A stretch of DNA of 64,000 bases, taken from positions 62,001-126,000 of the forward strand of contig JACAEM010000023.1 of assembly GCA_013388855.1 (NCBI GenBank), written 5' to 3'. Below are positions 1-64,000 of the stretch, one piece after another. The stretch is from Chloroflexota bacterium (lineage in GTDB: Bacteria > Chloroflexota > Anaerolineae > Anaerolineales > Villigracilaceae). Position 1 is the first letter of the stretch; each line of letters opens with the position of its first letter. The notes beneath the pieces were generated by a model. It saw only the letters and a program-made list of their open reading frames with translations. It ran no database searches and was not told the DNA's origin. Both the position numbers and the translations under genes were made by a program.

Positions 1-1543
1 GGTTGGCAGCGAATTCGAGGGTCTGCTGTTTTGAATTAGCAACCCATACACAGGCTGCGTCAACCCCCAACCGGGTGACCACCTGATCAATTAGTATTTG
101 AAATATATTGTCAATATCCAGGCTGCTGGTGATGGCTGTATCAATTTGGCGCAAGGTGCTCAACCGTTCGAGCTGCCTTTTAGTCTGTTCATGTAACTGG
201 GCGCGTTGGATGGTGTTGCCAGCCATCTCGGTGATAGTCATAAGTATATTTTTTTGATGCTCCAGCAGTTCGTGCGGAGAACGAAAGCCAACATGCAATA
301 CCCCGATCGTGGACCAGGTTGTGCGAATTGGGATGAACGCGCCGCTCAACCCTTTTGGAATCCGGGTACGCAAGGAATCGGATGTCAAACGATCTTCTCT
401 CCAATCAGGCGTGAAGTGCGGCTGCGCGCTTGAAAATACTGTTCCAATCATTCCTTCTCCAGGTTTGATGCTGGTTGTGAGCGGGGGAATCCCATTAGTG
501 ACAATTGGATGCAGGCGTTCCTCTGCCGGGTTATAAAGCCAGATGCTTCCCATGATGGCATTCACCGCGCTCATCGTTTTTTCCAGAAGTATGGGCAGCA
601 TTTCATCGAGACTTTGAGCAACACGTGACACTCTGGAAACTGCATTGATCGTTTCCAGTTCTTGAAGACGACGATGAGTCTCTTCGAACAGCCGCGTATT
701 GCTGATGGCGCTCGCCGCGGTCCCGGCAATCAACTTCATCAGGAGGATGTCCGACTCGTCGAATTTCCGCATCGGCGAAATTTCTGCTGCGCTTAATACG
801 CCAATCAACTGGTCGCGATGGATCATCGGCACCTGCAAGACCGATCGAAGTCCATAGCGCTCGAATTCGGGAAGACGACCTTCCCAGAGATCATAGCGCT
901 CTACCAGGAATGGCTGGCGCGTTTCGGCGGCGCGCCCGATAGCACCTTCTCCCATCCGGATCCGCGTTCGTTCGGGAACTTGCAAGCCGTTCACGGCGGC
1001 GATCTCAAGTTCGGAGCGGGCGGCATCATAAAGGGCGATTACAGCAAAAGAAGTGTCCAACAGGATCGAAACTTTATCCACAATGAGAGGTAATAAAGTA
1101 CCCAAGTCGTGCTGAACAGTGAGTTCATTCACGATCTGATCAACTGTTTCTCTTTTATTAGCCAGTCGCTGTAATTTGCCCATGTGCTGTTCCAGAGAAT
1201 CAGCCATATGATCGAACGATTGAGCAAGCTCGGCAAATATGCCTGAGGAATCGTTCGGGCTTGAGCGCGCCGTCAGGTCGCCGGAGGAATGCCGCTTCGC
1301 AAGTTCGACTAAAGATCTGTAGTTATTTAGGATCAGGGCATGCCCATCCAACCAGAGAGCAAAGATGGAGGAAAGCAGAATTAGAATGACCGCCGAAACG
1401 CCCACCTGCTGTTTTGCGATGATCGAATAAGTTACCAGCAGAACTCCTGGAAGGACGGCAAGCAGGATCAGCAGGAAGAATCGGAACCGCAGACTTCCTT
1501 TTATCATTGGGCCTAATTTGTAAAACCACTTTCGAGCAAACAT
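1..1543 (-). CDS. Membrane-anchored multi-GAF sensor protein (partial, 3' end outside window)
   Basis: An open frame runs without a stop from ATG at 1543 to the window edge, giving 514 codons. The start is preceded by AGAGGA. Residues about 18-58 form two hydrophobic segments. A HAMP-like linker follows (about 65-110, '...SSGDLTARSS...FDHMADSLEQ'), then GAF domain 1 (about 120-270), GAF domain 2 (about 285-430) and the start of a third GAF domain ('LSTLRQIDTAITSSLDI'). Such proteins usually end in a histidine kinase, a cyclase or a phosphatase; the output domain lies outside the window, so its type cannot be told. It has its own upstream region with a degenerate copy of the direct-repeat promoter shared by the neighbouring stress genes. 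Confidence is high for a GAF sensor and low for its output. Confidence 0.85.
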   Translation of the reverse strand, partial: MFARKWFYKLGPMIKGSLRFRFFLLILLAVLPGVLLVTYSIIAKQQVGVSAVILILLSSIFALWLDGHALILNNYRSLVELAKRHSSGDLTARSSPNDSSGIFAELAQSFDHMADSLEQHMGKLQRLANKRETVDQIVNELTVQHDLGTLLPLIVDKVSILLDTSFAVIALYDAARSELEIAAVNGLQVPERTRIRMGEGAIGRAAETRQPFLVERYDLWEGRLPEFERYGLRSVLQVPMIHRDQLIGVLSAAEISPMRKFDESDILLMKLIAGTAASAISNTRLFEETHRRLQELETINAVSRVSRVAQSLDEMLPILLEKTMSAVNAIMGSIWLYNPAEERLHPIVTNGIPPLTTSIKPGEGMIGTVFSSAQPHFTPDWREDRLTSDSLRTRIPKGLSGAFIPIRTTWSTIGVLHVGFRSPHELLEHQKNILMTITEMAGNTIQRAQLHEQTKRQLERLSTLRQIDTAITSSLDIDNIFQILIDQVVTRLGVDAACVWVANSKQQTLEFAAN

Positions 1544-1576
1544 GTATCCTCTAACTGAGTGCAGCGCAACAAGCCA

Positions 1577-1629
1577 AACATACTATCCATGAACCAAGCT
1601 CTCACAAATCAAAAATGTTATGAAAGCGT
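1577..1629 (-). promoter_or_regulatory. Direct-repeat promoter, degenerate copy, for the GAF sensor
   Basis: Read on the minus strand, the block contains ACGCTTT, then CATTTTT-like sequence one helical turn later, GATT, TGTGAG at the CATGAC position, exactly 18 nt, and TATGTT as -10. The -10 lies about 34 nt before the ATG at 1543. It is the least conserved of five copies, but the geometry is exact. Confidence 0.5.
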
Positions 1630-1660
1630 TAATCTTCTTTCAAGGGAATTTATGTGAGTC

Positions 1661-2074
1661 CTATAGTGACCAAGACTTTGCGGGCGCTGTTACCAGTTCT
1701 CTGACATCCTGCCGATCGAGCTTCAGATAAATCGTGCCCTCATTAATGTGGTCGATCTGCGAGACGGGGATTATTATTTCGTTGGCTTCGAAAATGTGCC
1801 TGACGACGAGAACCACATGTGTGACCTGCATATCGTTTAAGTCAATCAACAGCTTGTCAACTTTCCCAACATACCCATCAGTTGCGTTCACAATCGCATC
1901 GTGTCGTAGAATCAGTTCGTCTGGAGGATCGTTCCGAAAGTTCATCAGGATAAGAGCTGTTACTGGTTCTGTGGTAAATCCTGGAACGGAAGGCACGCCA
2001 TCCCAATGTAGATAGCTGGGTAACTGGGTGTGAATATAATTATCAAATTCAAGAAGGTTGTTGAGTTTGCTCAT
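1661..2074 (-). CDS. PRC-barrel domain protein
   Basis: This 137-residue protein ends in a PRC-barrel fold. The typical core '[14 protein letters not shown]' is followed by 'THVVLVV' and '[11 protein letters not shown]' at about residues 65-115. PRC-barrels bind partners in RNA processing and photosynthetic reaction centres, and are often found in bacterial stress proteins. The ATG at 2074 overlaps the stop of the BON gene as ATGA, which decides the start over longer upstream readings and implies translational coupling. It is the last gene of the HdeD-BON-PRC operon, so a role in envelope or general stress is likely. The exact partner is unknown. Confidence 0.85.
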
Positions 2075-2730
2075 GTTCTTCGATTCTGTATCGATAGGTT
2101 GTTTTCCACATGGGTGACCCCCGGAGCGGACCAGGCCGCCTTCTCTGCGTCCTCTTTCTCTGCCCATGAGCCCACGGCACCTTCTAGCGTCACTATGCCA
2201 TCTTCCATTTTGACCTGAATTCCTTTTGCATCGAGTAATGCACGGCGCTTGAGGGCAGCTTCGATTTTTCCTTTGACGGCGAAGGGAATGATGTGGGGTT
2301 TGACAATAATATTGTTGGTGACCCCTTTGACACCGGTCAGCCGCTCCACAACATCCCCGGCAGCATTTTTTTGGAACTGCCACTGAACCTTACCGGTGAG
2401 TGTCACCCAGCCGTCTTCCACCACTACTTGTAAATTCTTCGGTAAAACAACACTCCACTCCAAGAGGCTGGAAGCAACATGGGCGATGTCTTCGTCTAGT
2501 CGGCGGTTATCGGTTGGCAATTTAACTTCGATATTATTGGCTACCGCTTTCACACCGGAGACCCTCAGGGCGGCTTTCTCGGCTCCGTGCTTGGCAGGCA
2601 GGTTGTTCACGCTCCCGGTAAGGGTCACAATACCCCTATGGACGATGACCCCGATTTCCGGTGCAAATACACTCGGTTCCAAGAGGATCTCATCCAGAAC
2701 ATCCCTTTGCAATTCTATGTCAGCTTTCAT
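2071..2730 (-). CDS. Triple BON-domain protein
   Basis: The 219-residue product holds three BON domains in a row, at about residues 1-70, 75-145 and 148-219. Each shows the pattern 'V.DGIVTLTG.V....K..AE.A......GV..V.NNI'. BON domains bind phospholipid or other hydrophobic ligands and occur in osmotic-stress proteins such as OsmY and in secretins. No signal peptide is visible, so it may be cytoplasmic or membrane-peripheral. The start at 2730 has AAGGA 8 nt upstream; an in-frame ATG at 2763 lacks such a site. It lies 39 bp after the HdeD-like gene and overlaps the PRC-barrel gene by 4 bp, so all three probably form one operon from the promoter at 3379-3431. Confidence 0.88.
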
Positions 2731-2769
2731 GTCAGTTTTCCTTGCAAGATTGTTCCACGTCAACCGGCA

Positions 2770-3342
2770 CTATGCAATCACGCCAACTTTCTCGATACTG
2801 CGTAATAGACCGCGCAAATGGAAGGCGATGATCAATTCCATGATCCCAAAAGCGATGGCGTACAGACCAATCAGCCAGACGATGCTCACTGCCCCCGCGG
2901 AGGGAAACGCGAACAGAAGGACGCCCAGCAGAACAGAGAGTATGCCGCCGAGAATCATTGCCCATTCCCTCGAGACCACATTGCGGAACTCAATCGCAGC
3001 CACGATTTCAAAAATTCCAGTTATGACCGCCCAGGCTGCAATGAAATACAGCAAGATGAGTCCGGTGACATTGGGCCAGGAGAACGTCAGCAAGCCGATC
3101 ACGACTCCTGTCAGCCCTTCCAAAAGCAATGCCCACCAGCGCCTGAAGTGCGGTGCCAAAGCAATACTGGCGGCTACAGCCGAGAGCCCGTCGACCATGG
3201 CAAACGTCCCAAACAGCAAAACCAAAGCAATTTTGGTCGTGTCGGGCCAGATCAGCGTCAGGATGCCAAAGACAATAGCCAGCACGCCGCGCACAGCGAC
3301 AATCCACCAATTACGAAACAGTTGAGTAAATGCAGATAACAT
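2770..3342 (-). CDS. HdeD/DUF308 family membrane protein
   Basis: The 190-residue product is almost wholly hydrophobic, with six predicted membrane helices arranged as three helix pairs. It opens with 'NWWIVAVRGVLAIVFGILTLIWP', typical of HdeD/DUF308 proteins. HdeD is linked to acid resistance in Escherichia coli, although the molecular activity of the family is not settled. The ATG has GGAG 9 nt upstream. It is the first gene of the HdeD-BON-PRC operon and lies about 36 bp below a well-conserved copy of the shared direct-repeat promoter. A membrane-stress role fits both the family and the neighbours. Confidence 0.88.
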   Translation of the reverse strand: MLSAFTQLFRNWWIVAVRGVLAIVFGILTLIWPDTTKIALVLLFGTFAMVDGLSAVAASIALAPHFRRWWALLLEGLTGVVIGLLTFSWPNVTGLILLYFIAAWAVITGIFEIVAAIEFRNVVSREWAMILGGILSVLLGVLLFAFPSAGAVSIVWLIGLYAIAFGIMELIIAFHLRGLLRSIEKVGVIA

Positions 3343-3378
3343 GTTTTTTCTCCAATTTTTTCTTTATTTGTGATGATA

Positions 3379-3431
3379 AGGATACCTTCAGTGAAACGAG
3401 CCGTCATGAATCCAAAGTGCCATTAAAGTGC
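3379..3431 (-). promoter_or_regulatory. Direct-repeat promoter for the HdeD-BON-PRC operon
   Basis: On the minus strand: GCACTTT (3431-3425), a second GCACTTT 11 bp on (3420-3414), GGATT, CATGAC (3408-3403), 18 nt, TATCCT (3384-3379). The first repeat overlaps the last codons and stop of the upstream glycosyltransferase gene (3423). No TTGACA-like -35 is seen, so an activator is expected. Confidence 0.7.
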
Positions 3432-4571
3432 CATTTGCTCTCGCTCTTGCGATGTGGCTAAAGCCCAGGTCAGTTCCGCTGCATCGTAGGCAGCCCGTGG
3501 ACGTCCCAATTGAAGCGCATTGTTCGCCTGCTCTTGATAGTGCAGGCGATCGTTTTCCAACCAGTGACACATAGCTTCGAGTACGTCCGTGGGATTGTCG
3601 GCAAGCACACCCGCGTTGCCTGAGACCACATAATCAGCATTCCCAGTTTCCTGACCAGGGATGACATCCACCAAAATCATGGGAAGGCCGGATGCCAGCG
3701 ACTCAGAAACCGTTAATCCCCCCGCCTTGCCAAGTACGCAATCCGCACCTCGCATAAACGTTCCCATTTCCGTAACGAAATCATAGATACGGGTTTCCAC
3801 GTGCCATTCCGTTTCCTGACAACGTCGATAGAAATCCTGGTCGCCCCCGGCGGCAATGATCAATTGCAATGGAAATCCGGAGTGGTTCAACATCCATAAC
3901 GCCTCGTAAAGATGCTCCACCCGCTTACTGCCCACCGCAAGCACAGTAAAGAGATTCTCCTGCCATCCCAATTCCTTGCGGATAACGGCTTGATCCTGGT
4001 TCCCTTTTATCAGTTCGGGACGCACCGGGATACCAACAATTTTCACCTTTTCCGCTGGTAAACCAGCTTTGATTGCCAGATCATACACAGTTTGAGTAGG
4101 CACCAGGCATAGGTCAGCAACGGGATGAAACCACAATCTGTTTACAGTCGCCAAATCGGTTACAACCGTGAGCACGGGAATATGTTGATTTTCAATCGTG
4201 AAGATCGCGGAAAGAATTTCCTGATAGAAAGGATACGTGCAAACGATGGCGTCAGGCTGCTTTTCATGGATGATCTTGCTTAGGGCGTTGAACAGCATCA
4301 ATGTCAGGCTGCTTTTGACGATGCCGCTCCCCAGCCGCGTATCGCCGACCTCATATCCCAGTTTATACAGGTCGGGCGCTACTCGAACGATTTTGTCGTA
4401 GCCGTTCTCTCCGTCACGCAGAAAAGGAGGGACGCTTGGATCATCCATCGGGTTGACAATTTCCACGCTGCAATACTCCCCGTGCGTTTCTTGCAGGGCA
4501 TCCGCAATTGCGTTTGACGCACTGCGATGTCCATAGCCGTAATCGGCGGTTAAAATGAGAATTCGTTTCAT
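3423..4571 (-). CDS. MGDG synthase/UgtP-like glycosyltransferase (GT28)
   Basis: The 382-residue protein belongs to the monogalactosyldiacylglycerol-synthase / processive diacylglycerol glucosyltransferase family. The N-terminal acceptor half opens with 'ILILTADYGYGHRSASNAIADAL', matching the family's lipid-side G-x-G-H motif. The C-terminal donor half has 'GKAGGLTVSESLASGLPMIL' (about residues 290-310), the UDP-sugar binding motif. It most likely transfers a sugar from a UDP-sugar to diacylglycerol at the cytoplasmic membrane face; which sugar cannot be told. The start at 4571 has GGAG 6-7 nt upstream and is preferred to an in-frame ATG at 4607. It has its own copy of the direct-repeat promoter, which suggests that glycolipid synthesis is raised with the stress operon. 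Confidence 0.85.
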   Translation of the reverse strand: MKRILILTADYGYGHRSASNAIADALQETHGEYCSVEIVNPMDDPSVPPFLRDGENGYDKIVRVAPDLYKLGYEVGDTRLGSGIVKSSLTLMLFNALSKIIHEKQPDAIVCTYPFYQEILSAIFTIENQHIPVLTVVTDLATVNRLWFHPVADLCLVPTQTVYDLAIKAGLPAEKVKIVGIPVRPELIKGNQDQAVIRKELGWQENLFTVLAVGSKRVEHLYEALWMLNHSGFPLQLIIAAGGDQDFYRRCQETEWHVETRIYDFVTEMGTFMRGADCVLGKAGGLTVSESLASGLPMILVDVIPGQETGNADYVVSGNAGVLADNPTDVLEAMCHWLENDRLHYQEQANNALQLGRPRAAYDAAELTWALATSQEREQMAL

Positions 4572-4615
4572 ATGCTCTCCAATAGGTAATTTTTTATTCC
4601 TTTGCAACTCTCCAA

Positions 4616-4668
4616 AGGATACCTACCAGAGCAGCGCCTGTCATGAATCGAAAGTGCTATAAAAGTGT
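4616..4668 (-). promoter_or_regulatory. Direct-repeat promoter for the glycosyltransferase
   Basis: Minus-strand order: ACACTTT (4668-4662), GCACTTT (4657-4651), CGATT, CATGAC (4645-4640), 18 nt, TATCCT (4621-4616). The sequence GGTATCCTT around the -10 is identical to that in front of the HdeD operon. The ATG is at 4571. Confidence 0.7.
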
Positions 4669-4686
4669 CAATTTAGAGGGGGAAAA

Positions 4687-7506
4687 TCAGGGGATCAAGC
4701 CCAGTTGTCGGGCTCTTGAGACAGCCTGTGTGCGTTTCCTGACTTCGAGCTTGCTGTAAATGTTATAAGCATGGCGCTTAACCGTATTGAGCGCCAGATA
4801 CAGTTCGGCTGAGATTTCCTGATTCGATTTACCTTGGGCAATCAAAGTCAATACTTCCATCTCGCGCGCCGAGAGGGAGATGGGCAGACCATCCTCCAAA
4901 TGGGCGGATATTGAACCGGCTCTTTCTTCAGCCGGTTCTTGATCGGCCTGCCGAGCATTTCCCGTCCCTTGAATGGACTCCAGCAAACTATCGATAAATG
5001 CCAGGGAAGGGAGGTGACTGCCAGCTTCTTTTTGTGCAGTCCGGCATTGGCGCAAAAGATCCACCAATCGCCAGCCTTCATCCAGATAAAAACGCCGAAA
5101 ACCTTCCGGTTCGCCCAACGCCAGCGCGCGCAACAGGGTTTTTGTCGCCCGTTCATTACCGAGCGCATACTGCGTCATCGCCTGTAGAACCAGAATCTGA
5201 ATTTGAGAGGCTCCCCGCTGGAATCGCTCTGCTTCCGGCAGGAGCGTTCCCAACCACTCGGAAACTTGCTTGATATCACGCACCCGCCCAGTTTCCTGAC
5301 CCCGAACCAACAAGAATCTGGATTGCGTGAGGAGTAAATATTCAAAGATGTGATAGGGATAATTCTCCAGAGCAATGGGAGTGTTCAACTCGGGAAAGCC
5401 ACCCTTTTTCCACCACTGTTCGGCCGTCGCCAGGTCATCGCGCTGAACAGCCAGCCGGACTGCGAGTCCAGAGGCAAGAGCATTATCCCACTGGCTGGCG
5501 TCCGAACGGAGAGCCATGCGTGCAATTTCCTCAACAATATCCTGCGCGCCGGAAATATCACCTTGAGCTTGCCGCAGACGCGCCAGGGAAGTCATCCCCC
5601 CCAGACTGCCCAGATACCACACAGGTTGAATGTCCCGAACGCCGCGCTCCAGATAGTCGCGTGCTTCCTCCAGTACGTCACGTTCAAACAAAATCTCGCC
5701 GTACACGATATCGATAAATCCGGACAGCGGATGTGGCTTCCCATCTGGACCGATGGCTAAATACCGCGCCTTTTGAAGGGTTTCCCATGCTTTGCTGAGC
5801 TGTCCCTGAATCCATAGCATAATAGCGATTTCGCAGGTGGCAATGATCTGCACCGTTGGATTATTCGCCTGGCGGGCGAGCCGAGACGTTGTGTGCAACG
5901 ACTCGATCGCTTTCTGGGTGTCACCGAGTAAGACAAGAGAGATGCTTTCATCAAGTGCGATCATGCTGCGGAGATACACATTCTCCATCGGAAAATAACT
6001 GGCTGCCTGCCGGGAAAACTTGGTGGCCTGTTTCAAATCACCGTTCCACATTGCCAGGTAGGATTCACAGAGCGCTATTCCGCCACGGATTCCTCTCAAA
6101 TCGACATCCGGAATGGGCAATTCCTCGGTATGACTTTCAAGTTGTTCGACCGACTTACGAACATCCTCCAGCCAATAGCGGGCAAGATCCAATTGGTGTA
6201 TCGCGATCAGCGCCCAAGCATAGCCTATGCTGATCATGGGGCGTTTGTGAGTAATCTCCTCCGGCAGCCTGCCTATCCAGCGAGCGACTGCAGACACTTC
6301 ACCCTGATTGATCAGGGTCTGGACATCGCGCTCAATCATATCTGCCGCCCATTCCATGTCCCGGGAGGCGAGCGCGTGCCGGAAAGCTTCGTTCAGGTTG
6401 CCGTTCCCTTCAAACCAAGTCGCTGCCCGCTTATGCAGTTCAGGGATCTCCTCCGGGTTGACTTGCCTCTCGACTTCTCGTAAAAAATCGGCAAACAGGG
6501 GATGGTAGCGGAACCACTCTCGCTTCTCATCCAAAGATGTAATAAACAAATTGGAATGTTCCAGGCGGCTTAGCATGATCGTGCCATATCCCGGCTGGGC
6601 GTCTGGTTTGACGACCGCCTCACACAGTGGACCATTGAGGGTCTCTAAAATGGAGGTTCTCAGCAGAAACTGGCGGATCTCGCCCGGTTGGTAGTCCAAG
6701 ACTTCTTCGGCCAGAAAATCCGACAGGTAAGGCGATTTGCTTTCCAAATTGGCGAGCACTATCGCCGGATCTGCCTGTTCTTTGAGAGAGATCACCGCCA
6801 TTTGCAGGGAAGTGATCCAGCCATCCGTACGTTCTTCCAGTGCCTGAACCGTCTCAGATGGGAGTTCCTGCCCGATTGCTTGCTGGAGGTACTGCACGAT
6901 CTCTTCGCTAGTGAAGCGCAGGTCATCAATGCCCAGTTCGAGCACGCGGCCCTTTGCGCGCAGAAATGCCAGATCCAACTCGGGCTCGCTGCGGCTGGCA
7001 ATAACCAAGTGCAGGTTGGGTGGGGAGTGTTTCAGAAAAAAGTCCATTCGCTGCAGGATCACCGAATTTTCCAAGTTATGGAAATCATCGAGCACTACAA
7101 CCGCTTCCTTTGGGAAAGCAGAGAGTTCGTTGATCAACAGCGTCAATCCAGTTTTCCAGCCATCATCCTGGGAAGATTGGAGCAGATCCAATACGTCTTC
7201 CCCCAATCCCATCTCAACTGTTTGCAGCGCGCCAATTACATAGCGGATAAAGCGGCCGGGATCGTTATCGTCACTGTCTACAGTCAACCAGGCGACGGGC
7301 AAAGTTGTTTCTCTTGCCCATTCGATCAGAAGATTTGTTTTTCCAAAACCGGCCGGCGCGGTGAGGAGGGTTAATTGAGATTTCACGCCCTGATCAATTC
7401 GCCTGGTCAGTCGGGGCCTATAGACAAATTCCCCCGGCAACCGAGGAATAGAGATCTTGGTCGTCAGAAGAGGTGGTTTTAGTTCGGTATCCGGATGCGA
7501 AGGCAT
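4687..7506 (-). CDS. MalT-like LuxR-family ATP-dependent transcriptional regulator
   Basis: At 939 residues this has the size and layout of MalT/LAL regulators. A STAND-type ATPase comes first (Walker A 'APAGFGKT' at about 50-57; Walker B 'VVVLDDFH' near 140). A long helical, TPR-like sensor region follows (about 380-820). The protein ends in a LuxR-type helix-turn-helix (about 870-935, 'LSAREMEVLTLIAQGKSNQEIS...NTVKRH'). The family usually binds an inducer, hydrolyses ATP, oligomerises and activates promoters. The ATG is preceded by AAAGGAT. It does not carry the shared direct-repeat promoter itself. It sits between genes that do, which makes it a candidate regulator, but LuxR-type domains do not normally bind 11-bp direct repeats. 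Confidence 0.92.
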   Translation of the reverse strand: MPSHPDTELKPPLLTTKISIPRLPGEFVYRPRLTRRIDQGVKSQLTLLTAPAGFGKTNLLIEWARETTLPVAWLTVDSDDNDPGRFIRYVIGALQTVEMGLGEDVLDLLQSSQDDGWKTGLTLLINELSAFPKEAVVVLDDFHNLENSVILQRMDFFLKHSPPNLHLVIASRSEPELDLAFLRAKGRVLELGIDDLRFTSEEIVQYLQQAIGQELPSETVQALEERTDGWITSLQMAVISLKEQADPAIVLANLESKSPYLSDFLAEEVLDYQPGEIRQFLLRTSILETLNGPLCEAVVKPDAQPGYGTIMLSRLEHSNLFITSLDEKREWFRYHPLFADFLREVERQVNPEEIPELHKRAATWFEGNGNLNEAFRHALASRDMEWAADMIERDVQTLINQGEVSAVARWIGRLPEEITHKRPMISIGYAWALIAIHQLDLARYWLEDVRKSVEQLESHTEELPIPDVDLRGIRGGIALCESYLAMWNGDLKQATKFSRQAASYFPMENVYLRSMIALDESISLVLLGDTQKAIESLHTTSRLARQANNPTVQIIATCEIAIMLWIQGQLSKAWETLQKARYLAIGPDGKPHPLSGFIDIVYGEILFERDVLEEARDYLERGVRDIQPVWYLGSLGGMTSLARLRQAQGDISGAQDIVEEIARMALRSDASQWDNALASGLAVRLAVQRDDLATAEQWWKKGGFPELNTPIALENYPYHIFEYLLLTQSRFLLVRGQETGRVRDIKQVSEWLGTLLPEAERFQRGASQIQILVLQAMTQYALGNERATKTLLRALALGEPEGFRRFYLDEGWRLVDLLRQCRTAQKEAGSHLPSLAFIDSLLESIQGTGNARQADQEPAEERAGSISAHLEDGLPISLSAREMEVLTLIAQGKSNQEISAELYLALNTVKRHAYNIYSKLEVRKRTQAVSRARQLGLIP

Positions 7507-7821
7507 TGCGATCCTTTACCCTGATTGTTTCTAAATGTTGAACAAAAATTGGTGGATGTTTTCTCCCTGATTATAACTACATTTCCGGTATATATTTCTC
7601 CGTCTTAAGCAGTTTCGCCACCGCAGGGCTTTTGGTCCTGCGGCGGTATTTACAAAACGTGGTGGTCGCCATATACCCCTTGCGATCATCTACCCAATTT
7701 ACGATGAGAAAAGGGTCTAGCGCCCAATGACCACAAAGATCGAGAGCGCGAGGAGTATGATGTTGAGAGGAATGACGTTACACTCCTTTTTCGGCGCTGA
7801 GTTCGATATAGCAGCCCACTG
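7507..7821. other. Intergenic region with a GC-rich hairpin
   Basis: No convincing gene is present. A hairpin CCGCAGG/CCTGCGG (7621-7643, 9-nt loop) could end transcription from the 7822-8550 gene, but there is no T-run. A minus-strand reading segment just after that gene's stop (about 7720-7821) encodes a short hydrophobic stretch. A TATAAT-like hexamer near 7571 could serve the MalT-like gene. Confidence 0.45.
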
Positions 7822-8550
7822 TTATTTCTTGCTCCGCATATCAACAGGCAACGCTAATCCAACACGATGATGCGACATCGCATCATTGGGAGTGATGTGT
7901 GCAAGCATGAGCGCAGCGGCGTCGGCATAAGAAACGGTCATCTCATGGATATGTTGGGTAAGGAACTGCAGCGCTGCCTCTTCAGAGAGCGGTCTTAAAG
8001 ATACAGGCATATGTATTGGTAATTTGTCCAGCGAAATTCGCATTCGATCCAGACCTATAGTTGGCTGGTCAACCATCGGTCCCGGGCATAGGATTCGCCA
8101 ATCGAGAGTCGTTTGATGGATTCGATCAAAATTAACTTGATGTGGCCAATATGTTGAACTGATAACCGGGAGATCAACTCCTCTGCGACCGCTTTCGTCT
8201 ATATCCAGTAATGCTGCCCCTGCTAAAAACCAGCAGACGGGTCTATCTTTTTCAGGAATCGATTCGAGACCAGTCACGATATGATCTATGAGGTCGGTAA
8301 AAGTCTTTCCCTGCGTAACGTAACCTGCTGTATTGATCACGACATCATGAGCTTGAAAAATGTTTGCCAAAGCGGATGTAGATATCTCTGTCATATCAGC
8401 TTTATACACGACAACTTCTTCTTGAATTTCCACTGGTAACGCCGATGGAGTTCGTATCAGCGTCGAAACTTCATGGTTTGTTGAAACGGCTTGATGAACA
8501 ACATGGCTGCCAAGAGATCCTGTTGCACCAAGGATAAGTATTTTAGACAT
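7822..8550 (-). CDS. NAD(P)-binding NmrA/SDR-like protein
   Basis: The 242-residue product has an N-terminal Rossmann fold with 'ILILGATGSLGSHVVHQA' (residues 4-21, a GxxGxxG dinucleotide-binding loop) and the fold-typical 'VVINTAGYVTQGK'. The catalytic YxxxK of classical short-chain dehydrogenases is not evident, which places it near the NmrA/atypical SDR group. These act as redox sensors or NAD(P)H-dependent reductases. The substrate cannot be told. It is transcribed in the same direction as the FAD oxidase upstream, with a 154-bp gap. After its stop codon the frame stays open and encodes a hydrophobic segment (see findings). Confidence 0.8.
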   Translation of the reverse strand: MSKILILGATGSLGSHVVHQAVSTNHEVSTLIRTPSALPVEIQEEVVVYKADMTEISTSALANIFQAHDVVINTAGYVTQGKTFTDLIDHIVTGLESIPEKDRPVCWFLAGAALLDIDESGRRGVDLPVISSTYWPHQVNFDRIHQTTLDWRILCPGPMVDQPTIGLDRMRISLDKLPIHMPVSLRPLSEEAALQFLTQHIHEMTVSYADAAALMLAHITPNDAMSHHRVGLALPVDMRSKK

Positions 8551-8704
8551 TGATAAACCCGGCTTTCATATTGAGATTTATTCATACATGAAGTGCGGTT
8601 AATTAGACATGAAGGCGACCGTTGAAAGAGCATCTATGAGAAGATCATGATTGGGGACTCCTAGATGAAATCGATTCGAATTCCTCATTTGGTTATTCAT
8701 GGAG

Positions 8705-10081
8705 TCATTCTTTCTGTACCTGTGGCACGATATTAAAGTTGTCGCGAAACATATTATCTGGATCGTAGCGCGACTTTAGCTCGCGCAGACGTGCCAGCAT
8801 TTTGGGCGGAAATGCATCCTGCAAACGCTCTTGTCGCTGATCGGTATCAAAACTGAAGTACAACCCGGAGAAGTGGCGGCGTAAGTCATCCCATGCGTCA
8901 TTCAAACGCTCTTGGCTCGTGCCTGCGGCTGTGACCTCGAAGTTGGCGGAACGACTGCCAAATGCGGTTGCCTCGACCGGCACATCCGAAACAGCGCCAC
9001 CCATCGAACGGATCTGGAAGAAATAGGTCACGCCACTCTGGATCAACTGGGCGGCTGCATTGGCGAACTCGGGTGTGATGTGTTCCAAAGAACCAGATCG
9101 TGAGGCAGGTTCGCCTTGTCCATCGTGGTCGCCGCCCTGCGCTTTTGATAGAATGCTGGCATAGGGGGTAATCACCACCTGCATGTCATATAGCGGCGCG
9201 ATTTCAGCGATGGGTTGAAGACGATCACGGATCGTCTTCTGGTCGTCCGAATTAACAACTGCCATCACAAAGGCAATGGCGGGGCGACCTTGGCGCGGGG
9301 GATTGATAATGAGGAAGCTGGTCAGATCGCGCGGCGAGGACTCGATGATAGCCCCCCATTTTTGCAAGAAGCCAGCAATATCGCTGGCATCGAAGATCAA
9401 TTGCGCCCAGCCCACATTCCCGACCTCGAATGCCTGAAATTCGAATGAGGCGACAACCCCGAAATTTGAGCCAGCGCCTCGGATTGCCCAAAAAAGATCC
9501 GGGTTCTCCTGGTCACTGGCGCGTACCACCGATCCATCTGCCAGCACCATTTCGACAGCGCGCAAACGATCGATCGTCAGTCCATGCGAACGCGCAAACC
9601 AGCCAATCCCCCCGGCGGTTGCCAGTCCGCCAACTCCAACGCCGCCATAATCTCCAGAACTTAACCCCCATCCACGCGGCGCCAGGGTTGTGGCAACCTC
9701 AATCCAGCGCGCTCCCGGCTCAATGCGGATGCGGCGGGTTGACTCATCTAAAATATCGATCTTGTTCATCTGAGACAGATCGATGATGATGCCTCCATCA
9801 TTTGTGGACCGGCCGCGGATACCGTGCCCTCCACTACGGATGCCGAGCGGCAGATGTACATGCGAACGGGCAAAAGCAAGCGCATCAACGATCTGTTGTG
9901 TGTTGCTTACCTGGAAGACGATACCGGGCGCTCCACCGCGGAAGTAGGTTGATTGCACGCGCTCATAGGCGGCATCCCCAGGCACAATGACACCCTCCAT
10001 GAGCGATGCAGGGATGGCATTGTAGGCAATCTCCGGGCGTCGTTTTATTTGTATGGCAGTGGGAAGTGAATTATCTCTCAT
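8705..10081 (-). CDS. FAD-linked oxidase, berberine-bridge-enzyme-like
   Basis: The 458-residue protein has a PCMH-type FAD-binding domain (about residues 40-215) and a C-terminal BBE segment ending 'YDPDNMFRDNFNI', typical of the family. The 'RSGGHG' motif near residue 82 supplies the His that is usually joined covalently to the FAD 8-alpha carbon. The second attachment Cys of bicovalent members, expected just before 'VGVGG', is a Tyr here ('DYGGVGVGG'), so attachment is probably through His only. Such enzymes oxidise sugars, alcohols or alkaloid-type substrates with oxygen; the substrate is not evident. No signal peptide is visible. Confidence 0.9.
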   Translation of the reverse strand: MRDNSLPTAIQIKRRPEIAYNAIPASLMEGVIVPGDAAYERVQSTYFRGGAPGIVFQVSNTQQIVDALAFARSHVHLPLGIRSGGHGIRGRSTNDGGIIIDLSQMNKIDILDESTRRIRIEPGARWIEVATTLAPRGWGLSSGDYGGVGVGGLATAGGIGWFARSHGLTIDRLRAVEMVLADGSVVRASDQENPDLFWAIRGAGSNFGVVASFEFQAFEVGNVGWAQLIFDASDIAGFLQKWGAIIESSPRDLTSFLIINPPRQGRPAIAFVMAVVNSDDQKTIRDRLQPIAEIAPLYDMQVVITPYASILSKAQGGDHDGQGEPASRSGSLEHITPEFANAAAQLIQSGVTYFFQIRSMGGAVSDVPVEATAFGSRSANFEVTAAGTSQERLNDAWDDLRRHFSGLYFSFDTDQRQERLQDAFPPKMLARLRELKSRYDPDNMFRDNFNIVPQVQKE

Positions 10082-10149
10082 TTCAATAGATTATTTTATT
10101 AGGCGGCTATAGGTGCCGAAAAAACATCGTTATCCATAAATGAACTGGG

Positions 10150-10455
10150 TTAGTTAAACATCATCAGAGATCTTTGAAAGAGCTTTAATTCGCGTTTGAT
10201 TTCCGCATGATGCGTTGGATCTTGAATCTGCGTTGGCAGTTCGTTCATTACCCAACCGGCAACCAGCCTAAGAATCGCTTTGGTTTTTGGGTCAACGTCG
10301 ACCTCATCCCTAATGTTCCAAAGAGTAGTCACTGTGCCGGTCAACTCCTGTTGAGCGATCAGTGTTTTCGCCTGATCACCGGATTCGAGAGTGTTGAGCA
10401 GACTGGTGGCAAGATCGCCAAGTTGTGCCTTAACTTCATCAACAGGTTGATTCAT
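10150..10455 (-). CDS. Hypothetical protein, 101 residues, direct-repeat-promoter controlled
   Basis: I do not recognise this protein. It is 101 residues, soluble and mostly helical, rich in Leu, Glu and Gln, with no signal peptide, cysteine or evident motif. That it is a real gene is supported by a well-conserved copy of the direct-repeat promoter at 10520-10572, whose -10 lies about 65 nt before the ATG. The codon at 10455 is ATG after a weak purine-rich stretch. Its place in the same putative regulon as HdeD, the glycolipid transferase and a small membrane protein points to a stress role, which is inference only. Confidence 0.65.
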   Translation of the reverse strand: MNQPVDEVKAQLGDLATSLLNTLESGDQAKTLIAQQELTGTVTTLWNIRDEVDVDPKTKAILRLVAGWVMNELPTQIQDPTHHAEIKRELKLFQRSLMMFN

Positions 10456-10519
10456 AACCTAAATCCTTTGATGGGAATTTGATTTTCAGACTATTCTCTA
10501 AGTATTCAAACATGCCCAT

Positions 10520-10572
10520 ACTATAGCGAGACATGAACCTGTTGTCATGGCACAGAAGTGCTATTAAAGTGC
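10520..10572 (-). promoter_or_regulatory. Direct-repeat promoter for the 101-residue protein
   Basis: Minus-strand order: GCACTTT (10572-10566), GCACTTC (10561-10555), CATGAC (10549-10544), 18 nt, TATAGT (10525-10520). The GGATT element between repeat and CATGAC is not kept here, which separates core from optional positions. Confidence 0.7.
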
Positions 10573-10575
10573 CAA

Positions 10576-11070
10576 ATAATCTCTATCTTGGTACTGATCC
10601 AATGATGACCGAATGGACACTGTATGTTCTGCGAATTGCGCTGGAAGACCACACGTTGCTTAAGGAATTGCTTAGTTGTTCAGAATATTCCTCCCAATTT
10701 TCACTCGCCTGCAAATGTATTCACTGGTTTCGCCCAACCTGCCGGCGCTCTTCTTTTCGTTACCTCCGAGTAAACCTTCGATGTGGATTTCAATTCGGTG
10801 GAACATTGCTTGACATCAAACAATGAAAGTCACGCTGTTCACAAAGTATCGCAACAATAGCGGCTTTCTACGTCATGTATTGGACAAATATCTACTGGGA
10901 ATAATGGCTCGATCTTCCTTCGACCATGTCGCACTACCACTCAATCACCGTGATGACAATTGCTTTGGACAAGCAATATGGTTGGCATACTTTGCCTTGG
11001 CGGTTTCGCGAAAGATTTGGAACTGCCAACAACGCCGGATAGGGAGACCATCGGAAACATTACTCCATTA
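10576..11070. other. Non-coding or decayed stretch
   Basis: About 500 bp without a believable gene. Short plus-strand frames of 82-97 codons lack ribosome sites, have high Cys/Arg/Ser content and match nothing I recognise. It lies between two divergently oriented copies of the direct-repeat promoter, so it may be the remains of a lost gene. Confidence 0.4.
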
Positions 11071-11076
11071 GAATTA

Positions 11077-11129
11077 GCACTTTAATAGCACTTTGGATTC
11101 ATGACGATCTGCCCACTCGACAGTATGCT
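11077..11129 (+). promoter_or_regulatory. Direct-repeat promoter for the 47-residue membrane protein
   Basis: GCACTTT at 11077-11083 and 11088-11094, GGATT, CATGAC at 11100-11105, 18 nt, TATGCT at 11124-11129. It is the only plus-strand copy. The nearest start codon downstream with a good ribosome site is 11150. Confidence 0.7.
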
Positions 11130-11149
11130 ATGAACTGTTATGGAAGGCG

Positions 11150-11293
11150 ATGACTATGAGAAAACCCAACCTCCCCGACTTTCTTAGTGTGTATTCCTGT
11201 TCAACCCTAATCCTAATCACCATTATATTAGTTTTGGGCATTGTGTGCATGATCTTCCCTGAGCTAAACCCGGTGGTACACAGCCCGTTATGA
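11150..11293 (+). CDS. Small membrane protein, 47 residues
   Basis: A short frame starts at ATG 11150 directly after GGAAGG and ends at TGA 11293. It begins with a short polar stretch (residues 1-16). A single strongly hydrophobic helix of about 20 residues follows (about 19-37, 'LILITIILVLGIVCMIF'), then a short Pro-containing tail. It is too small for most gene finders, but the shared promoter ends 20 nt before its start, which is good evidence that it is expressed. Single-helix proteins of this kind often modulate a membrane complex during stress. No homologue is recognised. A second in-frame ATG at 11156 is possible. Confidence 0.6.
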   Translation: MTMRKPNLPDFLSVYSCSTLILITIILVLGIVCMIFPELNPVVHSPL

Positions 11294-11683
11294 CTGTGAG
11301 AAAAACCCAATAAGCACATAAGTTGTGAACTCACATCACGAGGTTCGGCATTTGCCGGATGGAGGAGAAAATAGCAGGGTTTCCAAATTAATCATTGAAG
11401 GTTACGCTACCAGAAATGAACACGATATATCATCCTGTTTTTCAATTGGCAGCCAAGATAGCACACCAGCCTGATTACGTTTGCGATCCGGTATGCAAAG
11501 CAAACCGCTGGAAGGACAAAGGCAATGGCAGGTCCAATATTATGTAGTTTACTGTGTCAAGACGATTTACACATCGCTCATTTATTGGAGACCTATCTCG
11601 AAAGGCATTCGTAATTAGCACTACAATGTGCAATCGGATTTGAATAACATCACAGATAAAACTTTCTGAAATCAGAGGACACC
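11294..11683 (+). other. Leader region of the formate/nitrite-type channel
   Basis: No convincing gene. A 43-codon frame from the ATG near 11415 has no clear ribosome site. At about 11613-11640 a sequence resembles the first repeat and the GGATT part of the direct-repeat promoter, but the second repeat, CATGAC and a correctly spaced -10 are absent. Confidence 0.35.
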
Positions 11684-12523
11684 ATGAACGAAATTAGAAT
11701 CGACGCCTTGCTTCCATCGGAGATGGCGACAAGAGCGGAATATGTGGGTGTGCGAAAGGCCGAAACTCCAACACTGACCACCTTCACCCTCGCTATTTTA
11801 GCGGGAGGGTTTATCGCATCGGGAGCGATATTCGCCACGAATACCGCCGCTGGGTCGAGTGTGATGCCTTATGGCGTAGCCAAATTGCTAACCGGACTTG
11901 TCTTTAGTCTTGGCCTGATCCTGGTGATCGTCGGTGGGGCAGAGCTTTTTACAGGCAATAATCTGATCGTGATGGCCTGGGCGAGTGGCAAAGTGAGCAC
12001 TCGTTCTTTGTTGCACAATTGGGTGATCGTATACATCGGTAACTTCGTTGGTTCGATCGGAACCGCGCTTTTAGTCCTCTGGAGCAAGCAATACACCTTT
12101 GGTGGCGGCACAGTTGGCGAAACTGCCTTGAAAATCGCAGCCGGCAAAGCCAGCCTGGATTTCTTCCAAGCCTTGGCGCTTGGCGTGCTGTGCAACGCCC
12201 TAGTCTGCCTGGCTGTTTGGTTAACCTTTAGCGCGCGCAGCACCACTGACAAGATTGCGTCAATCATTTTCCCGATCACTGCATTTGTGGCTGCTGGGTT
12301 TGAGCACAGCATTGCTAATATGTATTTCATTCCTTTTGGCTTGTTGATTAAGTCATTCGACCCTGCCTTTATAGCCGAAAAAGGGGTTGATGTATCCAAC
12401 CTGACCTGGAGCAATTTCCTGGTCAATAATTTAGTGCCGGTTACGATTGGCAACATCATCGGTGGGACGGTCCTGGTGGCTGCCATCTACTGGTCCGTAT
12501 TTCTTCGCAATCGCGAGCAATAA
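11684..12523 (+). CDS. Formate/nitrite transporter (FNT) family channel
   Basis: The 279-residue product has the six-helix FNT fold. Conserved signatures are 'GGAELFTGNNL' (about residue 84), 'LGVLCNALVCLAVW' (about 168) and 'AGFEHSIANMYF' (about 205), whose His is the central pore residue of FocA/NirC channels. The family conducts formate, nitrite, lactate or hydrosulfide; sequence alone does not decide which. AGAGGACACC precedes the ATG. No formate or nitrite enzyme gene lies next to it. It stands alone, followed 12 bp later by a broken gene fragment. Confidence 0.92.
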   Translation: MNEIRIDALLPSEMATRAEYVGVRKAETPTLTTFTLAILAGGFIASGAIFATNTAAGSSVMPYGVAKLLTGLVFSLGLILVIVGGAELFTGNNLIVMAWASGKVSTRSLLHNWVIVYIGNFVGSIGTALLVLWSKQYTFGGGTVGETALKIAAGKASLDFFQALALGVLCNALVCLAVWLTFSARSTTDKIASIIFPITAFVAAGFEHSIANMYFIPFGLLIKSFDPAFIAEKGVDVSNLTWSNFLVNNLVPVTIGNIIGGTVLVAAIYWSVFLRNREQ

Positions 12524-12535
12524 AGCGAGGAAATA

Positions 12536-12649
12536 ATGAAAGCTTACGTTTTGGTTAAAATTCACACGGAAGTTGTCAAAAACCTTCGTGTAGTACACGA
12601 TGTCATTGAGGCTAATATGAACTTTGCCTATATAATGCTGTTGCTGTGA
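12536..12649 (+). pseudogene. Fragment of an Lrp/AsnC ligand-binding (RAM) domain protein
   Basis: Starting at an ATG with GCGAGGA upstream, 37 codons encode 'MKAYVLVKIHT...VIEANMNF', the hallmark N-terminal half of short RAM-domain proteins. An apparent deletion sits in the middle, and a frame change follows after 'NMNFAY'. In the neighbouring frame the text continues 'NAVAVIEA', the expected next RAM strand, and then runs straight into a nucleotidyltransferase-like sequence. The gene is therefore truncated and joined to another broken gene. It is probably not functional. Confidence 0.6.
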
Positions 12650-13191
12650 TCGAAGCGTTGGAAGCGGCGGGTATCAAGTATTTGATCGGAGGTGCGATCA
12701 CAGGGTGGGCGTAGGGGAGCCGCGTGCGACCCAGGATTTGGATCTGGTGGTAAATATCCCAATTAAATCTATCAACAAGTTGTCGAAAAAACTGGAAAAG
12801 CGGGATTGCTCATTCCCGCCGAGATCATCTTGGATTCGATCCTGGAAGACCGTGCAGACAACCCGCTCAATACCTCCACACGCACAGCAGATTCATAGCC
12901 GATCTTTATCCCGTGCGCGAAGGCGATGACCTTCGGCAGAGCGCTTTCCGATGGCGTGAACAGGTAGATTACGGTCCTCCTATCGGTAAGATCTATGTCG
13001 ATTCCACAGAGGATCTCATTCTGTACAAACTCATCTACTGTGGGCCGAGTCAGCAATCGAAATATTCCAGGGATATAGCAGCCATTCTCAAGGCAAAGAG
13101 AAGCGAGCTTGATCTCGACTATATCGAGGGGCGGGTGACTCGCCTGGGATTGACTTCGGTGTGGAAGGAAATGCTTGACAGTGTTTCCTGA
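12634..13191 (+). pseudogene. Broken DUF6036-like nucleotidyltransferase
   Basis: Pieces of one protein occur in turn in different plus-strand frames. They are 'EALEAAGIKYLIGG', 'GEPRATQDLDLVVNI' (the GxxRxTxDxDL signature of MNT/DUF6036 nucleotidyltransferases), 'PAEIILDSILEDRADNPLN', 'ADLYPVREGDDLRQSAF', and an intact end 'YVDSTEDLILYKL...RDIAAILKA' finishing at TGA 13191. At least three frameshifts and one in-frame stop separate them, so this is a pseudogene rather than a sequencing slip. Relatives act in toxin-antitoxin or defence-type nucleotidyl transfer; no partner toxin remains here. Confidence 0.75.
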
Positions 13192-13450
13192 GATGCAGTA
13201 CCATCGACGATGGCAGTTACAATCTCATATAGTGGTATCATTGCCATACTCGGAATTCAATATTCGACCCAATAATGGATCGTTTTGCCTCATCGGAGTC
13301 CTTACGGCTCCCCGAAAAGTGTGTCCTCACGGCTATGAAAAATGACCTAGCTATGTGGACTACAGTTCAAAATTTCTGAAAGTGGTTCGGGTCCGTGAGG
13401 TACCGGGTTTCCTCTTGCAGAGGATAAGCAAATCCCGGCGCCCCGACAAG
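13192..13450. other. Intergenic region with a possible tRNA-Pro-like 3' end
   Basis: No gene. At about 13424-13446 the sequence CAAATCCCGGCGCCCCGAC resembles the 3' T-arm and acceptor end of a bacterial tRNA-Pro. A matching 5' T-stem CCGGGTT lies 19 nt upstream, separated by an inserted hairpin (CCTCT/AGAGG). No 5' half of a tRNA is present, so it cannot be an intact tRNA. Confidence 0.25.
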
Positions 13451-13478
13451 AAGACTCCCAAATGCAGGGAGTCTTTTT
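13451..13478 (+). terminator. Intrinsic terminator
   Basis: AAGACTCCC and GGGAGTCTT form a perfect 9-bp stem with a 7-nt loop, ending in a T-run on the plus strand. It closes the decayed plus-strand region and could also act for the minus-strand Nudix gene, which ends 22 bp away, though the T-run on that side is weak. Confidence 0.8.
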
Positions 13479-13499
13479 CCTCCCGGGTTTCCTCGTTAG

Positions 13500-14102
13500 T
13501 CAGTATCCCAACACATTCAAAAAATCGACGGTCATTCTCGCTGTTGCGCCCCAGAGCAATTCGCCATCGTAGGGATGGTAGGCGATAAGCCCCCGCTTCC
13601 CGCCCGGACGTTCGAACTGCCACCGGTTCGACGGGTTCGCCAGCCACCCAAGCGGAATTGTAAACACGCGCGCCACTTCATGCTCTCCCACACGGAAAAC
13701 TGTGGGCCACTTGACCACCCCCACCACCGGTGTGACGCGGAAATATGTGATCGTGATTAGATTCGCCAGCCGCCCTAACACTCTCACATCCTTTGGATCG
13801 ATGCCAATTTCCTCCTCCGCTTCACGGAGGGCGGTCTGTTCGGGCGTAGTCTCTCCCTCATCGCAGGCGCCGCCGGGGAAGGAGACCTGCCCCTTGTGCG
13901 ATTCGACCAGGTCTGTACGGCGGGTGTAAAGAAGATGCCACTCGTCGTCGTGCCATACTAACGGAATCAAAACCGACGCGCATTTGACACGCGTTTCATC
14001 GGTCAGGTCGATCTCCGAAAAACCGTCGGAAGACGGACCGGCAGTTTGGAGCGCTTCCTTTAATTTTTGTGCAATAAATTCTTCGGTTAGTTTGATCGGC
14101 AT
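13500..14102 (-). CDS. Nudix hydrolase, CoA-pyrophosphatase type
   Basis: The 200-residue protein shows the signature of CoA-type Nudix enzymes: 'LLYTRRTDLVESHKGQVSFPGG', then 'TALREAEEEIGI'. The latter is the REUxEExGU metal-binding part of the Nudix box, here with the one-residue-longer spacing seen in that subgroup. It would cleave a nucleoside diphosphate linked to another group, most likely CoA or an acyl-CoA, with Mg or Mn. The ATG at 14102 is preferred because the domain starts there; the longer frame upstream reads through the tail of the next gene's region as low-complexity sequence. It is third in a minus-strand row after TrmI and the TPR protein. Confidence 0.85.
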   Translation of the reverse strand: MPIKLTEEFIAQKLKEALQTAGPSSDGFSEIDLTDETRVKCASVLIPLVWHDDEWHLLYTRRTDLVESHKGQVSFPGGACDEGETTPEQTALREAEEEIGIDPKDVRVLGRLANLITITYFRVTPVVGVVKWPTVFRVGEHEVARVFTIPLGWLANPSNRWQFERPGGKRGLIAYHPYDGELLWGATARMTVDFLNVLGY

Positions 14103-14178
14103 ATTCGGAGTTCGGGTTGTCACAAAGCGATGGAATCGAAGAATGGCAGAAAGAATAGAGAGGAAAAAAGATTCGGCA

Positions 14179-14724
14179 TTAATTTTCTTCACAGACGGGA
14201 CTTCCACAAAATCCACACTCGGCAGTGGCATTGTCCAACCATTCGACTTCATCAGGACGCAAGGGCGCGCCGCATGATGGACAGTGTGTCGGCAGGATGG
14301 GCTTCTTCGCATGCGCAGAGGATGTTTCCATCACAGTCATGGATGGCACACTACTCTTTAGCATGGATTCGATTTCGGTGGCTTCCCTGGTCAGCCCGCG
14401 TTCGGTCAATTCCATGACGACGCGTGAACCCATATTGTGTAGTTTTTGAAGTTGACCGCGTTGGACAAAAAGTTCCAGCCCGCGTCTGAGGGAGGGCATG
14501 CCAAGAACGACCTGACCGGCATACACGCGAGACCGTCCTGCCTGCAAATAAAAAATCGGCGCGCGTGGCCCTCCGCGGGCATCGGCGATCTGGGCGATGC
14601 GCTCATAGATTTCGGCGGCGCGTCCATATTCGCCCTTGTCAAAGGCAAAGTTGGCCTCCTGCAAGATGGGCGGGACTTCCTGGGCAAGTGTCTTTCGTAT
14701 CTGACGGCGGAACATGCGGCGCAT
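14179..14724 (-). CDS. TPR-like protein with C-terminal zinc ribbon
   Basis: The 181-residue product has a helical TPR-like region (about residues 20-110, 'ANFAFDKGEYGRAAEIYERIAQIAD'). A C-terminal zinc ribbon follows, with Cys pairs 'CPSCGAP' and 'CGFCGSPV' at about residues 148-175. No enzyme motif is seen. Such combinations usually serve as protein-protein adaptors. It starts only 2 bp after the TrmI stop, so it is probably co-translated with TrmI. A link to RNA modification is suggested only by this position. The ATG at 14724 fits the gene junction. Confidence 0.75.
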   Translation of the reverse strand: MRRMFRRQIRKTLAQEVPPILQEANFAFDKGEYGRAAEIYERIAQIADARGGPRAPIFYLQAGRSRVYAGQVVLGMPSLRRGLELFVQRGQLQKLHNMGSRVVMELTERGLTREATEIESMLKSSVPSMTVMETSSAHAKKPILPTHCPSCGAPLRPDEVEWLDNATAECGFCGSPVCEEN

Positions 14725-14726
14725 GA

Positions 14727-15581
14727 TTACTCCTTCTCGTTATCGGAATGTGCACCCACCTCTTCAGAGAGTTCCCTGCCGCGCGGATCTTCGGCGGGTT
14801 CGATGCGGCGGGCAAAGACGAGATACCCCGTGTGCGCGACCATACGGTCGGTGGGGCGGATGCGCGCAGGCTCGGGCTTGTAGTAGCGCAGTAACATCTC
14901 ACAGACTTCGACAAAGGCATAATTGTTTTGCCGCAAGGCGTAGAGCGTCTTTTCCACCTGGTTCATGGTGGGGATCAAACAACACAGGTATCCGCCTGGT
15001 TTGAGCGCGGCGCGCACCTGGGCGGTGTAGTCGTATGGATTCGGCACATCGAGGAAGAAGGAATCGGCGTCGGTCTCGTCGAAGCCTTCTTCGATATTGC
15101 GCAGTTTGAAGTCCACGCGCGATTCGAGGCCGAAGCGGGTCAGGTTCTTGCGCGCCAGATTCTGCACATCCGATTTGACTTCGTAGCTGATGACGCGTCC
15201 TTCCGGTCCGACGGCGTAGGCGAGGGCAGTGGTCATCGAGCCGGAACCGGTGCCCGCTTCCATCACCTTTTGACCGGGTCCCACGCCCATGGTGACGAGG
15301 ATAAAGCCGATGTCTTTGGGGTACAGGATCTGTGTGGTGCGCGGCAGTTCGTTGACCAGATCTGCCAGCGAGGGCTGGAGCAGATAGAACGGCGCGTTGA
15401 TGTGACTGAAGACCTGCGAGCCCCATGGCTTGCCGATCAAGTCGTCGTGTTTGAGGATGCCGCGGTGCGTACCGAACTCGGCTCCGGCTTTGAGTGAAAA
15501 GATGAAATGTTTGTGGCGCAAGCCCACCAGTTGGGCAAGGTCGCCGTCGCGTGCGATGGATGAATAGGAAGTTACGGACAT
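14727..15581 (-). CDS. trmI: tRNA (adenine-58-N1)-methyltransferase
   Basis: The 284-residue product matches TrmI. A small N-terminal domain is followed by a class I methyltransferase fold with the SAM-binding motif 'VMEAGTGSGSMTTALAYAVGPEG' (about 105-127), 'ISYEVKSD', and the catalytic-loop motif 'SFFLDVPNPYDY'. It makes m1A58 in the T-loop of tRNAs as a homotetramer, and archaeal relatives also modify A57. The ATG at 15581 matches the family's N-terminus; longer upstream readings add unrelated residues. It is divergent from the LamG gene at 15781, leaving about 200 bp for both promoters. Confidence 0.92.
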   Translation of the reverse strand: MSVTSYSSIARDGDLAQLVGLRHKHFIFSLKAGAEFGTHRGILKHDDLIGKPWGSQVFSHINAPFYLLQPSLADLVNELPRTTQILYPKDIGFILVTMGVGPGQKVMEAGTGSGSMTTALAYAVGPEGRVISYEVKSDVQNLARKNLTRFGLESRVDFKLRNIEEGFDETDADSFFLDVPNPYDYTAQVRAALKPGGYLCCLIPTMNQVEKTLYALRQNNYAFVEVCEMLLRYYKPEPARIRPTDRMVAHTGYLVFARRIEPAEDPRGRELSEEVGAHSDNEKE

Positions 15582-15780
15582 GGAAAATATCTTACCATGA
15601 ATGAAATCGATCTGATTTCTCTTTTTAAAATCGTGCGTCCAATCGCCCGGACAAACCTCACAACCATGCAAGGAACGGACAGTAACGGTGATTCCGTGAC
15701 AAACGGCACTTGGCATGGGCGCGAACGGGAAGTTATCATGACGCCGCTTTGAATACACTTTGGAGGAAATATAAGAAAAT

Positions 15781-18035
15781 ATGACGTCGCAAACAAAAAG
15801 AAAAATCATTTCACTTTTCACCGCAGGGATGGTATTGCTTTCCTTTCTGGGCAGCCAGGCTGCCTATGCTGTGGCTGACAGGCAATTGGCATCCAACCCC
15901 GGAACCACTGGCCTGGTCTCCTGGTGGTCGCTGAACGAAACGAACGGAACACGCAGCGATTGTTACGGCTCGAACCATTTGAAGATATTAATTCGGTGGG
16001 GTCTTCGGCAGGCAAACAGGGCAATGCCGCATCCTTTGTCGATACCTATTCAGAACACCTGTCCATTAACGATACGGCCAGCTTGAGCATGGGCGATATG
16101 GATTTCACCATCGGCGGCTGGGTGTTTCTCAACGGCGTAACGGGACTGCGCACCATGATCGCCAAAGGGGCGAGCAATGGAGCGAACAATAATTTTGAAT
16201 ATGCCCTGGAATATGACAGTTCCAGCAGCCAATTCTATTTCAGTGTGGGTAATGGAACAACGCATGGAGCGGTGGTCAACACCACTCCCTCCAATTACAC
16301 CTGGTATTTCCTGGTGGGCTGGTATGACAGCACGAACGATACCCTGAATTTGCAGGTGAATGATGGAACGCCGGTCAGCGCCTCCTATACGGGCGGCTCC
16401 TTCGACAGCAGCTACAAAATGACCATCGGCAAGCTCAGTGAATATCCCGGTGGATACTTCAACGGTTCGATCGACGAAGTGTTCGTGTACAAGCGCCTTC
16501 TCAGCGCCGAGGAGCGCACCTGGTTGTACAACTCCGGCAATGGACACACCTGTTCAGACCTGTCCTCCTCCACGCCCACACCAGACCCCACCTTTACCAA
16601 CCCAGGCACAACCAACCTGGTCTCGTGGTGGGGATTGGATGAAACCAGCGGGACGCGCGCTGACTCGTATGCCGCCAATCATCTGGATAGTTCTAATACA
16701 GGGTCTGACACAGGCAAACAGGGGCTGGCTGCCCACTTTACGCCGAATCAGTATCTTTCCAGCGCCGATACCGCCGGGTTGAGCATGGGCGATATGGACT
16801 TCACGCTTGGCGGCTGGGTCAACCTCAACACGCTCAGCGGGCTGCGCACCATCTTGGCAAAGGGTTCCAATTCCGGTGCGAACAAGGATTATGAGTATAT
16901 TCTGGAGTACGACAATTCCACGGGGAAATTCTATTTCGGCATCGGCAATGGCACAACCTACGGGGAGGTGGTGAACACCACCCCGGCGCAATACACCTGG
17001 TATTTTCTCACTGCCTGGTATAACAGCACAACCGACATGATGTACTTGCAGGTGAACAATGGCAGTCCTTCTGGCGTGTCCTATAGCCAGGGTTCCTTCG
17101 ATAGTACCTACCCTCTTTCGGTGGGGCGTCTGGGCGGCTACCACGGCGGCTACATGAATGGACTGGTGGACGAAGTGTTTCTCTACAAACGCGTACTCAC
17201 CGATGGAGAGCGCGCCTGGTTGTACAATGCGGGTAACGGACGTACCTATACCGAACTCCTGCCTCCCACACCAACACCGACCGCCACCCTTTCCCCAACC
17301 AGCACAGCCACATTCACTCCATCTGCAACCGCGACCTTTACGCCAACTTTGACTTCCACCCCTGTGCCGACTTCAACACCTACAACTAGTTTCACCTATA
17401 ATCGCACGGTTGCTCTTGCTTATGCTGATCAATGGGCACATAACAGGAACATTGACTACCCAATGGCAAACGAAATTGGTTGTGACTGCAATGATTGTAC
17501 AAATTACGTTTCACAGGTTTTACATGAGGGAGGATATTCTCTTGAGACAGGAAATTGGGATGAGAACAACCCAGAAGAGTGGTGGTATAGGAATGATACT
17601 TTCTTTCAACCTGACCATTCCAAAACCTGGAGCGCAACGGATTGGTTTTATATTTATGCTTTTTTCTATGGTCACCATTTAGAAATAAGTGTAGATTCAG
17701 ATCAGGAACCTGATCTGGAACCTAATCTTGATCCCGGTGATTTTATCTTGCTAGATTTGCGGGATAATGATGATATTAATGGCGCTCCTGATGGCAAACC
17801 TGATCATGCACGGGTCGTTGTCGGACATGGAGATATTAGTCAGAACGAAGAAGATTATATAACTCTAAGAAAGGGTGCACTAGGCATTTGTGAAACAATT
17901 ATAAATCCTGTTCCTACGCCTCCAGATACCCAAATTTTATTGATCAATCAACACTGTGTAGACCGTAAGCATGTTGCTTGGGACTATAATGTCGATCCCG
18001 AGACCCGCAAATTTTATATCCATATAACAGACTAA
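15781..18035 (+). CDS. Secreted double-LamG protein with C-terminal amidase domain (frameshifted)
   Basis: An ATG with TTGGAGGAAA upstream opens a signal peptide ('FTAGMVLLSFLGSQAAYA') and the first LamG/concanavalin-like domain. Near 15985 the frame shifts: 'TRSDCYGSNHL' ends one frame and 'INSVGSSAGKQG' continues in another, just as the second domain reads unbroken ('NHLDSSNTGSDTGKQG'). A single indel, in the genome or in the read, explains this. Then come the second LamG domain (about 16590-17250), a Thr/Pro-rich linker (17264-17390) and an amidase_6-like domain (17391-18032) with 'CDCNDCTNYVSQ', whose Cys is the expected nucleophile, and 'DHARVVV'. It is probably a surface-bound peptidoglycan or peptide amidase if the frame is intact. 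Confidence 0.8.
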
Positions 18036-18054
18036 ATTAAAGAAAGGGCTGAGT

Positions 18055-18684
18055 ATGAAAAAGAAACTTCTCATTTTGGGAGCAATTTTGGTACTTTTGG
18101 GAACTGTAAATTTTGCAAAAGTCTCATTCTTGTCTTCGAGGACTGCTGTCCCAGATAGTATTCCCGATACTCCAGAAGCCAAAGAGATCATGAAAGCTAT
18201 CGAAAATGCTTATGACATTGAGGCTGAGGCGGCTTACACATTCGACCTTAAAAAATTTCCTGATGTTTTTATCAATGATCCACGCTTCCCTTTGCCAGAC
18301 TCTACCCTCCAGACTGTCAGGGAAATGACTGATAATCCATCTTTGGAGACAGCAGGATATTTGGATTACAAATTGGCTTATTATACGTGGGGGTCAAATG
18401 CGATACTATATCTCGAGGAAGTTCAACAGAAAGCGAAATCTGAAAATCGTACTCTCACAGATGAAGAGAAACGATCTGTTGTGGATAAATATGGACGAAT
18501 TGCGCCCGCGCGCGCCAATAGCCCAAAGAAAAAAATTCCTATAAGGTTCATATCAATGGAGATAACCAATGATGTGGCTACTACTGTTATAGATGATGGT
18601 CCACGGACAGTCGAATTGACTCTCGTTTTAGTTAATAAGAAATGGTATATTGCAGCATATAAGGGATTATCAATTCATCCGTAA
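18055..18684 (+). CDS. Hypothetical exported protein
   Basis: A 209-residue product begins with a Lys-rich N-terminus and one hydrophobic helix (residues 4-24), likely an uncleaved anchor or signal peptide. The rest is soluble with no motif I recognise. It starts 19 bp after the LamG/amidase gene, with AAAGGG upstream of the ATG, so the two are probably co-transcribed. Both this gene and the amidase end of its neighbour look clearly more AT-rich than the surrounding genes, which suggests that they arrived together. It could be an immunity or regulatory partner of the amidase; that is speculation. Confidence 0.7.
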   Translation: MKKKLLILGAILVLLGTVNFAKVSFLSSRTAVPDSIPDTPEAKEIMKAIENAYDIEAEAAYTFDLKKFPDVFINDPRFPLPDSTLQTVREMTDNPSLETAGYLDYKLAYYTWGSNAILYLEEVQQKAKSENRTLTDEEKRSVVDKYGRIAPARANSPKKKIPIRFISMEITNDVATTVIDDGPRTVELTLVLVNKKWYIAAYKGLSIHP

Positions 18685-18720
18685 ATACTTTTTATCCAAC
18701 GAACTAATCAAAGTAGTATG

Positions 18721-18757
18721 TATTAAAACGCGCGGCTTTATGACGCGTGTTTTAATA
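18721..18757 (+). terminator. Intrinsic terminator, bidirectional
   Basis: ATTAAAACGCG and CGCGTGTTTTAAT pair over about 11 bp around an 11-nt loop, with A/T-rich flanks on both sides. It lies between the convergent hypothetical gene (ends 18684) and the phosphatase (ends 18851). Confidence 0.75.
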
Positions 18758-18850
18758 TCTTTCCTCCATAGTGATATTGAGTAACTTATCTACAAGTAGA
18801 TTTTCTGCACTGGGCTTCTCATCGTGCATTATGAAGATTGGGGGCGCAAT

Positions 18851-19462
18851 TCATTGATCCACAATATTATTGAACCGGATCAGCTTCCAGTTGTTGTACT
18901 CTGGCTGATAACTTATTTCCATGATGCCGCAGAAATCAACTTTGTAATTCCACCTTTTGTAGACGGGCAATCCCATGATGGCGCAGGTCATGATGCGGAT
19001 CAAGCCTTCGTGGCAGACGAAGAGTACATTTTCCGATGGATGCACCAGCCGTTTTTCTTCGAGTAGTTCGACGATCCGTTTTTGTGCTTCCGCGCCGGTT
19101 TCGCCCTCGGGGAAACGAAAATCGTGATCTCTCAGGCGGTACCCAATCCAGACCTCGGGATATGTAGCTTGTAATTCTTCGTCAGACATCCCCTCGATGA
19201 CGCCGTTGTCGATCTCGTTCAAGCGCCTATCGATGACGGGAGAAATTCCCAGTTGACCGGCAACAAATTCAGCCGTCTGTGCGGTGCGGAGATATTCACT
19301 GATGTAAACCGCTGAGATATTCCGCTTGCAGAAGAACGACCAAAGCCTTTCGGCGCTTCGCCGTCCATTCTCTGTGATAGGTTCATCCTGATGCCGCAGG
19401 TATGGGTTATAGAAATCCCCTTTTTGTTTTTCTGCATGACGGACTATATAAAAAATATCCAT
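18851..19462 (-). CDS. Histidine phosphatase superfamily protein
   Basis: The 203-residue protein opens with 'IFYIVRHAEKQKG', the RHG/RHA motif whose His is phosphorylated during catalysis. It also has 'EYLRTAQTAEFVA' (second Arg), 'NEIDNGVIEGM' (Glu) and 'VLFVCHEGLIRIM' (second catalytic His). It is therefore a phosphoglycerate-mutase-like phosphatase, of the group that includes alpha-ribazole phosphatase and sugar-phosphate phosphatases. The substrate is not decidable. The next gene upstream (19472) ends only 9 bp before this ATG, so the two may be co-transcribed. Confidence 0.88.
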   Translation of the reverse strand: MDIFYIVRHAEKQKGDFYNPYLRHQDEPITENGRRSAERLWSFFCKRNISAVYISEYLRTAQTAEFVAGQLGISPVIDRRLNEIDNGVIEGMSDEELQATYPEVWIGYRLRDHDFRFPEGETGAEAQKRIVELLEEKRLVHPSENVLFVCHEGLIRIMTCAIMGLPVYKRWNYKVDFCGIMEISYQPEYNNWKLIRFNNIVDQ

Positions 19463-19471
19463 GTTTATCCG

Positions 19472-20719
19472 CTACTTTTCTTCAATGGTCACGCTCAATA
19501 ATTTGTCACCGGGCGGACTTTCGTATCCGGGTTGAGGATCGCGCGTCGTCAGGGATTGGAGCACGTCCATGCCACTGAGCACCTGCCCGAAGATGGTGAA
19601 TTGACCATCATATTCAGGGATGGGCTTGAAGGTGATGAAGAACTGACTGCCGCTGGTGTCGGGTCCTGAGTTGACCATTGCCACCATGCCGGGCTGGTTG
19701 AAGGTCAGGGATGGCAGAATTTCGGTGGCAAGATAGTAACCGGGGTTGCCCTTGCCTGTCCCGCTCGGGTCGCCGGTCTGCGCGTACACTTTAGGGATGA
19801 CGCGGTGAAAGGTGATGTCCTCATACCATCTGTTTTGCGCCAAAAAGATGAACGAGTTCACCGTGATGGGCGCCTTGTCGGCAAACAACTGGATGGTCAC
19901 GTCTCCTTTTTCGGTGTGTAGCGTTGCGATGTATTGCCTGTTCTTGTCGATTGTCATCGGTGGGCAGGAGGTAAATTGCCGCTTGCCGAGAGCGATCAAT
20001 CGCACGATATGATCCATGCTGGCATGATCGCGCGGACCGGTATAAATCTGCCCGTTGATGAGCACAAACGGTGTGAAGGGCAATCCCATCAGCTGACCGT
20101 CCTTCCACGCCTTTTGGATTTTAGCGACGATATCTTCGCGTTTGAGGTCAGACTGGAACTGCGCCCCGTCCATGCCCAGGCCCGAGGCTTGCGCGCTGAG
20201 CCATTGCTCCAACTCCTCTGCTGACAGGTTTGCCCAGATTGCCTGACCCTTGTATAGTAGATCATGCATCTCCCAATATTTATTTTGCTCCGCCGCGGCT
20301 TCGGCGGCTTGCGCGGCAAGGGCGGAAAGTGCGGCTTTTTCATTGGCGCCCAGAATCGGGAAAGTGCGGCTGATTACGCGCACATCTTTTGGATGCTCGT
20401 TCAGCAATCGACCAACAACCTCCGCAAAAAGCCCACTACGAAAATCGGCATAATCGCTGTATTCTGTGATCGTGACCGTTGGATCGTTCGCGCCGCGCAC
20501 GCGGTCGTCCGAATTTTCGGGCGGGAAGATGGCCGATTCCTCCGGTTTCGGCGTGGGAGCAGCTGTGATGGTCGTGCAGGGAGGCGGCTCGGTGGGGAAG
20601 ATGATGGGGAAGGAAGGGGTGGAAGCAGGAGTGGATGGAGAAGGGGCGGAGCAGGAGGGCACGAGAATGGCAAGCAAAATGATAATGATTGGTACTCGGT
20701 AATTGATGTAACGGTTCAT
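19472..20719 (-). CDS. Lipoprotein fusing a DsbA-like domain and a cyclophilin-type peptidyl-prolyl isomerase
   Basis: The 415-residue product starts with a lipoprotein-type signal ('IIILLAILVPSC', Cys near residue 23) and a Pro/Ser/Thr linker. A DsbA/thioredoxin_4-like domain follows (about 75-235) and then a cyclophilin domain (about 250-415, 'FHRVIPKVYAQTGDPSGTGKG' and 'SQFFITF'). In DsbA-like domains the segment after 'EYSD' carries CxxC; here it is 'YADFR', so the redox cysteines are absent and the domain is probably a non-catalytic binding or chaperone module. The cyclophilin core looks active. It would act outside the cytoplasmic membrane in protein folding. Confidence 0.88.
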   Translation of the reverse strand: MNRYINYRVPIIIILLAILVPSCSAPSPSTPASTPSFPIIFPTEPPPCTTITAAPTPKPEESAIFPPENSDDRVRGANDPTVTITEYSDYADFRSGLFAEVVGRLLNEHPKDVRVISRTFPILGANEKAALSALAAQAAEAAAEQNKYWEMHDLLYKGQAIWANLSAEELEQWLSAQASGLGMDGAQFQSDLKREDIVAKIQKAWKDGQLMGLPFTPFVLINGQIYTGPRDHASMDHIVRLIALGKRQFTSCPPMTIDKNRQYIATLHTEKGDVTIQLFADKAPITVNSFIFLAQNRWYEDITFHRVIPKVYAQTGDPSGTGKGNPGYYLATEILPSLTFNQPGMVAMVNSGPDTSGSQFFITFKPIPEYDGQFTIFGQVLSGMDVLQSLTTRDPQPGYESPPGDKLLSVTIEEK

Positions 20720-20845
20720 GAGGAATTATTGTTGAATGGCCTCTTTAAGTTGGTCGAAAGAAGTCATCCAGGCAATGGTGTTGATAAAGTCTGCCAGCGA
20801 GTCGCTTTGTTCGCGCAGGGCACGGACGGCGGGTCCGACCGGGTC

Positions 20846-22000
20846 TTAGCCCGCCGCACCGCCGGGGACATCGGCATACGCACCGTGGAAGGCGAAATAG
20901 GCTTGATTCAATTTGCGGAGCAAATATCCGTTTTGCCAGAAGAATTGACGGCGTTGCTCCATGTAGGCTTCGGCTTCATCGATCTTTCCTGCCGCGAGCA
21001 ATTCATCGGCGGTGACGCGCGTCTCGTGCATCTCAGCGCGGAAGTCGAAGGGGGGCGGGTCGTCGAGTCCGTTCGAGGGGAGGAACGGTGGATCAAACGA
21101 GATCAAGCCTCGGTTGGGAGAAGAGCCGAGCATTTCCGGGTAATATTTTTTGATCACGTACATCCCAACTTCATTCCCCGATATATTTGCAGTCGTCTCG
21201 TTCATCGTACGTAATTCGGGAGTGGTGCTGTAATTGAGTCCCAGCGGACGCAGATTGAGGTAATTGTGTGTCCATTCATGGGCGATGGTGTCGAGCATCC
21301 AGCGCAGGTCGGTGGTCTCCATCACCATGGTGGGATACACACCCACGCCGCCGATGCCGACCACCAATGTGGAAACATCCAGCGATTGGGCGACTTCGTT
21401 TTCGAGTTTGATCTCTTCGTCGAGCGTGAGCGTGGGCAGGATGGAGATATTAGCAATTTGCACGATACGGTCACGCGGGGAAACGACCAGGGCGCGCGGA
21501 GTGGGGGAGGTGTGATAGAGCACTTGTGGAATGGGCTGCCCCGCGGCAGTCAACCCGAGTTCGGCGAGCGCTTCGCTGAGTTGGCTCTGCAAAACGGATT
21601 CGGCGAATGGCGCCAGTTCAGTTTGCCGTGCGGTGAATTCGTTAAGTTGTTGGCGCAGAAATTCCGTGGCTGATTCCTTGTTGGTGACCGCCGGGTCGGC
21701 ATAGATCTGTTCGATACGGTTTTCAACATTCATAACGTTGAGCGTTGCCCGCAGGTATTCGAAAACAATCTCTTTATTGGTTTCACGCGTGAAGGCATAT
21801 GGTGCGCCAATGGATCCCTGTTCGATCTTGATCCAGGCGGCAGTCCAGACCCAGTTGGGGTAATCGAACTCGATCTGCCGTGTGAACGTGCGCGTACGGT
21901 CGTTGTCGCTGTTAAGTCTTGGCGCGTCGCTTTTTACGCCCAACAGCACAACAAGGACAACGGCGAAAAAATCAAGGAAACGCAGAAAACGCAGAAACAT
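20846..22000 (-). CDS. Membrane-anchored HExxH metalloprotease-like protein with in-frame stop
   Basis: The reading frame of 384 codons has an N-terminal hydrophobic helix (residues 8-22), a long helical region, then 'LDTIAHEWTHNYLNL' (about 240-255), a gluzincin-like zinc motif HExxH. 'MNETTANISGNE' follows at about 270, offering a Glu as third ligand. The protein is probably a membrane-bound peptidase facing outward. The frame stops at TAA 20846-20848, but continues open for another 39 codons to a second TAA at 20726, encoding protein-like sequence ('DPVGPAVRALREQSDSLADF'). This looks like a recent nonsense change, a read error or a read-through site. The downstream lipoprotein starts 6 bp after the second stop. 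Confidence 0.75.
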   Translation of the reverse strand: MFLRFLRFLDFFAVVLVVLLGVKSDAPRLNSDNDRTRTFTRQIEFDYPNWVWTAAWIKIEQGSIGAPYAFTRETNKEIVFEYLRATLNVMNVENRIEQIYADPAVTNKESATEFLRQQLNEFTARQTELAPFAESVLQSQLSEALAELGLTAAGQPIPQVLYHTSPTPRALVVSPRDRIVQIANISILPTLTLDEEIKLENEVAQSLDVSTLVVGIGGVGVYPTMVMETTDLRWMLDTIAHEWTHNYLNLRPLGLNYSTTPELRTMNETTANISGNEVGMYVIKKYYPEMLGSSPNRGLISFDPPFLPSNGLDDPPPFDFRAEMHETRVTADELLAAGKIDEAEAYMEQRRQFFWQNGYLLRKLNQAYFAFHGAYADVPGGAAG

Positions 22001-22192
22001 GCAGATGATTATACCCAGTGCGGCAGTAAATTGCGCTCAGTGTCCATTCCTCAAAAATTCTTAATAACAAGGCAATTGATCGGAGGGAATCATATCCGCA
22101 ATGCTCACAAGGTAGTTTAGCTCCACGTAGCGGAGGAACGATGAATTGCGTTGTCGTTCATCCTGTCGAGTGTATTTCAAGGTCAAATCAAC

Positions 22193-22218
22193 AAAAACTC
22201 CCTTTTGTGGGAGTTTTT
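22193..22218 (-). terminator. Intrinsic terminator, bidirectional
   Basis: AAAAACTCCC and GGGAGTTTTT form a perfect 10-bp stem with a 6-nt loop, flanked by A and T runs. It lies 18 bp after the galK stop and ends the galT-galK operon. Confidence 0.88.
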
Positions 22219-22235
22219 ACTACAGCGTTGAATTT

Positions 22236-23411
22236 TCACTTTATCAATTCCGCGCCGTTGGAAGGGAAAGTGATGTAAATCGGTGGCTGTAGTCCCGTTC
22301 TGGAGTGGAAGTCATCGGCAAGGCGCCGGGCAAACGCATCGGCACAGTCCCTGGCGACTAGATTCACCGTGCATCCCCCAAAGCCCGCGCCCGTAAGCCG
22401 CGCCCCGTAACAGCCCTCCAGCGATTGGGCGATGTCCACCATCACATCCAGTTCGAGACACGAGACTTCGTACAAATCGCGCAGACTGACATGACACTCG
22501 TTCATCAGCCTGCCGAAATTTCGGACATCGCCTGCCTCCAGCAGCGCTTCAGCCTGCTTCGCCCTCTCGATCTCCTCCACAACGTGACGCGCTCGCCTCT
22601 CGATCTCTGCCGGTAGTTTGCCTGCCAGACGATTGAACTCTTCCACGCTGACATCTCTCAGCGCCTGGATGTGCGGCAAGTCCTGTTGCAGCAAGCGAAC
22701 CGCTTCCTCACATGCAGCGCGGCGTTTGTTGTATTCGCCCGACGTGAGTTTGCGCCGCACGGTGGTGTCGGCAATAACGATGGCGACATGCTCCGGCAGC
22801 GGGACCGTTTTCCATGCGAGCGAACGGCAGTCGAGCAGGAGCAGGCGGTCTTCCACGCCGCAGGCGGAGGCAAACTGGTCCATGATGCCGCAGTTGACGC
22901 CGACGTATCGGTTCTCGGCTTTTTGCCCGAGCAGGGCGCGCTGCATGGGCGGGAGTGTCCAGCCGCCGAGGGTCTGCCAGGCAAGCAGGAATGCCATCTC
23001 CACCGAGGCGGAGGAACTCAACCCTGAACCGCGCGGCACTTCGGAGGCAAAGACCGCGTTCATGGAGAGGACGGGCAATCCCTCCTCCATCAGCGCCCAC
23101 ATCACGCCTGCGGGGTAGAGACCCCACTCTGGCAGAGGTAAGGAGTCGGCTTGGACTTTGGTCGGAATGGAATCGGAGGAGAAAGTGGCTTGTTGGTCGA
23201 AGTCCACAGCCACGAGCATGGAATGAGGCGCATCCGTCGGGGAGAAGGCGACATAGGTGGCGCGGTCAATCGCGGCAGGCAGGACAAAGCCGTCGTTGTA
23301 GTCCACGTGTTCGCCAAGCAGGTTGACGCGTCCCGGCGCGCGGATGATGTGCGCGGGAACGTATCCAAAGGTTTTTTGGTAAATGGCGGTGATGCGGTCA
23401 ATGAGGTTCAT
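22236..23411 (-). CDS. galK: Galactokinase
   Basis: The 391-residue product has all galactokinase marks. The signature is '[22 protein letters not shown]' (about residues 26-47). The GHMP ATP-binding loop is '[13 protein letters not shown]' (about 125), and the C-terminal motif is '[14 protein letters not shown]' (about 340). It phosphorylates alpha-D-galactose to galactose-1-phosphate with ATP in the Leloir pathway. The ATG at 23411 lies inside the end of galT, an overlap of 14 bp, and matches the family N-terminus; the longer frame upstream is only galT read in another frame. It forms an operon with galT. Confidence 0.96.
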
Positions 23412-24441
23412 GTTTGTAATGGATGTCTGAAAGCGAGCGCAGGCGGTCAGCGGCGGCTTCGGGGGTGATATCGCGTTGGGGCATGGCGAGCATTTCGTAA
23501 CCGACCATGAATTTGCGGATGGTCGCCGAGCGCAGGAGCGGTGGGTAGAAATGCGCGTGGAGCGTCCACTCAGGGTGGGGTTGATCGTCGAATGGCGCCT
23601 GATGGAATCCCATTGAATAGGGGAATGAGATTTCAAATAGGTTGTCGTAGCGCGTGGTGAGGCGCTTTAGTATATCTGCCAGCGCGCCGATTTCGGCATA
23701 GGTGAGTTCATCCAGGCGTGCGGCATTCCGATGCGCGATGACCATCGTCTCAAAAGGCCACACCGCCCAATAGGGTACCAGCGCGGTAAAGTGGTCATTG
23801 GCAAAGAGAATGCGCTCGCTGCGTTTGTGTTCTTCTTTGAGGTAATCGGACAGGAGCGTGCGTCCGTTCGCGGTAAAGTAGGCTTTTTGCCGTTCGAGTT
23901 CCTTGGCAGGCTCCACAGGGATATGTTCGGTCCCCCAGATTTGGCTGTGTGGGTGGGGATTGGAGCATCCCATCATGGCGCCCTTGTTTTCGAAGACCTG
24001 CACGTAACTGACAAATTCCTTCCGGCTGAGGTCAACGGTTTGCTCCGTCCATGTGGTAATGACTTTTTCAATGGAAGCGTTATCGAGTTCCGGGAGGGTC
24101 AAATCGTGGCGCGGGGAGAAACAGACCACACGACAGAGTCCGCGTTCCGAAACGGAGGCAAACAACGGATGATCTGAGACGTGCCTGGGAGACGGGGCGG
24201 GCAGGAGGGCGGAGAAATCATTGTCAAAGACGAAAGTAGACTCGTAGTCGGGATTCGTCACTCCGCCTGCGCGTTCGTTGCGTGGACAGAGGTAACAGGT
24301 CGGATCATATTGCGGGAGATTCTCGGGTGGAGTCTTTTCGACCTGCCCCAGCCAGGGGCGCTTGGCACGATGCGGCGAGACAAGGACAGATTCACCAGTG
24401 AGAGGGTTGATCCGGCGGTGTGGTGTATCGAATGTGGTCAT
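23398..24441 (-). CDS. galT: Galactose-1-phosphate uridylyltransferase
   Basis: The 347-residue product is a GalT of the HIT superfamily. It has the active-site sequence '[13 protein letters not shown]' (about residue 160), in which the second His of HPH is uridylylated, and '[11 protein letters not shown]' near residue 50 with a zinc-type Cys. It exchanges UMP between UDP-glucose and galactose-1-phosphate, giving UDP-galactose, which could feed the glycolipid and surface-glycan enzymes encoded elsewhere in the window. The N-terminus is complete ('[23 protein letters not shown]'). galK overlaps its 3' end. An epimerase of the GalE type is not adjacent, though one epimerase-like gene lies at 50372. 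Confidence 0.95.
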
Positions 24442-24654
24442 GGGCAGTTGAATGAATTCATTGCAGGAAGGGTGCGATTATTGTAATTAGACACTGCAGT
24501 AATTTTATCATTTGAAATGGCTGTTATGCACATGCCGGAGATTTTGCGTCCCTGTATCGTACGATAACCACGCAAATGTAACCTAAGAATATCGGTTTCG
24601 TCTTGTATTGGGCAATGTCTATCGACAATTATCCTTTACCGATCAGGTTGGAAA

Positions 24655-26088
24655 ATGAGAACTCTCCGTTTCTGGCAGTTTAATAAGTATAATAATCTCA
24701 GGGATATTCGTATTGTCATGATTTCATTTTGGAAGAAAATTCGTTCTCGCGCAAAATCTGTCGCGGAGGTGCTTGAACGGTGGCGTTGGGTCATCCTGAC
24801 TTTCATTGGGGTTTCTTTGTTATGGGTGGAGGTGCAGGAGTTTATTGCATTGCGGGTACTGAACCAGGCATTTCACTACTTCGAAGTATTTCAATATGCA
24901 GTGCTGTTGATTTCCACCGGTTTGTTGACCGAATTGTTCGCCCGCTCGAATCGTGCGCACAAACAGGCAGTCAAGATTCTGGAATATAAACACAGGCTCA
25001 GTCTTGAATTGACAAACAATGACGACTGGGAGGAGTTGATCCGGAAATTGGCAATCATGCCGGGCAGAATCGCGGATGTGGATGAAACTTACCTATTGAT
25101 CAAAAATCCACTAAGCGGGGATTTTGATATATCCGGTCATTGGGTGGATCAGCAGCAGAATCAACCGGCAAATGCATGGGACCCTACAATTTTATGCGAA
25201 AAATGTATGGAGAAAAGTCTGGATCCCAAACCTGCCTTTCACTTGTGTGGTCGGGATAACGCGACTTCCAGTTATCTTTACAGCCTCGAAGTATCCAGTC
25301 AGAATATCCCGACAACGATACTCAGGTTCAGAGTGAGGCCCGAGGCGAAGTTATCCCGCGACGAAGAGGAAATTTTTACCAATATTCGGGACGAGCTCGT
25401 TGTCGCCATTCTAGCCAGCCAGGACCGAAAGAGACTCTCGGAAATGCAGTCGGCGGAAGTCGCCATGGCGGAACGCCGGATCGTATCGTCTTACGTTCAT
25501 GACCAGCTTGGGCAAAACCTGGGATACATGCATATGAAGCTGGACCAGCTTGGCACACAGGAAACGGCCAACGGATCTAAAGAGATGCGAACGGAGTTGA
25601 AACACCTGCGCGAGGTTGCGAACGAATCCTACGAGATCGTACGTGACATCTTGAAAAAACTTCAACCCGAGACGATTCCCCACTTAACCAACCTCCTGCA
25701 AGAACACGCGCGAACCGTGTCACGCCGGGCAAAGTTTGCACTTAATTTCAAATCCGTAGGAACGCCCGTTCATCTCGCGGCGACCACCCAACAATTAATC
25801 TTCTTCACATTTCGCGAGATCCTGAGCAATGTGGAGAAACATGCCAATGCCGATAAAGTGGAAGTGCTGGTCGTTTGGAACGACGGTATTCTCGATATTT
25901 CCGTCGCCGATAACGGGAAGGGTTTCGATCCCAGCACCGTCAAACGGGACGAACATTTTGGGCTGGGTATCATGCAGGAAAGAATAACTAACATCAAAGG
26001 GAACCTGATGGTCAATTCATCGACCGATTCTGGTACTGTTGTCTCCCTCTCCATTCCGCTTCACACAAACAAAGAGGCAACCGCATGA
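24655..26088 (+). CDS. Membrane histidine kinase of the NarL/DesK-type partner class
   Basis: The 477-residue protein has two membrane helices (about 45-62 and 75-100), a central sensor region that may be GAF-like (about 120-255), then a HisKA_3-type dimerisation segment with 'SSYVHDQLGQNLGYMHMKL' (His near 281). A HATPase domain follows, with 'FREILSNVEKHANA' (N box), 'VADNGKGFD' and 'GLGIMQERI'. It would autophosphorylate and pass phosphate to the response regulator encoded with a 4-bp ATGA overlap. An in-frame ATG at 24718 is an alternative start. Its position just before the exported oxidase cluster suggests control of that cluster. Confidence 0.9.
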   Translation: MRTLRFWQFNKYNNLRDIRIVMISFWKKIRSRAKSVAEVLERWRWVILTFIGVSLLWVEVQEFIALRVLNQAFHYFEVFQYAVLLISTGLLTELFARSNRAHKQAVKILEYKHRLSLELTNNDDWEELIRKLAIMPGRIADVDETYLLIKNPLSGDFDISGHWVDQQQNQPANAWDPTILCEKCMEKSLDPKPAFHLCGRDNATSSYLYSLEVSSQNIPTTILRFRVRPEAKLSRDEEEIFTNIRDELVVAILASQDRKRLSEMQSAEVAMAERRIVSSYVHDQLGQNLGYMHMKLDQLGTQETANGSKEMRTELKHLREVANESYEIVRDILKKLQPETIPHLTNLLQEHARTVSRRAKFALNFKSVGTPVHLAATTQQLIFFTFREILSNVEKHANADKVEVLVVWNDGILDISVADNGKGFDPSTVKRDEHFGLGIMQERITNIKGNLMVNSSTDSGTVVSLSIPLHTNKEATA

Positions 26089-26774
26089 GTGAGAAAGAAG
26101 AAGAAACCCCGCAACGCATCCTGGTCATTGACGACCATGTTCTGTTTCGCGATGGGCTGGTTAGTCTGTTCCGATCCACTCCTGACTTTCAGGTGGTGGA
26201 TCAGGCAGGTTCGGTCAAGGAGGGCATCGAAAAAGCATTCCACCATAGACCTGATATCATCTTGATGGATTTCTCCCTGCCGGATGGGACAGGGCTGGAT
26301 GCAACCCGCGCCATTCTCGATGAATTGCCTGATTGCAAGATTATTTTCCTCACAGTGTTCGAGACAGATGAAAGCTTGCTGACGGCAATCCGCCTGGGAG
26401 CAAAGGGATACATGCTCAAGAACGTATCGAGTTCATCTCTGATCGCAAGTCTGCGCGCGCTCGCCCAGGGGGAGATTGCCATGTCGCGCAAAATGATGAG
26501 CCGGGTGTTGGAATTCTCGCGTTCCATGCCGGTTCCGCCGACCAATGACCGGCTCAATAAATTAAGCCCGCGCGAACTCGATATCTTATATGAGTTGCAG
26601 GACGGGGCGTCGAACATGGAGATTGCCCAACGACTGTATCTCTCCGAAAACACCGTCAAACATCACATTCACAGCATCCTGGAAAAGCTGGGCGTGGAGA
26701 ATCGCCGCCAGGCCGGGATGATTGCCAAGCAATTAGGAGTAAAGAAAGGTAAATCTACAACAGTTAAAAAATGA
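26085..26774 (+). CDS. NarL/FixJ-family response regulator
   Basis: The 229-residue product has a receiver domain (residues 8-125; acidic pair 'IDDH', phospho-acceptor Asp in 'IILMDFSLPDGTG' near 62, Thr in 'IIFLTVFE', Lys in 'KGYMLKN'). A LuxR-type helix-turn-helix follows (about 160-225, 'LSPRELDILYELQDGASNMEIAQ'). It overlaps the kinase gene by 4 bp. Phosphorylated dimers of this family bind inverted repeats near promoters. Targets are not known. The oxidase cluster starting about 600 bp downstream is the nearest candidate. Confidence 0.93.
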   Translation: MSEKEEETPQRILVIDDHVLFRDGLVSLFRSTPDFQVVDQAGSVKEGIEKAFHHRPDIILMDFSLPDGTGLDATRAILDELPDCKIIFLTVFETDESLLTAIRLGAKGYMLKNVSSSSLIASLRALAQGEIAMSRKMMSRVLEFSRSMPVPPTNDRLNKLSPRELDILYELQDGASNMEIAQRLYLSENTVKHHIHSILEKLGVENRRQAGMIAKQLGVKKGKSTTVKK

Positions 26775-26817
26775 ATTTGAGCCAAAGCCAGGGTTAATCC
26801 GTTGATTAACCCTTCGA

Positions 26818-26851
26818 GAAAAAGAGTCATCACAAAGATGGCTCTTTTTTT
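26818..26851 (+). terminator. Intrinsic terminator after the response regulator
   Basis: AAAAAGAG and CTCTTTTT pair around CAT/ATG and a short loop, ending in seven T. A separate palindrome, GGTTAATC/GATTAACC, lies just upstream at 26792-26811. Together they close the two-component operon. Confidence 0.85.
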
Positions 26852-26916
26852 ATCCCTGATTTTAACCAATGATCATGGACATTAAATTCCGATAAGAGTA
26901 TTTTTATCCAGATTTT

Positions 26917-27282
26917 ATGGATCAACCTTGGAAGGTCGCATTGAGCACAAACTGTCTTATTGTCATCGAAGACGACTCTCCACTGAATTTTGCACTGGAG
27001 ATGTTACTGGACGCAAATTCAGGGATAAAGGCGGTGAAGAGTCGGGCAAATGACTTTCAAGAGTTCGTTGATGAAGTATCCAGGTTGAGGTCGGAGGTGG
27101 TACTCCTAGAAGACTCGTCGACCCTGACCGGGAAAAATTCGCTGACGCAATTATTGATGTCGAACACCAATTTGAAAATTATCGTGATCCTGCGAGACAG
27201 CAATTACATTCATATTTTCCGGAAGGAAGAGATCAAGATCCAAAGCTCTTCCGAACTAATTGAAGCGATCCAATCCATTTGA
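26917..27282 (+). CDS. Stand-alone receiver-like protein, likely pseudo-receiver
   Basis: The 121-residue product fits a CheY-like fold. It has 'CLIVIEDDSPLNFALEMLLD' with the acidic pocket (residues 13-32), a third strand 'EVVLLEDSS', a fourth strand 'LKIIVILRDS' and a C-terminal helix 'SSELIEAIQSI'. At the end of the third strand, where the phospho-acceptor Asp is expected ('VLLD'), there is Glu. The conserved Lys is also uncertain. It may thus act without phosphorylation or mimic the phosphorylated state. There is no output domain. It lies between the two-component operon and the exported cluster. The start at 26917 has no strong ribosome site; a later start cannot be excluded. Confidence 0.7.
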   Translation: MDQPWKVALSTNCLIVIEDDSPLNFALEMLLDANSGIKAVKSRANDFQEFVDEVSRLRSEVVLLEDSSTLTGKNSLTQLLMSNTNLKIIVILRDSNYIHIFRKEEIKIQSSSELIEAIQSI

Positions 27283-27305
27283 TGTGTGAAAAGGAGAGTG
27301 TCCAG

Positions 27306-27368
27306 ATGCAAAACAAGAAGTCTTTGTCATTCAAATCCCATCCATTTTTCGGCATCTTCCCGACTTAA
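27306..27368 (+). CDS. Possible 20-codon leader peptide
   Basis: An ATG at 27306 with AAGGAGAG upstream opens a 20-codon frame ('MQNKKSLSF...FFGIFPT') ending at TAA 27368, just 15 bp before the ATG of the 2121-residue protein. It has a basic start and aromatic residues near its end. It could be a translated leader, but no attenuator hairpin is evident around it, so its role is open. Confidence 0.35.
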   Translation: MQNKKSLSFKSHPFFGIFPT

Positions 27369-27382
27369 TAAGGAGGTCAAGG

Positions 27383-30300
27383 ATGATTCAACTATCTAAA
27401 CCGAATTCGATCCGCCAGGAAAATACCATCTGGCACCGGAGCACTTCCGTTCTCATGATCCTGATCATGGTCATCGGAACCTTTGTTCCCTTCGCAACAG
27501 CCACCCCGGTCCTTGCGGAACCGCCGGCGGCTCCCACCACCAATCATTTGACGTTGACCGTAGTGGACGCCAGCAACTCCTCGGTGATTACGGACTTCAA
27601 GTACTTGATCAACATCGACAATACCGGAAACCCCTTCCAGCCGCGGAATGCTGGTTGCTCCCCCGAAGACGCCGGCTACCCGGATTCCTGCGACTGGCCA
27701 TCCATCCGCGCGGTGCCTGGCGCCGCCCCAATCTACACCCAGGGCAACCAGGATGACTTCAACGGCAATGTTCTAAACGGACTGGACTTGCCGGATGGCA
27801 AATACCTCATCAGCGTCTTGGCAAACGGATACAAAATGGGCGGCATCCATTTCACCGTGCCATTGCAGGGGACCGGCGAGATCACCGTTGAGTTGCAGCC
27901 TCATCCACTGCCTCCTGCCACCATGCGCATCAAAGTCTTCGAGGACAATGCCTCCGTCAACGGGCAGTTCGACACGGATGAGCACGGTCTCGAGGGTTTC
28001 CACGTCATCATCAATGACATTCTCGGACAGGTCTCCACGGATGTGTTCGGCAATCCGCTTTGCACCACCTACGACGCGGGCGGAAATCCCACCGGCATTA
28101 ATGTGTACGGTTGTACGACCAGCGATGCCAATGGAGACATGGCGATCCCGAACCTGGGACCCAGCCGGTACGATGTACTGGTCGCGCCGCCTCCCGGCAC
28201 AGACTGGACCGAGACCACCACGCTGGAAGGCTCCCCCAGTTGGGACACCTGGCTGCAGGAAGGCGCCACAGGCTTGGATAACGAATTCGTCGTCGCGGCA
28301 GAACCGTTCCCGTGGACGATGTTCGGCTTCGTCAGACCGATGGACAACCTGAATTCCAGTGCAACAGGCGGCATTTCGGGCACGCTCGTTTCCGCGTCGG
28401 TCTATCTCCCACAACAGAACGCCCTGCCCTACTTTGGCGATATCTGGACTGGCTTCACCGGCACGAAAGTGACAGGTCCTATCACCGACGGCTGGGTGGC
28501 GCTTTCTGATCTGCAAAACGGCGACCAGGCGGTTTATGTGGGAGAGGCAAATCCCGACGGGACATTTGCCATCACCAATGTGCCGGACGGCAATTACCTG
28601 TTCACCTGGTGGGACAAAAACCTGCACTACATTCTCGATTGGATGCAAGTCACCGTTTCTGATGGACAGATGACCGACATCGGCACACCGATGTTGACCG
28701 GCTGGTTCACCAAGGTTGAAGGTCACGTCTTCAACGACATGAACAGCAACGGCAAGCGCGACCCCGGCGAACCTGGCATCTCAGATTATCTGGTCGTATT
28801 GAAAGACCGCGACAACAGCGAGATCGACCGCATGTCCATTTCTGCTGTAACCGACGCGGACGGCTACTACGTCTTCGAAAAAGCGTACCCGATGGGTTCG
28901 TGGATGATCCTCGAAGCCTACTCCGACCGCTACTACACCACTGGCGTCACCTATCAAGTGGAGAACCAGCCCGAAGAAACGACCGTTCTCGGCGCGGGCG
29001 TGGACGTGGGCTTCCTGCCCATCCTCGGTCAATCTGGACGGTTGGACTGGGGTGTCCGCCCATACGCTCCCGGCACGAACGGCGGAATCGTCGGTACCGT
29101 TTTCTATGATGTCACCCGCAATGAACTGGATGCGCAATATCAGGCAGTGGAGGGCTGGGCTCCCGGCATCCCCAATCTTTTGGTCACACTCTCCAAACCT
29201 GTCTGGTGCGGAACAACCGGCGCACCTTGCGACCCCACTGAAACATACGAACTTGCTCCCGATGGTTCCATCGCCAAGGATATGACCGCCGGCGGCGTTG
29301 CCTGTGGCACGAACCCCGGCGAACCCTGCGACCCGAGCGGCACATGGGAACTGGACGGCAGTGGCAACTATAAAGTCGGTCCCATTGTCAGCACGGCAAT
29401 CACCGAGACGTGGGAACAGCCCACCGATTGTATTGCCCGCGACGCGAACGGCAATCCGCTTGCATACCCCACGGATCAAGCGGTTCTTCCGCCGGACCCA
29501 ACTGGTAAACGCTGTCTCGAAGGTCCCCTCATGGGTACTCAATTCCAGACTGGCTTCGCCACGCTGGACGGCAACTACGGATTTGATACGGTTTACTCAG
29601 GCTTTGGAACAACTGCCGAACCTGTCGGCACGGAAATCCCCGCCGATGATTACCTCGTCGAAGTAGTCGTCCCCACCGACAGCCTCGGCAGACCTATGTA
29701 CCAGGTCGTACGCGAAGAGGATATCAACATCTTTGGCGGCGATGAATTTATTCCCGCCGTCCCGCCCCCCGCTTGCGCTGGACCGATGCATGTCGTCGAT
29801 GTAGCAGGCGACGGCGTGGATGGACCGAATGCGGTCGACAACCCGTCATTTGCCGACGCGGGCGGCAGTGTCTTCGAGGGCATGGAAAAACCCTTGTGCA
29901 ACGTCAAACTCGTCACGCTCAACAACGGCAAATCCATCGCGCCGGCCTTCACCTTCTTCACCGAGGTCCCCATCCCCGGCAAATGGAAAGGCTACATCAT
30001 CGACGACCTGACTGTTTCGACCAACCCGCAGGACCTGATGTTCGGCGAGAAGGCGGGCGCTCCCCTCATGCCCATCGGCATCTACGATTTCACCAACCGC
30101 CTCGTCGCCACCATGACATCGGACCCGAACGGCGTGTTCGAAATCCTGCTTCCCTCCACACACTCGGTCAACTGCCCAACCCCCTCCGGTGTGTGTCCGA
30201 ACGTCTATTACATGCTGGGCAACGACCCCAACCTGCCCGGATACAATCCGCAATACCGCACCATTGGCGCCAGCTTCGAGATCTACTCCGGATTGATCAT

Positions 30301-33300
30301 CCCCTCGGATCTCGCGCCGACGCAAATTGTTCCCGGTGTATTGGCAGGCGGCTCCCTCTTTAGCAGTCCTCCGCAGTGTATGCTGGACGATGCCACCCCG
30401 CAACTCTTTCGGGTATCCCAGCCGTATGGCCCGCGCGGATCGACCTTCACGATTACCGGCTTGGGCTTCGGAGCGACGGCCGGCAGCGTCACATTTGACG
30501 GCATCCCGCTCAGCACCTCGGCATGGAGCGATACCAGCATCACAGCCACCATTCCAAACAGCATGCCATTCGGCCCTCATCAATTGACGATCATCGCCGC
30601 CAATGGGAAATCAACCGTCAACGGACTCAAATACCACGTCACCGGCACAGGCTACAACCCGCTTGTCTATGAAGTGGGTCCAGGCAGGACATATGCCACC
30701 ATTCAATCGGCAGTGAACGCAGCCGCGGCGGCGACCGGCACCCGCCCACGGCTGGTCGTGGTCTACCCGTCTTCCAGCGGCATGTACCTTGAGAACGTGG
30801 TCATGAACGCCAAGATGAAATTACAGGGCGTGGGTCCCGGCGGCTCGTATGCCGACGGAACAAAGGTGCCCGGCTCTGTGATCGACGGACGCGGCGTCGC
30901 CGGTGACACTCCCTACGCCGAAGCATGGAACGTCTTCATGGCTGGCTTAAGCTGGAGCGGCAATCAAGCCATCTTTGAGGGTCCTGTGGTTTACGTTGTC
31001 GCACAAGACGGAAACTTCAATAACACCAACCCTGCCAGCATCGACGGATTCACCATTCAGGGCGGGGATCAGCAGGGCTTCCCGAACCAGATTGTGCCCA
31101 ACACTGACCCGAGCGTACACGAGGTCTCCGGCGTCCAGGGCGGCGGTATCTACGTCAACGGCTATGCCCGCTATTTGCAGATCACGAACAACATCCTGCA
31201 AAGCAATGGCGGTGCGTACGGCGGGGCCATCCGCCTCGGCACGCCGCATTTACCCGGCGCGTTCAACGACAACCAGAATGATTTCATCCGCATTGCTAAC
31301 AACCGCATCCTCGCCAACGGCGGCACAAACCTGGCGGGCGCAGTGGCAATCTACTCTGGCGCCGAAGGCTACGAAGTGACCGGCAACGACATCTGCGGCA
31401 ACTTCTCGGCGGAATACGGCGGCGGCATCAGCCACTACGGGTTGAGCCCCAACGGACGTATCCACCACAATCGCATCTACTTCAACCGTTCCTACGATGA
31501 AGGCGGCGGCATCATGATCGCCGGTGAACTGCCCGCCGACCCGGACTTGCTCACCCCCGGTGCGGGTCCTGTGGATGTGTACGCCAACCTGATTCAGAAT
31601 AACCTGGCAAACGACGATGGCGGCGGTCTGCGCTTCCTCATGGCGGGCAACTTCCCGTACAACGTCTACAACAATATCATCGTCAACAACATCTCCACCC
31701 ATGAAGGCGGCGGCGTCTCGCTCAACGATGCACCCGACGTGCGCTTCTTCAACAACACGGTGATGAAGAACATCACCACCGCCACCGCCATGACCAGCAA
31801 CGGTCAGCCCGCCCCGGCAGGACTCTCCACCTCGCGCAACAGCAATCTGTTACAAGCCACCCTGCCCGGCGGCTCCCCGCTCTTCAGCGACCCGCTGTTG
31901 TTCAACAACATCTTCTGGGATAACCGGGCTGGGACCTTCGTCGGCAGCACGGTGGCAGGCATAGGCTTGGCAGGCGATCCGAATCCGATCAATCAATGGG
32001 ACCTCGGTGTCTCCGACGGTATCGGTCTGCTCTCGCCGACCAATTCCATGATGCAGGTCACCACCGGGACAATTCCTGATGGATCGAATATTGTCGGTGC
32101 AGACCCAACTGTGGTCGCGACCTACGATACCACTGTCCGTGCTCTGCCCTGGCGCGGCAACCCTCGCTTCGTTGACATCCTGATGATTACCACGGATGCC
32201 ACTCCGAACCTGCTCGGTGACTATCATATTCTCGAAACCTCCCTGGCAGTCAATGCTGGCGCGGCCTCCAAGGGCAGTGTCAACGCACCCGCGCAGGACT
32301 TCGACCGCGGCGCCCGCCCATCGGACGGCGGCTTCGAGATTGGCGCCGATGAGACCCCAGTGGAGGCGGACCTTTCCATCACCAAGACGGATAACCAGAC
32401 CAACGTCACGCCGGGCACCCAGATCCGCTACACCATCACCGTCAGCAACGCCGGACCAGACCCTGTCATCGGCGCAACGGTAACAGATATCTTCCCAACT
32501 CCCTCGCCGCTCGCCGGAACCATCAACTGGACATGCACAGCCAGCGGCGGCGCGGTCTGTGGTGCGGCCAATGGAAGCGGTAACATCTTCCAAACGGTTG
32601 ACCTCCCCGCGGGCGGCACCATCACTTTTGCCACCACGAGCGGCAGTGTTGCCGCAGGAGCCTCCGGCTCCTTGTCGAACACAGCCACCGTTGCCATGCC
32701 GGGCGGCGCTGTTGACCTGAACCCAGCCAACAACAGCGCAACCGACACGGACACTATCATGTCCACATCGAACCTGTCCATCACGAAGACTGACAATGTG
32801 ACGGCAATTTCGGCAGGCGGCATCGTCACCTATACCATCGTGGTCGGCAACAGTGGTCCCAACCCGGTGACCGGAGCTTCGGTAACCGACAACTTCCCGG
32901 CAGATCTGAGCAACATCACCTGGTCCTGTGCTGCGACAAGTGGCTCCAGTTGCTCCGCCCCAGCCGGAAGCGGTAATCTTTTCAATGGCACAGTCAACCT
33001 GTTGAACGGCGGCACCGCAACCTTTACCGCTGTCGCCACCGTTTCATCGACAGCCACTGGGAGCCTTTCCAACACCGCCACCGTGACTGCACCCGTCACC
33101 ACATTCGACCCGAACCTGGGCAACAACAGCGCGACCGACACCGACACCATCATCACCGCCCCGGCATTACCGGCGTTGACGTCGCTCGACACCTTCAACC
33201 GGGCAAATTCCACCACACTCGGCGCAAACTGGAGTCAGACCACCATCGGTGGGCAGGCTGCCATCCGGGTCAATGCCAACCAGGCATTCACCTTTACCAG

Positions 33301-33748
33301 CGGTTGGGCAATCTGGAATGTCCCGGCAGGCGGCTTCGGGAACCGACAGGGCGCTTCCTTCACATTCTCCAATACGCCCATCAATAACGCAACCTTCAGC
33401 CCCAGCCTGATCTTGAAGGCAACCGGAGGCAGCGTCACCACACCCCAAAGATACCTCCGTGTATCGTATCAACACAGCGCCGGGCAGGTAACTGTGACGA
33501 CGGTCAATGGCGGAACGATCAATCGAGCCCGGTTCCCGGTAACCTTTGCCTCCGGCGACACACTGTCAGTCGTTGCCATCCAGGACGGCACCGTGTACGT
33601 GTACAAAAATGGCACACCGATCGGCGCAGTCACCATACCGACTAGCGGAGCCGGCGCGTGGAGCTATGGTTCGGGCGGAGGCCGCATCGGCATCCTCCTG
33701 CCCACCAACCAGCGTGTCGACAATTTCAACGGCGGAACGATTCCGTAA
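27383..33748 (+). CDS. Giant exported multidomain surface protein (2121 residues)
   Basis: A perfect AAGGAGGT precedes the ATG. A signal peptide (about 22-45, 'VLMILIMVIGTFVPFATATPVLA') is followed by Cna-B/SdrD-like beta domains. Clear ones lie near residues 180 ('MRIKVFEDNASVNGQFD'), 445 ('VEGHVFNDMNSNGKRDPGEPG') and 565. Next are an IPT/TIG domain (about 1005-1090), a right-handed beta-helix (about 1100-1640) with many 'GGG' turns and Asn ladders, two DUF11 repeats (about 1660-1790 and 1796-1920, 'LSITKTDN'), and a C-terminal lectin/laminin-like beta domain from about 1930. No LPxTG or anchor is seen. It is likely a secreted matrix or scaffold protein. It leads a same-strand block of oxidase-like genes, so it may present them at the surface; this is inference. 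Confidence 0.88.
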   Translation: MIQLSKPNSIRQENTIWHRSTSVLMILIMVIGTFVPFATATPVLAEPPAAPTTNHLTLTVVDASNSSVITDFKYLINIDNTGNPFQPRNAGCSPEDAGYPDSCDWPSIRAVPGAAPIYTQGNQDDFNGNVLNGLDLPDGKYLISVLANGYKMGGIHFTVPLQGTGEITVELQPHPLPPATMRIKVFEDNASVNGQFDTDEHGLEGFHVIINDILGQVSTDVFGNPLCTTYDAGGNPTGINVYGCTTSDANGDMAIPNLGPSRYDVLVAPPPGTDWTETTTLEGSPSWDTWLQEGATGLDNEFVVAAEPFPWTMFGFVRPMDNLNSSATGGISGTLVSASVYLPQQNALPYFGDIWTGFTGTKVTGPITDGWVALSDLQNGDQAVYVGEANPDGTFAITNVPDGNYLFTWWDKNLHYILDWMQVTVSDGQMTDIGTPMLTGWFTKVEGHVFNDMNSNGKRDPGEPGISDYLVVLKDRDNSEIDRMSISAVTDADGYYVFEKAYPMGSWMILEAYSDRYYTTGVTYQVENQPEETTVLGAGVDVGFLPILGQSGRLDWGVRPYAPGTNGGIVGTVFYDVTRNELDAQYQAVEGWAPGIPNLLVTLSKPVWCGTTGAPCDPTETYELAPDGSIAKDMTAGGVACGTNPGEPCDPSGTWELDGSGNYKVGPIVSTAITETWEQPTDCIARDANGNPLAYPTDQAVLPPDPTGKRCLEGPLMGTQFQTGFATLDGNYGFDTVYSGFGTTAEPVGTEIPADDYLVEVVVPTDSLGRPMYQVVREEDINIFGGDEFIPAVPPPACAGPMHVVDVAGDGVDGPNAVDNPSFADAGGSVFEGMEKPLCNVKLVTLNNGKSIAPAFTFFTEVPIPGKWKGYIIDDLTVSTNPQDLMFGEKAGAPLMPIGIYDFTNRLVATMTSDPNGVFEILLPSTHSVNCPTPSGVCPNVYYMLGNDPNLPGYNPQYRTIGASFEIYSGLIIPSDLAPTQIVPGVLAGGSLFSSPPQCMLDDATPQLFRVSQPYGPRGSTFTITGLGFGATAGSVTFDGIPLSTSAWSDTSITATIPNSMPFGPHQLTIIAANGKSTVNGLKYHVTGTGYNPLVYEVGPGRTYATIQSAVNAAAAATGTRPRLVVVYPSSSGMYLENVVMNAKMKLQGVGPGGSYADGTKVPGSVIDGRGVAGDTPYAEAWNVFMAGLSWSGNQAIFEGPVVYVVAQDGNFNNTNPASIDGFTIQGGDQQGFPNQIVPNTDPSVHEVSGVQGGGIYVNGYARYLQITNNILQSNGGAYGGAIRLGTPHLPGAFNDNQNDFIRIANNRILANGGTNLAGAVAIYSGAEGYEVTGNDICGNFSAEYGGGISHYGLSPNGRIHHNRIYFNRSYDEGGGIMIAGELPADPDLLTPGAGPVDVYANLIQNNLANDDGGGLRFLMAGNFPYNVYNNIIVNNISTHEGGGVSLNDAPDVRFFNNTVMKNITTATAMTSNGQPAPAGLSTSRNSNLLQATLPGGSPLFSDPLLFNNIFWDNRAGTFVGSTVAGIGLAGDPNPINQWDLGVSDGIGLLSPTNSMMQVTTGTIPDGSNIVGADPTVVATYDTTVRALPWRGNPRFVDILMITTDATPNLLGDYHILETSLAVNAGAASKGSVNAPAQDFDRGARPSDGGFEIGADETPVEADLSITKTDNQTNVTPGTQIRYTITVSNAGPDPVIGATVTDIFPTPSPLAGTINWTCTASGGAVCGAANGSGNIFQTVDLPAGGTITFATTSGSVAAGASGSLSNTATVAMPGGAVDLNPANNSATDTDTIMSTSNLSITKTDNVTAISAGGIVTYTIVVGNSGPNPVTGASVTDNFPADLSNITWSCAATSGSSCSAPAGSGNLFNGTVNLLNGGTATFTAVATVSSTATGSLSNTATVTAPVTTFDPNLGNNSATDTDTIITAPALPALTSLDTFNRANSTTLGANWSQTTIGGQAAIRVNANQAFTFTSGWAIWNVPAGGFGNRQGASFTFSNTPINNATFSPSLILKATGGSVTTPQRYLRVSYQHSAGQVTVTTVNGGTINRARFPVTFASGDTLSVVAIQDGTVYVYKNGTPIGAVTIPTSGAGAWSYGSGGGRIGILLPTNQRVDNFNGGTIP

Positions 33749-33760
33749 CGACTACCAAAA

Positions 33761-33799
33761 CGCTCCCTGAGGAGGCTGAGCAAGTCGCCTCAGGGAGCG
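33761..33799 (+). other. Intergenic hairpin between giant protein and first oxidase gene
   Basis: A perfect 12-bp stem (CGCTCCCTGAGG / CCTCAGGGAGCG) with a 15-nt loop sits between the stop at 33748 and the ATG at 33817. No T-run follows, so it is more likely an RNA-processing or stability element than a terminator. Confidence 0.7.
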
Positions 33800-33816
33800 A
33801 AGAAGAGGAGAAACCT

Positions 33817-35109
33817 ATGAAACAGAATCAATTTTCAGGTCGTGTGAGTCGCCGTGATTTCCTCAAACTGACGGGCGGCGGTCTGCTCGCTGCCGGCGGC
33901 TTGGGCCTCCTGCGCAAATATCTCTCGCCCGAGTCGGTGGCGTTTGCCCAGATTGATCCGCCAGACAAGATCTTTGCCGCAACAGACGGCTGGATGTACC
34001 TGCCGCCTCTTCCCACGCCCTCGCCATTCCATCCCGACGACCTTTCCCCCGACCCCAGCCTGTTCACCACCTACATCTTCGGATTCCGTGATGTCACCGG
34101 TATGACCGATGAGCAGATCCTGAACCAGAAAATGAAGGCGCAACATTCCGCCCCTATGTTCTGGATCGACGAAGATCAGACATTTAGACTTGAACTGCGG
34201 AATCTCGGTTTGCAAATGCGACCCGACTTGACGGACGCCCACACGGTCCACTTCCACGGCTTTAAGAATGCCATTCCATTCTTCGATGGCGAACCCTCCT
34301 CCTCGGTATCTGTGCCGATGAACCGGGCATTCACCTACGTGTATCGTCCACATGACCCCGGCACGTACATGTTCCACTGCCACGTGGAGGACGTGGAGCA
34401 TGTCCAAATGGGTATGACCGGTCTGGTCTTTATCCGCCCGGCGCAGAATGGAAACACTTCCCTGTACCCGAGCGGCAAATACGTGTTCAACGACGGCGAC
34501 GGTTCCACGGGATACGACCGCGAGTTCGGCATGATGTTGACGGAAATGTGGGTGGACTCGCACTGGTCGGATTCTCACATTCAACTCCCTGAATGGAGCG
34601 ATTACAAGCCCGACTTCTCGATGATCAACGGACGCGTCTACCCCGACACCATCGCTCCCAAAGGACAGGGATTCGACACCAATGGCGATTTGATTGCCCC
34701 TGCCGGGTTCCCCAATCTTCAATATCAGCCCATCAGTTCCCTCGTGGAATGCAATGCCGGTGACCGAGTCTTATTGCGCTTTGCCAATCTCGGTTTCATG
34801 CAGGCCTCAATGACCCTCGAAGGCATCCAGATGCGCGTGGTCGGGAAGGATGCCACCTACCTAAACAATGGCGGAATCGATCTTAGTTACCTCACCAACA
34901 CGGTCGTAATCCATGCCGGGGAAAGTGTGGACGCCATTTTCACCGCTCCTCCCCACTCCGGCGGGAGCGGACCGGATACCTATCTGCTTTACAACCGCAA
35001 CTTCACCATGTCCCATTCCATCGGTGATTTCGGCGTTGGCAAGCAAATGACCGAGATCCGCGTCCACCCAGCCGGCACTCTTTCCGCGCAAACGGAACCG
35101 AACACCTAA
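33817..35109 (+). CDS. Multicopper oxidase-like protein 1 (type 1 copper plus half of the trinuclear ligands)
   Basis: The start has GAGGAG upstream. The 430-residue product opens with a Tat signal ('SRRDFLKLTGGGLLAAGGLG'), meaning export in folded, perhaps copper-loaded, form. The first cupredoxin domain has 'HTVHFHG' (His 142, 145, 147) and 'HCHVEDVEHVQMGM' (His 187, Cys 188, His 189, His 195, Met 200), a full type 1 site plus two HxH pairs. The second domain (about 230-430) has no such motifs. A complete trinuclear cluster needs four HxH pairs, and the other two occur in the next gene. An electron-accepting oxidase for metals or phenols is likely; the substrate is unknown. Confidence 0.9.
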   Translation: MKQNQFSGRVSRRDFLKLTGGGLLAAGGLGLLRKYLSPESVAFAQIDPPDKIFAATDGWMYLPPLPTPSPFHPDDLSPDPSLFTTYIFGFRDVTGMTDEQILNQKMKAQHSAPMFWIDEDQTFRLELRNLGLQMRPDLTDAHTVHFHGFKNAIPFFDGEPSSSVSVPMNRAFTYVYRPHDPGTYMFHCHVEDVEHVQMGMTGLVFIRPAQNGNTSLYPSGKYVFNDGDGSTGYDREFGMMLTEMWVDSHWSDSHIQLPEWSDYKPDFSMINGRVYPDTIAPKGQGFDTNGDLIAPAGFPNLQYQPISSLVECNAGDRVLLRFANLGFMQASMTLEGIQMRVVGKDATYLNNGGIDLSYLTNTVVIHAGESVDAIFTAPPHSGGSGPDTYLLYNRNFTMSHSIGDFGVGKQMTEIRVHPAGTLSAQTEPNT

Positions 35110-35136
35110 GCCAGCTCAGGCAACAAGGAGTTAACC

Positions 35137-36414
35137 ATGCAAAAGCATATTCACATAAAACCCCGTAAGGTTTTGGCAGTCTTCTTTGTGCTGGCGTTGA
35201 TGATCTCCATGATCCCGTTCGGGAATGGAGCGGTAAGCGCACAGGGACCCCTGACCGATGGGATGGTTTGCACGAATGGACCAAGTTTCACCCTCACAAC
35301 CAATACCGGTTATATCGGCACTCCCGATGGGAATGTCGTGTACATGTGGGGACTTTCGTCCGGGTCTGATCCGTTCCAATACCCTGGACCAGTGTTGTGC
35401 GTCAACCAGGGCGATACGGTCACCATCGTCCTGCACAATACCCTGAACCGCAAGACCTCACTGATCTTCCCAGGGCAGGAAAATGTTCTCGCCAACGGAC
35501 AACCAGACGGACCGGAATTCAGCGGCACCACTCTCGTCTCGCTTGCCAGGACCGCCGCGGCGAATGGCGGCTCCGTCACCTACAGTTTTGTGGCACAGCG
35601 TCCCGGCACCTTCGTTTACCAAAGCGGCACCGAGACCGATATTCAGGTCCCGATGGGCCTATTCGGAGCGCTGGTCGTCCGCCCGGCGGGGCATCCTGAT
35701 TGGCTATACGACAGCCCCAGCACTGCGTTCAATCCGAACCGGGAATACATCTCCCTATTCTCTGAAGTGGACCCCGCGCTCAGCACCGCGATGGAGCGCA
35801 ATCGCCCGTTTAACACCCGCAACTACCATCCCCGTTACTGGTTCATCAACGGACGCGGCCTCCCCGACACCCTCGCGCCGAACAACGCTTCCTGGCTTCC
35901 CAGCCAACCCTATGGCGCGTTGGTCCGCATCACCCCCTATCACCCGACTCTGAATCCGCTTCCCGCGGCGGTACGGTACCTCAGCGTGGGCAGCATCGAC
36001 TACCCCTTCCATCCACATGGCAACAATGTGCGCGTGGTGGGACGGGACGGCAACCTGCTGGAAAGTTCCACGTTCGAGGATTTGGCATACGACAAATACT
36101 CCATCCCGGTCGGACCCGGTCAGGCGTGGGATACCCTCTTCACCTGGCAGGACCCTGAAGCGTACAGTGAAACCAACCCGGTGCCCGTTACCTTCCCGAA
36201 CATCCTGGACCTGTTCTTCGGCACATTCTTCAGCGGCAGCCCCTACCTTGGATCGCAGGGTGAACTTCCGGTTGGAACCACCGTTCAAAATCAATGCGGA
36301 GAGTTCTACCACATCGCCCATAACCATGCCCTGTATCAACTCACCTCATGGGGCGCGGTTATGACAGGCATGGGAACCTACACCCGCATCGATCCGCCGA
36401 CAGGCTGTCCATAA
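35137..36414 (+). CDS. Multicopper oxidase-like protein 2 (other half of the trinuclear ligands, no type 1 Cys)
   Basis: The start has AAGGAG upstream. The 425-residue product has a Sec signal (residues 10-36). Its first cupredoxin domain lacks copper ligands ('GTFVYQSGTETDIQVPMG' where HCH would be). The last domain has 'FHPHGNN' (His 292, 294) and 'HIAHNHALYQ' (His 392, 395, 397), equal in place to the HxH pairs of a C-terminal laccase domain, but with Asn in place of the type 1 Cys. It thus has exactly the pairs that protein 1 lacks. The gene lies 27 bp after protein 1. The two may pair to make one copper site; this is inference. Confidence 0.88.
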   Translation: MQKHIHIKPRKVLAVFFVLALMISMIPFGNGAVSAQGPLTDGMVCTNGPSFTLTTNTGYIGTPDGNVVYMWGLSSGSDPFQYPGPVLCVNQGDTVTIVLHNTLNRKTSLIFPGQENVLANGQPDGPEFSGTTLVSLARTAAANGGSVTYSFVAQRPGTFVYQSGTETDIQVPMGLFGALVVRPAGHPDWLYDSPSTAFNPNREYISLFSEVDPALSTAMERNRPFNTRNYHPRYWFINGRGLPDTLAPNNASWLPSQPYGALVRITPYHPTLNPLPAAVRYLSVGSIDYPFHPHGNNVRVVGRDGNLLESSTFEDLAYDKYSIPVGPGQAWDTLFTWQDPEAYSETNPVPVTFPNILDLFFGTFFSGSPYLGSQGELPVGTTVQNQCGEFYHIAHNHALYQLTSWGAVMTGMGTYTRIDPPTGCP

Positions 36415-36443
36415 TGGGCAAGAAAGCAATGAGGAAAATTCCC

Positions 36444-39400
36444 ATGAAAACAAATACATTGCATACCATGCGGTCGGGATTACTCCTGCTGGGCATGATC
36501 CTTGCAGTGCTGGCTTCCGCTTTCCCTGGGTCTGCCCAGGCTGCGGTATTGCCCGCCTCCACCTGCACGGAGGTCAGCGGCACGCGCACCTGCGACTTGT
36601 GGGCAACGACCGGCACATTGACCTTGCCCGGAAGCGTGACCGTCAATATCTGGGGGTACGCGGCAGACAGCCTCAGCCCGGCGGGACTTCCCGGGCCCAT
36701 GCTGATCGCCAATGCAGGCGAAACCCTGGTTGTCAACCTTCACAACAACCTCGGTGAGACCACCTCGCTTTCCATCCCCGGGCTGTTTGGCACATCAGAC
36801 ACTGTCGGTGTGACAAGCGGCAACACAAAGACATATACCTATTCCGGTCTGCAAGCCGGGACCTACATCTATCAAGCAGGTCCAACCTATAACGGTGAAC
36901 GGCAGGTGGCGATGGGCATGTACGGCGTTTTGATCGTCCGCCCGGCTGGCGCGCCGTTGGAGGCATACGGTCCCGCTTCCGCCTTCAATGATGAAGCGGT
37001 CCTCGTGATGAGCGAGATCGATCCCAATCTGAGCGCTAACCCGTCCACCTTTGACATGCGCGAATATACCCCGCGCTATTTCCTGTTCAACGGCAAGGCG
37101 TACCCCGATACCGACAACATTGACACCATCGCAGGAAACACAATACTTTTGCGCCTCGTCAACGCCGGCATCAAGAGCCGTTCGCTCGGCATGCTGGGGC
37201 TGCGCTATTCGGTCATCTCAATGGATGGCAAGGTTTTCTCGAAGCCCCACTTTGCCTACGCTGAAACACTCGGCGCGGGACAAACCGCGGATGTGCTCGT
37301 GAACATCCCTGTCAGCGCCCCCGCGGACCAGATGTATGCCGTGTTCGATTCGAGCCTGCGCCTGGTCAATAACAGCACCCGCTTCGGCGGCATGTTGACC
37401 TTCATTCATGTGACAGGCACCCCCGGTTCCGGCGACACGACCGGACCGGTCTCCAGCGGGCTTTCACTCTCTCCCAATCCTTCCAATGGATCAAGCCTCG
37501 TCGCTTTCAACGCGACCGTTGACGATTCCTCCACCGGCGGAAGTGTTGTGGATCAGGCCGAATATTTCATCGACACCATCGGAGCCAGCGGCAGCGGAAC
37601 AGCCATGAGTGGCGCGTTCGCCTCGGCAACGGAAGCAGTAACGGCTTCGATTGACCCGAGTTCCCTGTCGTCCGGCAGTCACAACATCTACGTTCATGGT
37701 CATGACGCGGCTGGCAACTGGGGCGCGTTCACATCCATCACGCTGGTGCTGGATAAAGCCGGTCCATCTGTAACGGGCTTGTCGGCAAATCCCAATCCCA
37801 GCGCGGGCGCCTCAAACGTGACAATCACAGGCACCGCCAACGACAGCGCCTCCGGCAATAGCAATGTGACCGACGCCGAGTTCTTCATTGACTCCATCGG
37901 CGCGGATGGTTCAGGCACACCGATGACCCTCAACCAGAATGCGCCCGTCGTTTCGCTTACGACAACGCTTTCCGCCGCAACGATGAGCGGTTTAGCTGAA
38001 GGCTCGCACTGGATTTACATCCACAGCCGTGACGCCTACGGCAACTGGGGCGCATTTGCCTCGCTTGAACTCAAAGTGGACAAGACAGGACCTAGCACCA
38101 GTGCCTTGCAACTGCGACCCAACCCGAATAACGGCGCATTGCCATATGCCCCATCCTTCCAGTCTGTCCGGTTGGACGCGACCTTCTCTGAACCTGGCGC
38201 GGGTCCGACCACATCCAATGTGGTCAACGCCGAATACTTCATCGACACTGTCGGCGCCAACGGGACAGGCATTCTTATCACCCCAAGCGACGGTTCATTC
38301 AACTCCGCCGCCGAGAACGGATATTCCTACATTCCGCTCATCACAGTCAATGCGTTGTCGCAGGGCAATCATGTCATCAGCGTCCACGCCAAGGATTCGG
38401 TTGGGAACTGGGGTCCATTCTCCACGATTACCCTCGTGATCGATAAGACGCCTCCCACCGCCAGCGGAGTGACCCTCACCCCGCCCGCCTCCAACAACAC
38501 GGCGGTGGCTGTGAGCGCCACTGGAGATGACACTGCCACGGGCAATAGCAATATCGCGGCAGGCGAATACTTCATCGACACCCTCGGCGCGGCTGGCACC
38601 GGCGCAGCAATGACCTCCGCTTCGGCGTCGCCAAGCGCGACTATCAATGGCACCATCCCGGCAGGAACCATCTCTGCGTTGACTGCGGGCAACCATACCG
38701 TGTATGTCCGCGCGAAGGACGCGGCTGGCAACTGGAGCGCCGCCGCCAGCGCCACGCTTCTGATCGACCGAACGGCGCCCACCTTTACCGGCATCACCCT
38801 CACCCCCAACGCCATTCCGGTCGGAACCGCCTCCATCACCCTCACAGTGAACGGCGCGACCGACCCGCTAGTCAGCGGATTGGCAAGCGGCGTGGCTGGC
38901 GGTGAATACTGGTTCGGCACGACGAATCCCGCACCGGGAGGCGGTACAGCCTTCAGCGGCTCGAGTGTCAACATTCCCACCAGCTCGCTGACTCCCGGAA
39001 CGTATACGATCCGCGCCCGCATCCGCGATGTAGCTGGCAACTGGAGCACAGGCGCGAACGGAGTCCGCGGCACGACCTTCCGGGTCAGTTACCCAGTCTA
39101 CTTCTCGACCGTCGGAAACAGCAACCCGCCAGGATTAATCGACACAGCCGATGACGCCGACGTCTACCTCTGGAACGGGACAGTCTTCAGCCGCGAGTTC
39201 GACGCCACCGCATTCGGTTTGCCAACTGGCGCCAATGTAGACGGCTTTGACCGGATCGACTCGACCCACTACTATTTCTCTTTTGTCGCAGATACGGTTG
39301 TTCCGAGTCTTGGAACGGTCCAGGATGAAGATATTGTCTATTACGATAATGGAGTCTGGTCGGTGTACTTCGACGGCACCGCGCAAGGCATGACCGCCGC

Positions 39401-39779
39401 CGCACACGACATCGATACCTTCAAAATCGTCGGAGGCATCCTGTACTTCTCGACGGTGGGGAACACCAACCCGCCCGGTGTGGCTGGCACGGCAGATGAT
39501 TCTGACATCTACGCTTGGGACGGCATGTCCTTCAGCCGGGTAGTGGACGTGACCGCACTTGGTCTGCCCGCTACAGCCAATGTCGATGGTCTGTTCTTCG
39601 TCGACGCCACTCACTTCTACGTCTCGTTCGTCGACAATGCGACCGTGCCGGGTCCCGGATCGGTACAAGACGAAGACATTGTGTATTTCAACAACACCGT
39701 CTGGACTCTGTACTTCGACGGCACTGCGCAAGGCTTGACAGCCGCGAATCACGACATTGACGAGTTCGATCTGCCATAG
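36444..39779 (+). CDS. Ligand-less multicopper-oxidase-like protein fused to Ig-like and beta-sheet repeats
   Basis: About 1111 residues. The signal peptide ('SGLLLLGMILAVLASAFPGSAQA') fits an ATG at 36444 with GAGGA upstream; ATG 36414, which overlaps the previous stop, is also possible. Residues about 30-330 form two cupredoxin-like domains clearly related to protein 2, but all copper His and Cys are gone ('GTYIYQAGPTYNGERQVAMGMYG'). Then come four or five repeats of about 105 residues ('AEYFIDTIGA...GNWGAF') and two C-terminal repeats of about 115 residues ('YFSTVGN.NPPG...ANVDG...DEDIVY'). It is probably a structural partner of the two copper-binding proteins, with repeats that hold it to the envelope or to a ligand. 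Confidence 0.85.
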   Translation: MKTNTLHTMRSGLLLLGMILAVLASAFPGSAQAAVLPASTCTEVSGTRTCDLWATTGTLTLPGSVTVNIWGYAADSLSPAGLPGPMLIANAGETLVVNLHNNLGETTSLSIPGLFGTSDTVGVTSGNTKTYTYSGLQAGTYIYQAGPTYNGERQVAMGMYGVLIVRPAGAPLEAYGPASAFNDEAVLVMSEIDPNLSANPSTFDMREYTPRYFLFNGKAYPDTDNIDTIAGNTILLRLVNAGIKSRSLGMLGLRYSVISMDGKVFSKPHFAYAETLGAGQTADVLVNIPVSAPADQMYAVFDSSLRLVNNSTRFGGMLTFIHVTGTPGSGDTTGPVSSGLSLSPNPSNGSSLVAFNATVDDSSTGGSVVDQAEYFIDTIGASGSGTAMSGAFASATEAVTASIDPSSLSSGSHNIYVHGHDAAGNWGAFTSITLVLDKAGPSVTGLSANPNPSAGASNVTITGTANDSASGNSNVTDAEFFIDSIGADGSGTPMTLNQNAPVVSLTTTLSAATMSGLAEGSHWIYIHSRDAYGNWGAFASLELKVDKTGPSTSALQLRPNPNNGALPYAPSFQSVRLDATFSEPGAGPTTSNVVNAEYFIDTVGANGTGILITPSDGSFNSAAENGYSYIPLITVNALSQGNHVISVHAKDSVGNWGPFSTITLVIDKTPPTASGVTLTPPASNNTAVAVSATGDDTATGNSNIAAGEYFIDTLGAAGTGAAMTSASASPSATINGTIPAGTISALTAGNHTVYVRAKDAAGNWSAAASATLLIDRTAPTFTGITLTPNAIPVGTASITLTVNGATDPLVSGLASGVAGGEYWFGTTNPAPGGGTAFSGSSVNIPTSSLTPGTYTIRARIRDVAGNWSTGANGVRGTTFRVSYPVYFSTVGNSNPPGLIDTADDADVYLWNGTVFSREFDATAFGLPTGANVDGFDRIDSTHYYFSFVADTVVPSLGTVQDEDIVYYDNGVWSVYFDGTAQGMTAAAHDIDTFKIVGGILYFSTVGNTNPPGVAGTADDSDIYAWDGMSFSRVVDVTALGLPATANVDGLFFVDATHFYVSFVDNATVPGPGSVQDEDIVYFNNTVWTLYFDGTAQGLTAANHDIDEFDLP

Positions 39780-39796
39780 TTTGAAACAACAAACCT

Positions 39797-39836
39797 TGAC
39801 TGGATGTTCGCGGGTTTCCGCGAACATCCAGTCAAA
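39797..39836 (+). other. Long perfect intergenic hairpin
   Basis: Positions 39797-39814 and 39819-39836 are perfect inverted repeats: an 18-bp stem with a GTTT loop. It lies between the stop at 39779 and the GTG at 39876. No T-run follows, so it is not a typical terminator. It would sequester nothing of the next ribosome site, and may block exonucleases or mark a repeat family. Confidence 0.75.
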
Positions 39837-39875
39837 CCAATTCAAAACTGCTCTACTGCTCTAAGGAGACTTCCT

Positions 39876-40850
39876 GTGAAACCCAAACTACTCATGTGGA
39901 CCGCAATCGCGCTAATGTTGTGCACCGGAATCCTGCACCTCATCGCGGTTCCTGATGAATACAGCGAATCCCCTTATATGGGCTGGCTATTCATTGTTAA
40001 TTTTCTCGGAACGCTTGTCGCAGCGTGGGGGCTGTTGCGCAGTCGGATCATCTGGGGGTGGGGGTTGGGGACCATCATCGTTGCCGGTTCCATCATCGGT
40101 TACCTTCTCAGCCGCACGGTCGGGCTGCCCGGCACGGGAGTGGAGGAATGGGCAGATCTCCAGGGCATCTGGGGACTCGTATCCGGCAAGGCAATAGATC
40201 AATCCTTCAAGGATGTGTGCAGCGCCATCGCACAGGAATCCTTCGGAAGCAATTCCTTTGGATTGATCGGACTCCTGGCAATACTTGTAGAAACCGCGTT
40301 CCTCGGGACGCTTGTTCTTGCCAAGCCGTGGGCCGATCCCGTTATGAAAACCGACCTCCTCGCCTTCAACGCCTCCGCCAAACAAATGCGGCAGAGCCGG
40401 TTCTTCCTCCCTGCCATGATGCTTGCTACGATCTTGATTGGCTTCTTCTCCTATCAGATCGGAGTGCAAAGTGTAAAAGCACACGATTCCGAACACCCGC
40501 TCCCGGAGACCATCATCTCCGCCCAAACCCTGGAGGAAGAATATGGCATCCAGATGTACCTCGTGGCGGTTACCGCCGCGGGCGGCATGGTGGATGTCCG
40601 GTACCGCATTATCGACCCCGACAAGGCGGCAAAGTTGGTCGACCCGGAGGACGGCGGCATCATGCCAATGGTCTATGTGCAGAACGGCGACATCATGCTC
40701 ATGCCCGATATGCACATGCGCAAACAGCAACTCATCGCAGACCGCATGTACTTCACCCTAATTCCCAATACCCGGAACGTTGTTCACCGCGGCACGATTG
40801 TAACCGTTTCGTTCGGAAACGTTGCGCTCGAGCCGATGATTGCCAAATAA
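39876..40850 (+). CDS. Membrane protein with Met/His-rich external tail
   Basis: I choose GTG 39876 because AAGGAGA lies 7-8 nt upstream; an ATG in the hairpin at 39804 has none. The 324-residue product has three N-terminal membrane helices (about residues 5-25, 34-52 and 58-78) and two more (about 120-145 and 175-195). An external C-terminal domain of about 125 residues follows. This tail starts '[11 protein letters not shown]' and contains '[15 protein letters not shown]' (about 270-284), a Met/His cluster of the kind seen in copper-binding proteins. No family is recognised. Between oxidase and protease genes, a role in copper delivery or sensing is possible but unproven. Confidence 0.7.
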
Positions 40851-40863
40851 CGTGAACGATCTC

Positions 40864-43197
40864 ATGCGGAGAATCATCGCGCCCTTCCTTGCCCTGTTTT
40901 TACTATGCGGGCTGATGCTCGCGCCCGCCATGACGGCGCGAGCGGGGAGTGATTCAGCCGCGTGGCAGATCCATAATGTCTCCGGAGATAAACTTTCCCC
41001 GCGTCTGCGGGAACAACTCTCCACGCTGGCAGGGGAAGAAACGATCACGGTCATCGTCCGGCTGCGACAGCAGGCAACCCTCCCGCGTGGAAAGAGCCTA
41101 GGGAGCGCGGAGCAGCTTTCCCGTGTGATCGAAGCGCTGTCATCCACCGCCGAACAAACCCAGGCTTCGGTCAGGAATTTCCTTGATCGCCAAAAATCCG
41201 CGGGACAGGTCAAACACTTTACGTCCTTCTGGATCTTCAATGGTTTCTCCGTCACCGCCACATCCGACGCGATACTTGAACTCTCGCTCCAACCGGATGT
41301 GCTATCCATCACGCCGGACGACCTCGACATCATCCCGGTTTCGACGCTCCCCTATTTGAGCAACCCCGGACCCAACCTCACGCTGGTCAATGCACCGGCG
41401 CTATGGAGCCTGGGATATACCGGGCAGGGTGTGGTGGTCGCTTCGATGGACAGCGGCGTGGACCTCTCCCATCCCGACCTTTCCAGCCGCTGGCGCGGCG
41501 GGACGAACAGTTGGTACGATCCATATGGTCAGCATCCGGCCACGCCTACGGACAAGAGTGGTCACGGTACATGGACGATGGGGGTCATGGTCGGCGGCGA
41601 CGCGGGCGGCTCATCCATCGGTGTGGCGCCCGATGCCCAGTGGATCGCGGTCAAGATGTTCAACGACGCAGGAAGTTCCACCGCCACTGCCATCCATCAG
41701 GGATTCCAATGGCTGCTCGATCCTGATGGCAACCCAAACACGAACGATGCTCCAGATGTGATCAACAATTCATGGAGTTTTTCCGCTCCGGGTTGTTATC
41801 TGGATTTTGAACCTGACTTGCAGGCGTTGCGTGCGGCAGGCATTCTGCCCATCTTCGCGGCAGGCAACGGTGGACCGAATGCCGGCACCAGTTACAGCCC
41901 GGCAAACAATCCCTCCGCCTTCGCAGTGGGAGCAATCAACAACAGCAGTTCCATCTACGGTTTGAGCAGCCGCGGTCCCACCACTTGCGGCGGCTCAACA
42001 GGCGTCTTCCCGGAGGTGGTTGCGCCTGGCGTCAACATCAACACGGCCGATCTCGGAGGGTTCTACACGACCGCCTCAGGCACTTCCCTTGCCGCGCCGC
42101 ACGCAGCGGGAGGGCTGGCGCTTTTGCTTTCCGCGTTTCCCAATCTGACTGTCATCGAACAGGAAAACATTCTAATCAACTCCGCCGTGGACCTCGGCGC
42201 GGCAGGGCCCGACAACACCTACGGGAACGGTCGCATCGATTTGCTTGCAGCGTACAACGCATTGATATCGCCAGCCACAGCCACGCCCACTTCGATCTCG
42301 AACACTGTGACCAACACCCCGGTGCCGCCGACAAACACAACCACTCATACGGCAACAAACACAGTCACCAACACCCCCATTCCACCGACAAGCACAGTAA
42401 CGAACACGGCGACCCTGACCTCGACGTTCACATCCACACCCACCAAGACTGCCACTGCGACCAGCACGTTTACGAACACTCCTGTCCTGCCGACAAGCAC
42501 ATTGACCAAGACCGCTACACCGACTCATACGTTCACAAGTACGGCGCTTCCCACGACAACATATACATTCACCAGCACGGCCATCCCGCCAACAGCCACG
42601 ATCCCGCCATCGCCGACTGCAACAAAGTCATCGTCCCAGCGGTCAGTCGTTGTGACGCCTGTCTTTCTCACCACACAAAACGGATCGGCCTCCGGCTCTG
42701 TTTCAAGCCTGGGACTGCTCCAACAAACCGGAACAGACGATAACCCTGACGCGTACGTCACCTTCCAGACGCCAGGCTCCGTATACATCGGATATCGTTC
42801 ATTCCACCTGCCGAACGACGTCCAGCCTTCGCTCATCTCCAGCACGCTGGTGCAAGTCAATTTCAAGGGCCCGTCCTCCGCCACCCAGAAATGGACGTTC
42901 TCCATTTACGACTGGAACAAAAAGATGTGGGTCAAACTGGGTGATTCAACCGGCACTGCCGCGGGTCAATGGAATGGACTGACCTTCCGTATCAGTGCCC
43001 TCTCACGGTACGTGTCACCGGCACGCGAGATCCGGATTCGGTTGCAGTCAAGCAACGCAAACGGCGATGCAAAGCTGGATTATGAGGCATTGCACATCAC
43101 CTACCGCCCGGTGGAGGCAACCGTCGTTTCCGCCGCGCCAACCGTCCCTGCGCGGCGACCCGGCATCCTCTTCACAGGCAGCGCTCCCCCCCGTTGA
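40864..43197 (+). CDS. Secreted subtilisin-like serine protease (S8)
   Basis: About 777 residues. Signal peptide (residues 2-25), inhibitor-I9-like propeptide (about 45-150), then an S8 domain with the full catalytic triad: Asp in '[13 protein letters not shown]' (about 196), His in 'SGHGTWTMG' (about 233) and Ser in '[13 protein letters not shown]' (about 406). A long Thr/Pro/Asn-rich linker (about 475-590) leads to a C-terminal beta domain of about 150 residues. It could mature or trim the other exported proteins of the cluster. The start is unsure: GTG 40852 and TTG 40840 are in frame, and no strong ribosome site marks any of the three. Confidence 0.92.
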
Positions 43198-43233
43198 TCC
43201 ATTCCAATCCTTCCAGGTTGAAAGGGCAAGATC

Positions 43234-44682
43234 ATGAAACGGATGGTTTCCCTCCGAACGATTTTGGTTATCCTGTTTACCATTGGTACGTTATACGCGT
43301 CCCATCCCGCCTCCGCCGCAGCGACCATCGCCGTGACCACCACAACCGACTCCCTTGCAGAGGATGGTTTATGCTCGTTGCGGGAGGCTGTGATCTCGGC
43401 AAACACCGACACGGCGACAGGAAACTGTCCGGCAGGCAACGGCGCGGATGTGATCGTCTTCGACGCCTCCCTGCCGGACCCGGCGGTCTTCTCGCTCACA
43501 TTGACCGGAGCCAATGAAGACTCAGCCGCCACCGGCGACCTCGACCTGACAGGCGCTCTCCACATCCAGGGGGCAGGGACGGAACGGATCGTCATCGATG
43601 GGAATGGCACAGACCGCGTTTTTGACATCCGACCCGGCGCGACGGTCACGATCTCCGGCGTCACCGTTCGGAATGGCAATCCGGGGAGTGGTGCAAATGG
43701 CGGCGGGGTCATCGTTACGGGCGGCACGCCGCGCGCCAAATTAACGCTGCTAAACAGCGTGGTCACGGGGAATACCGCCGTCATCGGAGGCGGCATCCAA
43801 AATGCGGGCAATGGCGCGACCGCCGTCATTCAGGATACACAGGTTGTTTCAAACAGCGCAGTGACATCCGGCGGCGGGATTGCCAACAGCGGCGACCTGA
43901 CCATTCTCAACAGCACACTCGCCCAAAATCAGGCAAGAAGCGGAGGGGGGATCGAGCATTCGGGCTTCTCCTTGAAACTGACCAATGTTACGGTCAGTGG
44001 GAACTCTGTCAGCGACAACGGCGGCGGACTTTACAATCGCGGAGATGCTATCCTGCTGAACGTCACTTTCCACGGCAACACCGCCAGTGGACCGGATACT
44101 GGCGGGAATCTCTTCAACGACAATGCCTCATTGGCAGTCAAGAACTCCATCCTTGCAGCTTCGAACGCAGATGGGAATTGTTTCAACAACGAAGGTACCA
44201 TGGTCTCGCAAGGTAACAACCTTGAAAGTGGAGATACCTGCGGCTTCCATGCAGGGGGTGATCTGATCAATACTGATCCGATGCTGGGTCCCCTGCAAGA
44301 CAACGGCGGCTTTACGCTCACACATGCTCTGCTGGCAGGCAGCCCCGCCATCGACGCGGGGACGAACAACGGTTGTCCGTCCACCGACCAGCGCGGAGTT
44401 TCCCGCCCCGTGGATGGCGAGCTCGACGGGACTTTGACTTGCGACATCGGCGCGTATGAGTTCGACGCCGTCACGAACACGCCAACAGCCTCGCCAACTG
44501 CCCATCCTACCGATTCTCCCACACCCACATTGACTGCGCTCGCCCCAACCGCCACCCATACGCCTACTTCCACGCCGATCACGCCCACTCCCACGCCGCC
44601 AACCACGCCCTGCGCAGGTGCTGTCCTGCCTTTGGTATTCCTGCTTTTGTTCGTCTACCAATCAGGGTTGGCTAAGAAATAG
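43234..44682 (+). CDS. CSLREA-type right-handed beta-helix surface protein
   Basis: The 482-residue product has a signal peptide (residues 8-30) and a CSLREA motif ('DGLCSLREAVISANT', about 44-58). Parallel beta-helix repeats follow (about 95-330, 'GGGI.N.G.LTI.NSTL..N.A'), then a choice-of-anchor end ('AGSPAIDAGTNNGCPSTDQRG...IGAYEF'), a Thr/Pro linker (about 410-455) and a C-terminal hydrophobic helix with 'AKK' (about 460-482) that would hold it in the membrane. It is the last gene of the exported block, closed by a strong terminator 9 bp on. Its ligand, perhaps a polysaccharide, is unknown. Confidence 0.88.
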   Translation: MKRMVSLRTILVILFTIGTLYASHPASAAATIAVTTTTDSLAEDGLCSLREAVISANTDTATGNCPAGNGADVIVFDASLPDPAVFSLTLTGANEDSAATGDLDLTGALHIQGAGTERIVIDGNGTDRVFDIRPGATVTISGVTVRNGNPGSGANGGGVIVTGGTPRAKLTLLNSVVTGNTAVIGGGIQNAGNGATAVIQDTQVVSNSAVTSGGGIANSGDLTILNSTLAQNQARSGGGIEHSGFSLKLTNVTVSGNSVSDNGGGLYNRGDAILLNVTFHGNTASGPDTGGNLFNDNASLAVKNSILAASNADGNCFNNEGTMVSQGNNLESGDTCGFHAGGDLINTDPMLGPLQDNGGFTLTHALLAGSPAIDAGTNNGCPSTDQRGVSRPVDGELDGTLTCDIGAYEFDAVTNTPTASPTAHPTDSPTPTLTALAPTATHTPTSTPITPTPTPPTTPCAGAVLPLVFLLLFVYQSGLAKK

Positions 44683-44690
44683 CATCAAAC

Positions 44691-44721
44691 AAAAACTCCC
44701 CGACAAAATCGGGGAGTTTTT
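44691..44721 (+). terminator. Strong bidirectional intrinsic terminator
   Basis: AAAAACTCCCCGA and TCGGGGAGTTTTT form a perfect 13-bp stem with a 5-nt loop between the convergent beta-helix gene and the L25 gene. Confidence 0.92.
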
Positions 44722-44737
44722 ACTATCGATGAAGGAA

Positions 44738-45412
44738 TTACTTCTTCTTCTCTTCGGGGACTTCTTCTTCCTTCTTGCCGCGTTCCACAGAAAGTTCGGG
44801 CTCGGTCGGGGAGACCACCGCGCCTTCTGCGCCCGGAACGCCAGCGGCTTCTTCTTCCACCTTCGCAAAGGTCGCAACCGCCACCATCGTTTCGGGGTCA
44901 TCAAGCAGGCGAATGGCATCAGCCACCTTCACATCCTTCACACGGATACCGTCACCGGGTCGCGCGAGAGCCGAAATATCCACATCGATGCGTTCCGGCA
45001 AATCGGTGGGCAGACACTCCACTTCCAGCTCTTCCAGATTCTTCACTAGCACGGCATTGTAGTCCTTCACCGCGGGCGAAACACCGACGATATGAACGTT
45101 CACATAGGTGCGGATCTTCTCGGTCAGCGATACTGCTAGGAAGTCCACATGCAGGAGACGATTCTTGATGAAATCGCGCTGTTTCTCGCGCACCAGTGCG
45201 GGATACTCCTTACCGTCCACATCCAGGGTCACCAGGCTGGACGAGGTAAGCTTACCCAAAGCCAGCGAGGCTGAGTGTGCATCCAAGTTAATATTGATCG
45301 GCTCGGTATGACGACCATAGATGACCGCCGGCAACTTGCCTTCGCGGCGTAATGCCTTCACCTGCTTACCAACCACTTCGCGCCTGGTTGCTTTCAAAAC
45401 GACTTTCTCCAT
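44738..45412 (-). CDS. rplY: Ribosomal protein L25 (Ctc form)
   Basis: The 224-residue product matches the long bL25/Ctc form. The N-terminal L25 domain opens with 'LKATRREVVGKQVKALRREGKLPAVIYG' (residues 5-32), and the second TL5-type beta domain includes 'LPTDLPERIDVDIS' (about 135-150). A Glu/Lys-rich tail follows. It binds 5S rRNA in the large subunit. The ATG at 45412 has GAGGAGT upstream and fits the family N-terminus. It stands alone with its own terminator. Confidence 0.95.
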   Translation of the reverse strand: MEKVVLKATRREVVGKQVKALRREGKLPAVIYGRHTEPININLDAHSASLALGKLTSSSLVTLDVDGKEYPALVREKQRDFIKNRLLHVDFLAVSLTEKIRTYVNVHIVGVSPAVKDYNAVLVKNLEELEVECLPTDLPERIDVDISALARPGDGIRVKDVKVADAIRLLDDPETMVAVATFAKVEEEAAGVPGAEGAVVSPTEPELSVERGKKEEEVPEEKKK

Positions 45413-45515
45413 CTTAACTCCTCGAGCGCCTCTCACCACGCTTTCAGCGCAGTTACCTTCGCTCTATGAATAGAATTTCTGCAAGCGGAAAATTCTCCGC
45501 CATACATTCAAAAAG

Positions 45516-46037
45516 CTATTTTCGCCCGAACAACATCCGTCCAAGCAGTAACATGATTCCGCCAAACAACCCGCCAACCAGTCCGGCAATCAGGGCGGTA
45601 CGCGAGTCGAACAGAGTGGTCACATTCCCATTCACGCTGGTCGCCAACAGGAGGATCGTCCGACCCTCTTCCACATGGACATCCGTCCCAGCCACCAGAC
45701 CGACCACACTCTGACGGATGTCTACGCTGCCTGCCGCGACCGCGCCTGCGTACCCGCTGACGGACGCCTGTTCCGCCTGGATGAGCCCCATGACCCCTTT
45801 ATGCACCGAGACTTCCCTCGCGTTCACCGCGCCCATCAGGGTCATCTGCCCGGTGACATTATTTGCCTTGACATTCCCCGCCGCGCTGTTCTGCAATTCC
45901 ACTTCTTCGGCGGTGATCGTCTCCGCATCGGCTTGATGCATCCGCACCAACTCCGCGTGGACAGACTGCACGTCCGAATGAGAAACATTCGTCACCTGCG
46001 GCAAATCGAATTCGGGGAATTCTTCGGGTTCGATCAT
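45516..46037 (-). CDS. Bactofilin-like repeat protein with C-terminal membrane helix
   Basis: The 173-residue product has short repeats of about 10-12 residues rich in Val, Ala and Gly ('AENVEL..SAAGNVKANNVTGQMTLMGAVNA...' type) from about residue 35 to 135, as expected for a small beta-helix like that of bactofilins. A Gly-rich hydrophobic helix follows (about 147-168, 'LIAGLVGGLFGGIMLLLGRM') and a basic end. No signal peptide. The repeat part would stay in the cytoplasm, held to the membrane by its tail, and might form filaments. I am not certain of the family. Confidence 0.6.
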   Translation of the reverse strand: MIEPEEFPEFDLPQVTNVSHSDVQSVHAELVRMHQADAETITAEEVELQNSAAGNVKANNVTGQMTLMGAVNAREVSVHKGVMGLIQAEQASVSGYAGAVAAGSVDIRQSVVGLVAGTDVHVEEGRTILLLATSVNGNVTTLFDSRTALIAGLVGGLFGGIMLLLGRMLFGRK

Positions 46038-46212
46038 GAGTATTCTGGCATGAAATCGTCCCGCACACAGCGGGACGGCAACGACAGCGGCTCGGATTTT
46101 ACCACACTTCTACCTAAAAAATTCAAAATTGGTTGGGACAAGACGAAACCGTCAGTTCTCGACCATACCTTGTACTGGATTAACTTTTATTGCCGCGCTA
46201 ACATTTATAGCT

Positions 46213-47406
46213 CTACCCCAATACTTGCCGGGTTTTTGCCCTGCCGCGCGCCCGCATCACATCCAGCACGCGCGGGATGATTTCCGAATACATCTTATAC
46301 CAAAGCGGGCTGGGGGCAAAGTCATAAGCGCCGAGCGTGCGCACGACCCTCCCGCCAAATCCCTCCTTGAAGCGATAGACACCCCACATTGAGTCGCTCT
46401 CATCGAATACCTCTGGCGCGCCCCACAGGTCATACACCGTGCAGCCTTTTGCCCTGGCGCGTTTCATCGCTTCCCATTGCAAAAGATAATTCGGCATCTT
46501 TTCACGGTGCGCCTCCCGCGACATGCCATAGACGTAATAGGCGCGCCCGGCGAAATAGAAAACGAAGATGGCGGCGACGGGTTCGTGGTTGACCTCGGCA
46601 ATCAAAGGTTCGCAAGTTGGAAAGTTGGAAAATTGGAAAGGTGGAACCTGCGAACCTTCCACCATGTCAACGTTTGAAATCATGAACAATTTCCAAACAG
46701 TTTGGTAATAGCCTTCATCGCGAATCACGAATCCATCGCGCACAGATGTTTCAGCATACATTTTGTAAAGCATGGGCAAATCTGCCAAAGTGCCTATACG
46801 CAGAGACACGCCCTTCTTTTCGGCGAGCCGAATGTTGTAACGCGTCTTCTGCTTCATGCGGGCAAGCAATTCTTCTTCTGACGGATTCAAGTCAATGAGG
46901 ACGGTATTCCGGAATTGGATCTGATCCGATGAATATTCCCAGCCTCTGCGCTTCAATTCCGCGACGAGAGCCTGCCCGGTGGAATCCTGAGCCTCCTCCC
47001 CGCTGCCAGGGACTCCCGTTCCCAGCACCACATCGGGGTCTATTTTTAGGAAGATCGCTCCCTGTTTTCGGGCAAAGGACTGTAAATCATTCAACACGCG
47101 GTTTCGCAGGGGTTCGTTCGCCCAATCGAGGAGGGGACCCTTTGGAGAATACAGGATGGAGAGGCGGGCGGCAAAGCCGCTGCGGAGGATTTGGCGTTTC
47201 AAAACCAAAGCGGCGGCAGACGGATGAAAGACGAAAGATGAAAGATGGCTGGCATTTCTTTCTTCTATCATCTTTCCTTCATTATCCCAAACAAGGTAAA
47301 TCGGATCCCACCCATACTTCGCCTTCACCTGCCCCCATTCGTAGGTTTGGAGGAAATGCGGGTTTGGAAGTTTGGAAATCAAACCATTCCAATTACTACT
47401 TACCAT
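46213..47406 (-). CDS. FemAB-type aminoacyltransferase 1
   Basis: The 397-residue product belongs to the FemABX family. It has 'FLQTYEWGQVKAKYGW' at its N-terminus, 'RMKQKTRYNIRLAEKKGV' in the middle, 'RAYYVYGMS', 'NYLLQWEAMKRARAKGC' and 'YDLWGAP' in the second GNAT-like half. Members transfer amino acids from aminoacyl-tRNA to peptidoglycan precursors or, in some species, to other surface glycans. Compared with its twin downstream it carries two extra segments, around residues 45-62 and 255-272, that coincide with short-repeat DNA; they may weaken or alter it. It starts 3 bp after the twin's stop. Confidence 0.88.
   Translation of the reverse strand: MVSSNWNGLISKLPNPHFLQTYEWGQVKAKYGWDPIYLVWDNEGKMIEERNASHLSSFVFHPSAAALVLKRQILRSGFAARLSILYSPKGPLLDWANEPLRNRVLNDLQSFARKQGAIFLKIDPDVVLGTGVPGSGEEAQDSTGQALVAELKRRGWEYSSDQIQFRNTVLIDLNPSEEELLARMKQKTRYNIRLAEKKGVSLRIGTLADLPMLYKMYAETSVRDGFVIRDEGYYQTVWKLFMISNVDMVEGSQVPPFQFSNFPTCEPLIAEVNHEPVAAIFVFYFAGRAYYVYGMSREAHREKMPNYLLQWEAMKRARAKGCTVYDLWGAPEVFDESDSMWGVYRFKEGFGGRVVRTLGAYDFAPSPLWYKMYSEIIPRVLDVMRARGRAKTRQVLG
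46607..46648. repeat. Octamer repeat inside FemAB gene 1
   Basis: Five 8-bp units close to GGTTGGAA lie in frame within the coding region and encode 'PFQFSNFPTCEP'. The segment is framed by inverted ends AAGGTTCGCA and TGCGAACCTT. The twin gene lacks it, so it is an insertion. Confidence 0.7.
47223..47248. repeat. Heptamer repeat inside FemAB gene 1
   Basis: On the minus strand ATCTTTC, ATCTTTC, GTCTTTC and ATC follow each other. The block encodes 'SHLSSFVFHP', which the twin protein lacks, and an inverted GAAAGATG lies about 30 bp away. It looks like a second small insertion. Confidence 0.55.
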
Positions 47407-47409
47407 TTA

Positions 47410-48393
47410 CTACTCTCTATTCCCAATGAACTTCAAATACACCCAATACAACAATGGATTATAGACCCTGTCCATCGCCTGCGCGGCGCGTTTGAGTTGA
47501 CCTCCGAATCCGCGTTTGAAGCGATACACTCCCCACAAGCCGTCGCGGCGGGTCTCGAAATTGGCTTCGAGGGTCGCTTCGTCCTCGTCAGGGACACCCC
47601 ACAGGTCGTACTCTTCACAGCCGCGCGCTTTTGCCCATTTCATGGCTTCCCATTGCAGGAGATAGGTGGGCATGCGGTTGCGCTCTTCGTCGGTGGAGGC
47701 GCCGTAGAGGTAGTAGGCACGATTTCCGTGACGGGCAACGAACAGGGCGGCAAGGAGCTTGCCTTCGTATTCGGCAACCAGCAATTCACACATGCCCTTT
47801 GGATGGAACAACTCGTAGGCGCGGCGATAGTATTCCAGCGAATGGACGCCAAACCCATCGCGCCCGCCGGTGACAAGCATCATTTTGTGGAAGGAGGCGA
47901 TGTCGTCCCAGGCGCGCACGGTCACGCCTTTCTTTTCGGCGAGGCGGATGTTGTAACGCGTCTTCTGCTTCATGCGGGCAAGGATTTCTTCCTCGCTCTC
48001 ACGCAAATTCACGATTAGGGTGCGGGGAGGCTGGATGTTGTGGGGGGACAGTGATAATTGGTAATTGGCAATTGGCGTTTCGCCCTCCCACCGGTCGGGT
48101 TCGAGTTTAAGGAAGATGGCGCGATGAGATTTGCAAACAGTGTTGATCTCATTCCAAAACTGTTCACTGACGGACCCATCACTGATGATTGCCTTTGGAA
48201 TGTAGCCGATGGTAAAGCCCAGCGGCAGCCTGCGAAAGAGGATTTGCACGCCTGCATCTTCCCGGATAATCCGTACCGGCTTCCAGCCGAAGTCCCTCTT
48301 TAATTCCCCCCATTCCCCCGTTTGCAGGAGGTGGGCGTTGGGATGATGCGAGAGGAGGAAGCGGTTCCAGTCGGAGAGGGAGACGATGGGCAT
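47410..48393 (-). CDS. FemAB-type aminoacyltransferase 2
   Basis: The 327-residue product is a FemABX paralogue of the next gene: 'LLQTGEWGELKRDFGW', 'RMKQKTRYNIRLAEKKGV', 'RAYYLYGAS', 'YLLQWEAMKWAKARGC', 'YDLWGVPDED'. It is the more compact of the two and probably the intact one. A 53-bp stretch (47930-47982) matches 51 of 53 bases in the paralogue, pointing to recent duplication or gene conversion. The start at 48393 is chosen because upstream codons are only translated octamer repeat. It follows the nucleotide-sugar dehydratase gene in the glycan operon, separated by that repeat. Confidence 0.88.
   Translation of the reverse strand: MPIVSLSDWNRFLLSHHPNAHLLQTGEWGELKRDFGWKPVRIIREDAGVQILFRRLPLGFTIGYIPKAIISDGSVSEQFWNEINTVCKSHRAIFLKLEPDRWEGETPIANYQLSLSPHNIQPPRTLIVNLRESEEEILARMKQKTRYNIRLAEKKGVTVRAWDDIASFHKMMLVTGGRDGFGVHSLEYYRRAYELFHPKGMCELLVAEYEGKLLAALFVARHGNRAYYLYGASTDEERNRMPTYLLQWEAMKWAKARGCEEYDLWGVPDEDEATLEANFETRRDGLWGVYRFKRGFGGQLKRAAQAMDRVYNPLLYWVYLKFIGNRE
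48054..48077. repeat. AT-rich tandem repeat inside FemAB gene 2
   Basis: TAATTGG, TAATTGG and CAATTGG follow each other within the coding sequence, encoding 'PIANYQLSL'. The matching part of the paralogue has unrelated residues. It may be another short insertion, but this one is short and could be chance. Confidence 0.35.
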
Positions 48394-48400
48394 GGGGTTT

Positions 48401-48496
48401 GGTTGGATGGTTGGAAAGTTGGCGGGTTGGAAGGTTGGAAGGTTGGAAGGTTGGCAGGTTGGAAAGTTGGAAGGTTGGAAGGTTGGCAGGTTCAAA
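48401..48496. repeat. Twelve-unit octamer tandem repeat
   Basis: Twelve consecutive 8-bp units close to GGTTGGAA fill the space between the dehydratase stop (48492) and the FemAB 2 start (48393). On the minus strand it would read as 'NLPTFQPSNFPT'-like peptide. It separates two operon genes and places no ribosome site before FemAB 2. Confidence 0.9.
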
Positions 48497-50375
48497 GGAT
48501 TGAGGTGATGTCTGTTTGCGGCGTTTCGCGGATGGAGGAACCCGGAATGAGTTCATCCAACAGGTCGAGGATGGCGTCGGTGTCGTTGGCGCGGCAGAGG
48601 CGGGAGAGATTCTCGATGGCGTGAGGCAGGTTGAGGGTCGAGAAAGAAGCGCTGTCTTCGAGGCGGAAGATGTCGGGGTGGAGGGTCGGCGCGAGGGGAG
48701 TCCCTTCCTCCCAAAGTTCTTCAATCAGTTTTTCGCCGGGGCGGATGCCAGTGTAGGCGATTTCGATGTCGCGGTGCGGCTCGAGCCCGGAGAGGCGGAT
48801 GAGGTCTTCGGCAAGGTCGAGGATGCGGATTGGTTCGCCCATGTTGAGGACAAAGGTCTCGCCGCCGTTTTCCATGGAGGCGGCTTGCAGGACAAGATAG
48901 ACCGCTTCGGGGATGGTCATGAAGTAGCGGTACATGTCGGGGTGGGTGATGGTGACGGGTCCGCCGTTGGCGATTTGTTGCTTGAAGATGGGGATGATGG
49001 AGCCGCGCGAGCCAAGGACATTGCCAAAGCGGACGACGGTGAAGGCGCGGCGGGTGGTGCGCGCGGCGTCGAGGACAATGAGCTCGGCGAGGCGTTTGGT
49101 GGCGCCATAGACAGAGGAGGGGCGCACGGCTTTGTCGGTGGAAATGAGGACAAAGCGTTCGACGCGATGATCGAGCGCGGCTTGTGTGACGTTGCGCGTC
49201 CCAATGACGTTATTCGTGACCGCTTCAACGATGTTGACTTCCATCAACGGGACGTGCTTGTGCGCGGCGGCATGGAAGACAACCTGCGGCTGGTGTTGTT
49301 TGAAAATTTGCGAGAGGCGTTCGGCGTTGCGGATGTCGGCAATGACGGGATGCAGCGGGAGGCTGGGATAGTCGTTTTGCAGTTCGAGCAGGATTTCGAA
49401 GATGCTGTTTTCGCCGTGACCGAGCAGGACGAGTTGGGCGGGGTTGCGGCGAGCGATCTGACGGCAGAGTTCGCGCCCGATGGAGCCGCCGGCACCGGTG
49501 ACGAGGATGCGCTTGCCTTCGAGCGCCGCGCCGACCGCCTCATCGTTGACCCGCACCGGTTCGCGGCGCAGGAGGTCGGTGATGTCCACTTCGCGCAGGC
49601 GGCTGATACTGACCTTGCCGCCGATGAGTTCGTAGATGCCGGGCATGGCGCGCGAGGGAATGCCCTTGAGGCGGCAGACATCGTTGACCATGCGCACCAA
49701 TTGCCCCGGCGCGGATGGGATAGCAATGATGACCTCATCGATTCGATGCACATCGATGGCGGTTGCCAGGTCATTGACAACGCCCATGACCTTCACGCCG
49801 TGAATGACATGGTTCTGCTTTGCCGGATCATCATCCAAAAAACCGATAGGGGTCAAGTTAAGTTGCGAAGTCTTCTGTAATTCACGTACGATGAGCGCGC
49901 CCGCGTCGCCCGCGCCAATGATCAACACATGTTTTCCCTTGCCATTGCCGCGCGAGACCGTGGACTGTTCCGCAAGGATGCGTAACGCGAAGCGCGACCC
50001 GCCAATCAGGACAAGCGATAACAGCCAGTCGATGCCCAGCGCCGAACGCGGCATACCCGGCAGGACGAGTCCCAGACTAATCAGGAGAAGCATCACGCCG
50101 GAGACAAGTACCGAGGCAGTTGTCACAGCGGCGGTGATCAGGCGCAATTCGCCTGTGCTGGCGTAGATCCACAGACGGCGATACAGCCCAAAGAAAAAGT
50201 ATACGGGAATCTTGACGGCAAGCGCCACGGCGCACATCAGCAGGGCGGCGGGAAAGTAGAAAGGCAGTTGTTCGGCGTTCAACCGCAAGGCAAAACTCCC
50301 CAACACCGAAACGATGATGAGCGCAACATCCCCGATCAATACAAAACGGTTGCGAACGTGCTGGCGTGGTCTCAT
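48492..50375 (-). CDS. Membrane-bound nucleotide-sugar 4,6-dehydratase (CapD/WbpM family)
   Basis: The 627-residue product has four N-terminal membrane helices (about residues 8-120), a CoA-binding-like Rossmann domain ('HVLIIGAGDAGALIVREL', about 140-160) and a C-terminal extended SDR domain. That domain has 'ILVTGAGGSIGRELCRQIA' (about 290-308), 'HAAAHKHVPLME' and 'STDKAVRPSSVYGATKR' (about 400-420). As in WbpM, the usual catalytic Tyr of SDRs is Met or another residue, here 'VYGATK' holds the Lys. It would make UDP-4-keto-6-deoxy sugars for surface glycans. The ATG at 50375 overlaps the epimerase stop as ATGA, which decides the start. Confidence 0.92.
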   Translation of the reverse strand: MRPRQHVRNRFVLIGDVALIIVSVLGSFALRLNAEQLPFYFPAALLMCAVALAVKIPVYFFFGLYRRLWIYASTGELRLITAAVTTASVLVSGVMLLLISLGLVLPGMPRSALGIDWLLSLVLIGGSRFALRILAEQSTVSRGNGKGKHVLIIGAGDAGALIVRELQKTSQLNLTPIGFLDDDPAKQNHVIHGVKVMGVVNDLATAIDVHRIDEVIIAIPSAPGQLVRMVNDVCRLKGIPSRAMPGIYELIGGKVSISRLREVDITDLLRREPVRVNDEAVGAALEGKRILVTGAGGSIGRELCRQIARRNPAQLVLLGHGENSIFEILLELQNDYPSLPLHPVIADIRNAERLSQIFKQHQPQVVFHAAAHKHVPLMEVNIVEAVTNNVIGTRNVTQAALDHRVERFVLISTDKAVRPSSVYGATKRLAELIVLDAARTTRRAFTVVRFGNVLGSRGSIIPIFKQQIANGGPVTITHPDMYRYFMTIPEAVYLVLQAASMENGGETFVLNMGEPIRILDLAEDLIRLSGLEPHRDIEIAYTGIRPGEKLIEELWEEGTPLAPTLHPDIFRLEDSASFSTLNLPHAIENLSRLCRANDTDAILDLLDELIPGSSIRETPQTDITSIL

Positions 50376-51313
50376 GCCCACATCCATTCCACGGTCTCCC
50401 GCAAGCCCGCTTCCAGAGAGACCTGCGCTTCAAACCCGATCAGATTCTTCGCTTTTTGCGGGCTTCCTACCGAGCGGTAAATATCGCCGGGGCGCGCCGG
50501 GGCAAACTCGGGCGCAGGGGCATCGGGAAAAAAGTCATACATAACCTCGATCAGGTCAAGCAGGCGCGTTTCGATACCAGTACAAATATTGAAGACTTTC
50601 CCAGCAGCGTTCGGATGCTCGGAGGCGATCAAATTGGCGCGCACCACATCGCGGATGTTGATCAGGTCGCGCGTCTGCCCGCCATCGCCGAAGATGGTCA
50701 CGGGCTTGCCGTCCAACAGGCGGCGCGCAAAAATGGGCACCGCCGCGGCGTACATCGAATCCGGTCGCTGGCGCGGACCGTACACATTGAAATACCGCAG
50801 GGCGACGGCTTCGAGACCGAGCGAGCCGGTAAACAGTTCGACGAACATTTCATTGACGCGTTTGGAAACGGCATAGGGGGATTTCGGCTGAAGCGGCGTT
50901 TCCTCGACGAGGGGTAGCGCCTCCGACTCCCCGTAGACTGCCGCGCTCGAAGCCACCACCACCCGTCTGACACCTGCTTTGCGCGCTGCGTCGAACAACA
51001 GCGATGTGCCTGTGAGGTTGACATCGAAACACTCCTGCGGCTCATCCATGGATTGCGGGACGGAGACAAATGCCGCAGAGTGGAAAACGACATCGACGCC
51101 GCGCACAGCCTCTCCGACGCGTGAGGCGTCGCGGATATCGCCTTCCAAAATCTCGAGGCGGGGCCCATCGAATCGCCGGGTCAGCGCTTCAAGGTTTTCA
51201 TATTTGCCCGTACTGAAATTGTCGAGGACGCGGACGGAATGCCCCTGCTGGAGGAGGGTCTCTGCGATGTGCGAGCCGATGAATCCCGCGCCGCCAGTGA
51301 CGAGGTGCTTCAT
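50372..51313 (-). CDS. NAD-dependent sugar epimerase/dehydratase (GalE-like)
   Basis: The 313-residue product is an extended SDR. NAD loop 'LVTGGAGFIGSHIAETLL' (residues 4-21), 'VDVVFHSAAFVSVP', catalytic Ser/Tyr/Lys in 'VASSAAVYGES' and 'SPYAVSKRVNEM' (about 125 and 150), and 'RYFNVYGPRQRPDSMY' (about 177), typical of UDP-glucose or UDP-N-acetylglucosamine 4-epimerases. It overlaps its neighbours by 4 bp on both sides, so it is tightly coupled in the glycan operon. It could also supply the epimerase step for galT-galK, since no other GalE-like gene lies in the window. Confidence 0.92.
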   Translation of the reverse strand: MKHLVTGGAGFIGSHIAETLLQQGHSVRVLDNFSTGKYENLEALTRRFDGPRLEILEGDIRDASRVGEAVRGVDVVFHSAAFVSVPQSMDEPQECFDVNLTGTSLLFDAARKAGVRRVVVASSAAVYGESEALPLVEETPLQPKSPYAVSKRVNEMFVELFTGSLGLEAVALRYFNVYGPRQRPDSMYAAAVPIFARRLLDGKPVTIFGDGGQTRDLINIRDVVRANLIASEHPNAAGKVFNICTGIETRLLDLIEVMYDFFPDAPAPEFAPARPGDIYRSVGSPQKAKNLIGFEAQVSLEAGLRETVEWMWA

Positions 51314-52791
51314 CGCCCGGTCCGCCTTAATACAGTGCCGATGGTCCGCAGGATAATCTGGAAATCCATCGCCAGGGTGCGGTGCTTGATGTAGTACAGG
51401 TCATATTCCAGTTTCACAGACATTTCCGTGACACTGGCATAATAACCATAATTGATCTGCGCCCAACCCGTCAGCCCGGGTTTGACAAGCAGGCGCGCCC
51501 GGTAGAATGGAACCTGCTTTTGAAAGGCAGCGACCAGTTCCGGTCGCTCTGCGCGTGGACCGACGAGGCTCATCTCGCCGCGCAGGACATTCCAAAACTG
51601 CGGAAGTTCGTCAAGCCGCGTCCTGCGCAGAAATTCCCCGACCTTCGTGACGCGCGGGTCGTTTTTTTCGGCAAGTCTGGCTTCCCCGTCCTGCTCGGCA
51701 TCCTGCCGCATCGTCCGAAATTTGTAAATCGTAAATTTGGAGGCGCCCCTTCCCAGGCGGGTTTGTGAATACAAAATGGGACGTCCGCTGTTGAGGAAGA
51801 TGGCCAGGGAAATGAACGGGAAGAATAGGAGCAGGATCACCATGCCGGCAAGCCCGCCGAGGATGTCCAGCAGGCGTTTTGCTAGTTCGTAAAAACCGCT
51901 GACGCGCACCTCATCTACAAATGAGCGGATGATCCAGTCCGATTCAAGGTGATGGATCGGGACGCGCCCGGTCATTTCCTCGTACAGGATGGGCATGCGC
52001 GTCACCTCGACGCCGCGTTCCTGTGCATCGAGGATGGATTGGAAGGTCTCACCCCTGATCTCACCATTGATGGCGACCACGATATCGGAGATGTGGTAGG
52101 CATCGATCAGATTGAGCAGATAATCGCTGGGGCCCAACACTTGAAGCCCGTGATATTTTTTCCGCAGTTTCTGCTTGTCGTCGTCCACAAAGCCGATGAT
52201 GGTGAAGGAACGCGTGGGGAGGGATTCGTACAACTCCGCCAGTGTTTGTCCCGCCTGCCCAGCGCCGATCAGGAGGATCCTCCGCCGCTGCCCCGTTGTT
52301 TTGTAGATGCGGATGAAGATCATGCGCCAGCCCAGGGTGAGGAGCGAAGCGAAAAGCAGGAACGCGCCCACGCCAATACGCGGAAGGTCCGAATCCTGCC
52401 TGAAAATGAATACGAGGGAGTACGCCAGCAACCCCACAAACGCTGCGATGGCGATGCCGCGGGTCGTCTTTCTGCCGCTGCCGGCAACATGCGGCTCGTA
52501 TAATTCCACCAGGAGGATGACCCAAATAAGCGGCAATAAATAAAACCAAAACGGTACGTTGACGTTGGCGTCAACGGCGCGCTCGGCAAGCAATTGTGCC
52601 CGTTCGGGGCTCAGCCCTTCGGCGAGCCGCTTGGCAAGCTCAACAGAGAAATTGTACTGGTTGTACTGCCTCCAGGTTTCGATGGCGGCAAAAACGGATA
52701 TGACCGCCATCGACAGATCCCCGATGAAGAGGATCATGCGGTGCTCATTCGGGCGCAGTCGCAGGGGAGAAGTACGTATGTTATCAGCCAT
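51310..52791 (-). CDS. Polyprenyl glycosylphosphotransferase (WbaP/CpsE-like)
   Basis: The 493-residue product has N-terminal membrane helices (about 20-40, 80-100, 115-150), a Rossmann-like domain ('[19 protein letters not shown]', about 175-195), another helix (about 320-345) and a C-terminal bacterial sugar transferase domain. The latter has '[15 protein letters not shown]', '[25 protein letters not shown]' (about 385-425) and '[14 protein letters not shown]'. It starts surface-glycan synthesis by moving a sugar-1-phosphate from a UDP-sugar to undecaprenyl phosphate. The ATG at 52791 overlaps the glycosyltransferase stop by 8 bp. It is a key gene of the operon. Confidence 0.92.
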
Positions 52792-53785
52792 TCTTTCGGA
52801 AACTCGATTCAAGGATGCTCCATAAGAACCCGCTCCCCCATGTGACATGCATGGCAGGGATCGCCAGCGGCAGCCCGAAGATCAGGTAGGGCTTTCGTTG
52901 ACAAAACGCCATGTAAATTCCTGTAAGGATCATAATGGAAAAATAAAGGGACAGTTCACCGATCAGCAAAGTTCGCGCGAACGGGAAAACCATCGAGACC
53001 AGAGCCAGACCGATCAGGCTCGAGACAAATAACGGAGGCAGAGCCTGCCTCCAGCGAAGCGTACCGGGATAACGACGAAGCATTTTCCACTTCCAGAATC
53101 CATACCGCCAGTATTGTCGCACCAGTTCCAGCAGGGTGGGGCGGGCAAAATACACCGAGCGGATGGATGGATCCAGCCAGATTCTACCACCCGCCTTCCG
53201 CACGCGAGCGTTGAACTCGTAATCCTCGTTCGTAAGCAGCGTTTCGTCGAAAAGACCCACTTTTTCGATGAGCGAACGGCGGAACGACCCAAACGGGACT
53301 GTATCCACCTCTGCGGCGTATTTGGCGTGACGGTACAGCGCGTCGCCCACCCCGAGCGGATGCGCCGCCGCGACCGCAATGGATTTGGCGATCCATGTCT
53401 CCGCGCCGGGGCGGATCTCCCACACACCGCCGACGTTATCGCCGCGCCCCTCTTCGTGCGCTTTCACACTATTCGCCACGTAATCGGGATACGGTTTCGA
53501 GTGAGCATCGAGCCGGATGATGATTCCGCCGCGCGAAGCCTCAATGGCACGGTTCACGCCCGAGGGGATGATTCGACGCGGATTGTCCACCACGCGAACA
53601 TCCAGGTCGGGAAACTCCCTCCGGAACGCTACGATTTCGTCCCGCGTGCCATCCGTGGACATGCCGTCGGCAAGGATGACCTCCATATCAGCGCGCGGAA
53701 AAGTCTGCTCTCGCAGAGCCTCCAGCAACAAGCGAATGGTCGATTGCTCGTTATAACAGGGAACGATGACGGAAACTTTAGGCAT
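52784..53785 (-). CDS. Glycosyltransferase family 2 protein (ExoA-like)
   Basis: The 333-residue product begins with a GT-A fold: 'VSVIVPCYNEQSTIRLLLEAL' (residues 4-24), acidic motif 'ILADGMSTDGT' and 'IIRLDAHSKPYP' (metal-binding DxH form), then 'TNEDYEFNARVRKAGG' (ED near 185). Two or three C-terminal membrane helices follow (about 250-320). It resembles succinoglycan-type ExoA enzymes that extend a lipid-linked oligosaccharide. It is the first gene of the minus-strand glycan operon; an upstream start with a clear ribosome site is not visible, and the ATG 53785 matches the family. Confidence 0.9.
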   Translation of the reverse strand: MPKVSVIVPCYNEQSTIRLLLEALREQTFPRADMEVILADGMSTDGTRDEIVAFRREFPDLDVRVVDNPRRIIPSGVNRAIEASRGGIIIRLDAHSKPYPDYVANSVKAHEEGRGDNVGGVWEIRPGAETWIAKSIAVAAAHPLGVGDALYRHAKYAAEVDTVPFGSFRRSLIEKVGLFDETLLTNEDYEFNARVRKAGGRIWLDPSIRSVYFARPTLLELVRQYWRYGFWKWKMLRRYPGTLRWRQALPPLFVSSLIGLALVSMVFPFARTLLIGELSLYFSIMILTGIYMAFCQRKPYLIFGLPLAIPAMHVTWGSGFLWSILESSFRKNG

Positions 53786-53838
53786 ACCGGATTCCGCATT
53801 ACATTATACAAAGTAAATTGCAATCCGTAATGCGTCAG

Positions 53839-55236
53839 TTATTTCCTTTTGCGAGCCAGGGTGGTCGCCGTCTGCGAGAGCGGCAAATGGATGACAAACA
53901 TCGTCCCATGCCCCGCCTGACTGCGGACGCCAATTTTACCACCATGCGCCTGCACGATCTCCTGTACGATGGCCAGACCGAGACCTGCGCCATGGCCGTC
54001 GCCCCCCGCGCGGGATACATCTGCTTGATAAAACCGGTCGAACAGACGGGGCAGCGCCTCGCTCGGAATACCGGAGCCTGTATCCGTTACCGAAAGCTCC
54101 ATCTCAGCCCCGGCAATTCTCGCGGAGAGGGTCACCCGCCCGTCAGCAGGTGTGAATTTCAAGGCATTGTCCACCAGATTGGTAAAAACCTGCGCCAACC
54201 GGTCGCCATCTGCATAGAGAGTCGGCAGATCATCCGGCACATCCACCAGCAAACGGACACCTGCCTTCTGCGCCTGATGCGTGAACTTCTCCACAATGCC
54301 GCGTAACAAAGTCCCCACTTCCACCGGCGACATTTTCAGGTCGGCTGTACCCGCCTCCAGCCGCGCCAGATCGAGCAAATTCAATGCCATGCGATGCATC
54401 CGCCCGGCTTCCGTAAAAATGATTTGTGCGGCCTGTTTGCGCGACTCGGGCGTGTCTGCCGTGTCGTCGAGGAGTGCCTGTGCGAAACCCTGAATGGAGG
54501 TAAGCGGGGTCTTCAGCTCATGTGAGACATTCGCAACAAAGTCCCTTTGCGATCTCTGGGCGCTTTCCACGCGTTGGACCATCGAATTGAACGCACGCGT
54601 CAAATCCTGCACCTCCCGCGGTCCACTCGGTTCGACCGGGGTCTTGATATCCGAGGGATAATTCCGCGCGGCGACAACCACTTTTTGCAATGGGTCAGCC
54701 ACCCAGCGTGAAAGTGCGTATGCCAGAACAAGTGAAAGGACCAGTGCAATCGCGCCTCCCTGCAGAATGGGATGCAAAAATTCATCGGTAAACAGGTTCC
54801 ACACCGGCACACGCGGACGCGGCGCGGCAACGACCAGGACCCTGCCATCGGCAAGGCGTTTGGTCGAATACAGCCACACCTCCCCATTTGCATCCACGGC
54901 GGTTTGCGCGTTTCTGCCAAGGATGTTCCGGCGCGGAAACGGCAGGCGGGCATCTCCTTCATGAGAATCGAAGAGCAAATTTCGAGAGGAATTAAAAACG
55001 AGCAATCGCACATTGTTCTCTCGGGCAATCTGCCCAAGGATGGCGGAATCGCCGAGAAACTCCTCGGGGGTTGCCGCGATCAGTTCCTGCACGGATTTGA
55101 GCTGTTGTTGTGTCTGGCGCGTCAACAGGGGATTACGGATAAGGAAAACCAGCAACACGACCGCAACGATGGTCAGCGCGACTGTGATCAAAAGAGCATA
55201 ACTCAGCCATAAACGCGCACGGAGGGAGGTAAACAT
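53839..55236 (-). CDS. HAMP-domain sensor histidine kinase
   Basis: The 465-residue product has a membrane helix (residues 8-32), an extracytoplasmic sensor loop (about 33-155), a second helix (about 158-180) and HAMP (about 181-230). HisKA follows with 'FVANVSHELKTPLTSIQGFA' (His near 235), then a HATPase domain with 'LVDNALKFT', 'VTDTGSGIP' and 'GHGAGLGLAIVQEIV'. It is the last gene of a three-gene operon and is the partner of the OmpR-type regulator at 56203. The ATG at 55236 with GGAGGTAAAC upstream is preferred to one at 55257. Confidence 0.93.
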   Translation of the reverse strand: MFTSLRARLWLSYALLITVALTIVAVVLLVFLIRNPLLTRQTQQQLKSVQELIAATPEEFLGDSAILGQIARENNVRLLVFNSSRNLLFDSHEGDARLPFPRRNILGRNAQTAVDANGEVWLYSTKRLADGRVLVVAAPRPRVPVWNLFTDEFLHPILQGGAIALVLSLVLAYALSRWVADPLQKVVVAARNYPSDIKTPVEPSGPREVQDLTRAFNSMVQRVESAQRSQRDFVANVSHELKTPLTSIQGFAQALLDDTADTPESRKQAAQIIFTEAGRMHRMALNLLDLARLEAGTADLKMSPVEVGTLLRGIVEKFTHQAQKAGVRLLVDVPDDLPTLYADGDRLAQVFTNLVDNALKFTPADGRVTLSARIAGAEMELSVTDTGSGIPSEALPRLFDRFYQADVSRAGGDGHGAGLGLAIVQEIVQAHGGKIGVRSQAGHGTMFVIHLPLSQTATTLARKRK

Positions 55237-55263
55237 AGCAAAAAAGGTGACAGCCACCCGGAA

Positions 55264-56172
55264 TCATTTCATCTTTTTAAACTCGATCAACTGATCGTGC
55301 AATTTCGTCAACTGGGTGTATAGTTCATCGAGTTCATCGCCGGTCATCACCGACCACGGGCGGAAAAAATATTCATCGGTCAATCGTTCCACCTGTTCGC
55401 GGAGTTCGCGTCCCTGCGCAGTGGGACGGTACATGCCAGGCTCCTCCGTCAATTCAGCCCAGCCCACCTCCACCGCCGCATCGAGCGCGATCTGGTAATC
55501 GAAGGCTTCGTAGCCGCGGAATTCCATCTTTTCCGCGATCTGTTGAGCGGTGACATCCGTCCCGCCGATGAGCGAACCAAGCACGATCCACACGATGCCC
55601 GCCTCATTGAAATGCGGACGCGCTGCCGCCAAATGCGAATCATCGCGGTAGGCAAAAATATCCAGCAGATACTCGCGCACCTGCACCATGGGAGGGCTGT
55701 CCTTTTCAGCCACGCGGAATCGCCGGGAAATCGCCCACTTTGCAGGCGGCTCACGTTCAGCGCCGTTTGCCATGACGATCTGCTTGAGCAGAGCCGCCAG
55801 CCGCGGAAGGTCCAACCCGGAATGAGGCTTGAAGCTCGACAAATACCTGTCGCCCGCCTGAATGATCTGACGCGCGGCATTGCGCGCCCTTTGCGTGACT
55901 TGATACTTTCCGTCAGGGATCGGTTCGATCCAGCCTTTCACATCGAGGCGGGCAAACAACCGCTCGAATTGTTCGGGGTTCGTGAACGGGTCGCGTTTTT
56001 GAAATTCTTCGATGGAAAACGTATCCAGCCCCAATTCGCTGTAATAGTACAACTCGATGGGAATATCAAGACGCAGCGCGGCATCTTCGATGCGCGGTTC
56101 GACAATCTGCCAGATCTCGCGGATGGTCGAGTAGATGAGAGTCCAAAATTTGAGGAGGGGTTCGTTTTCCAT
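55264..56172 (-). CDS. Uncharacterised winged-helix-like protein
   Basis: The 302-residue product is soluble and helical. Two parts resemble winged-helix DNA-binding domains ('FERLFARLDVKGWIEPIPDGKYQVTQRARN', about 70-100, and 'ALDAAVEVGWAELTEEPGMYRPTAQGREL', about 230-260). This would make a tandem arrangement like the SCO6745-type proteins, but I am not sure of the family. It has no catalytic motif. It lies between a response regulator and its kinase, 30 bp and 27 bp away, so the three are surely co-transcribed. It may modulate the pair or act as a second transcription factor. Confidence 0.65.
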   Translation of the reverse strand: MENEPLLKFWTLIYSTIREIWQIVEPRIEDAALRLDIPIELYYYSELGLDTFSIEEFQKRDPFTNPEQFERLFARLDVKGWIEPIPDGKYQVTQRARNAARQIIQAGDRYLSSFKPHSGLDLPRLAALLKQIVMANGAEREPPAKWAISRRFRVAEKDSPPMVQVREYLLDIFAYRDDSHLAAARPHFNEAGIVWIVLGSLIGGTDVTAQQIAEKMEFRGYEAFDYQIALDAAVEVGWAELTEEPGMYRPTAQGRELREQVERLTDEYFFRPWSVMTGDELDELYTQLTKLHDQLIEFKKMK

Positions 56173-56202
56173 CGGCACGGCGGGATGGACTCCCGCTCCA
56201 TA

Positions 56203-56880
56203 TCACACAACCAACTTATACCCAACGCCCGTGACCGTTTCAATCTTCACGGTACTTCCCTCGATTTTCCTACGAAGGTGTGCCACGTGTACATCCACCG
56301 TTCGGGTCTGACCGTAGAAATCGAAGCCCCATGCTTTTTGCAGAATCTGTTCTCGGGTGAGGACAAGCCCGCGATGTTCGGCAAGGGTGAGAAGCAGGTC
56401 AAATTCCTGGGTACGCAGGTCGAGGCTTCGAGAATCGAGGCGGGCTTCGCGTCGCGCGGGATCGATGGTCAGATCACCGATATGGATAGGTTTTGCGGCG
56501 TCCGATTCCTTTCTCTTTTCGCGCCGCAAAATGGCTTTGACGCGCGCCACCAACTCACGCGGATTGAACGGCTTGGTCAGATAGTCATCCGCGCCCAATT
56601 CGAGACCGAGGATTTTGTCGATATCTTCATCGCGCGCTGTAAGCATGAGGATGGCGGTCGGGTCGTTCGCGGCGCGCAGACGGCGGCAGACTTCGAAACC
56701 ATCGAGTCTTGGGAGCATCACGTCGAGGACGACGAGCGCCGGTCGGTCGCGGGAAACAGCCTCCAGCGCGGCTTGACCGTCTTTCACGGCATGAATCCGA
56801 AATCCCTCGCGTTCGAGGTACATGCGTGAGAGTTCGATAATGGACGGTTCGTCGTCGACAAGGAGGATGAGTTCGTTCAT
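56203..56880 (-). CDS. OmpR/PhoB-family response regulator
   Basis: The 225-residue product has a receiver domain with 'LILLVDDEPSI' (acidic pair near 9-10), phospho-acceptor Asp in 'LVVLDVMLPRLDG' (about 53), Thr in 'ILMLTAR', Lys in 'DDYLTKPF' (about 104). A winged-helix output domain follows (about 130-225, 'DLRTQEFDLLLTLAEHRG...VDVHVAHLRRKI'). Family members bind direct repeats about 11 bp apart. This is the same geometry as the repeat promoter in the first 11 kb, but nothing further links them. It leads the operon with the winged-helix protein and the kinase. Confidence 0.93.
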   Translation of the reverse strand: MNELILLVDDEPSIIELSRMYLEREGFRIHAVKDGQAALEAVSRDRPALVVLDVMLPRLDGFEVCRRLRAANDPTAILMLTARDEDIDKILGLELGADDYLTKPFNPRELVARVKAILRREKRKESDAAKPIHIGDLTIDPARREARLDSRSLDLRTQEFDLLLTLAEHRGLVLTREQILQKAWGFDFYGQTRTVDVHVAHLRRKIEGSTVKIETVTGVGYKLVV

Positions 56881-56903
56881 AGGCAGTGATTAGCCATTGG
56901 CGG

Positions 56904-57314
56904 TTAGTCGCCCCGTCCGGGGTTGAGGAGGGCAATACATTCGATCTCGACCAGCGCGCCTTTTGGAAGTCCCGCCACCGCAACCGTGCTGCGCGCCGGA
57001 GGATTTTCGGGGAAGAATTCCTGATAGACGCCATTCATCGCGGCAAAATCTCCCATGCTTTGCAGAAAGACGGTGGTCTTGACCACAAAATTCAAACCCG
57101 AGTCTGCCGCTTCGAGCACATGTTTGAGGTTGGTCAACACCTGACGGGTCTGCGCTTCGATGCCGCCTTCGACGATCTCCATGGTAGCAGGACTCAAGCC
57201 CACCTGCCCGGCGGTAAAGACGAGGTTATCGATGCGGATAGCTTGGGAGTACGGACCAATGGCTTTCGGCGCTTTTTCGGTGGAAACGATTTTCTTTCCT
57301 TCAGTTGTGTACAT
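56904..57314 (-). CDS. RidA-family enamine/imine deaminase
   Basis: The 136-residue product is a standard RidA (YjgF/YER057c/UK114) protein: 'IVSTEKAPKAIGPYSQAIRIDNLVFTAGQ' at the N-terminus, Arg in 'PPARSTVAVAGLPKGALVEIECIAL' at the C-terminus (the carboxylate-binding Arg and the Glu of the family). It hydrolyses reactive 2-aminoacrylate-type enamines made by PLP enzymes and so protects them. The ATG at 57314 is chosen because it matches the family's length. It lies alone, 23 bp before the response regulator gene, possibly co-transcribed. Confidence 0.93.
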   Translation of the reverse strand: MYTTEGKKIVSTEKAPKAIGPYSQAIRIDNLVFTAGQVGLSPATMEIVEGGIEAQTRQVLTNLKHVLEAADSGLNFVVKTTVFLQSMGDFAAMNGVYQEFFPENPPARSTVAVAGLPKGALVEIECIALLNPGRGD

Positions 57315-57399
57315 ATCTGCCTCACGATTTAGAAGTGAAAACGGTGAGGCGATTCTACTTCCGATTTCAGGTTTGTGTAAACGAGTTATCCTCAAAGAA

Positions 57400-57434
57400 A
57401 GGTGACAGTCACTTTACGCAAGTGACTGTCACCT
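57400..57434. repeat. Perfect palindromic repeat (REP-like), possible terminator
   Basis: AGGTGACAGTCACTT and its exact complement are separated by TACGC, a 15-bp stem. On the minus strand the tail TTTCTTT follows, so it can end transcription of the 57440-57985 gene. A partial copy (AAGGTGACAGCCACC) lies at about 55244-55258, which suggests a dispersed element. Confidence 0.7.
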
Positions 57435-57439
57435 GATGT

Positions 57440-57985
57440 TTACGGCGCGGGGGTCGTTGTTGGGCGCGGGTTGGCCTGGCGGAAGGCTTTGATGGCTTCG
57501 CGCAATGCCTTACCAGTACCGTTCATGGCGGTTTTGATTTCCTCCATTTTTTCGTGCATTGCCTGGACAGTCTCCTTGGCTAGTTCCAAGTCGGTCACCT
57601 TGCCATTTTCGTCAAACCCCTGGTGCGAATTGACGATGTCCTTGCCGCTTTCATAAATGGGCTGCGCCTCTTCGATGGCGGCTTCGAACGCGTCCAGCGC
57701 GGACTGCACAGCAGAGGCATCCTTACCGTTCTCCTCTGCGCGGTCAATCAGGCTTTGGATTCGCTCTGTAAACTCGTCGGCATGGTCAAAGCCTTTGCCG
57801 AGACGTTCATAGAGACGCTGCTGCCGCGCCCAGACCCGCTCCAGCCGTTCGTCCGTGACCTCTCCCTGCGGCGGCGGAGTCGGATCATCCGCACCCGCAG
57901 CAGATACGCTGACAAACGGCAGGCTCGCCACCATCAATGCAGCAGCCAGTGCCAATAACATGGTTTTCTTGAACAAGTTTTTCAT
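57440..57985 (-). CDS. Secreted helical protein of unknown function
   Basis: The 181-residue product has a clear signal peptide (residues 1-30, 'LLALAAALMVASLPFVSVSAA'), then a mostly helical, Glu/Lys/Ala-rich domain (about 40-165) of coiled-coil character, and a short Pro/Thr tail. AAAGGAGG lies 9-11 nt before the ATG. No motif or family is recognised. It is a single gene with the palindrome at its 3' end, and a long upstream region that leads to the divergent membrane protein at 58227. Confidence 0.8.
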   Translation of the reverse strand: MKNLFKKTMLLALAAALMVASLPFVSVSAAGADDPTPPPQGEVTDERLERVWARQQRLYERLGKGFDHADEFTERIQSLIDRAEENGKDASAVQSALDAFEAAIEEAQPIYESGKDIVNSHQGFDENGKVTDLELAKETVQAMHEKMEEIKTAMNGTGKALREAIKAFRQANPRPTTTPAP

Positions 57986-58226
57986 CGTAAGCCTCCTTTG
58001 TTTAGGTTACGATGGTGATTGTAGAATATGAAGGTTATGGGGATATGGCAGGGTTGTAAAATCTTTGTAAATTATTTGGTGGATACAAGCCAAAAAACTA
58101 CTCAACCTGCAAAGGTTCAAAAGCCGGGTTTGAAACTCACAGGCTCTTGCAGCTGACGCCCATATTTTTAGGCAACGTCAGAGATTGGTCTGCCTGGTAA
58201 CCCAAAACGGTATAATCCACCCAATT

Positions 58227-59777
58227 ATGAAAAAATATATCCTCTTCACCGTCTTCGTCTCTGGCATGACCACTCTCGCCGCGGAACTTGCCGCCTCACG
58301 CCTGATCGGTAACGTGTTTGGCACAAGTAACATCGTCTGGGCAAGCATCATCGGGTTGATTCTCATCTATCTTACGCTGGGGTATTTCCTTGGCGGCAAG
58401 TGGGCGGACGCGAACCCCACTCCCGCGGCGATGTACCGGGCGCTGGCGTGGGGCGCCTTCACGCTGGGACTCGTCCCTTTCATAGCGGGACCCGTTCTCC
58501 GGTCCGCGGCGACCGCCTTCGAGACTCTGAGTGTCGGCATCCTGGGCGGGTCGTTTGTCGCAGTGCTGGTGCTATTCGTTGTCCCCATCACCCTGTTGGG
58601 AACCATCTCCCCGTTTGCAATCCGCCTGTTGGTGGATGACGCCGCGCATGCCGGGCAGACCTCCGGTCAAATCTATGCCATCTCCACGCTCGGCTCGTTT
58701 ATCGGAACATTCCTGCCGACACTGGTTTTTATCCCTGCCATCGGCACCACCAAAACCTTCTTACTATTCAGCCTCATTTTATTGTTCGCGGCATTGGCAG
58801 GCATGGGGCTGTTCGCCAGCAAGCGCGAAATGTTCAAGCTGTTTTGGATGCCGGTCATCCTGGCAATCATCGCCGTTCTCGCATCGGGGCAGGCGCTCAA
58901 GAATAACTCCGGGCAAATCTACGAAACCGAATCAGCGTACAACTATATTCAGGTCGCGCAGGTGGACGGCTTTACGATCCTGCGGCTGAACGAAGGGCAG
59001 GGTGTCCACTCGATCTACAGCCCCAACACCCTGCAATATTCCGGGCCGTGGGAGGAATTTCTTGTCGGTCCCTATTTTTATGCGGGCAGAAAACCGGGCG
59101 ATGTCAAACGCATGGCAGTCGTCGGACTGGCGGCAGGGACAGCGGCGCGGCAGGCAACAGCGGTGTATCCCGGCATCGAGATCGACGGTTTTGAACTCGA
59201 CCCGGAGATCGTGGAAGTGGGGCGAACATATTTTGACATGAACATGCCAAATCTGACCGTTCACATCGGTGATGGACGCCTCGGTCTCGAACAAAGCGAA
59301 CACAAATACGACATCATCGCTGTGGACGCGTACCGCCCTCCGTACATCCCCGCGCACATGACAACACAGGAATTCTTTCAGATCGTCGCCTCGCACTTGA
59401 CCGAGGACGGAGTCTTGACCATCAACAGCGCCAGCGTCCCCGGCGACCGCCGCCTCATCAATGGACTGGCGACCACGATGGCGACCATCTTTCCATCCAT
59501 TTACACCATGGACATCCCCGGCTCGTTGAACACAATGATCTTTGCGACCAGACAGAAGACCGTTCCTGAAAATTTCGCCATGAATTTGGTGACACTTTCT
59601 CAAGACCCGGGTGTTCATCCATTGCTGATCAATACCATGCAAGTGACCTTTGCCAACCTCAAAACGGATTACGAATCCACCACTGTCTTCACCGACGACC
59701 ACGCGCCCATCGAGTGGATTGTCAACGACATGGTCATCCGTTTTGTGCTGGAGGGCGGGACCCAATTTCTCCAATGA
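58227..59777 (+). CDS. Fused membrane/spermidine-synthase-like protein
   Basis: The 516-residue product has six to seven membrane helices (residues 5-215) joined to a spermidine-synthase-like methyltransferase fold (about 230-500). That fold has 'VVGLAAGTAARQATAVYP' (the nucleotide-type loop), 'IDGFELDPEIVEVGRTYF', 'IGDGRLGLE' and 'DIIAVDAYRPPYIPAHMTTQEFF'. The Asp pair of true spermidine synthases is only partly kept, so polyamine synthesis is not assured; many such fusions have no proven activity. The ATG at 58227 fits the first helix. It overlaps the next gene by ATGA. Confidence 0.88.
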   Translation: MKKYILFTVFVSGMTTLAAELAASRLIGNVFGTSNIVWASIIGLILIYLTLGYFLGGKWADANPTPAAMYRALAWGAFTLGLVPFIAGPVLRSAATAFETLSVGILGGSFVAVLVLFVVPITLLGTISPFAIRLLVDDAAHAGQTSGQIYAISTLGSFIGTFLPTLVFIPAIGTTKTFLLFSLILLFAALAGMGLFASKREMFKLFWMPVILAIIAVLASGQALKNNSGQIYETESAYNYIQVAQVDGFTILRLNEGQGVHSIYSPNTLQYSGPWEEFLVGPYFYAGRKPGDVKRMAVVGLAAGTAARQATAVYPGIEIDGFELDPEIVEVGRTYFDMNMPNLTVHIGDGRLGLEQSEHKYDIIAVDAYRPPYIPAHMTTQEFFQIVASHLTEDGVLTINSASVPGDRRLINGLATTMATIFPSIYTMDIPGSLNTMIFATRQKTVPENFAMNLVTLSQDPGVHPLLINTMQVTFANLKTDYESTTVFTDDHAPIEWIVNDMVIRFVLEGGTQFLQ

Positions 59778-60445
59778 ATAAAATGACCCTCTTCCCCTGC
59801 CTTGTTGCCATTCTCGTCCCTCTTACTCTGATCGGACTTGGTCTGCGCGTGCTTCTTACGCCGCTTTTCCTGCAGGTCGAATACAACATGCCCTACTTCC
59901 CCTCGGATGAGTATGGCTTCACAAAAGAAGACCGCCTGAAGTGGGCGCCGTACGCGTTGAATTATCTCCTCAATGATGCCGATATCTCTTATCTCGGCGA
60001 CTTGAAATTCGATGATGGGACTCCGCTTTACAATGAGCGCGAACTGAGTCACATGGACGATGTCAAGCGTGTGACGAAGGGGGCATTGAATGTCTGGTAT
60101 GTGTCGCTGATTTTAGTCGCCGCGCTTGGGGCATGGGCGTGGTTCGGGGGGTGGTGGCAGGATTATCGTCTGGGGTTGACGCGGGGCGGCTGGCTGATGG
60201 TGGGGCTGGCTGTCGTGATCGGCTTGATTGTCGCGGTCGGCATCCTCATCAATCCGAACGTTTTTTGGAATTTCTTTGCCGGGTTCCACAGCCTGTTCTT
60301 CGAGGGCGACTCGTGGCTTTTTCTGTATTCGGACATGCTCATCCGGCTGTTCCCCTTGCGCTTCTGGCAGGATGCGTTCCTGTTCGCCGCGTTCATCGCG
60401 CTGGGGGGAGGCATTATGTTGAGTTTGGTGTTCAAAACAAAATAA
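59774..60445 (+). CDS. TIGR01906 family integral membrane protein
   Basis: The 223-residue product has four to five membrane helices. The first external loop bears 'YNMPYFPSDEYGFTKEDRL' and 'ALNYLLNDADISYLGDLKF', typical of the TIGR01906/DUF1461 family, which has no known biochemical function. Its ATG overlaps the stop of the spermidine-synthase-like gene by 4 bp (ATGA), so the two are translationally coupled. An upstream reading start is excluded by this junction. Confidence 0.88.
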   Translation: MNKMTLFPCLVAILVPLTLIGLGLRVLLTPLFLQVEYNMPYFPSDEYGFTKEDRLKWAPYALNYLLNDADISYLGDLKFDDGTPLYNERELSHMDDVKRVTKGALNVWYVSLILVAALGAWAWFGGWWQDYRLGLTRGGWLMVGLAVVIGLIVAVGILINPNVFWNFFAGFHSLFFEGDSWLFLYSDMLIRLFPLRFWQDAFLFAAFIALGGGIMLSLVFKTK

Positions 60446-60484
60446 TGAATGAAGTATAATTTTGCCTGAGGAGATTTTGGAGAC

Positions 60485-61243
60485 ATGACAGAGACATTAT
60501 CGTTGGAAAACAAGGTGGCGCTCGTGACCGGCGGGTCGCGCGGGATCGGTCGTGCGGTCGCGTTGGAACTGGCGGCGCGCGGCGCGGCGGTGGTTGTGAA
60601 TTACAACAAATCTTCCGAAGCCGCGGAGGAGGTCGTCAGGAAGATCCAGGAAGCGGGCGGGAAAGCCGCGGCGTTCCAGGCGGATGTCTCCGATTTCAAG
60701 CAGGCGGAAGCGCTGGTAAAATTCGCCATCGATACTTTCGGTGACCTGACCATTCTCGTCAATAATGCCGGGATCACCAAGGACACGCTTATCATGATGA
60801 TGTCCGAAGCGGATTGGGATTCGGTCATCAACACAAACCTCAAATCCACGTTCAACTGCTCGAAAGCGGCCGTCAAACACATGATGCGCAAACGGACTGG
60901 TCGCATCATCAACATGGCGTCGGTCGCCGGGCAGATGGGCAACCCCGGACAGACGAACTACTCCGCGTCCAAAGGCGGACAGATCGCCTTCACCAAATCA
61001 CTGGCGCGCGAAGTGGCGTCACGGAATATCACGGTCAACGCGGTCGCGCCGGGATTTGTCGATACTGAAATTTTAGATGCCATGTCCCCCGAAACACTTG
61101 AAGCCGCGCTCAAACTCGTCCCGCTGGCGCGCAAAGGGAAACCGGAAGAGATCGCCTACGCCGTCGCCTTCCTTGCCTCCGACCAGGCAGCCTTTATTAC
61201 CGGTCAGGTGCTGGGCGTGGACGGCGGCATGGCAATGATGTAA
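60485..61243 (+). CDS. fabG: 3-oxoacyl-[acyl-carrier-protein] reductase
   Basis: The 252-residue product is a classical SDR with 'ALVTGGSRGIGRAVALEL' (NADP-binding, residues 12-29), 'LVNNAGITKDTLIMMM', catalytic Ser in 'IINMASVAGQMGNPGQ' and YxxxK in 'NYSASKGGQIAFTK' (about 158-162), and the end 'FITGQVLGVDGGMAMM'. This is the FabG form that reduces 3-oxoacyl-ACP with NADPH in fatty-acid elongation. TTTTGGAGAC precedes the ATG. It stands first in the row leading to Asp23-like, NusB and Tat genes. Confidence 0.94.
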   Translation: MTETLSLENKVALVTGGSRGIGRAVALELAARGAAVVVNYNKSSEAAEEVVRKIQEAGGKAAAFQADVSDFKQAEALVKFAIDTFGDLTILVNNAGITKDTLIMMMSEADWDSVINTNLKSTFNCSKAAVKHMMRKRTGRIINMASVAGQMGNPGQTNYSASKGGQIAFTKSLAREVASRNITVNAVAPGFVDTEILDAMSPETLEAALKLVPLARKGKPEEIAYAVAFLASDQAAFITGQVLGVDGGMAMM

Positions 61244-61313
61244 AACCGAAGGGTGAAGATTGCAGGCTACTCTCAAGTCTTCAATCTCCACTGTTGTTTC
61301 GCAAGGAGATACC

Positions 61314-61670
61314 ATGACCGACCTAACCTCACAAGGTAAAACCACCGTCGCACCGGATGTGCTTGTGACCATCGCGCGGCTCTCCGCGTTGAGCGTGCCG
61401 GGCGTCAGCCGCATGGCGAACGTCAGCGGCGGCGTGAACAAACTTTTCAAGCGCGGTATCCACGATGGTGTACGTATCGAAGTCGAAGATAACGTCATCT
61501 TTGCCAACCTGTATCTCATCCTCAAACCGGATGTCAACATCCGCGAAGTGAGCCGCGAAGTACAGCAACAGGTCGCGCGCGCTTTGCAGGAAATGGTCGG
61601 CATGGACATCGGCAAGATCGAGATTCACATCGAAGATATCGACTATGAGGAAGAGGTCAAGCCTGCATGA
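61314..61670 (+). CDS. Asp23/Gls24 family envelope stress response protein
   Basis: The 118-residue product is a single Asp23/Gls24 (DUF322) domain: 'VAPDVLVTIARLSALSVPGVSRM', 'GVRIEVEDNVIFANLYLILKPDVNI' and 'VGMDIGKIEIHIEDIDYE'. Its place directly before nusB is widely conserved in Gram-positive and related bacteria. AAGGAGAT lies 4-6 nt before the ATG at 61314. The stop overlaps the start of nusB as ATGA. It may act in envelope stress or cell-wall turnover; its exact role is not settled. Confidence 0.9.
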   Translation: MTDLTSQGKTTVAPDVLVTIARLSALSVPGVSRMANVSGGVNKLFKRGIHDGVRIEVEDNVIFANLYLILKPDVNIREVSREVQQQVARALQEMVGMDIGKIEIHIEDIDYEEEVKPA

Positions 61671-62098
61671 AACCCCGCACCAGGGCGCGCTCCCTCGCCC
61701 TGCAAGTACTTTACGAAGTAGATATCGCACATCACCCTCCAGGCGAAGTATTTAAATCCCGGCTGGAGGAGACTCCGCTTTCGAGCGACCTGTCCGAGTT
61801 TGCCCGTCAGATCGTTTTCGGCGTTCTTCCCCTCAACAACAACCTCGATCTACTAATCGCAAAATACGCCCCGGAATGGCCCTTCGACCAGATCGCTGCC
61901 ATCGACCGCAACATCCTGCGCATGGCAGTGTGGGAATTCGCCGTCTCGCACGAAACTCCCATCAAAGTCGCCATTAATGAAGCCGTCGAACTGGCGAAAT
62001 TGTTCGGTTCCGATTCCGCACCGCGATTCGTCAACGGGGTGCTCGGCACCCTCGCAGATCACCAGCACGAAATCCAGCAGGCGTTACAAAAGGCATAG
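61667..62098 (+). CDS. nusB: Transcription antitermination factor NusB
   Basis: The 143-residue helical product has the NusB pattern 'ARSLALQVLYEVDIA' at its N-terminus and 'DRNILRMAVWEFAV...VAINEAVELAKLFGSDSAPRFVNGVLG' at its C-terminus. It binds boxA RNA with S10 to support antitermination of rRNA transcription. It overlaps the Asp23-like gene by 4 bp and is followed 7 bp later by the TatA gene. Confidence 0.96.
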   Translation: MKPRTRARSLALQVLYEVDIAHHPPGEVFKSRLEETPLSSDLSEFARQIVFGVLPLNNNLDLLIAKYAPEWPFDQIAAIDRNILRMAVWEFAVSHETPIKVAINEAVELAKLFGSDSAPRFVNGVLGTLADHQHEIQQALQKA

Positions 62099-62105
62099 CA
62101 TCGCA

Positions 62106-62483
62106 ATGGAAATACTTGGCGTTGGCGCCCCTGAACTGTTACTCATACTCATCATCGCCATTATCGTCCTTGGTCCAAAGGATATGCAAAAGGCGGGGCA
62201 CACCATCGGTCGCTGGCTGAATCAACTCGTGCGCTCCGACGGCTGGAAAATCTTCCAAAAAACGTCCGCCGAGATGCGAAACCTCCCGACCAGACTGATG
62301 CGCGAGGCAAACCTGGAAATGCAGGAAACGGAAAAGGAGATCCGCAAAGCCATCGACATGCGACAGAAACCCGCCGCGTCCACTCCCAGCCGTATCCCGT
62401 CTCCGTCAAAAGAGGCGGAAAACACGATCCAGCCGCCTGCCGTTAAACCCTCCCCTGAACCCGAACCGGATCAACATGAGTAG
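62106..62483 (+). CDS. tatA: Sec-independent translocase protein TatA/TatB
   Basis: The 125-residue product has the short N-terminal membrane helix 'MEILGVGAPELLLILIIAII' followed by the 'VLGPKDMQKAGHTIGRWLNQ' hinge and amphipathic helix, as in TatA/TatB. The G-P hinge and the charged, Pro-rich tail are typical; the longer tail and Glu in the helix lean to TatB, but single-type systems do not split clearly. It overlaps tatC by 8 bp. The pathway would export the Tat-signal multicopper oxidase at 33817. Confidence 0.9.
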   Translation: MEILGVGAPELLLILIIAIIVLGPKDMQKAGHTIGRWLNQLVRSDGWKIFQKTSAEMRNLPTRLMREANLEMQETEKEIRKAIDMRQKPAASTPSRIPSPSKEAENTIQPPAVKPSPEPEPDQHE

Positions 62484-63399
62484 ATTCTTCAAAACGCTTT
62501 GGCGGGTTATCACCTTTCCATTCGTACTCGTCTTCAATATCATCGCCTTCCCATTCCGAGCGATTCGCAATTTCAACCGTTTCCTAAACACGGAGCCTGA
62601 TGACACCCCGCTGATCGACACCTTCTCAAGCATCGTCACAGAGCCACAGGCGCGTCAAAGCCTGTGGGATCACGTGGAGGAATTGCGCGCTCATCTTTTG
62701 CGGTCAGTTCTTTATGTGACCCTTGGTATCATCCTTACATCCGTCTTCACACGAGACCTGGTTGTCCTGCTTGCCAAGCCGCTCGAAGATACCTCCCTGC
62801 TTGGGACCATCGAAGTGACCGAATCCATCGGCGTCTTCATGAAGATCGCCCTGATGGGCGGGATTATTCTGGCGGTCCCGTTCGTTGCCTTTGAATTCTG
62901 GTGGTTCGCCGCGCCCGGACTCAAGCCCCGCGAGAAGAAAATTGGTCTGGCAGGCATTCCGCTGGCAGGGCTTTTGTTCGCAAGCGGCGCAACATTCACA
63001 TATTTCATCATGCCTGCCGCCATCAACGCCATGGAAAGGTTCAACGAGTTCATGGGGTTCACCACCAACTGGCGTCCCAATTCCTATTACAGCTTCGTGA
63101 CCGGGCTGATGTTCTGGTTGGGCGTGGCATTCGAGTTCCCGCTGGTTGTTTATATTCTCACTTCCGTCGGATTCATCAAACCCAAAGTGCTGGCGGAACA
63201 ATGGCGCATCGCCATTGTCGTTATTTCAATCTTTGCGGCGGCCATTACGCCCACCGTGGACCCGGTCAACATGGGGCTGGTTATGCTCCCGATGACCTTG
63301 TTATACTTCTTCAGTATTGGGTTGAGCTACATCGCCTACGCCGGGCGGCGCAGGTCAGCCTTGGAGACCGAGTCGGCAGAAGAGAACGCGTCCGCGTAG
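62476..63399 (+). CDS. tatC: Twin-arginine translocase subunit TatC
   Basis: The 307-residue product has an N-terminal extension of about 50 residues, then the TatC core with 'LWDHVEELRAHLLRSVLYV' (about 56-74; the signal-binding Glu lies in this segment). Six membrane helices follow, with 'FEFWWFAAPGLKPREKK' (about 137-153), 'FTYFIMPAA' and 'AAITPTVDPVNMGLVMLP'. It recognises the RR signal and builds the pore with TatA. The start codon at 62476 lies inside tatA. A basic tail follows the last helix. Confidence 0.95.
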   Translation: MSRFFKTLWRVITFPFVLVFNIIAFPFRAIRNFNRFLNTEPDDTPLIDTFSSIVTEPQARQSLWDHVEELRAHLLRSVLYVTLGIILTSVFTRDLVVLLAKPLEDTSLLGTIEVTESIGVFMKIALMGGIILAVPFVAFEFWWFAAPGLKPREKKIGLAGIPLAGLLFASGATFTYFIMPAAINAMERFNEFMGFTTNWRPNSYYSFVTGLMFWLGVAFEFPLVVYILTSVGFIKPKVLAEQWRIAIVVISIFAAAITPTVDPVNMGLVMLPMTLLYFFSIGLSYIAYAGRRRSALETESAEENASA

Positions 63400-63487
63400 C
63401 GGGTCGGACTGGCATCCAGCCTTTATAACGGAACCCAGCGCGGGCTTGCCGCGAAGCGGAATCGTCTGGAAGTTGAGGAGAGAGAGA

Positions 63488-64000
63488 ATGAAGTCACGTA
63501 TCACCATCCCGCGTCAAATCCTGGCAGTCATTGTCATCCTTGCCCTAGGGAGCCAATCCTGCGCCATTTCGCTGATCGAGTGGCCGGACTTGTTCCCCAC
63601 CAGCCCGGCTGACACTCCCGGTCCAATCGGACCGACCGCCACCCCTGCGCCGCGCGCCGAGGTGACGTTTACCGTTCAATTGCCCGAGCCGCTGTTGCCC
63701 GGTGAAGTGCTGGCGCTCAGCGTGGTGGATGAAGTAACCGGGCTGGCGCTCAACGCGTTGGATTATCAAATGGCGCCGCTGGATACGACCACGTACACCG
63801 CCAAACTTGCCATCCCCGATAAGGCGGTCATCCGCTATCGGTACGTGAGGCGCGGGGCGGGGCGTATCACGGAGGATACGAACACCGACGCGCCGATCCG
63901 CTACCGGTTGTTCCTCGTGAATGGACCAACACAGGTGGTGGACACGGTAAACAGTTGGGCGGATCGCCCGGTAAACACGGTTTCGGGAAATATTTATGGA
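63488..64000 (+). CDS. Exported protein with beta-sandwich N-terminal part (partial)
   Basis: An ATG with GAGGAGAGAG upstream opens a frame that runs to the window end (171 codons). It has a signal peptide (residues 8-27, 'ILAVIVILALGSQSC'), with Cys at about 27 that could be lipid-modified although the lipobox is weak, and a Pro/Thr linker. A beta-sandwich-like domain follows ('VTFTVQLPEPLLPGEVLALSVVDEV...YTAKLAIPDKAVIRYRY'), reminiscent of early-set or starch-binding modules found before glycoside hydrolases. The catalytic part, if any, lies outside the window. Confidence 0.65.
   Translation, partial: MKSRITIPRQILAVIVILALGSQSCAISLIEWPDLFPTSPADTPGPIGPTATPAPRAEVTFTVQLPEPLLPGEVLALSVVDEVTGLALNALDYQMAPLDTTTYTAKLAIPDKAVIRYRYVRRGAGRITEDTNTDAPIRYRLFLVNGPTQVVDTVNSWADRPVNTVSGNIYG

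Follow-up and report, generated by a model that had tools for sequence, protein, structure and literature searches.

The type C two-domain multicopper oxidases, to which we take the structures 3g5w (Nitrosomonas europaea) and 2zwn (from a metagenome) to belong, have two cupredoxin domains with a type 1 copper site in the N-terminal one, and every chain carries both halves of a trinuclear site, so that three identical chains form three clusters. In three-domain laccases and related oxidases the type 1 copper is located in the last domain (domain 3) and the trinuclear cluster is formed by the first and last domains, while NirK forms trimers whose two-domain chains bind one type 2 copper where they meet, through three interface His, with no further His pairs. 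In ceruloplasmin and the six-domain blue oxidases, bacterial MnxG-like enzymes included, the six cupredoxin domains retain one trinuclear cluster, placed between two of them, the other sites having been lost (PMC3600357). In the portions of the literature consulted, the multicopper oxidases described build their trinuclear cluster inside a single chain or where identical chains meet, and a search of the same material for a heteromeric multicopper oxidase of the kind presented here found no published description.

Here, we analyzed a stretch of 64,000 nucleotides from a Chloroflexota bacterium (the window; contig JACAEM010000023.1, positions 62,001 to 126,000) in which a preliminary description had pointed to a multicopper oxidase divided between two adjacent genes, P1 and P2. 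We propose, with a probability of roughly 0.74, that P1, P2, and a third gene product, P3, make up a ring of the ceruloplasmin type, a heterotrimer whose one trinuclear cluster lies between domain 2 (D2) of P2 and domain 1 (D1) of P1 and which arose by complementary decay after duplication; the oxidase probably works only as this ring of three different proteins.

Table 1. Genes of the cassette and predicted copper ligands, in positions of the window
Feature	Position	Strand	Description
G0	27383..33748	+	2121-aa surface protein with SdrD_B, TIG, and DUF11; opens the conserved cassette
P1	33817..35109	+	two-domain cupredoxin protein with Tat signal; ligands in D1, no pair in D2
P1 H142, H145-F-H147	34240..34257	+	type 1 ligand (H142) and first trinuclear His pair; invariant in 9/9 and 81/81
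P1 H187-C188-H189, H195, M200	34375..34416	+	second His pair with type 1 Cys, and type 1 ligands H195 and M200; pair in 80/81
P2	35137..36414	+	two-domain cupredoxin protein with Sec-like leader; D1 without pair, D2 with two His pairs
P2 H292-P-H294	36010..36018	+	third trinuclear His pair; invariant in 9/9 and 78/78
P2 H395-N-H397	36319..36327	+	fourth trinuclear His pair; invariant in 9/9 and 77/77 covered
P3	36444..39779	+	same two-domain fold, lacking copper ligands (~residues 35-328), followed by Ig-like repeats
Membrane protein	39804..40850	+	C-terminal part soluble and rich in Met; candidate accessory gene

The coordinates, reading frames, and motifs first given for P1 and P2 were all reproduced, as was the spacer of 27 bases that separates the stop codon of P1 from the ATG of P2 (35110–35136). 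The preliminary description had overlooked P3, a third tandem copy that lacks His pairs, as well as the giant and conserved gene G0 upstream. Profile searches gave scores above the cut-off for PF07731, PF07732, and PF00394 in P1, PF07732 and PF07731 in P2, and PF07732 in P3, which places all three, as cupredoxin-domain proteins with Cu-oxidase profiles, in the multicopper oxidase superfamily. P1 carries the twin-arginine signal SRRDFLK (TIGR01409, 21.5 bits, cut-off 16.7), and the N-terminus of P2 reads as a hydrophobic leader, judged from the residues without a score. An alternative start of P3 at 36414 overlaps the P2 stop (TAATG), and the middle of G0 looks beta-helix-like by eye. The order G0-P1-P2-P3 is kept in Chloroflexota, Actinomycetota, methanotrophs, and one deltaproteobacterium; some part of G0 was matched upstream of P1 on the same strand in all 73 loci with at least 1.5 kb of upstream sequence. 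The membrane protein downstream, for which a Pfam profile search returned nothing above the cut-off, had matches in 42 of 80 loci; in 41 of the 42 the match begins downstream of P2 and on the P2 strand. A frameshift or assembly split of a single oxidase was ruled out, as every gene is equipped with a start, leader, and stop of its own and the same split recurs in dozens of genomes.

The ligands divide between P1 and P2 as first described. A complete type 1 copper site and two His pairs lie in P1-D1, P2 has the other two pairs in D2 and no Cys at the type 1 position, and the full set of eight cluster His (four HxH pairs) and type 1 ligands, H/C/H/(M), is thus present in the two proteins jointly and in neither alone. 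The residue following H147 in P1 and H294 in P2 is a Gly (HFHG, HPHG), and the four cluster His of P1-D1 and the four of P2-D2 stand in register with those of whole type C enzymes. Ligand His and Cys were invariant in the first nine aligned clusters, far above chance, and the split was kept, with one exception, across 81 P1, 78 P2, and 73 P3 sequences (for L069, where the P2 gene is in two pieces of 211 and 197 aa, only the domain 2 piece was counted). The exception, L121, has LCH in place of HCH in P1; M200 is replaced by Leu in L041. No His pair occurred in P1-D2 in the 80 covered rows (two of which have one single His), in P2-D1 in 77 covered rows, or in either domain of P3 in 73 sequences. 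At the four expected D2 His positions P1 has mostly T, A/D, Y, and R, and at the four expected D1 positions P2 has mostly V/M/I, P, E/Q, and G. Neither chain therefore has four pairs of its own; these losses rule out P1 or P2 as a complete oxidase, and a homotrimer of either could not build a cluster from the ligands seen.

The two genes also travel together. P1 and P2 were found in the same 8 of 400 Chloroflexota genomes and neither alone at the thresholds used (18 of 26 genomes in this search gave weaker matches, all below 95 bits, which were read for G185, G244, G300, G321, G328, G340, and G352). A search that started from P2 and covered 296 genomes from the phylum of a Micromonospora genome (G401, whose locus is L113) gave four P2 places, and P1 was present at all four. 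In the test for paired presence named in the preliminary description, neither gene was thus found without the other in these two genome sets. Among the related loci, defined as the best 80 of 464 relatives, P2 adjoins P1 in 77, and in the remaining three the contig stops within 302 bases of P1. P3 lies downstream in 72 of the 80 and, through a wider search, in L088, the other seven reaching the contig end; the order P1-P2-P3 was found in 9/9 clusters.

Predicted structures agree with a site shared between the two proteins. AlphaFold2 docked P1 and P2 of the window, given as one fused sequence, with a pTM of 0.84 and a mean pLDDT of 83.2, and P1, P2, and P3 of L049 with a pTM of 0.85, scores to be read with the caveat that the program is familiar with homotrimeric relatives and might dock every pair of this kind in the same way. 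When the P1+P2 model was compared with the three-domain oxidase 6vow, 377 residues could be superposed at 2.9 Å (model range 1..814), with the N-terminal part of P1 and the C-terminal part of P2 taking the places of the first and last domains. This requires both modelled proteins to sit in one rigid frame and puts P1-D1 against P2-D2. The closest structural matches were 3g5w and 2zwn for P2 (Z 28.4–28.5) and for P3 of L049 (Z 30.4–30.6), the relative in whose model the two-domain fold of P3 was seen, and 3g5w was also the best PDB sequence match of P1. Sequential Foldseek alignment of the three-chain model with ceruloplasmin gave a TM of only 0.20–0.24 (rmsd ~33 Å), which is expected if the ring order is P1-P3-P2 instead of the chain order and is not positive proof of a ring. 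The 50 matches listed by VIA-align for this model were nearly all to P3, with no ceruloplasmin among them, and say nothing on the ring. Of the 1:1 complex put forward in the preliminary description, the shared site is upheld by the docked model and the ligand split, whereas for the stoichiometry a 1:1:1 heterotrimer with P3 appears likelier.

Relatives show other arrangements of the same ligands. All four pairs occur in one chain in L013, L014, and L018, and a natural single-chain version (815 aa; L043, G185) has ligands in D1, no pair in D2 and D3, and a pair in D4. L044/L045 represent a two-gene split, with only two such genes in 14 kb, in which domain 2 of the protein bearing the type 1 site still has an H-E-H; this split is therefore less complete than that of P1/P2. 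Family f30 and the G185 relatives, from the same phylum, include whole, split, and fused forms and make up a clade separate from P1/P2. A common split origin with the f30 two-gene relatives and the G185 fusion was rejected by AU tests (p 0.006 for P1+SA+FA, 7e-5 for P2+SB+FB; quick trees, 15 loci chosen by hand for spread). The complementary loss of ligands thus appears, judging from these alignments and trees, to have arisen independently in relatives. In a tree of 23 of the 81 loci, also hand-picked for spread, L019 (G340), in which one D2 ligand position is missing, was treated as its own group.

The placement of P3 is where the strongest competing explanation arises, namely that P1 and P2 share the cluster in another stoichiometry and P3 stays outside the ring as a separate, copper-free anchor or scaffold. 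From a three-protein alignment, 24 P3-only rows that had slid onto P2 were left out. Covariation was measured as mutual information in the 73 of 81 loci with all three proteins present. Among the top 100 P1-P2 pairs, 49 joined P1-D1 to P2-D2, 36 P1-D2 to P2-D2, and 3 P1-D1 to P2-D1, and the signal was concentrated at P1 150–169 and P2 390–419, beside the HFH and HNH motifs. Most of it reflects shared ancestry at the clade level, since with P2 shuffled within clades P1-D1/P2-D2 still made up 52–56 of the top 100, against 52 for the real pairing in this comparison; the shuffles were exceeded only by the near-site mean (0.061 vs. 0.042–0.057, SD 0.001–0.002) and the top score (0.56 vs. 0.37–0.51). 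P3 showed no covariation excess with P1 or P2 in the 73 loci, so its place in the ring rests on the models and the gene order. This result, the mostly longer branches of P3 in the 23-locus tree, and the two such genes of L044/L045 are in line with a P3 outside the ring, but both P3 cupredoxin domains are kept in 69 of 73 rows (last ligand column covered; the others are cut off or gapped there), P3 stays downstream of P2, and the three-chain model has a pTM of 0.85. We regard this alternative as unlikely, and the ring of three proteins as the better account.

Considerably less probable is an arrangement without any trinuclear cluster, in which P1, alone or as a homotrimer, would be a type 1 copper electron-transfer protein and P2 would bind a mononuclear copper, or another metal, at a separate site. 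The type 1 site of P1-D1 is indeed complete and copper binding is predicted here from sequence, but all eight cluster His are kept in the type C register, P1 and P2 were not found apart in the genomes searched, and they dock in the model. That all three are structural surface proteins of a decayed oxidase, with the remaining ligands as relics, is least credible of all: P3 has no His pair and the P1 of L121 lacks one cluster His, an observation that also speaks against the shared-cluster reading, but the ligands are near invariant over at least three phyla while the rest of the proteins falls to ~50% identity.

Under the heterotrimeric ring, the ancestor would have been a type C-like two-domain oxidase forming homotrimers with three clusters, each between D2 of one chain and D1 of the next. 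Gene duplication would have given rise to P1, P2, and P3, two of the three cluster sites would have decayed complementarily, and the resulting heteromer would be obligate, its most likely form being a P1:P2:P3 ring with six cupredoxin domains. The single cluster at the P2-D2/P1-D1 interface would receive four His from each protein, with one type 1 copper in P1-D1, and P1-D2/P3-D1 and P3-D2/P2-D1 would serve as structural interfaces without copper. Electrons from an extracellular substrate would pass from the type 1 copper of P1 over the His-Cys-His bridge to the cluster, where O2 would be reduced to water. With P1 carrying a Tat signal, by which it should exit folded, and P2 a Sec-like leader, the cluster may be completed only outside the cytoplasm; the Ig-like repeats of P3 probably serve to attach the enzyme either to G0 or to the cell surface.

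Judged from the gene content, the cluster would lie between two unlike proteins, P1 and P2, the other two sites being erased. This opens to direct tests how a metal site that two proteins share is exported and loaded with copper, and how the partners are chosen. The cassette may also serve as an experimental model for the decay of redundant clusters to one, as proposed for ceruloplasmin. More broadly, we lean, with less confidence than for the locus itself, towards the view that multicopper oxidases of this kind, obligate heterotrimers, are a widespread class, in which three paralogues assemble, unfused, into a ceruloplasmin-like ring with one O2-reducing cluster common to two gene products and a third, copper-free subunit as pseudo-subunit and anchor, and in which homotrimers decayed at least twice, perhaps three times, independently. 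If true, this repeated complementary decay would be a living counterpart of the site decay proposed for six-domain blue oxidases. Profile searches label P1, P2, and P3 each as multicopper oxidases, though none should work alone, which is a warning for annotation.

Set against the known systems, the locus resembles each in part. P1 shares with the type C enzymes the two cupredoxin domains and the N-terminal type 1 site, but their chains have His pairs in both domains, whereas P1-D2, P2-D1, P3-D1, and P3-D2 have none, the site halves lie on different proteins, and the third protein has neither. The models match the NirK fold, but scores with TIGR02376 were 25–41 bits, far below the cut-off of 296, and P1 and P2 together keep the eight conserved His of an oxidase. 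Three-domain laccases and relatives (6vow, 6vox) are one chain of three cupredoxin domains, while here each chain has two domains and the type 1 site lies in the first domain of P1. The ceruloplasmin type has six cupredoxin domains and one cluster between two of them, as the proposed ring would, and the ligand count here fits; it differs in being one fused chain with type 1 sites in even domains, whereas here three genes each have their own start and stop and the type 1 site lies in an odd domain, P1-D1.

The four HxH pairs that hold the trinuclear cluster of multicopper oxidases are divided in the window between two adjacent genes, P1 and P2, whose products, in the preliminary description, could build one active site between subunits. 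The complementary ligands were confirmed from the sequence. P1 (430 aa) is a Tat-signal protein with two cupredoxin domains (D1 and D2), the first of which bears, as described, a full type 1 site and two of the four pairs (H142-TV-H145-F-H147-G and H187-C188-H189-VEDVE-H195-VQMG-M200). P2 (425 aa) carries the pairs that P1 misses, H292-P-H294 and H395-N-H397, both in its D2, while its type 1 position is without Cys. The gene after P2, called P3, had gone unnoticed; it encodes this two-domain fold for a third time (Pfam Cu-oxidase_3, 45.5 bits), with no copper ligand pair and with Ig-like repeats after the cupredoxin part. In a three-chain model of a related locus (L049), P3 matches 3g5w (Z 30.6, 266 residues, 2.0 Å, model residues 885–1167).

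Coordinates of the cassette, its neighbours and features of related loci
Feature	Sequence	Positions	Length	Remark
Histidine kinase and LuxR-type response regulator	window	24655-26774		upstream of G0
G0	window	27383-33748	2121 aa	SdrD_B/TIG/DUF11 surface protein upstream of P1
P1 and P2	window	33817-36414		
P3	window	36444-39779	1111 aa	
Membrane protein	window	39804-40850		soluble C-terminal part; matches in 42/80 loci
Subtilase	window	40840-43197		GH114-associated domain; downstream of cassette
Secreted repeat protein	window	43234-44682		beta-helix-like by eye; downstream of cassette
Extended P3	L088	8727-13361		long N-terminal extension before cupredoxin part
Extended P3	L093	8505-13157		same
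Extended P3	L063	8741-12649		same
Reading frame in place of P3	L097	8285-11329		same kind of extension
P1 of a Dactylosporangium MAG	L121	2-1366		LCH for HCH; true loss or assembly error
P2 of a MAG	L069	2707-3725		two overlapping reading frames; true frameshift or assembly error
Two-gene split of type-C enzyme	L044	3759-6053 (−)		ligand loss less complete than in P1/P2
Two-gene split of type-C enzyme	L045	4405-6741 (−)		ligand loss less complete than in P1/P2
Fused chain (genome G185)	L043	572-3019 (−)	815 aa	from ligand pairs, D1 and D4 predicted active, D2 and D3 dead

A species-genome collection was scanned with P1, giving 464 relatives of which the best 80 were retained, and ligands were aligned using whole enzymes with four pairs in one chain (L013, L014, and L018) as the yardstick. 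Both His pairs of P1-D1 were complete in 80/81 rows (exception L121), and the type 1 Cys and His in all 81; in L041 (genome G376, outside this 81-row set) the axial Met position is Leu. P1-D2 had no pair in 80 covered rows, with T/S/K/R/V, A/D/T/E/P and others, Y/F, and R/N instead, and a single His at a ligand position in L100 and L112. In all 77 covered rows of P2-D1 the four His were missing and the type 1 Cys was Ser, while the pairs of P2-D2 were complete (78/78 and 77/77 covered rows). Neither domain of P3 had a pair (73 rows, 69–72 covered per column), and a lone His occupied a ligand column in three of the 73. Some of the lost positions were fixed to other residues (P1-D2 Tyr 73/81 and Arg 78/81; first His of HCH replaced by Glu or Gln in 74/77 P2-D1 and 71/72 P3-D1), which suggests that polar packing may have taken the place of copper at the dead interfaces.

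P1 proper (> 600 bits) and P2 proper (> 250 bits) were found in the same 8 of 400 genomes of Chloroflexota, the phylum of the window; G246 holds two clusters, and all nine are ordered P1-P2-P3 on one strand. The best 80 of the 464 relatives, which overlap with this set (several contigs are common to both, hence the counts are not additive), belong mainly to Chloroflexota and Actinomycetota (31 by record title), the remaining taxa being Methylobacter tundripaludum, two other Methylococcaceae, and one deltaproteobacterium. In 77 of these 80 loci P1 has P2 downstream in the same orientation, and in the other three the contig stops ≤ 302 bases from P1. P3 follows in 72; in L088 it lies farther along, after a long N-terminal part; in L097 the contig breaks off within a DUF11-like part, after which P3 could follow; and in the other six the contig stops before P3. 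The N-terminal extension looked DUF11-like by eye in L088 and L097, the two whose sequence was read. A search starting from P2 located it at four places in 3 of the 296 genomes analysed from the Micromonospora phylum; P1 was present each time, and so was P3 save at one contig end. A match to G0 was located upstream in all 73 loci that offer ≥ 1.5 kb on that side; across at least three phyla, the cassette consistently opens with G0.

Some loci have the genes in a common reading frame, which made it possible to fold natural read-through chains. The P1+P2 model of the window (820 aa; 58 rows, 18 paired) reached a mean pLDDT of 83.2 and pTM of 0.84, and VIA-align matched it to 6vow (Z 23.8, 377 aligned residues, 2.9 Å) over model residues 1–814; P1 ends at model residue 385 with P2 after it, so the match places both in one rigid frame. 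We take 6vow to be a three-domain oxidase, a kind in which the cluster is held by domains 1 and 3, so P1-D1 and P2-D2 would take the places of these cluster-holding domains. A second copper motif near residue 388 of 6vox, the neighbour of 6vow among the PDB matches, supports the three-domain assignment. The P1+P2+P3 model of L049 (1167 aa; 59 rows, 5 fully paired) had a mean pLDDT of 82.2 and pTM of 0.85. A cluster between P2-D2 and P1-D1 would imply the ring order P1-P3-P2, for which superposition on ceruloplasmin in chain order is expected to fail, as was seen with Foldseek (TM 0.20–0.24), an outcome to be expected of other arrangements too.

Mutual information (APC) was computed for 73 cassettes (effective number 56). 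Among the 100 highest-scoring pairs between proteins, 49 were P1-D1/P2-D2 (50–53 with other weightings), which is 4.3 times the expected share, followed by P1-D2/P2-D2 (36), P1-D1/P2-D1 (3), P1-D2/P2-D1 (2), and any with P3 (10 in all). The P1 site fell in 150–169, just past H145-F-H147, in 29 of the 49, and the P2 site in 390–419, around H395-N-H397, in 36. Since the domain pattern persisted in clade-preserving shuffles (52–56 of 100 vs. 52 real), most covariation reflects shared ancestry. The near-site mean was higher than in these shuffles (0.061 vs. 0.042 to 0.057, SD 0.001–0.002), and covariation thus lends weak support to a P1-D1/P2-D2 contact; for P3 contacts it gave none in these cassettes.

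P1, P2, and P3 each came out as one group (SH-aLRT 99–100) in a 79-row tree, with P2 and P3 together and the whole type-C enzymes and other splits in another group. Two genomes of a family of the same phylum (f30) have a two-gene split in reversed gene order (L044, L045), whose type 1 partner retains H-E-H in D2; the C-terminal part of the fused L043 chain is plastocyanin-like, read by eye. Grouping P1 with the type 1 partners of these splits and of L043 was rejected (p = 0.006), as was grouping P2 with their other partners (p = 7e−5; quick trees with long branches in both cases). With both groupings rejected, complementary ligand loss most likely arose at least twice.

The membrane protein after P3 had no Pfam family above its cut-off. 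In the window and its closest relatives, though not in more distant rows, it is rich in Met near its C-terminus; at a guess, it could serve copper delivery. The kinase and regulator pair may control the cassette.

Most likely, P1, P2, and P3 form a 1:1:1 ring outside the cytoplasm, probably attached to the surface by P3 and G0. Electrons would enter at the type 1 copper of P1-D1 and pass over the HCH bridge to the cluster common to P1-D1 and P2-D2, where O2 would be reduced to water. Usual substrates in the superfamily are phenolics or metal ions. Among the matches listed in the open-access literature, none describes a multicopper oxidase with a cluster common to different gene products. Types A, B, and C are defined, and a cluster between adjacent protomers is described, in PMC13151041. 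Type C two-domain enzymes have pairs in both domains of every chain; as these are absent from the P1, P2, and P3 chains, we file the system as a variant within multicopper oxidases, apart from type C. Its complementary loss parallels the scheme proposed in PMC3600357, in which a six-domain ancestor lost redundant sites until one cluster was left.
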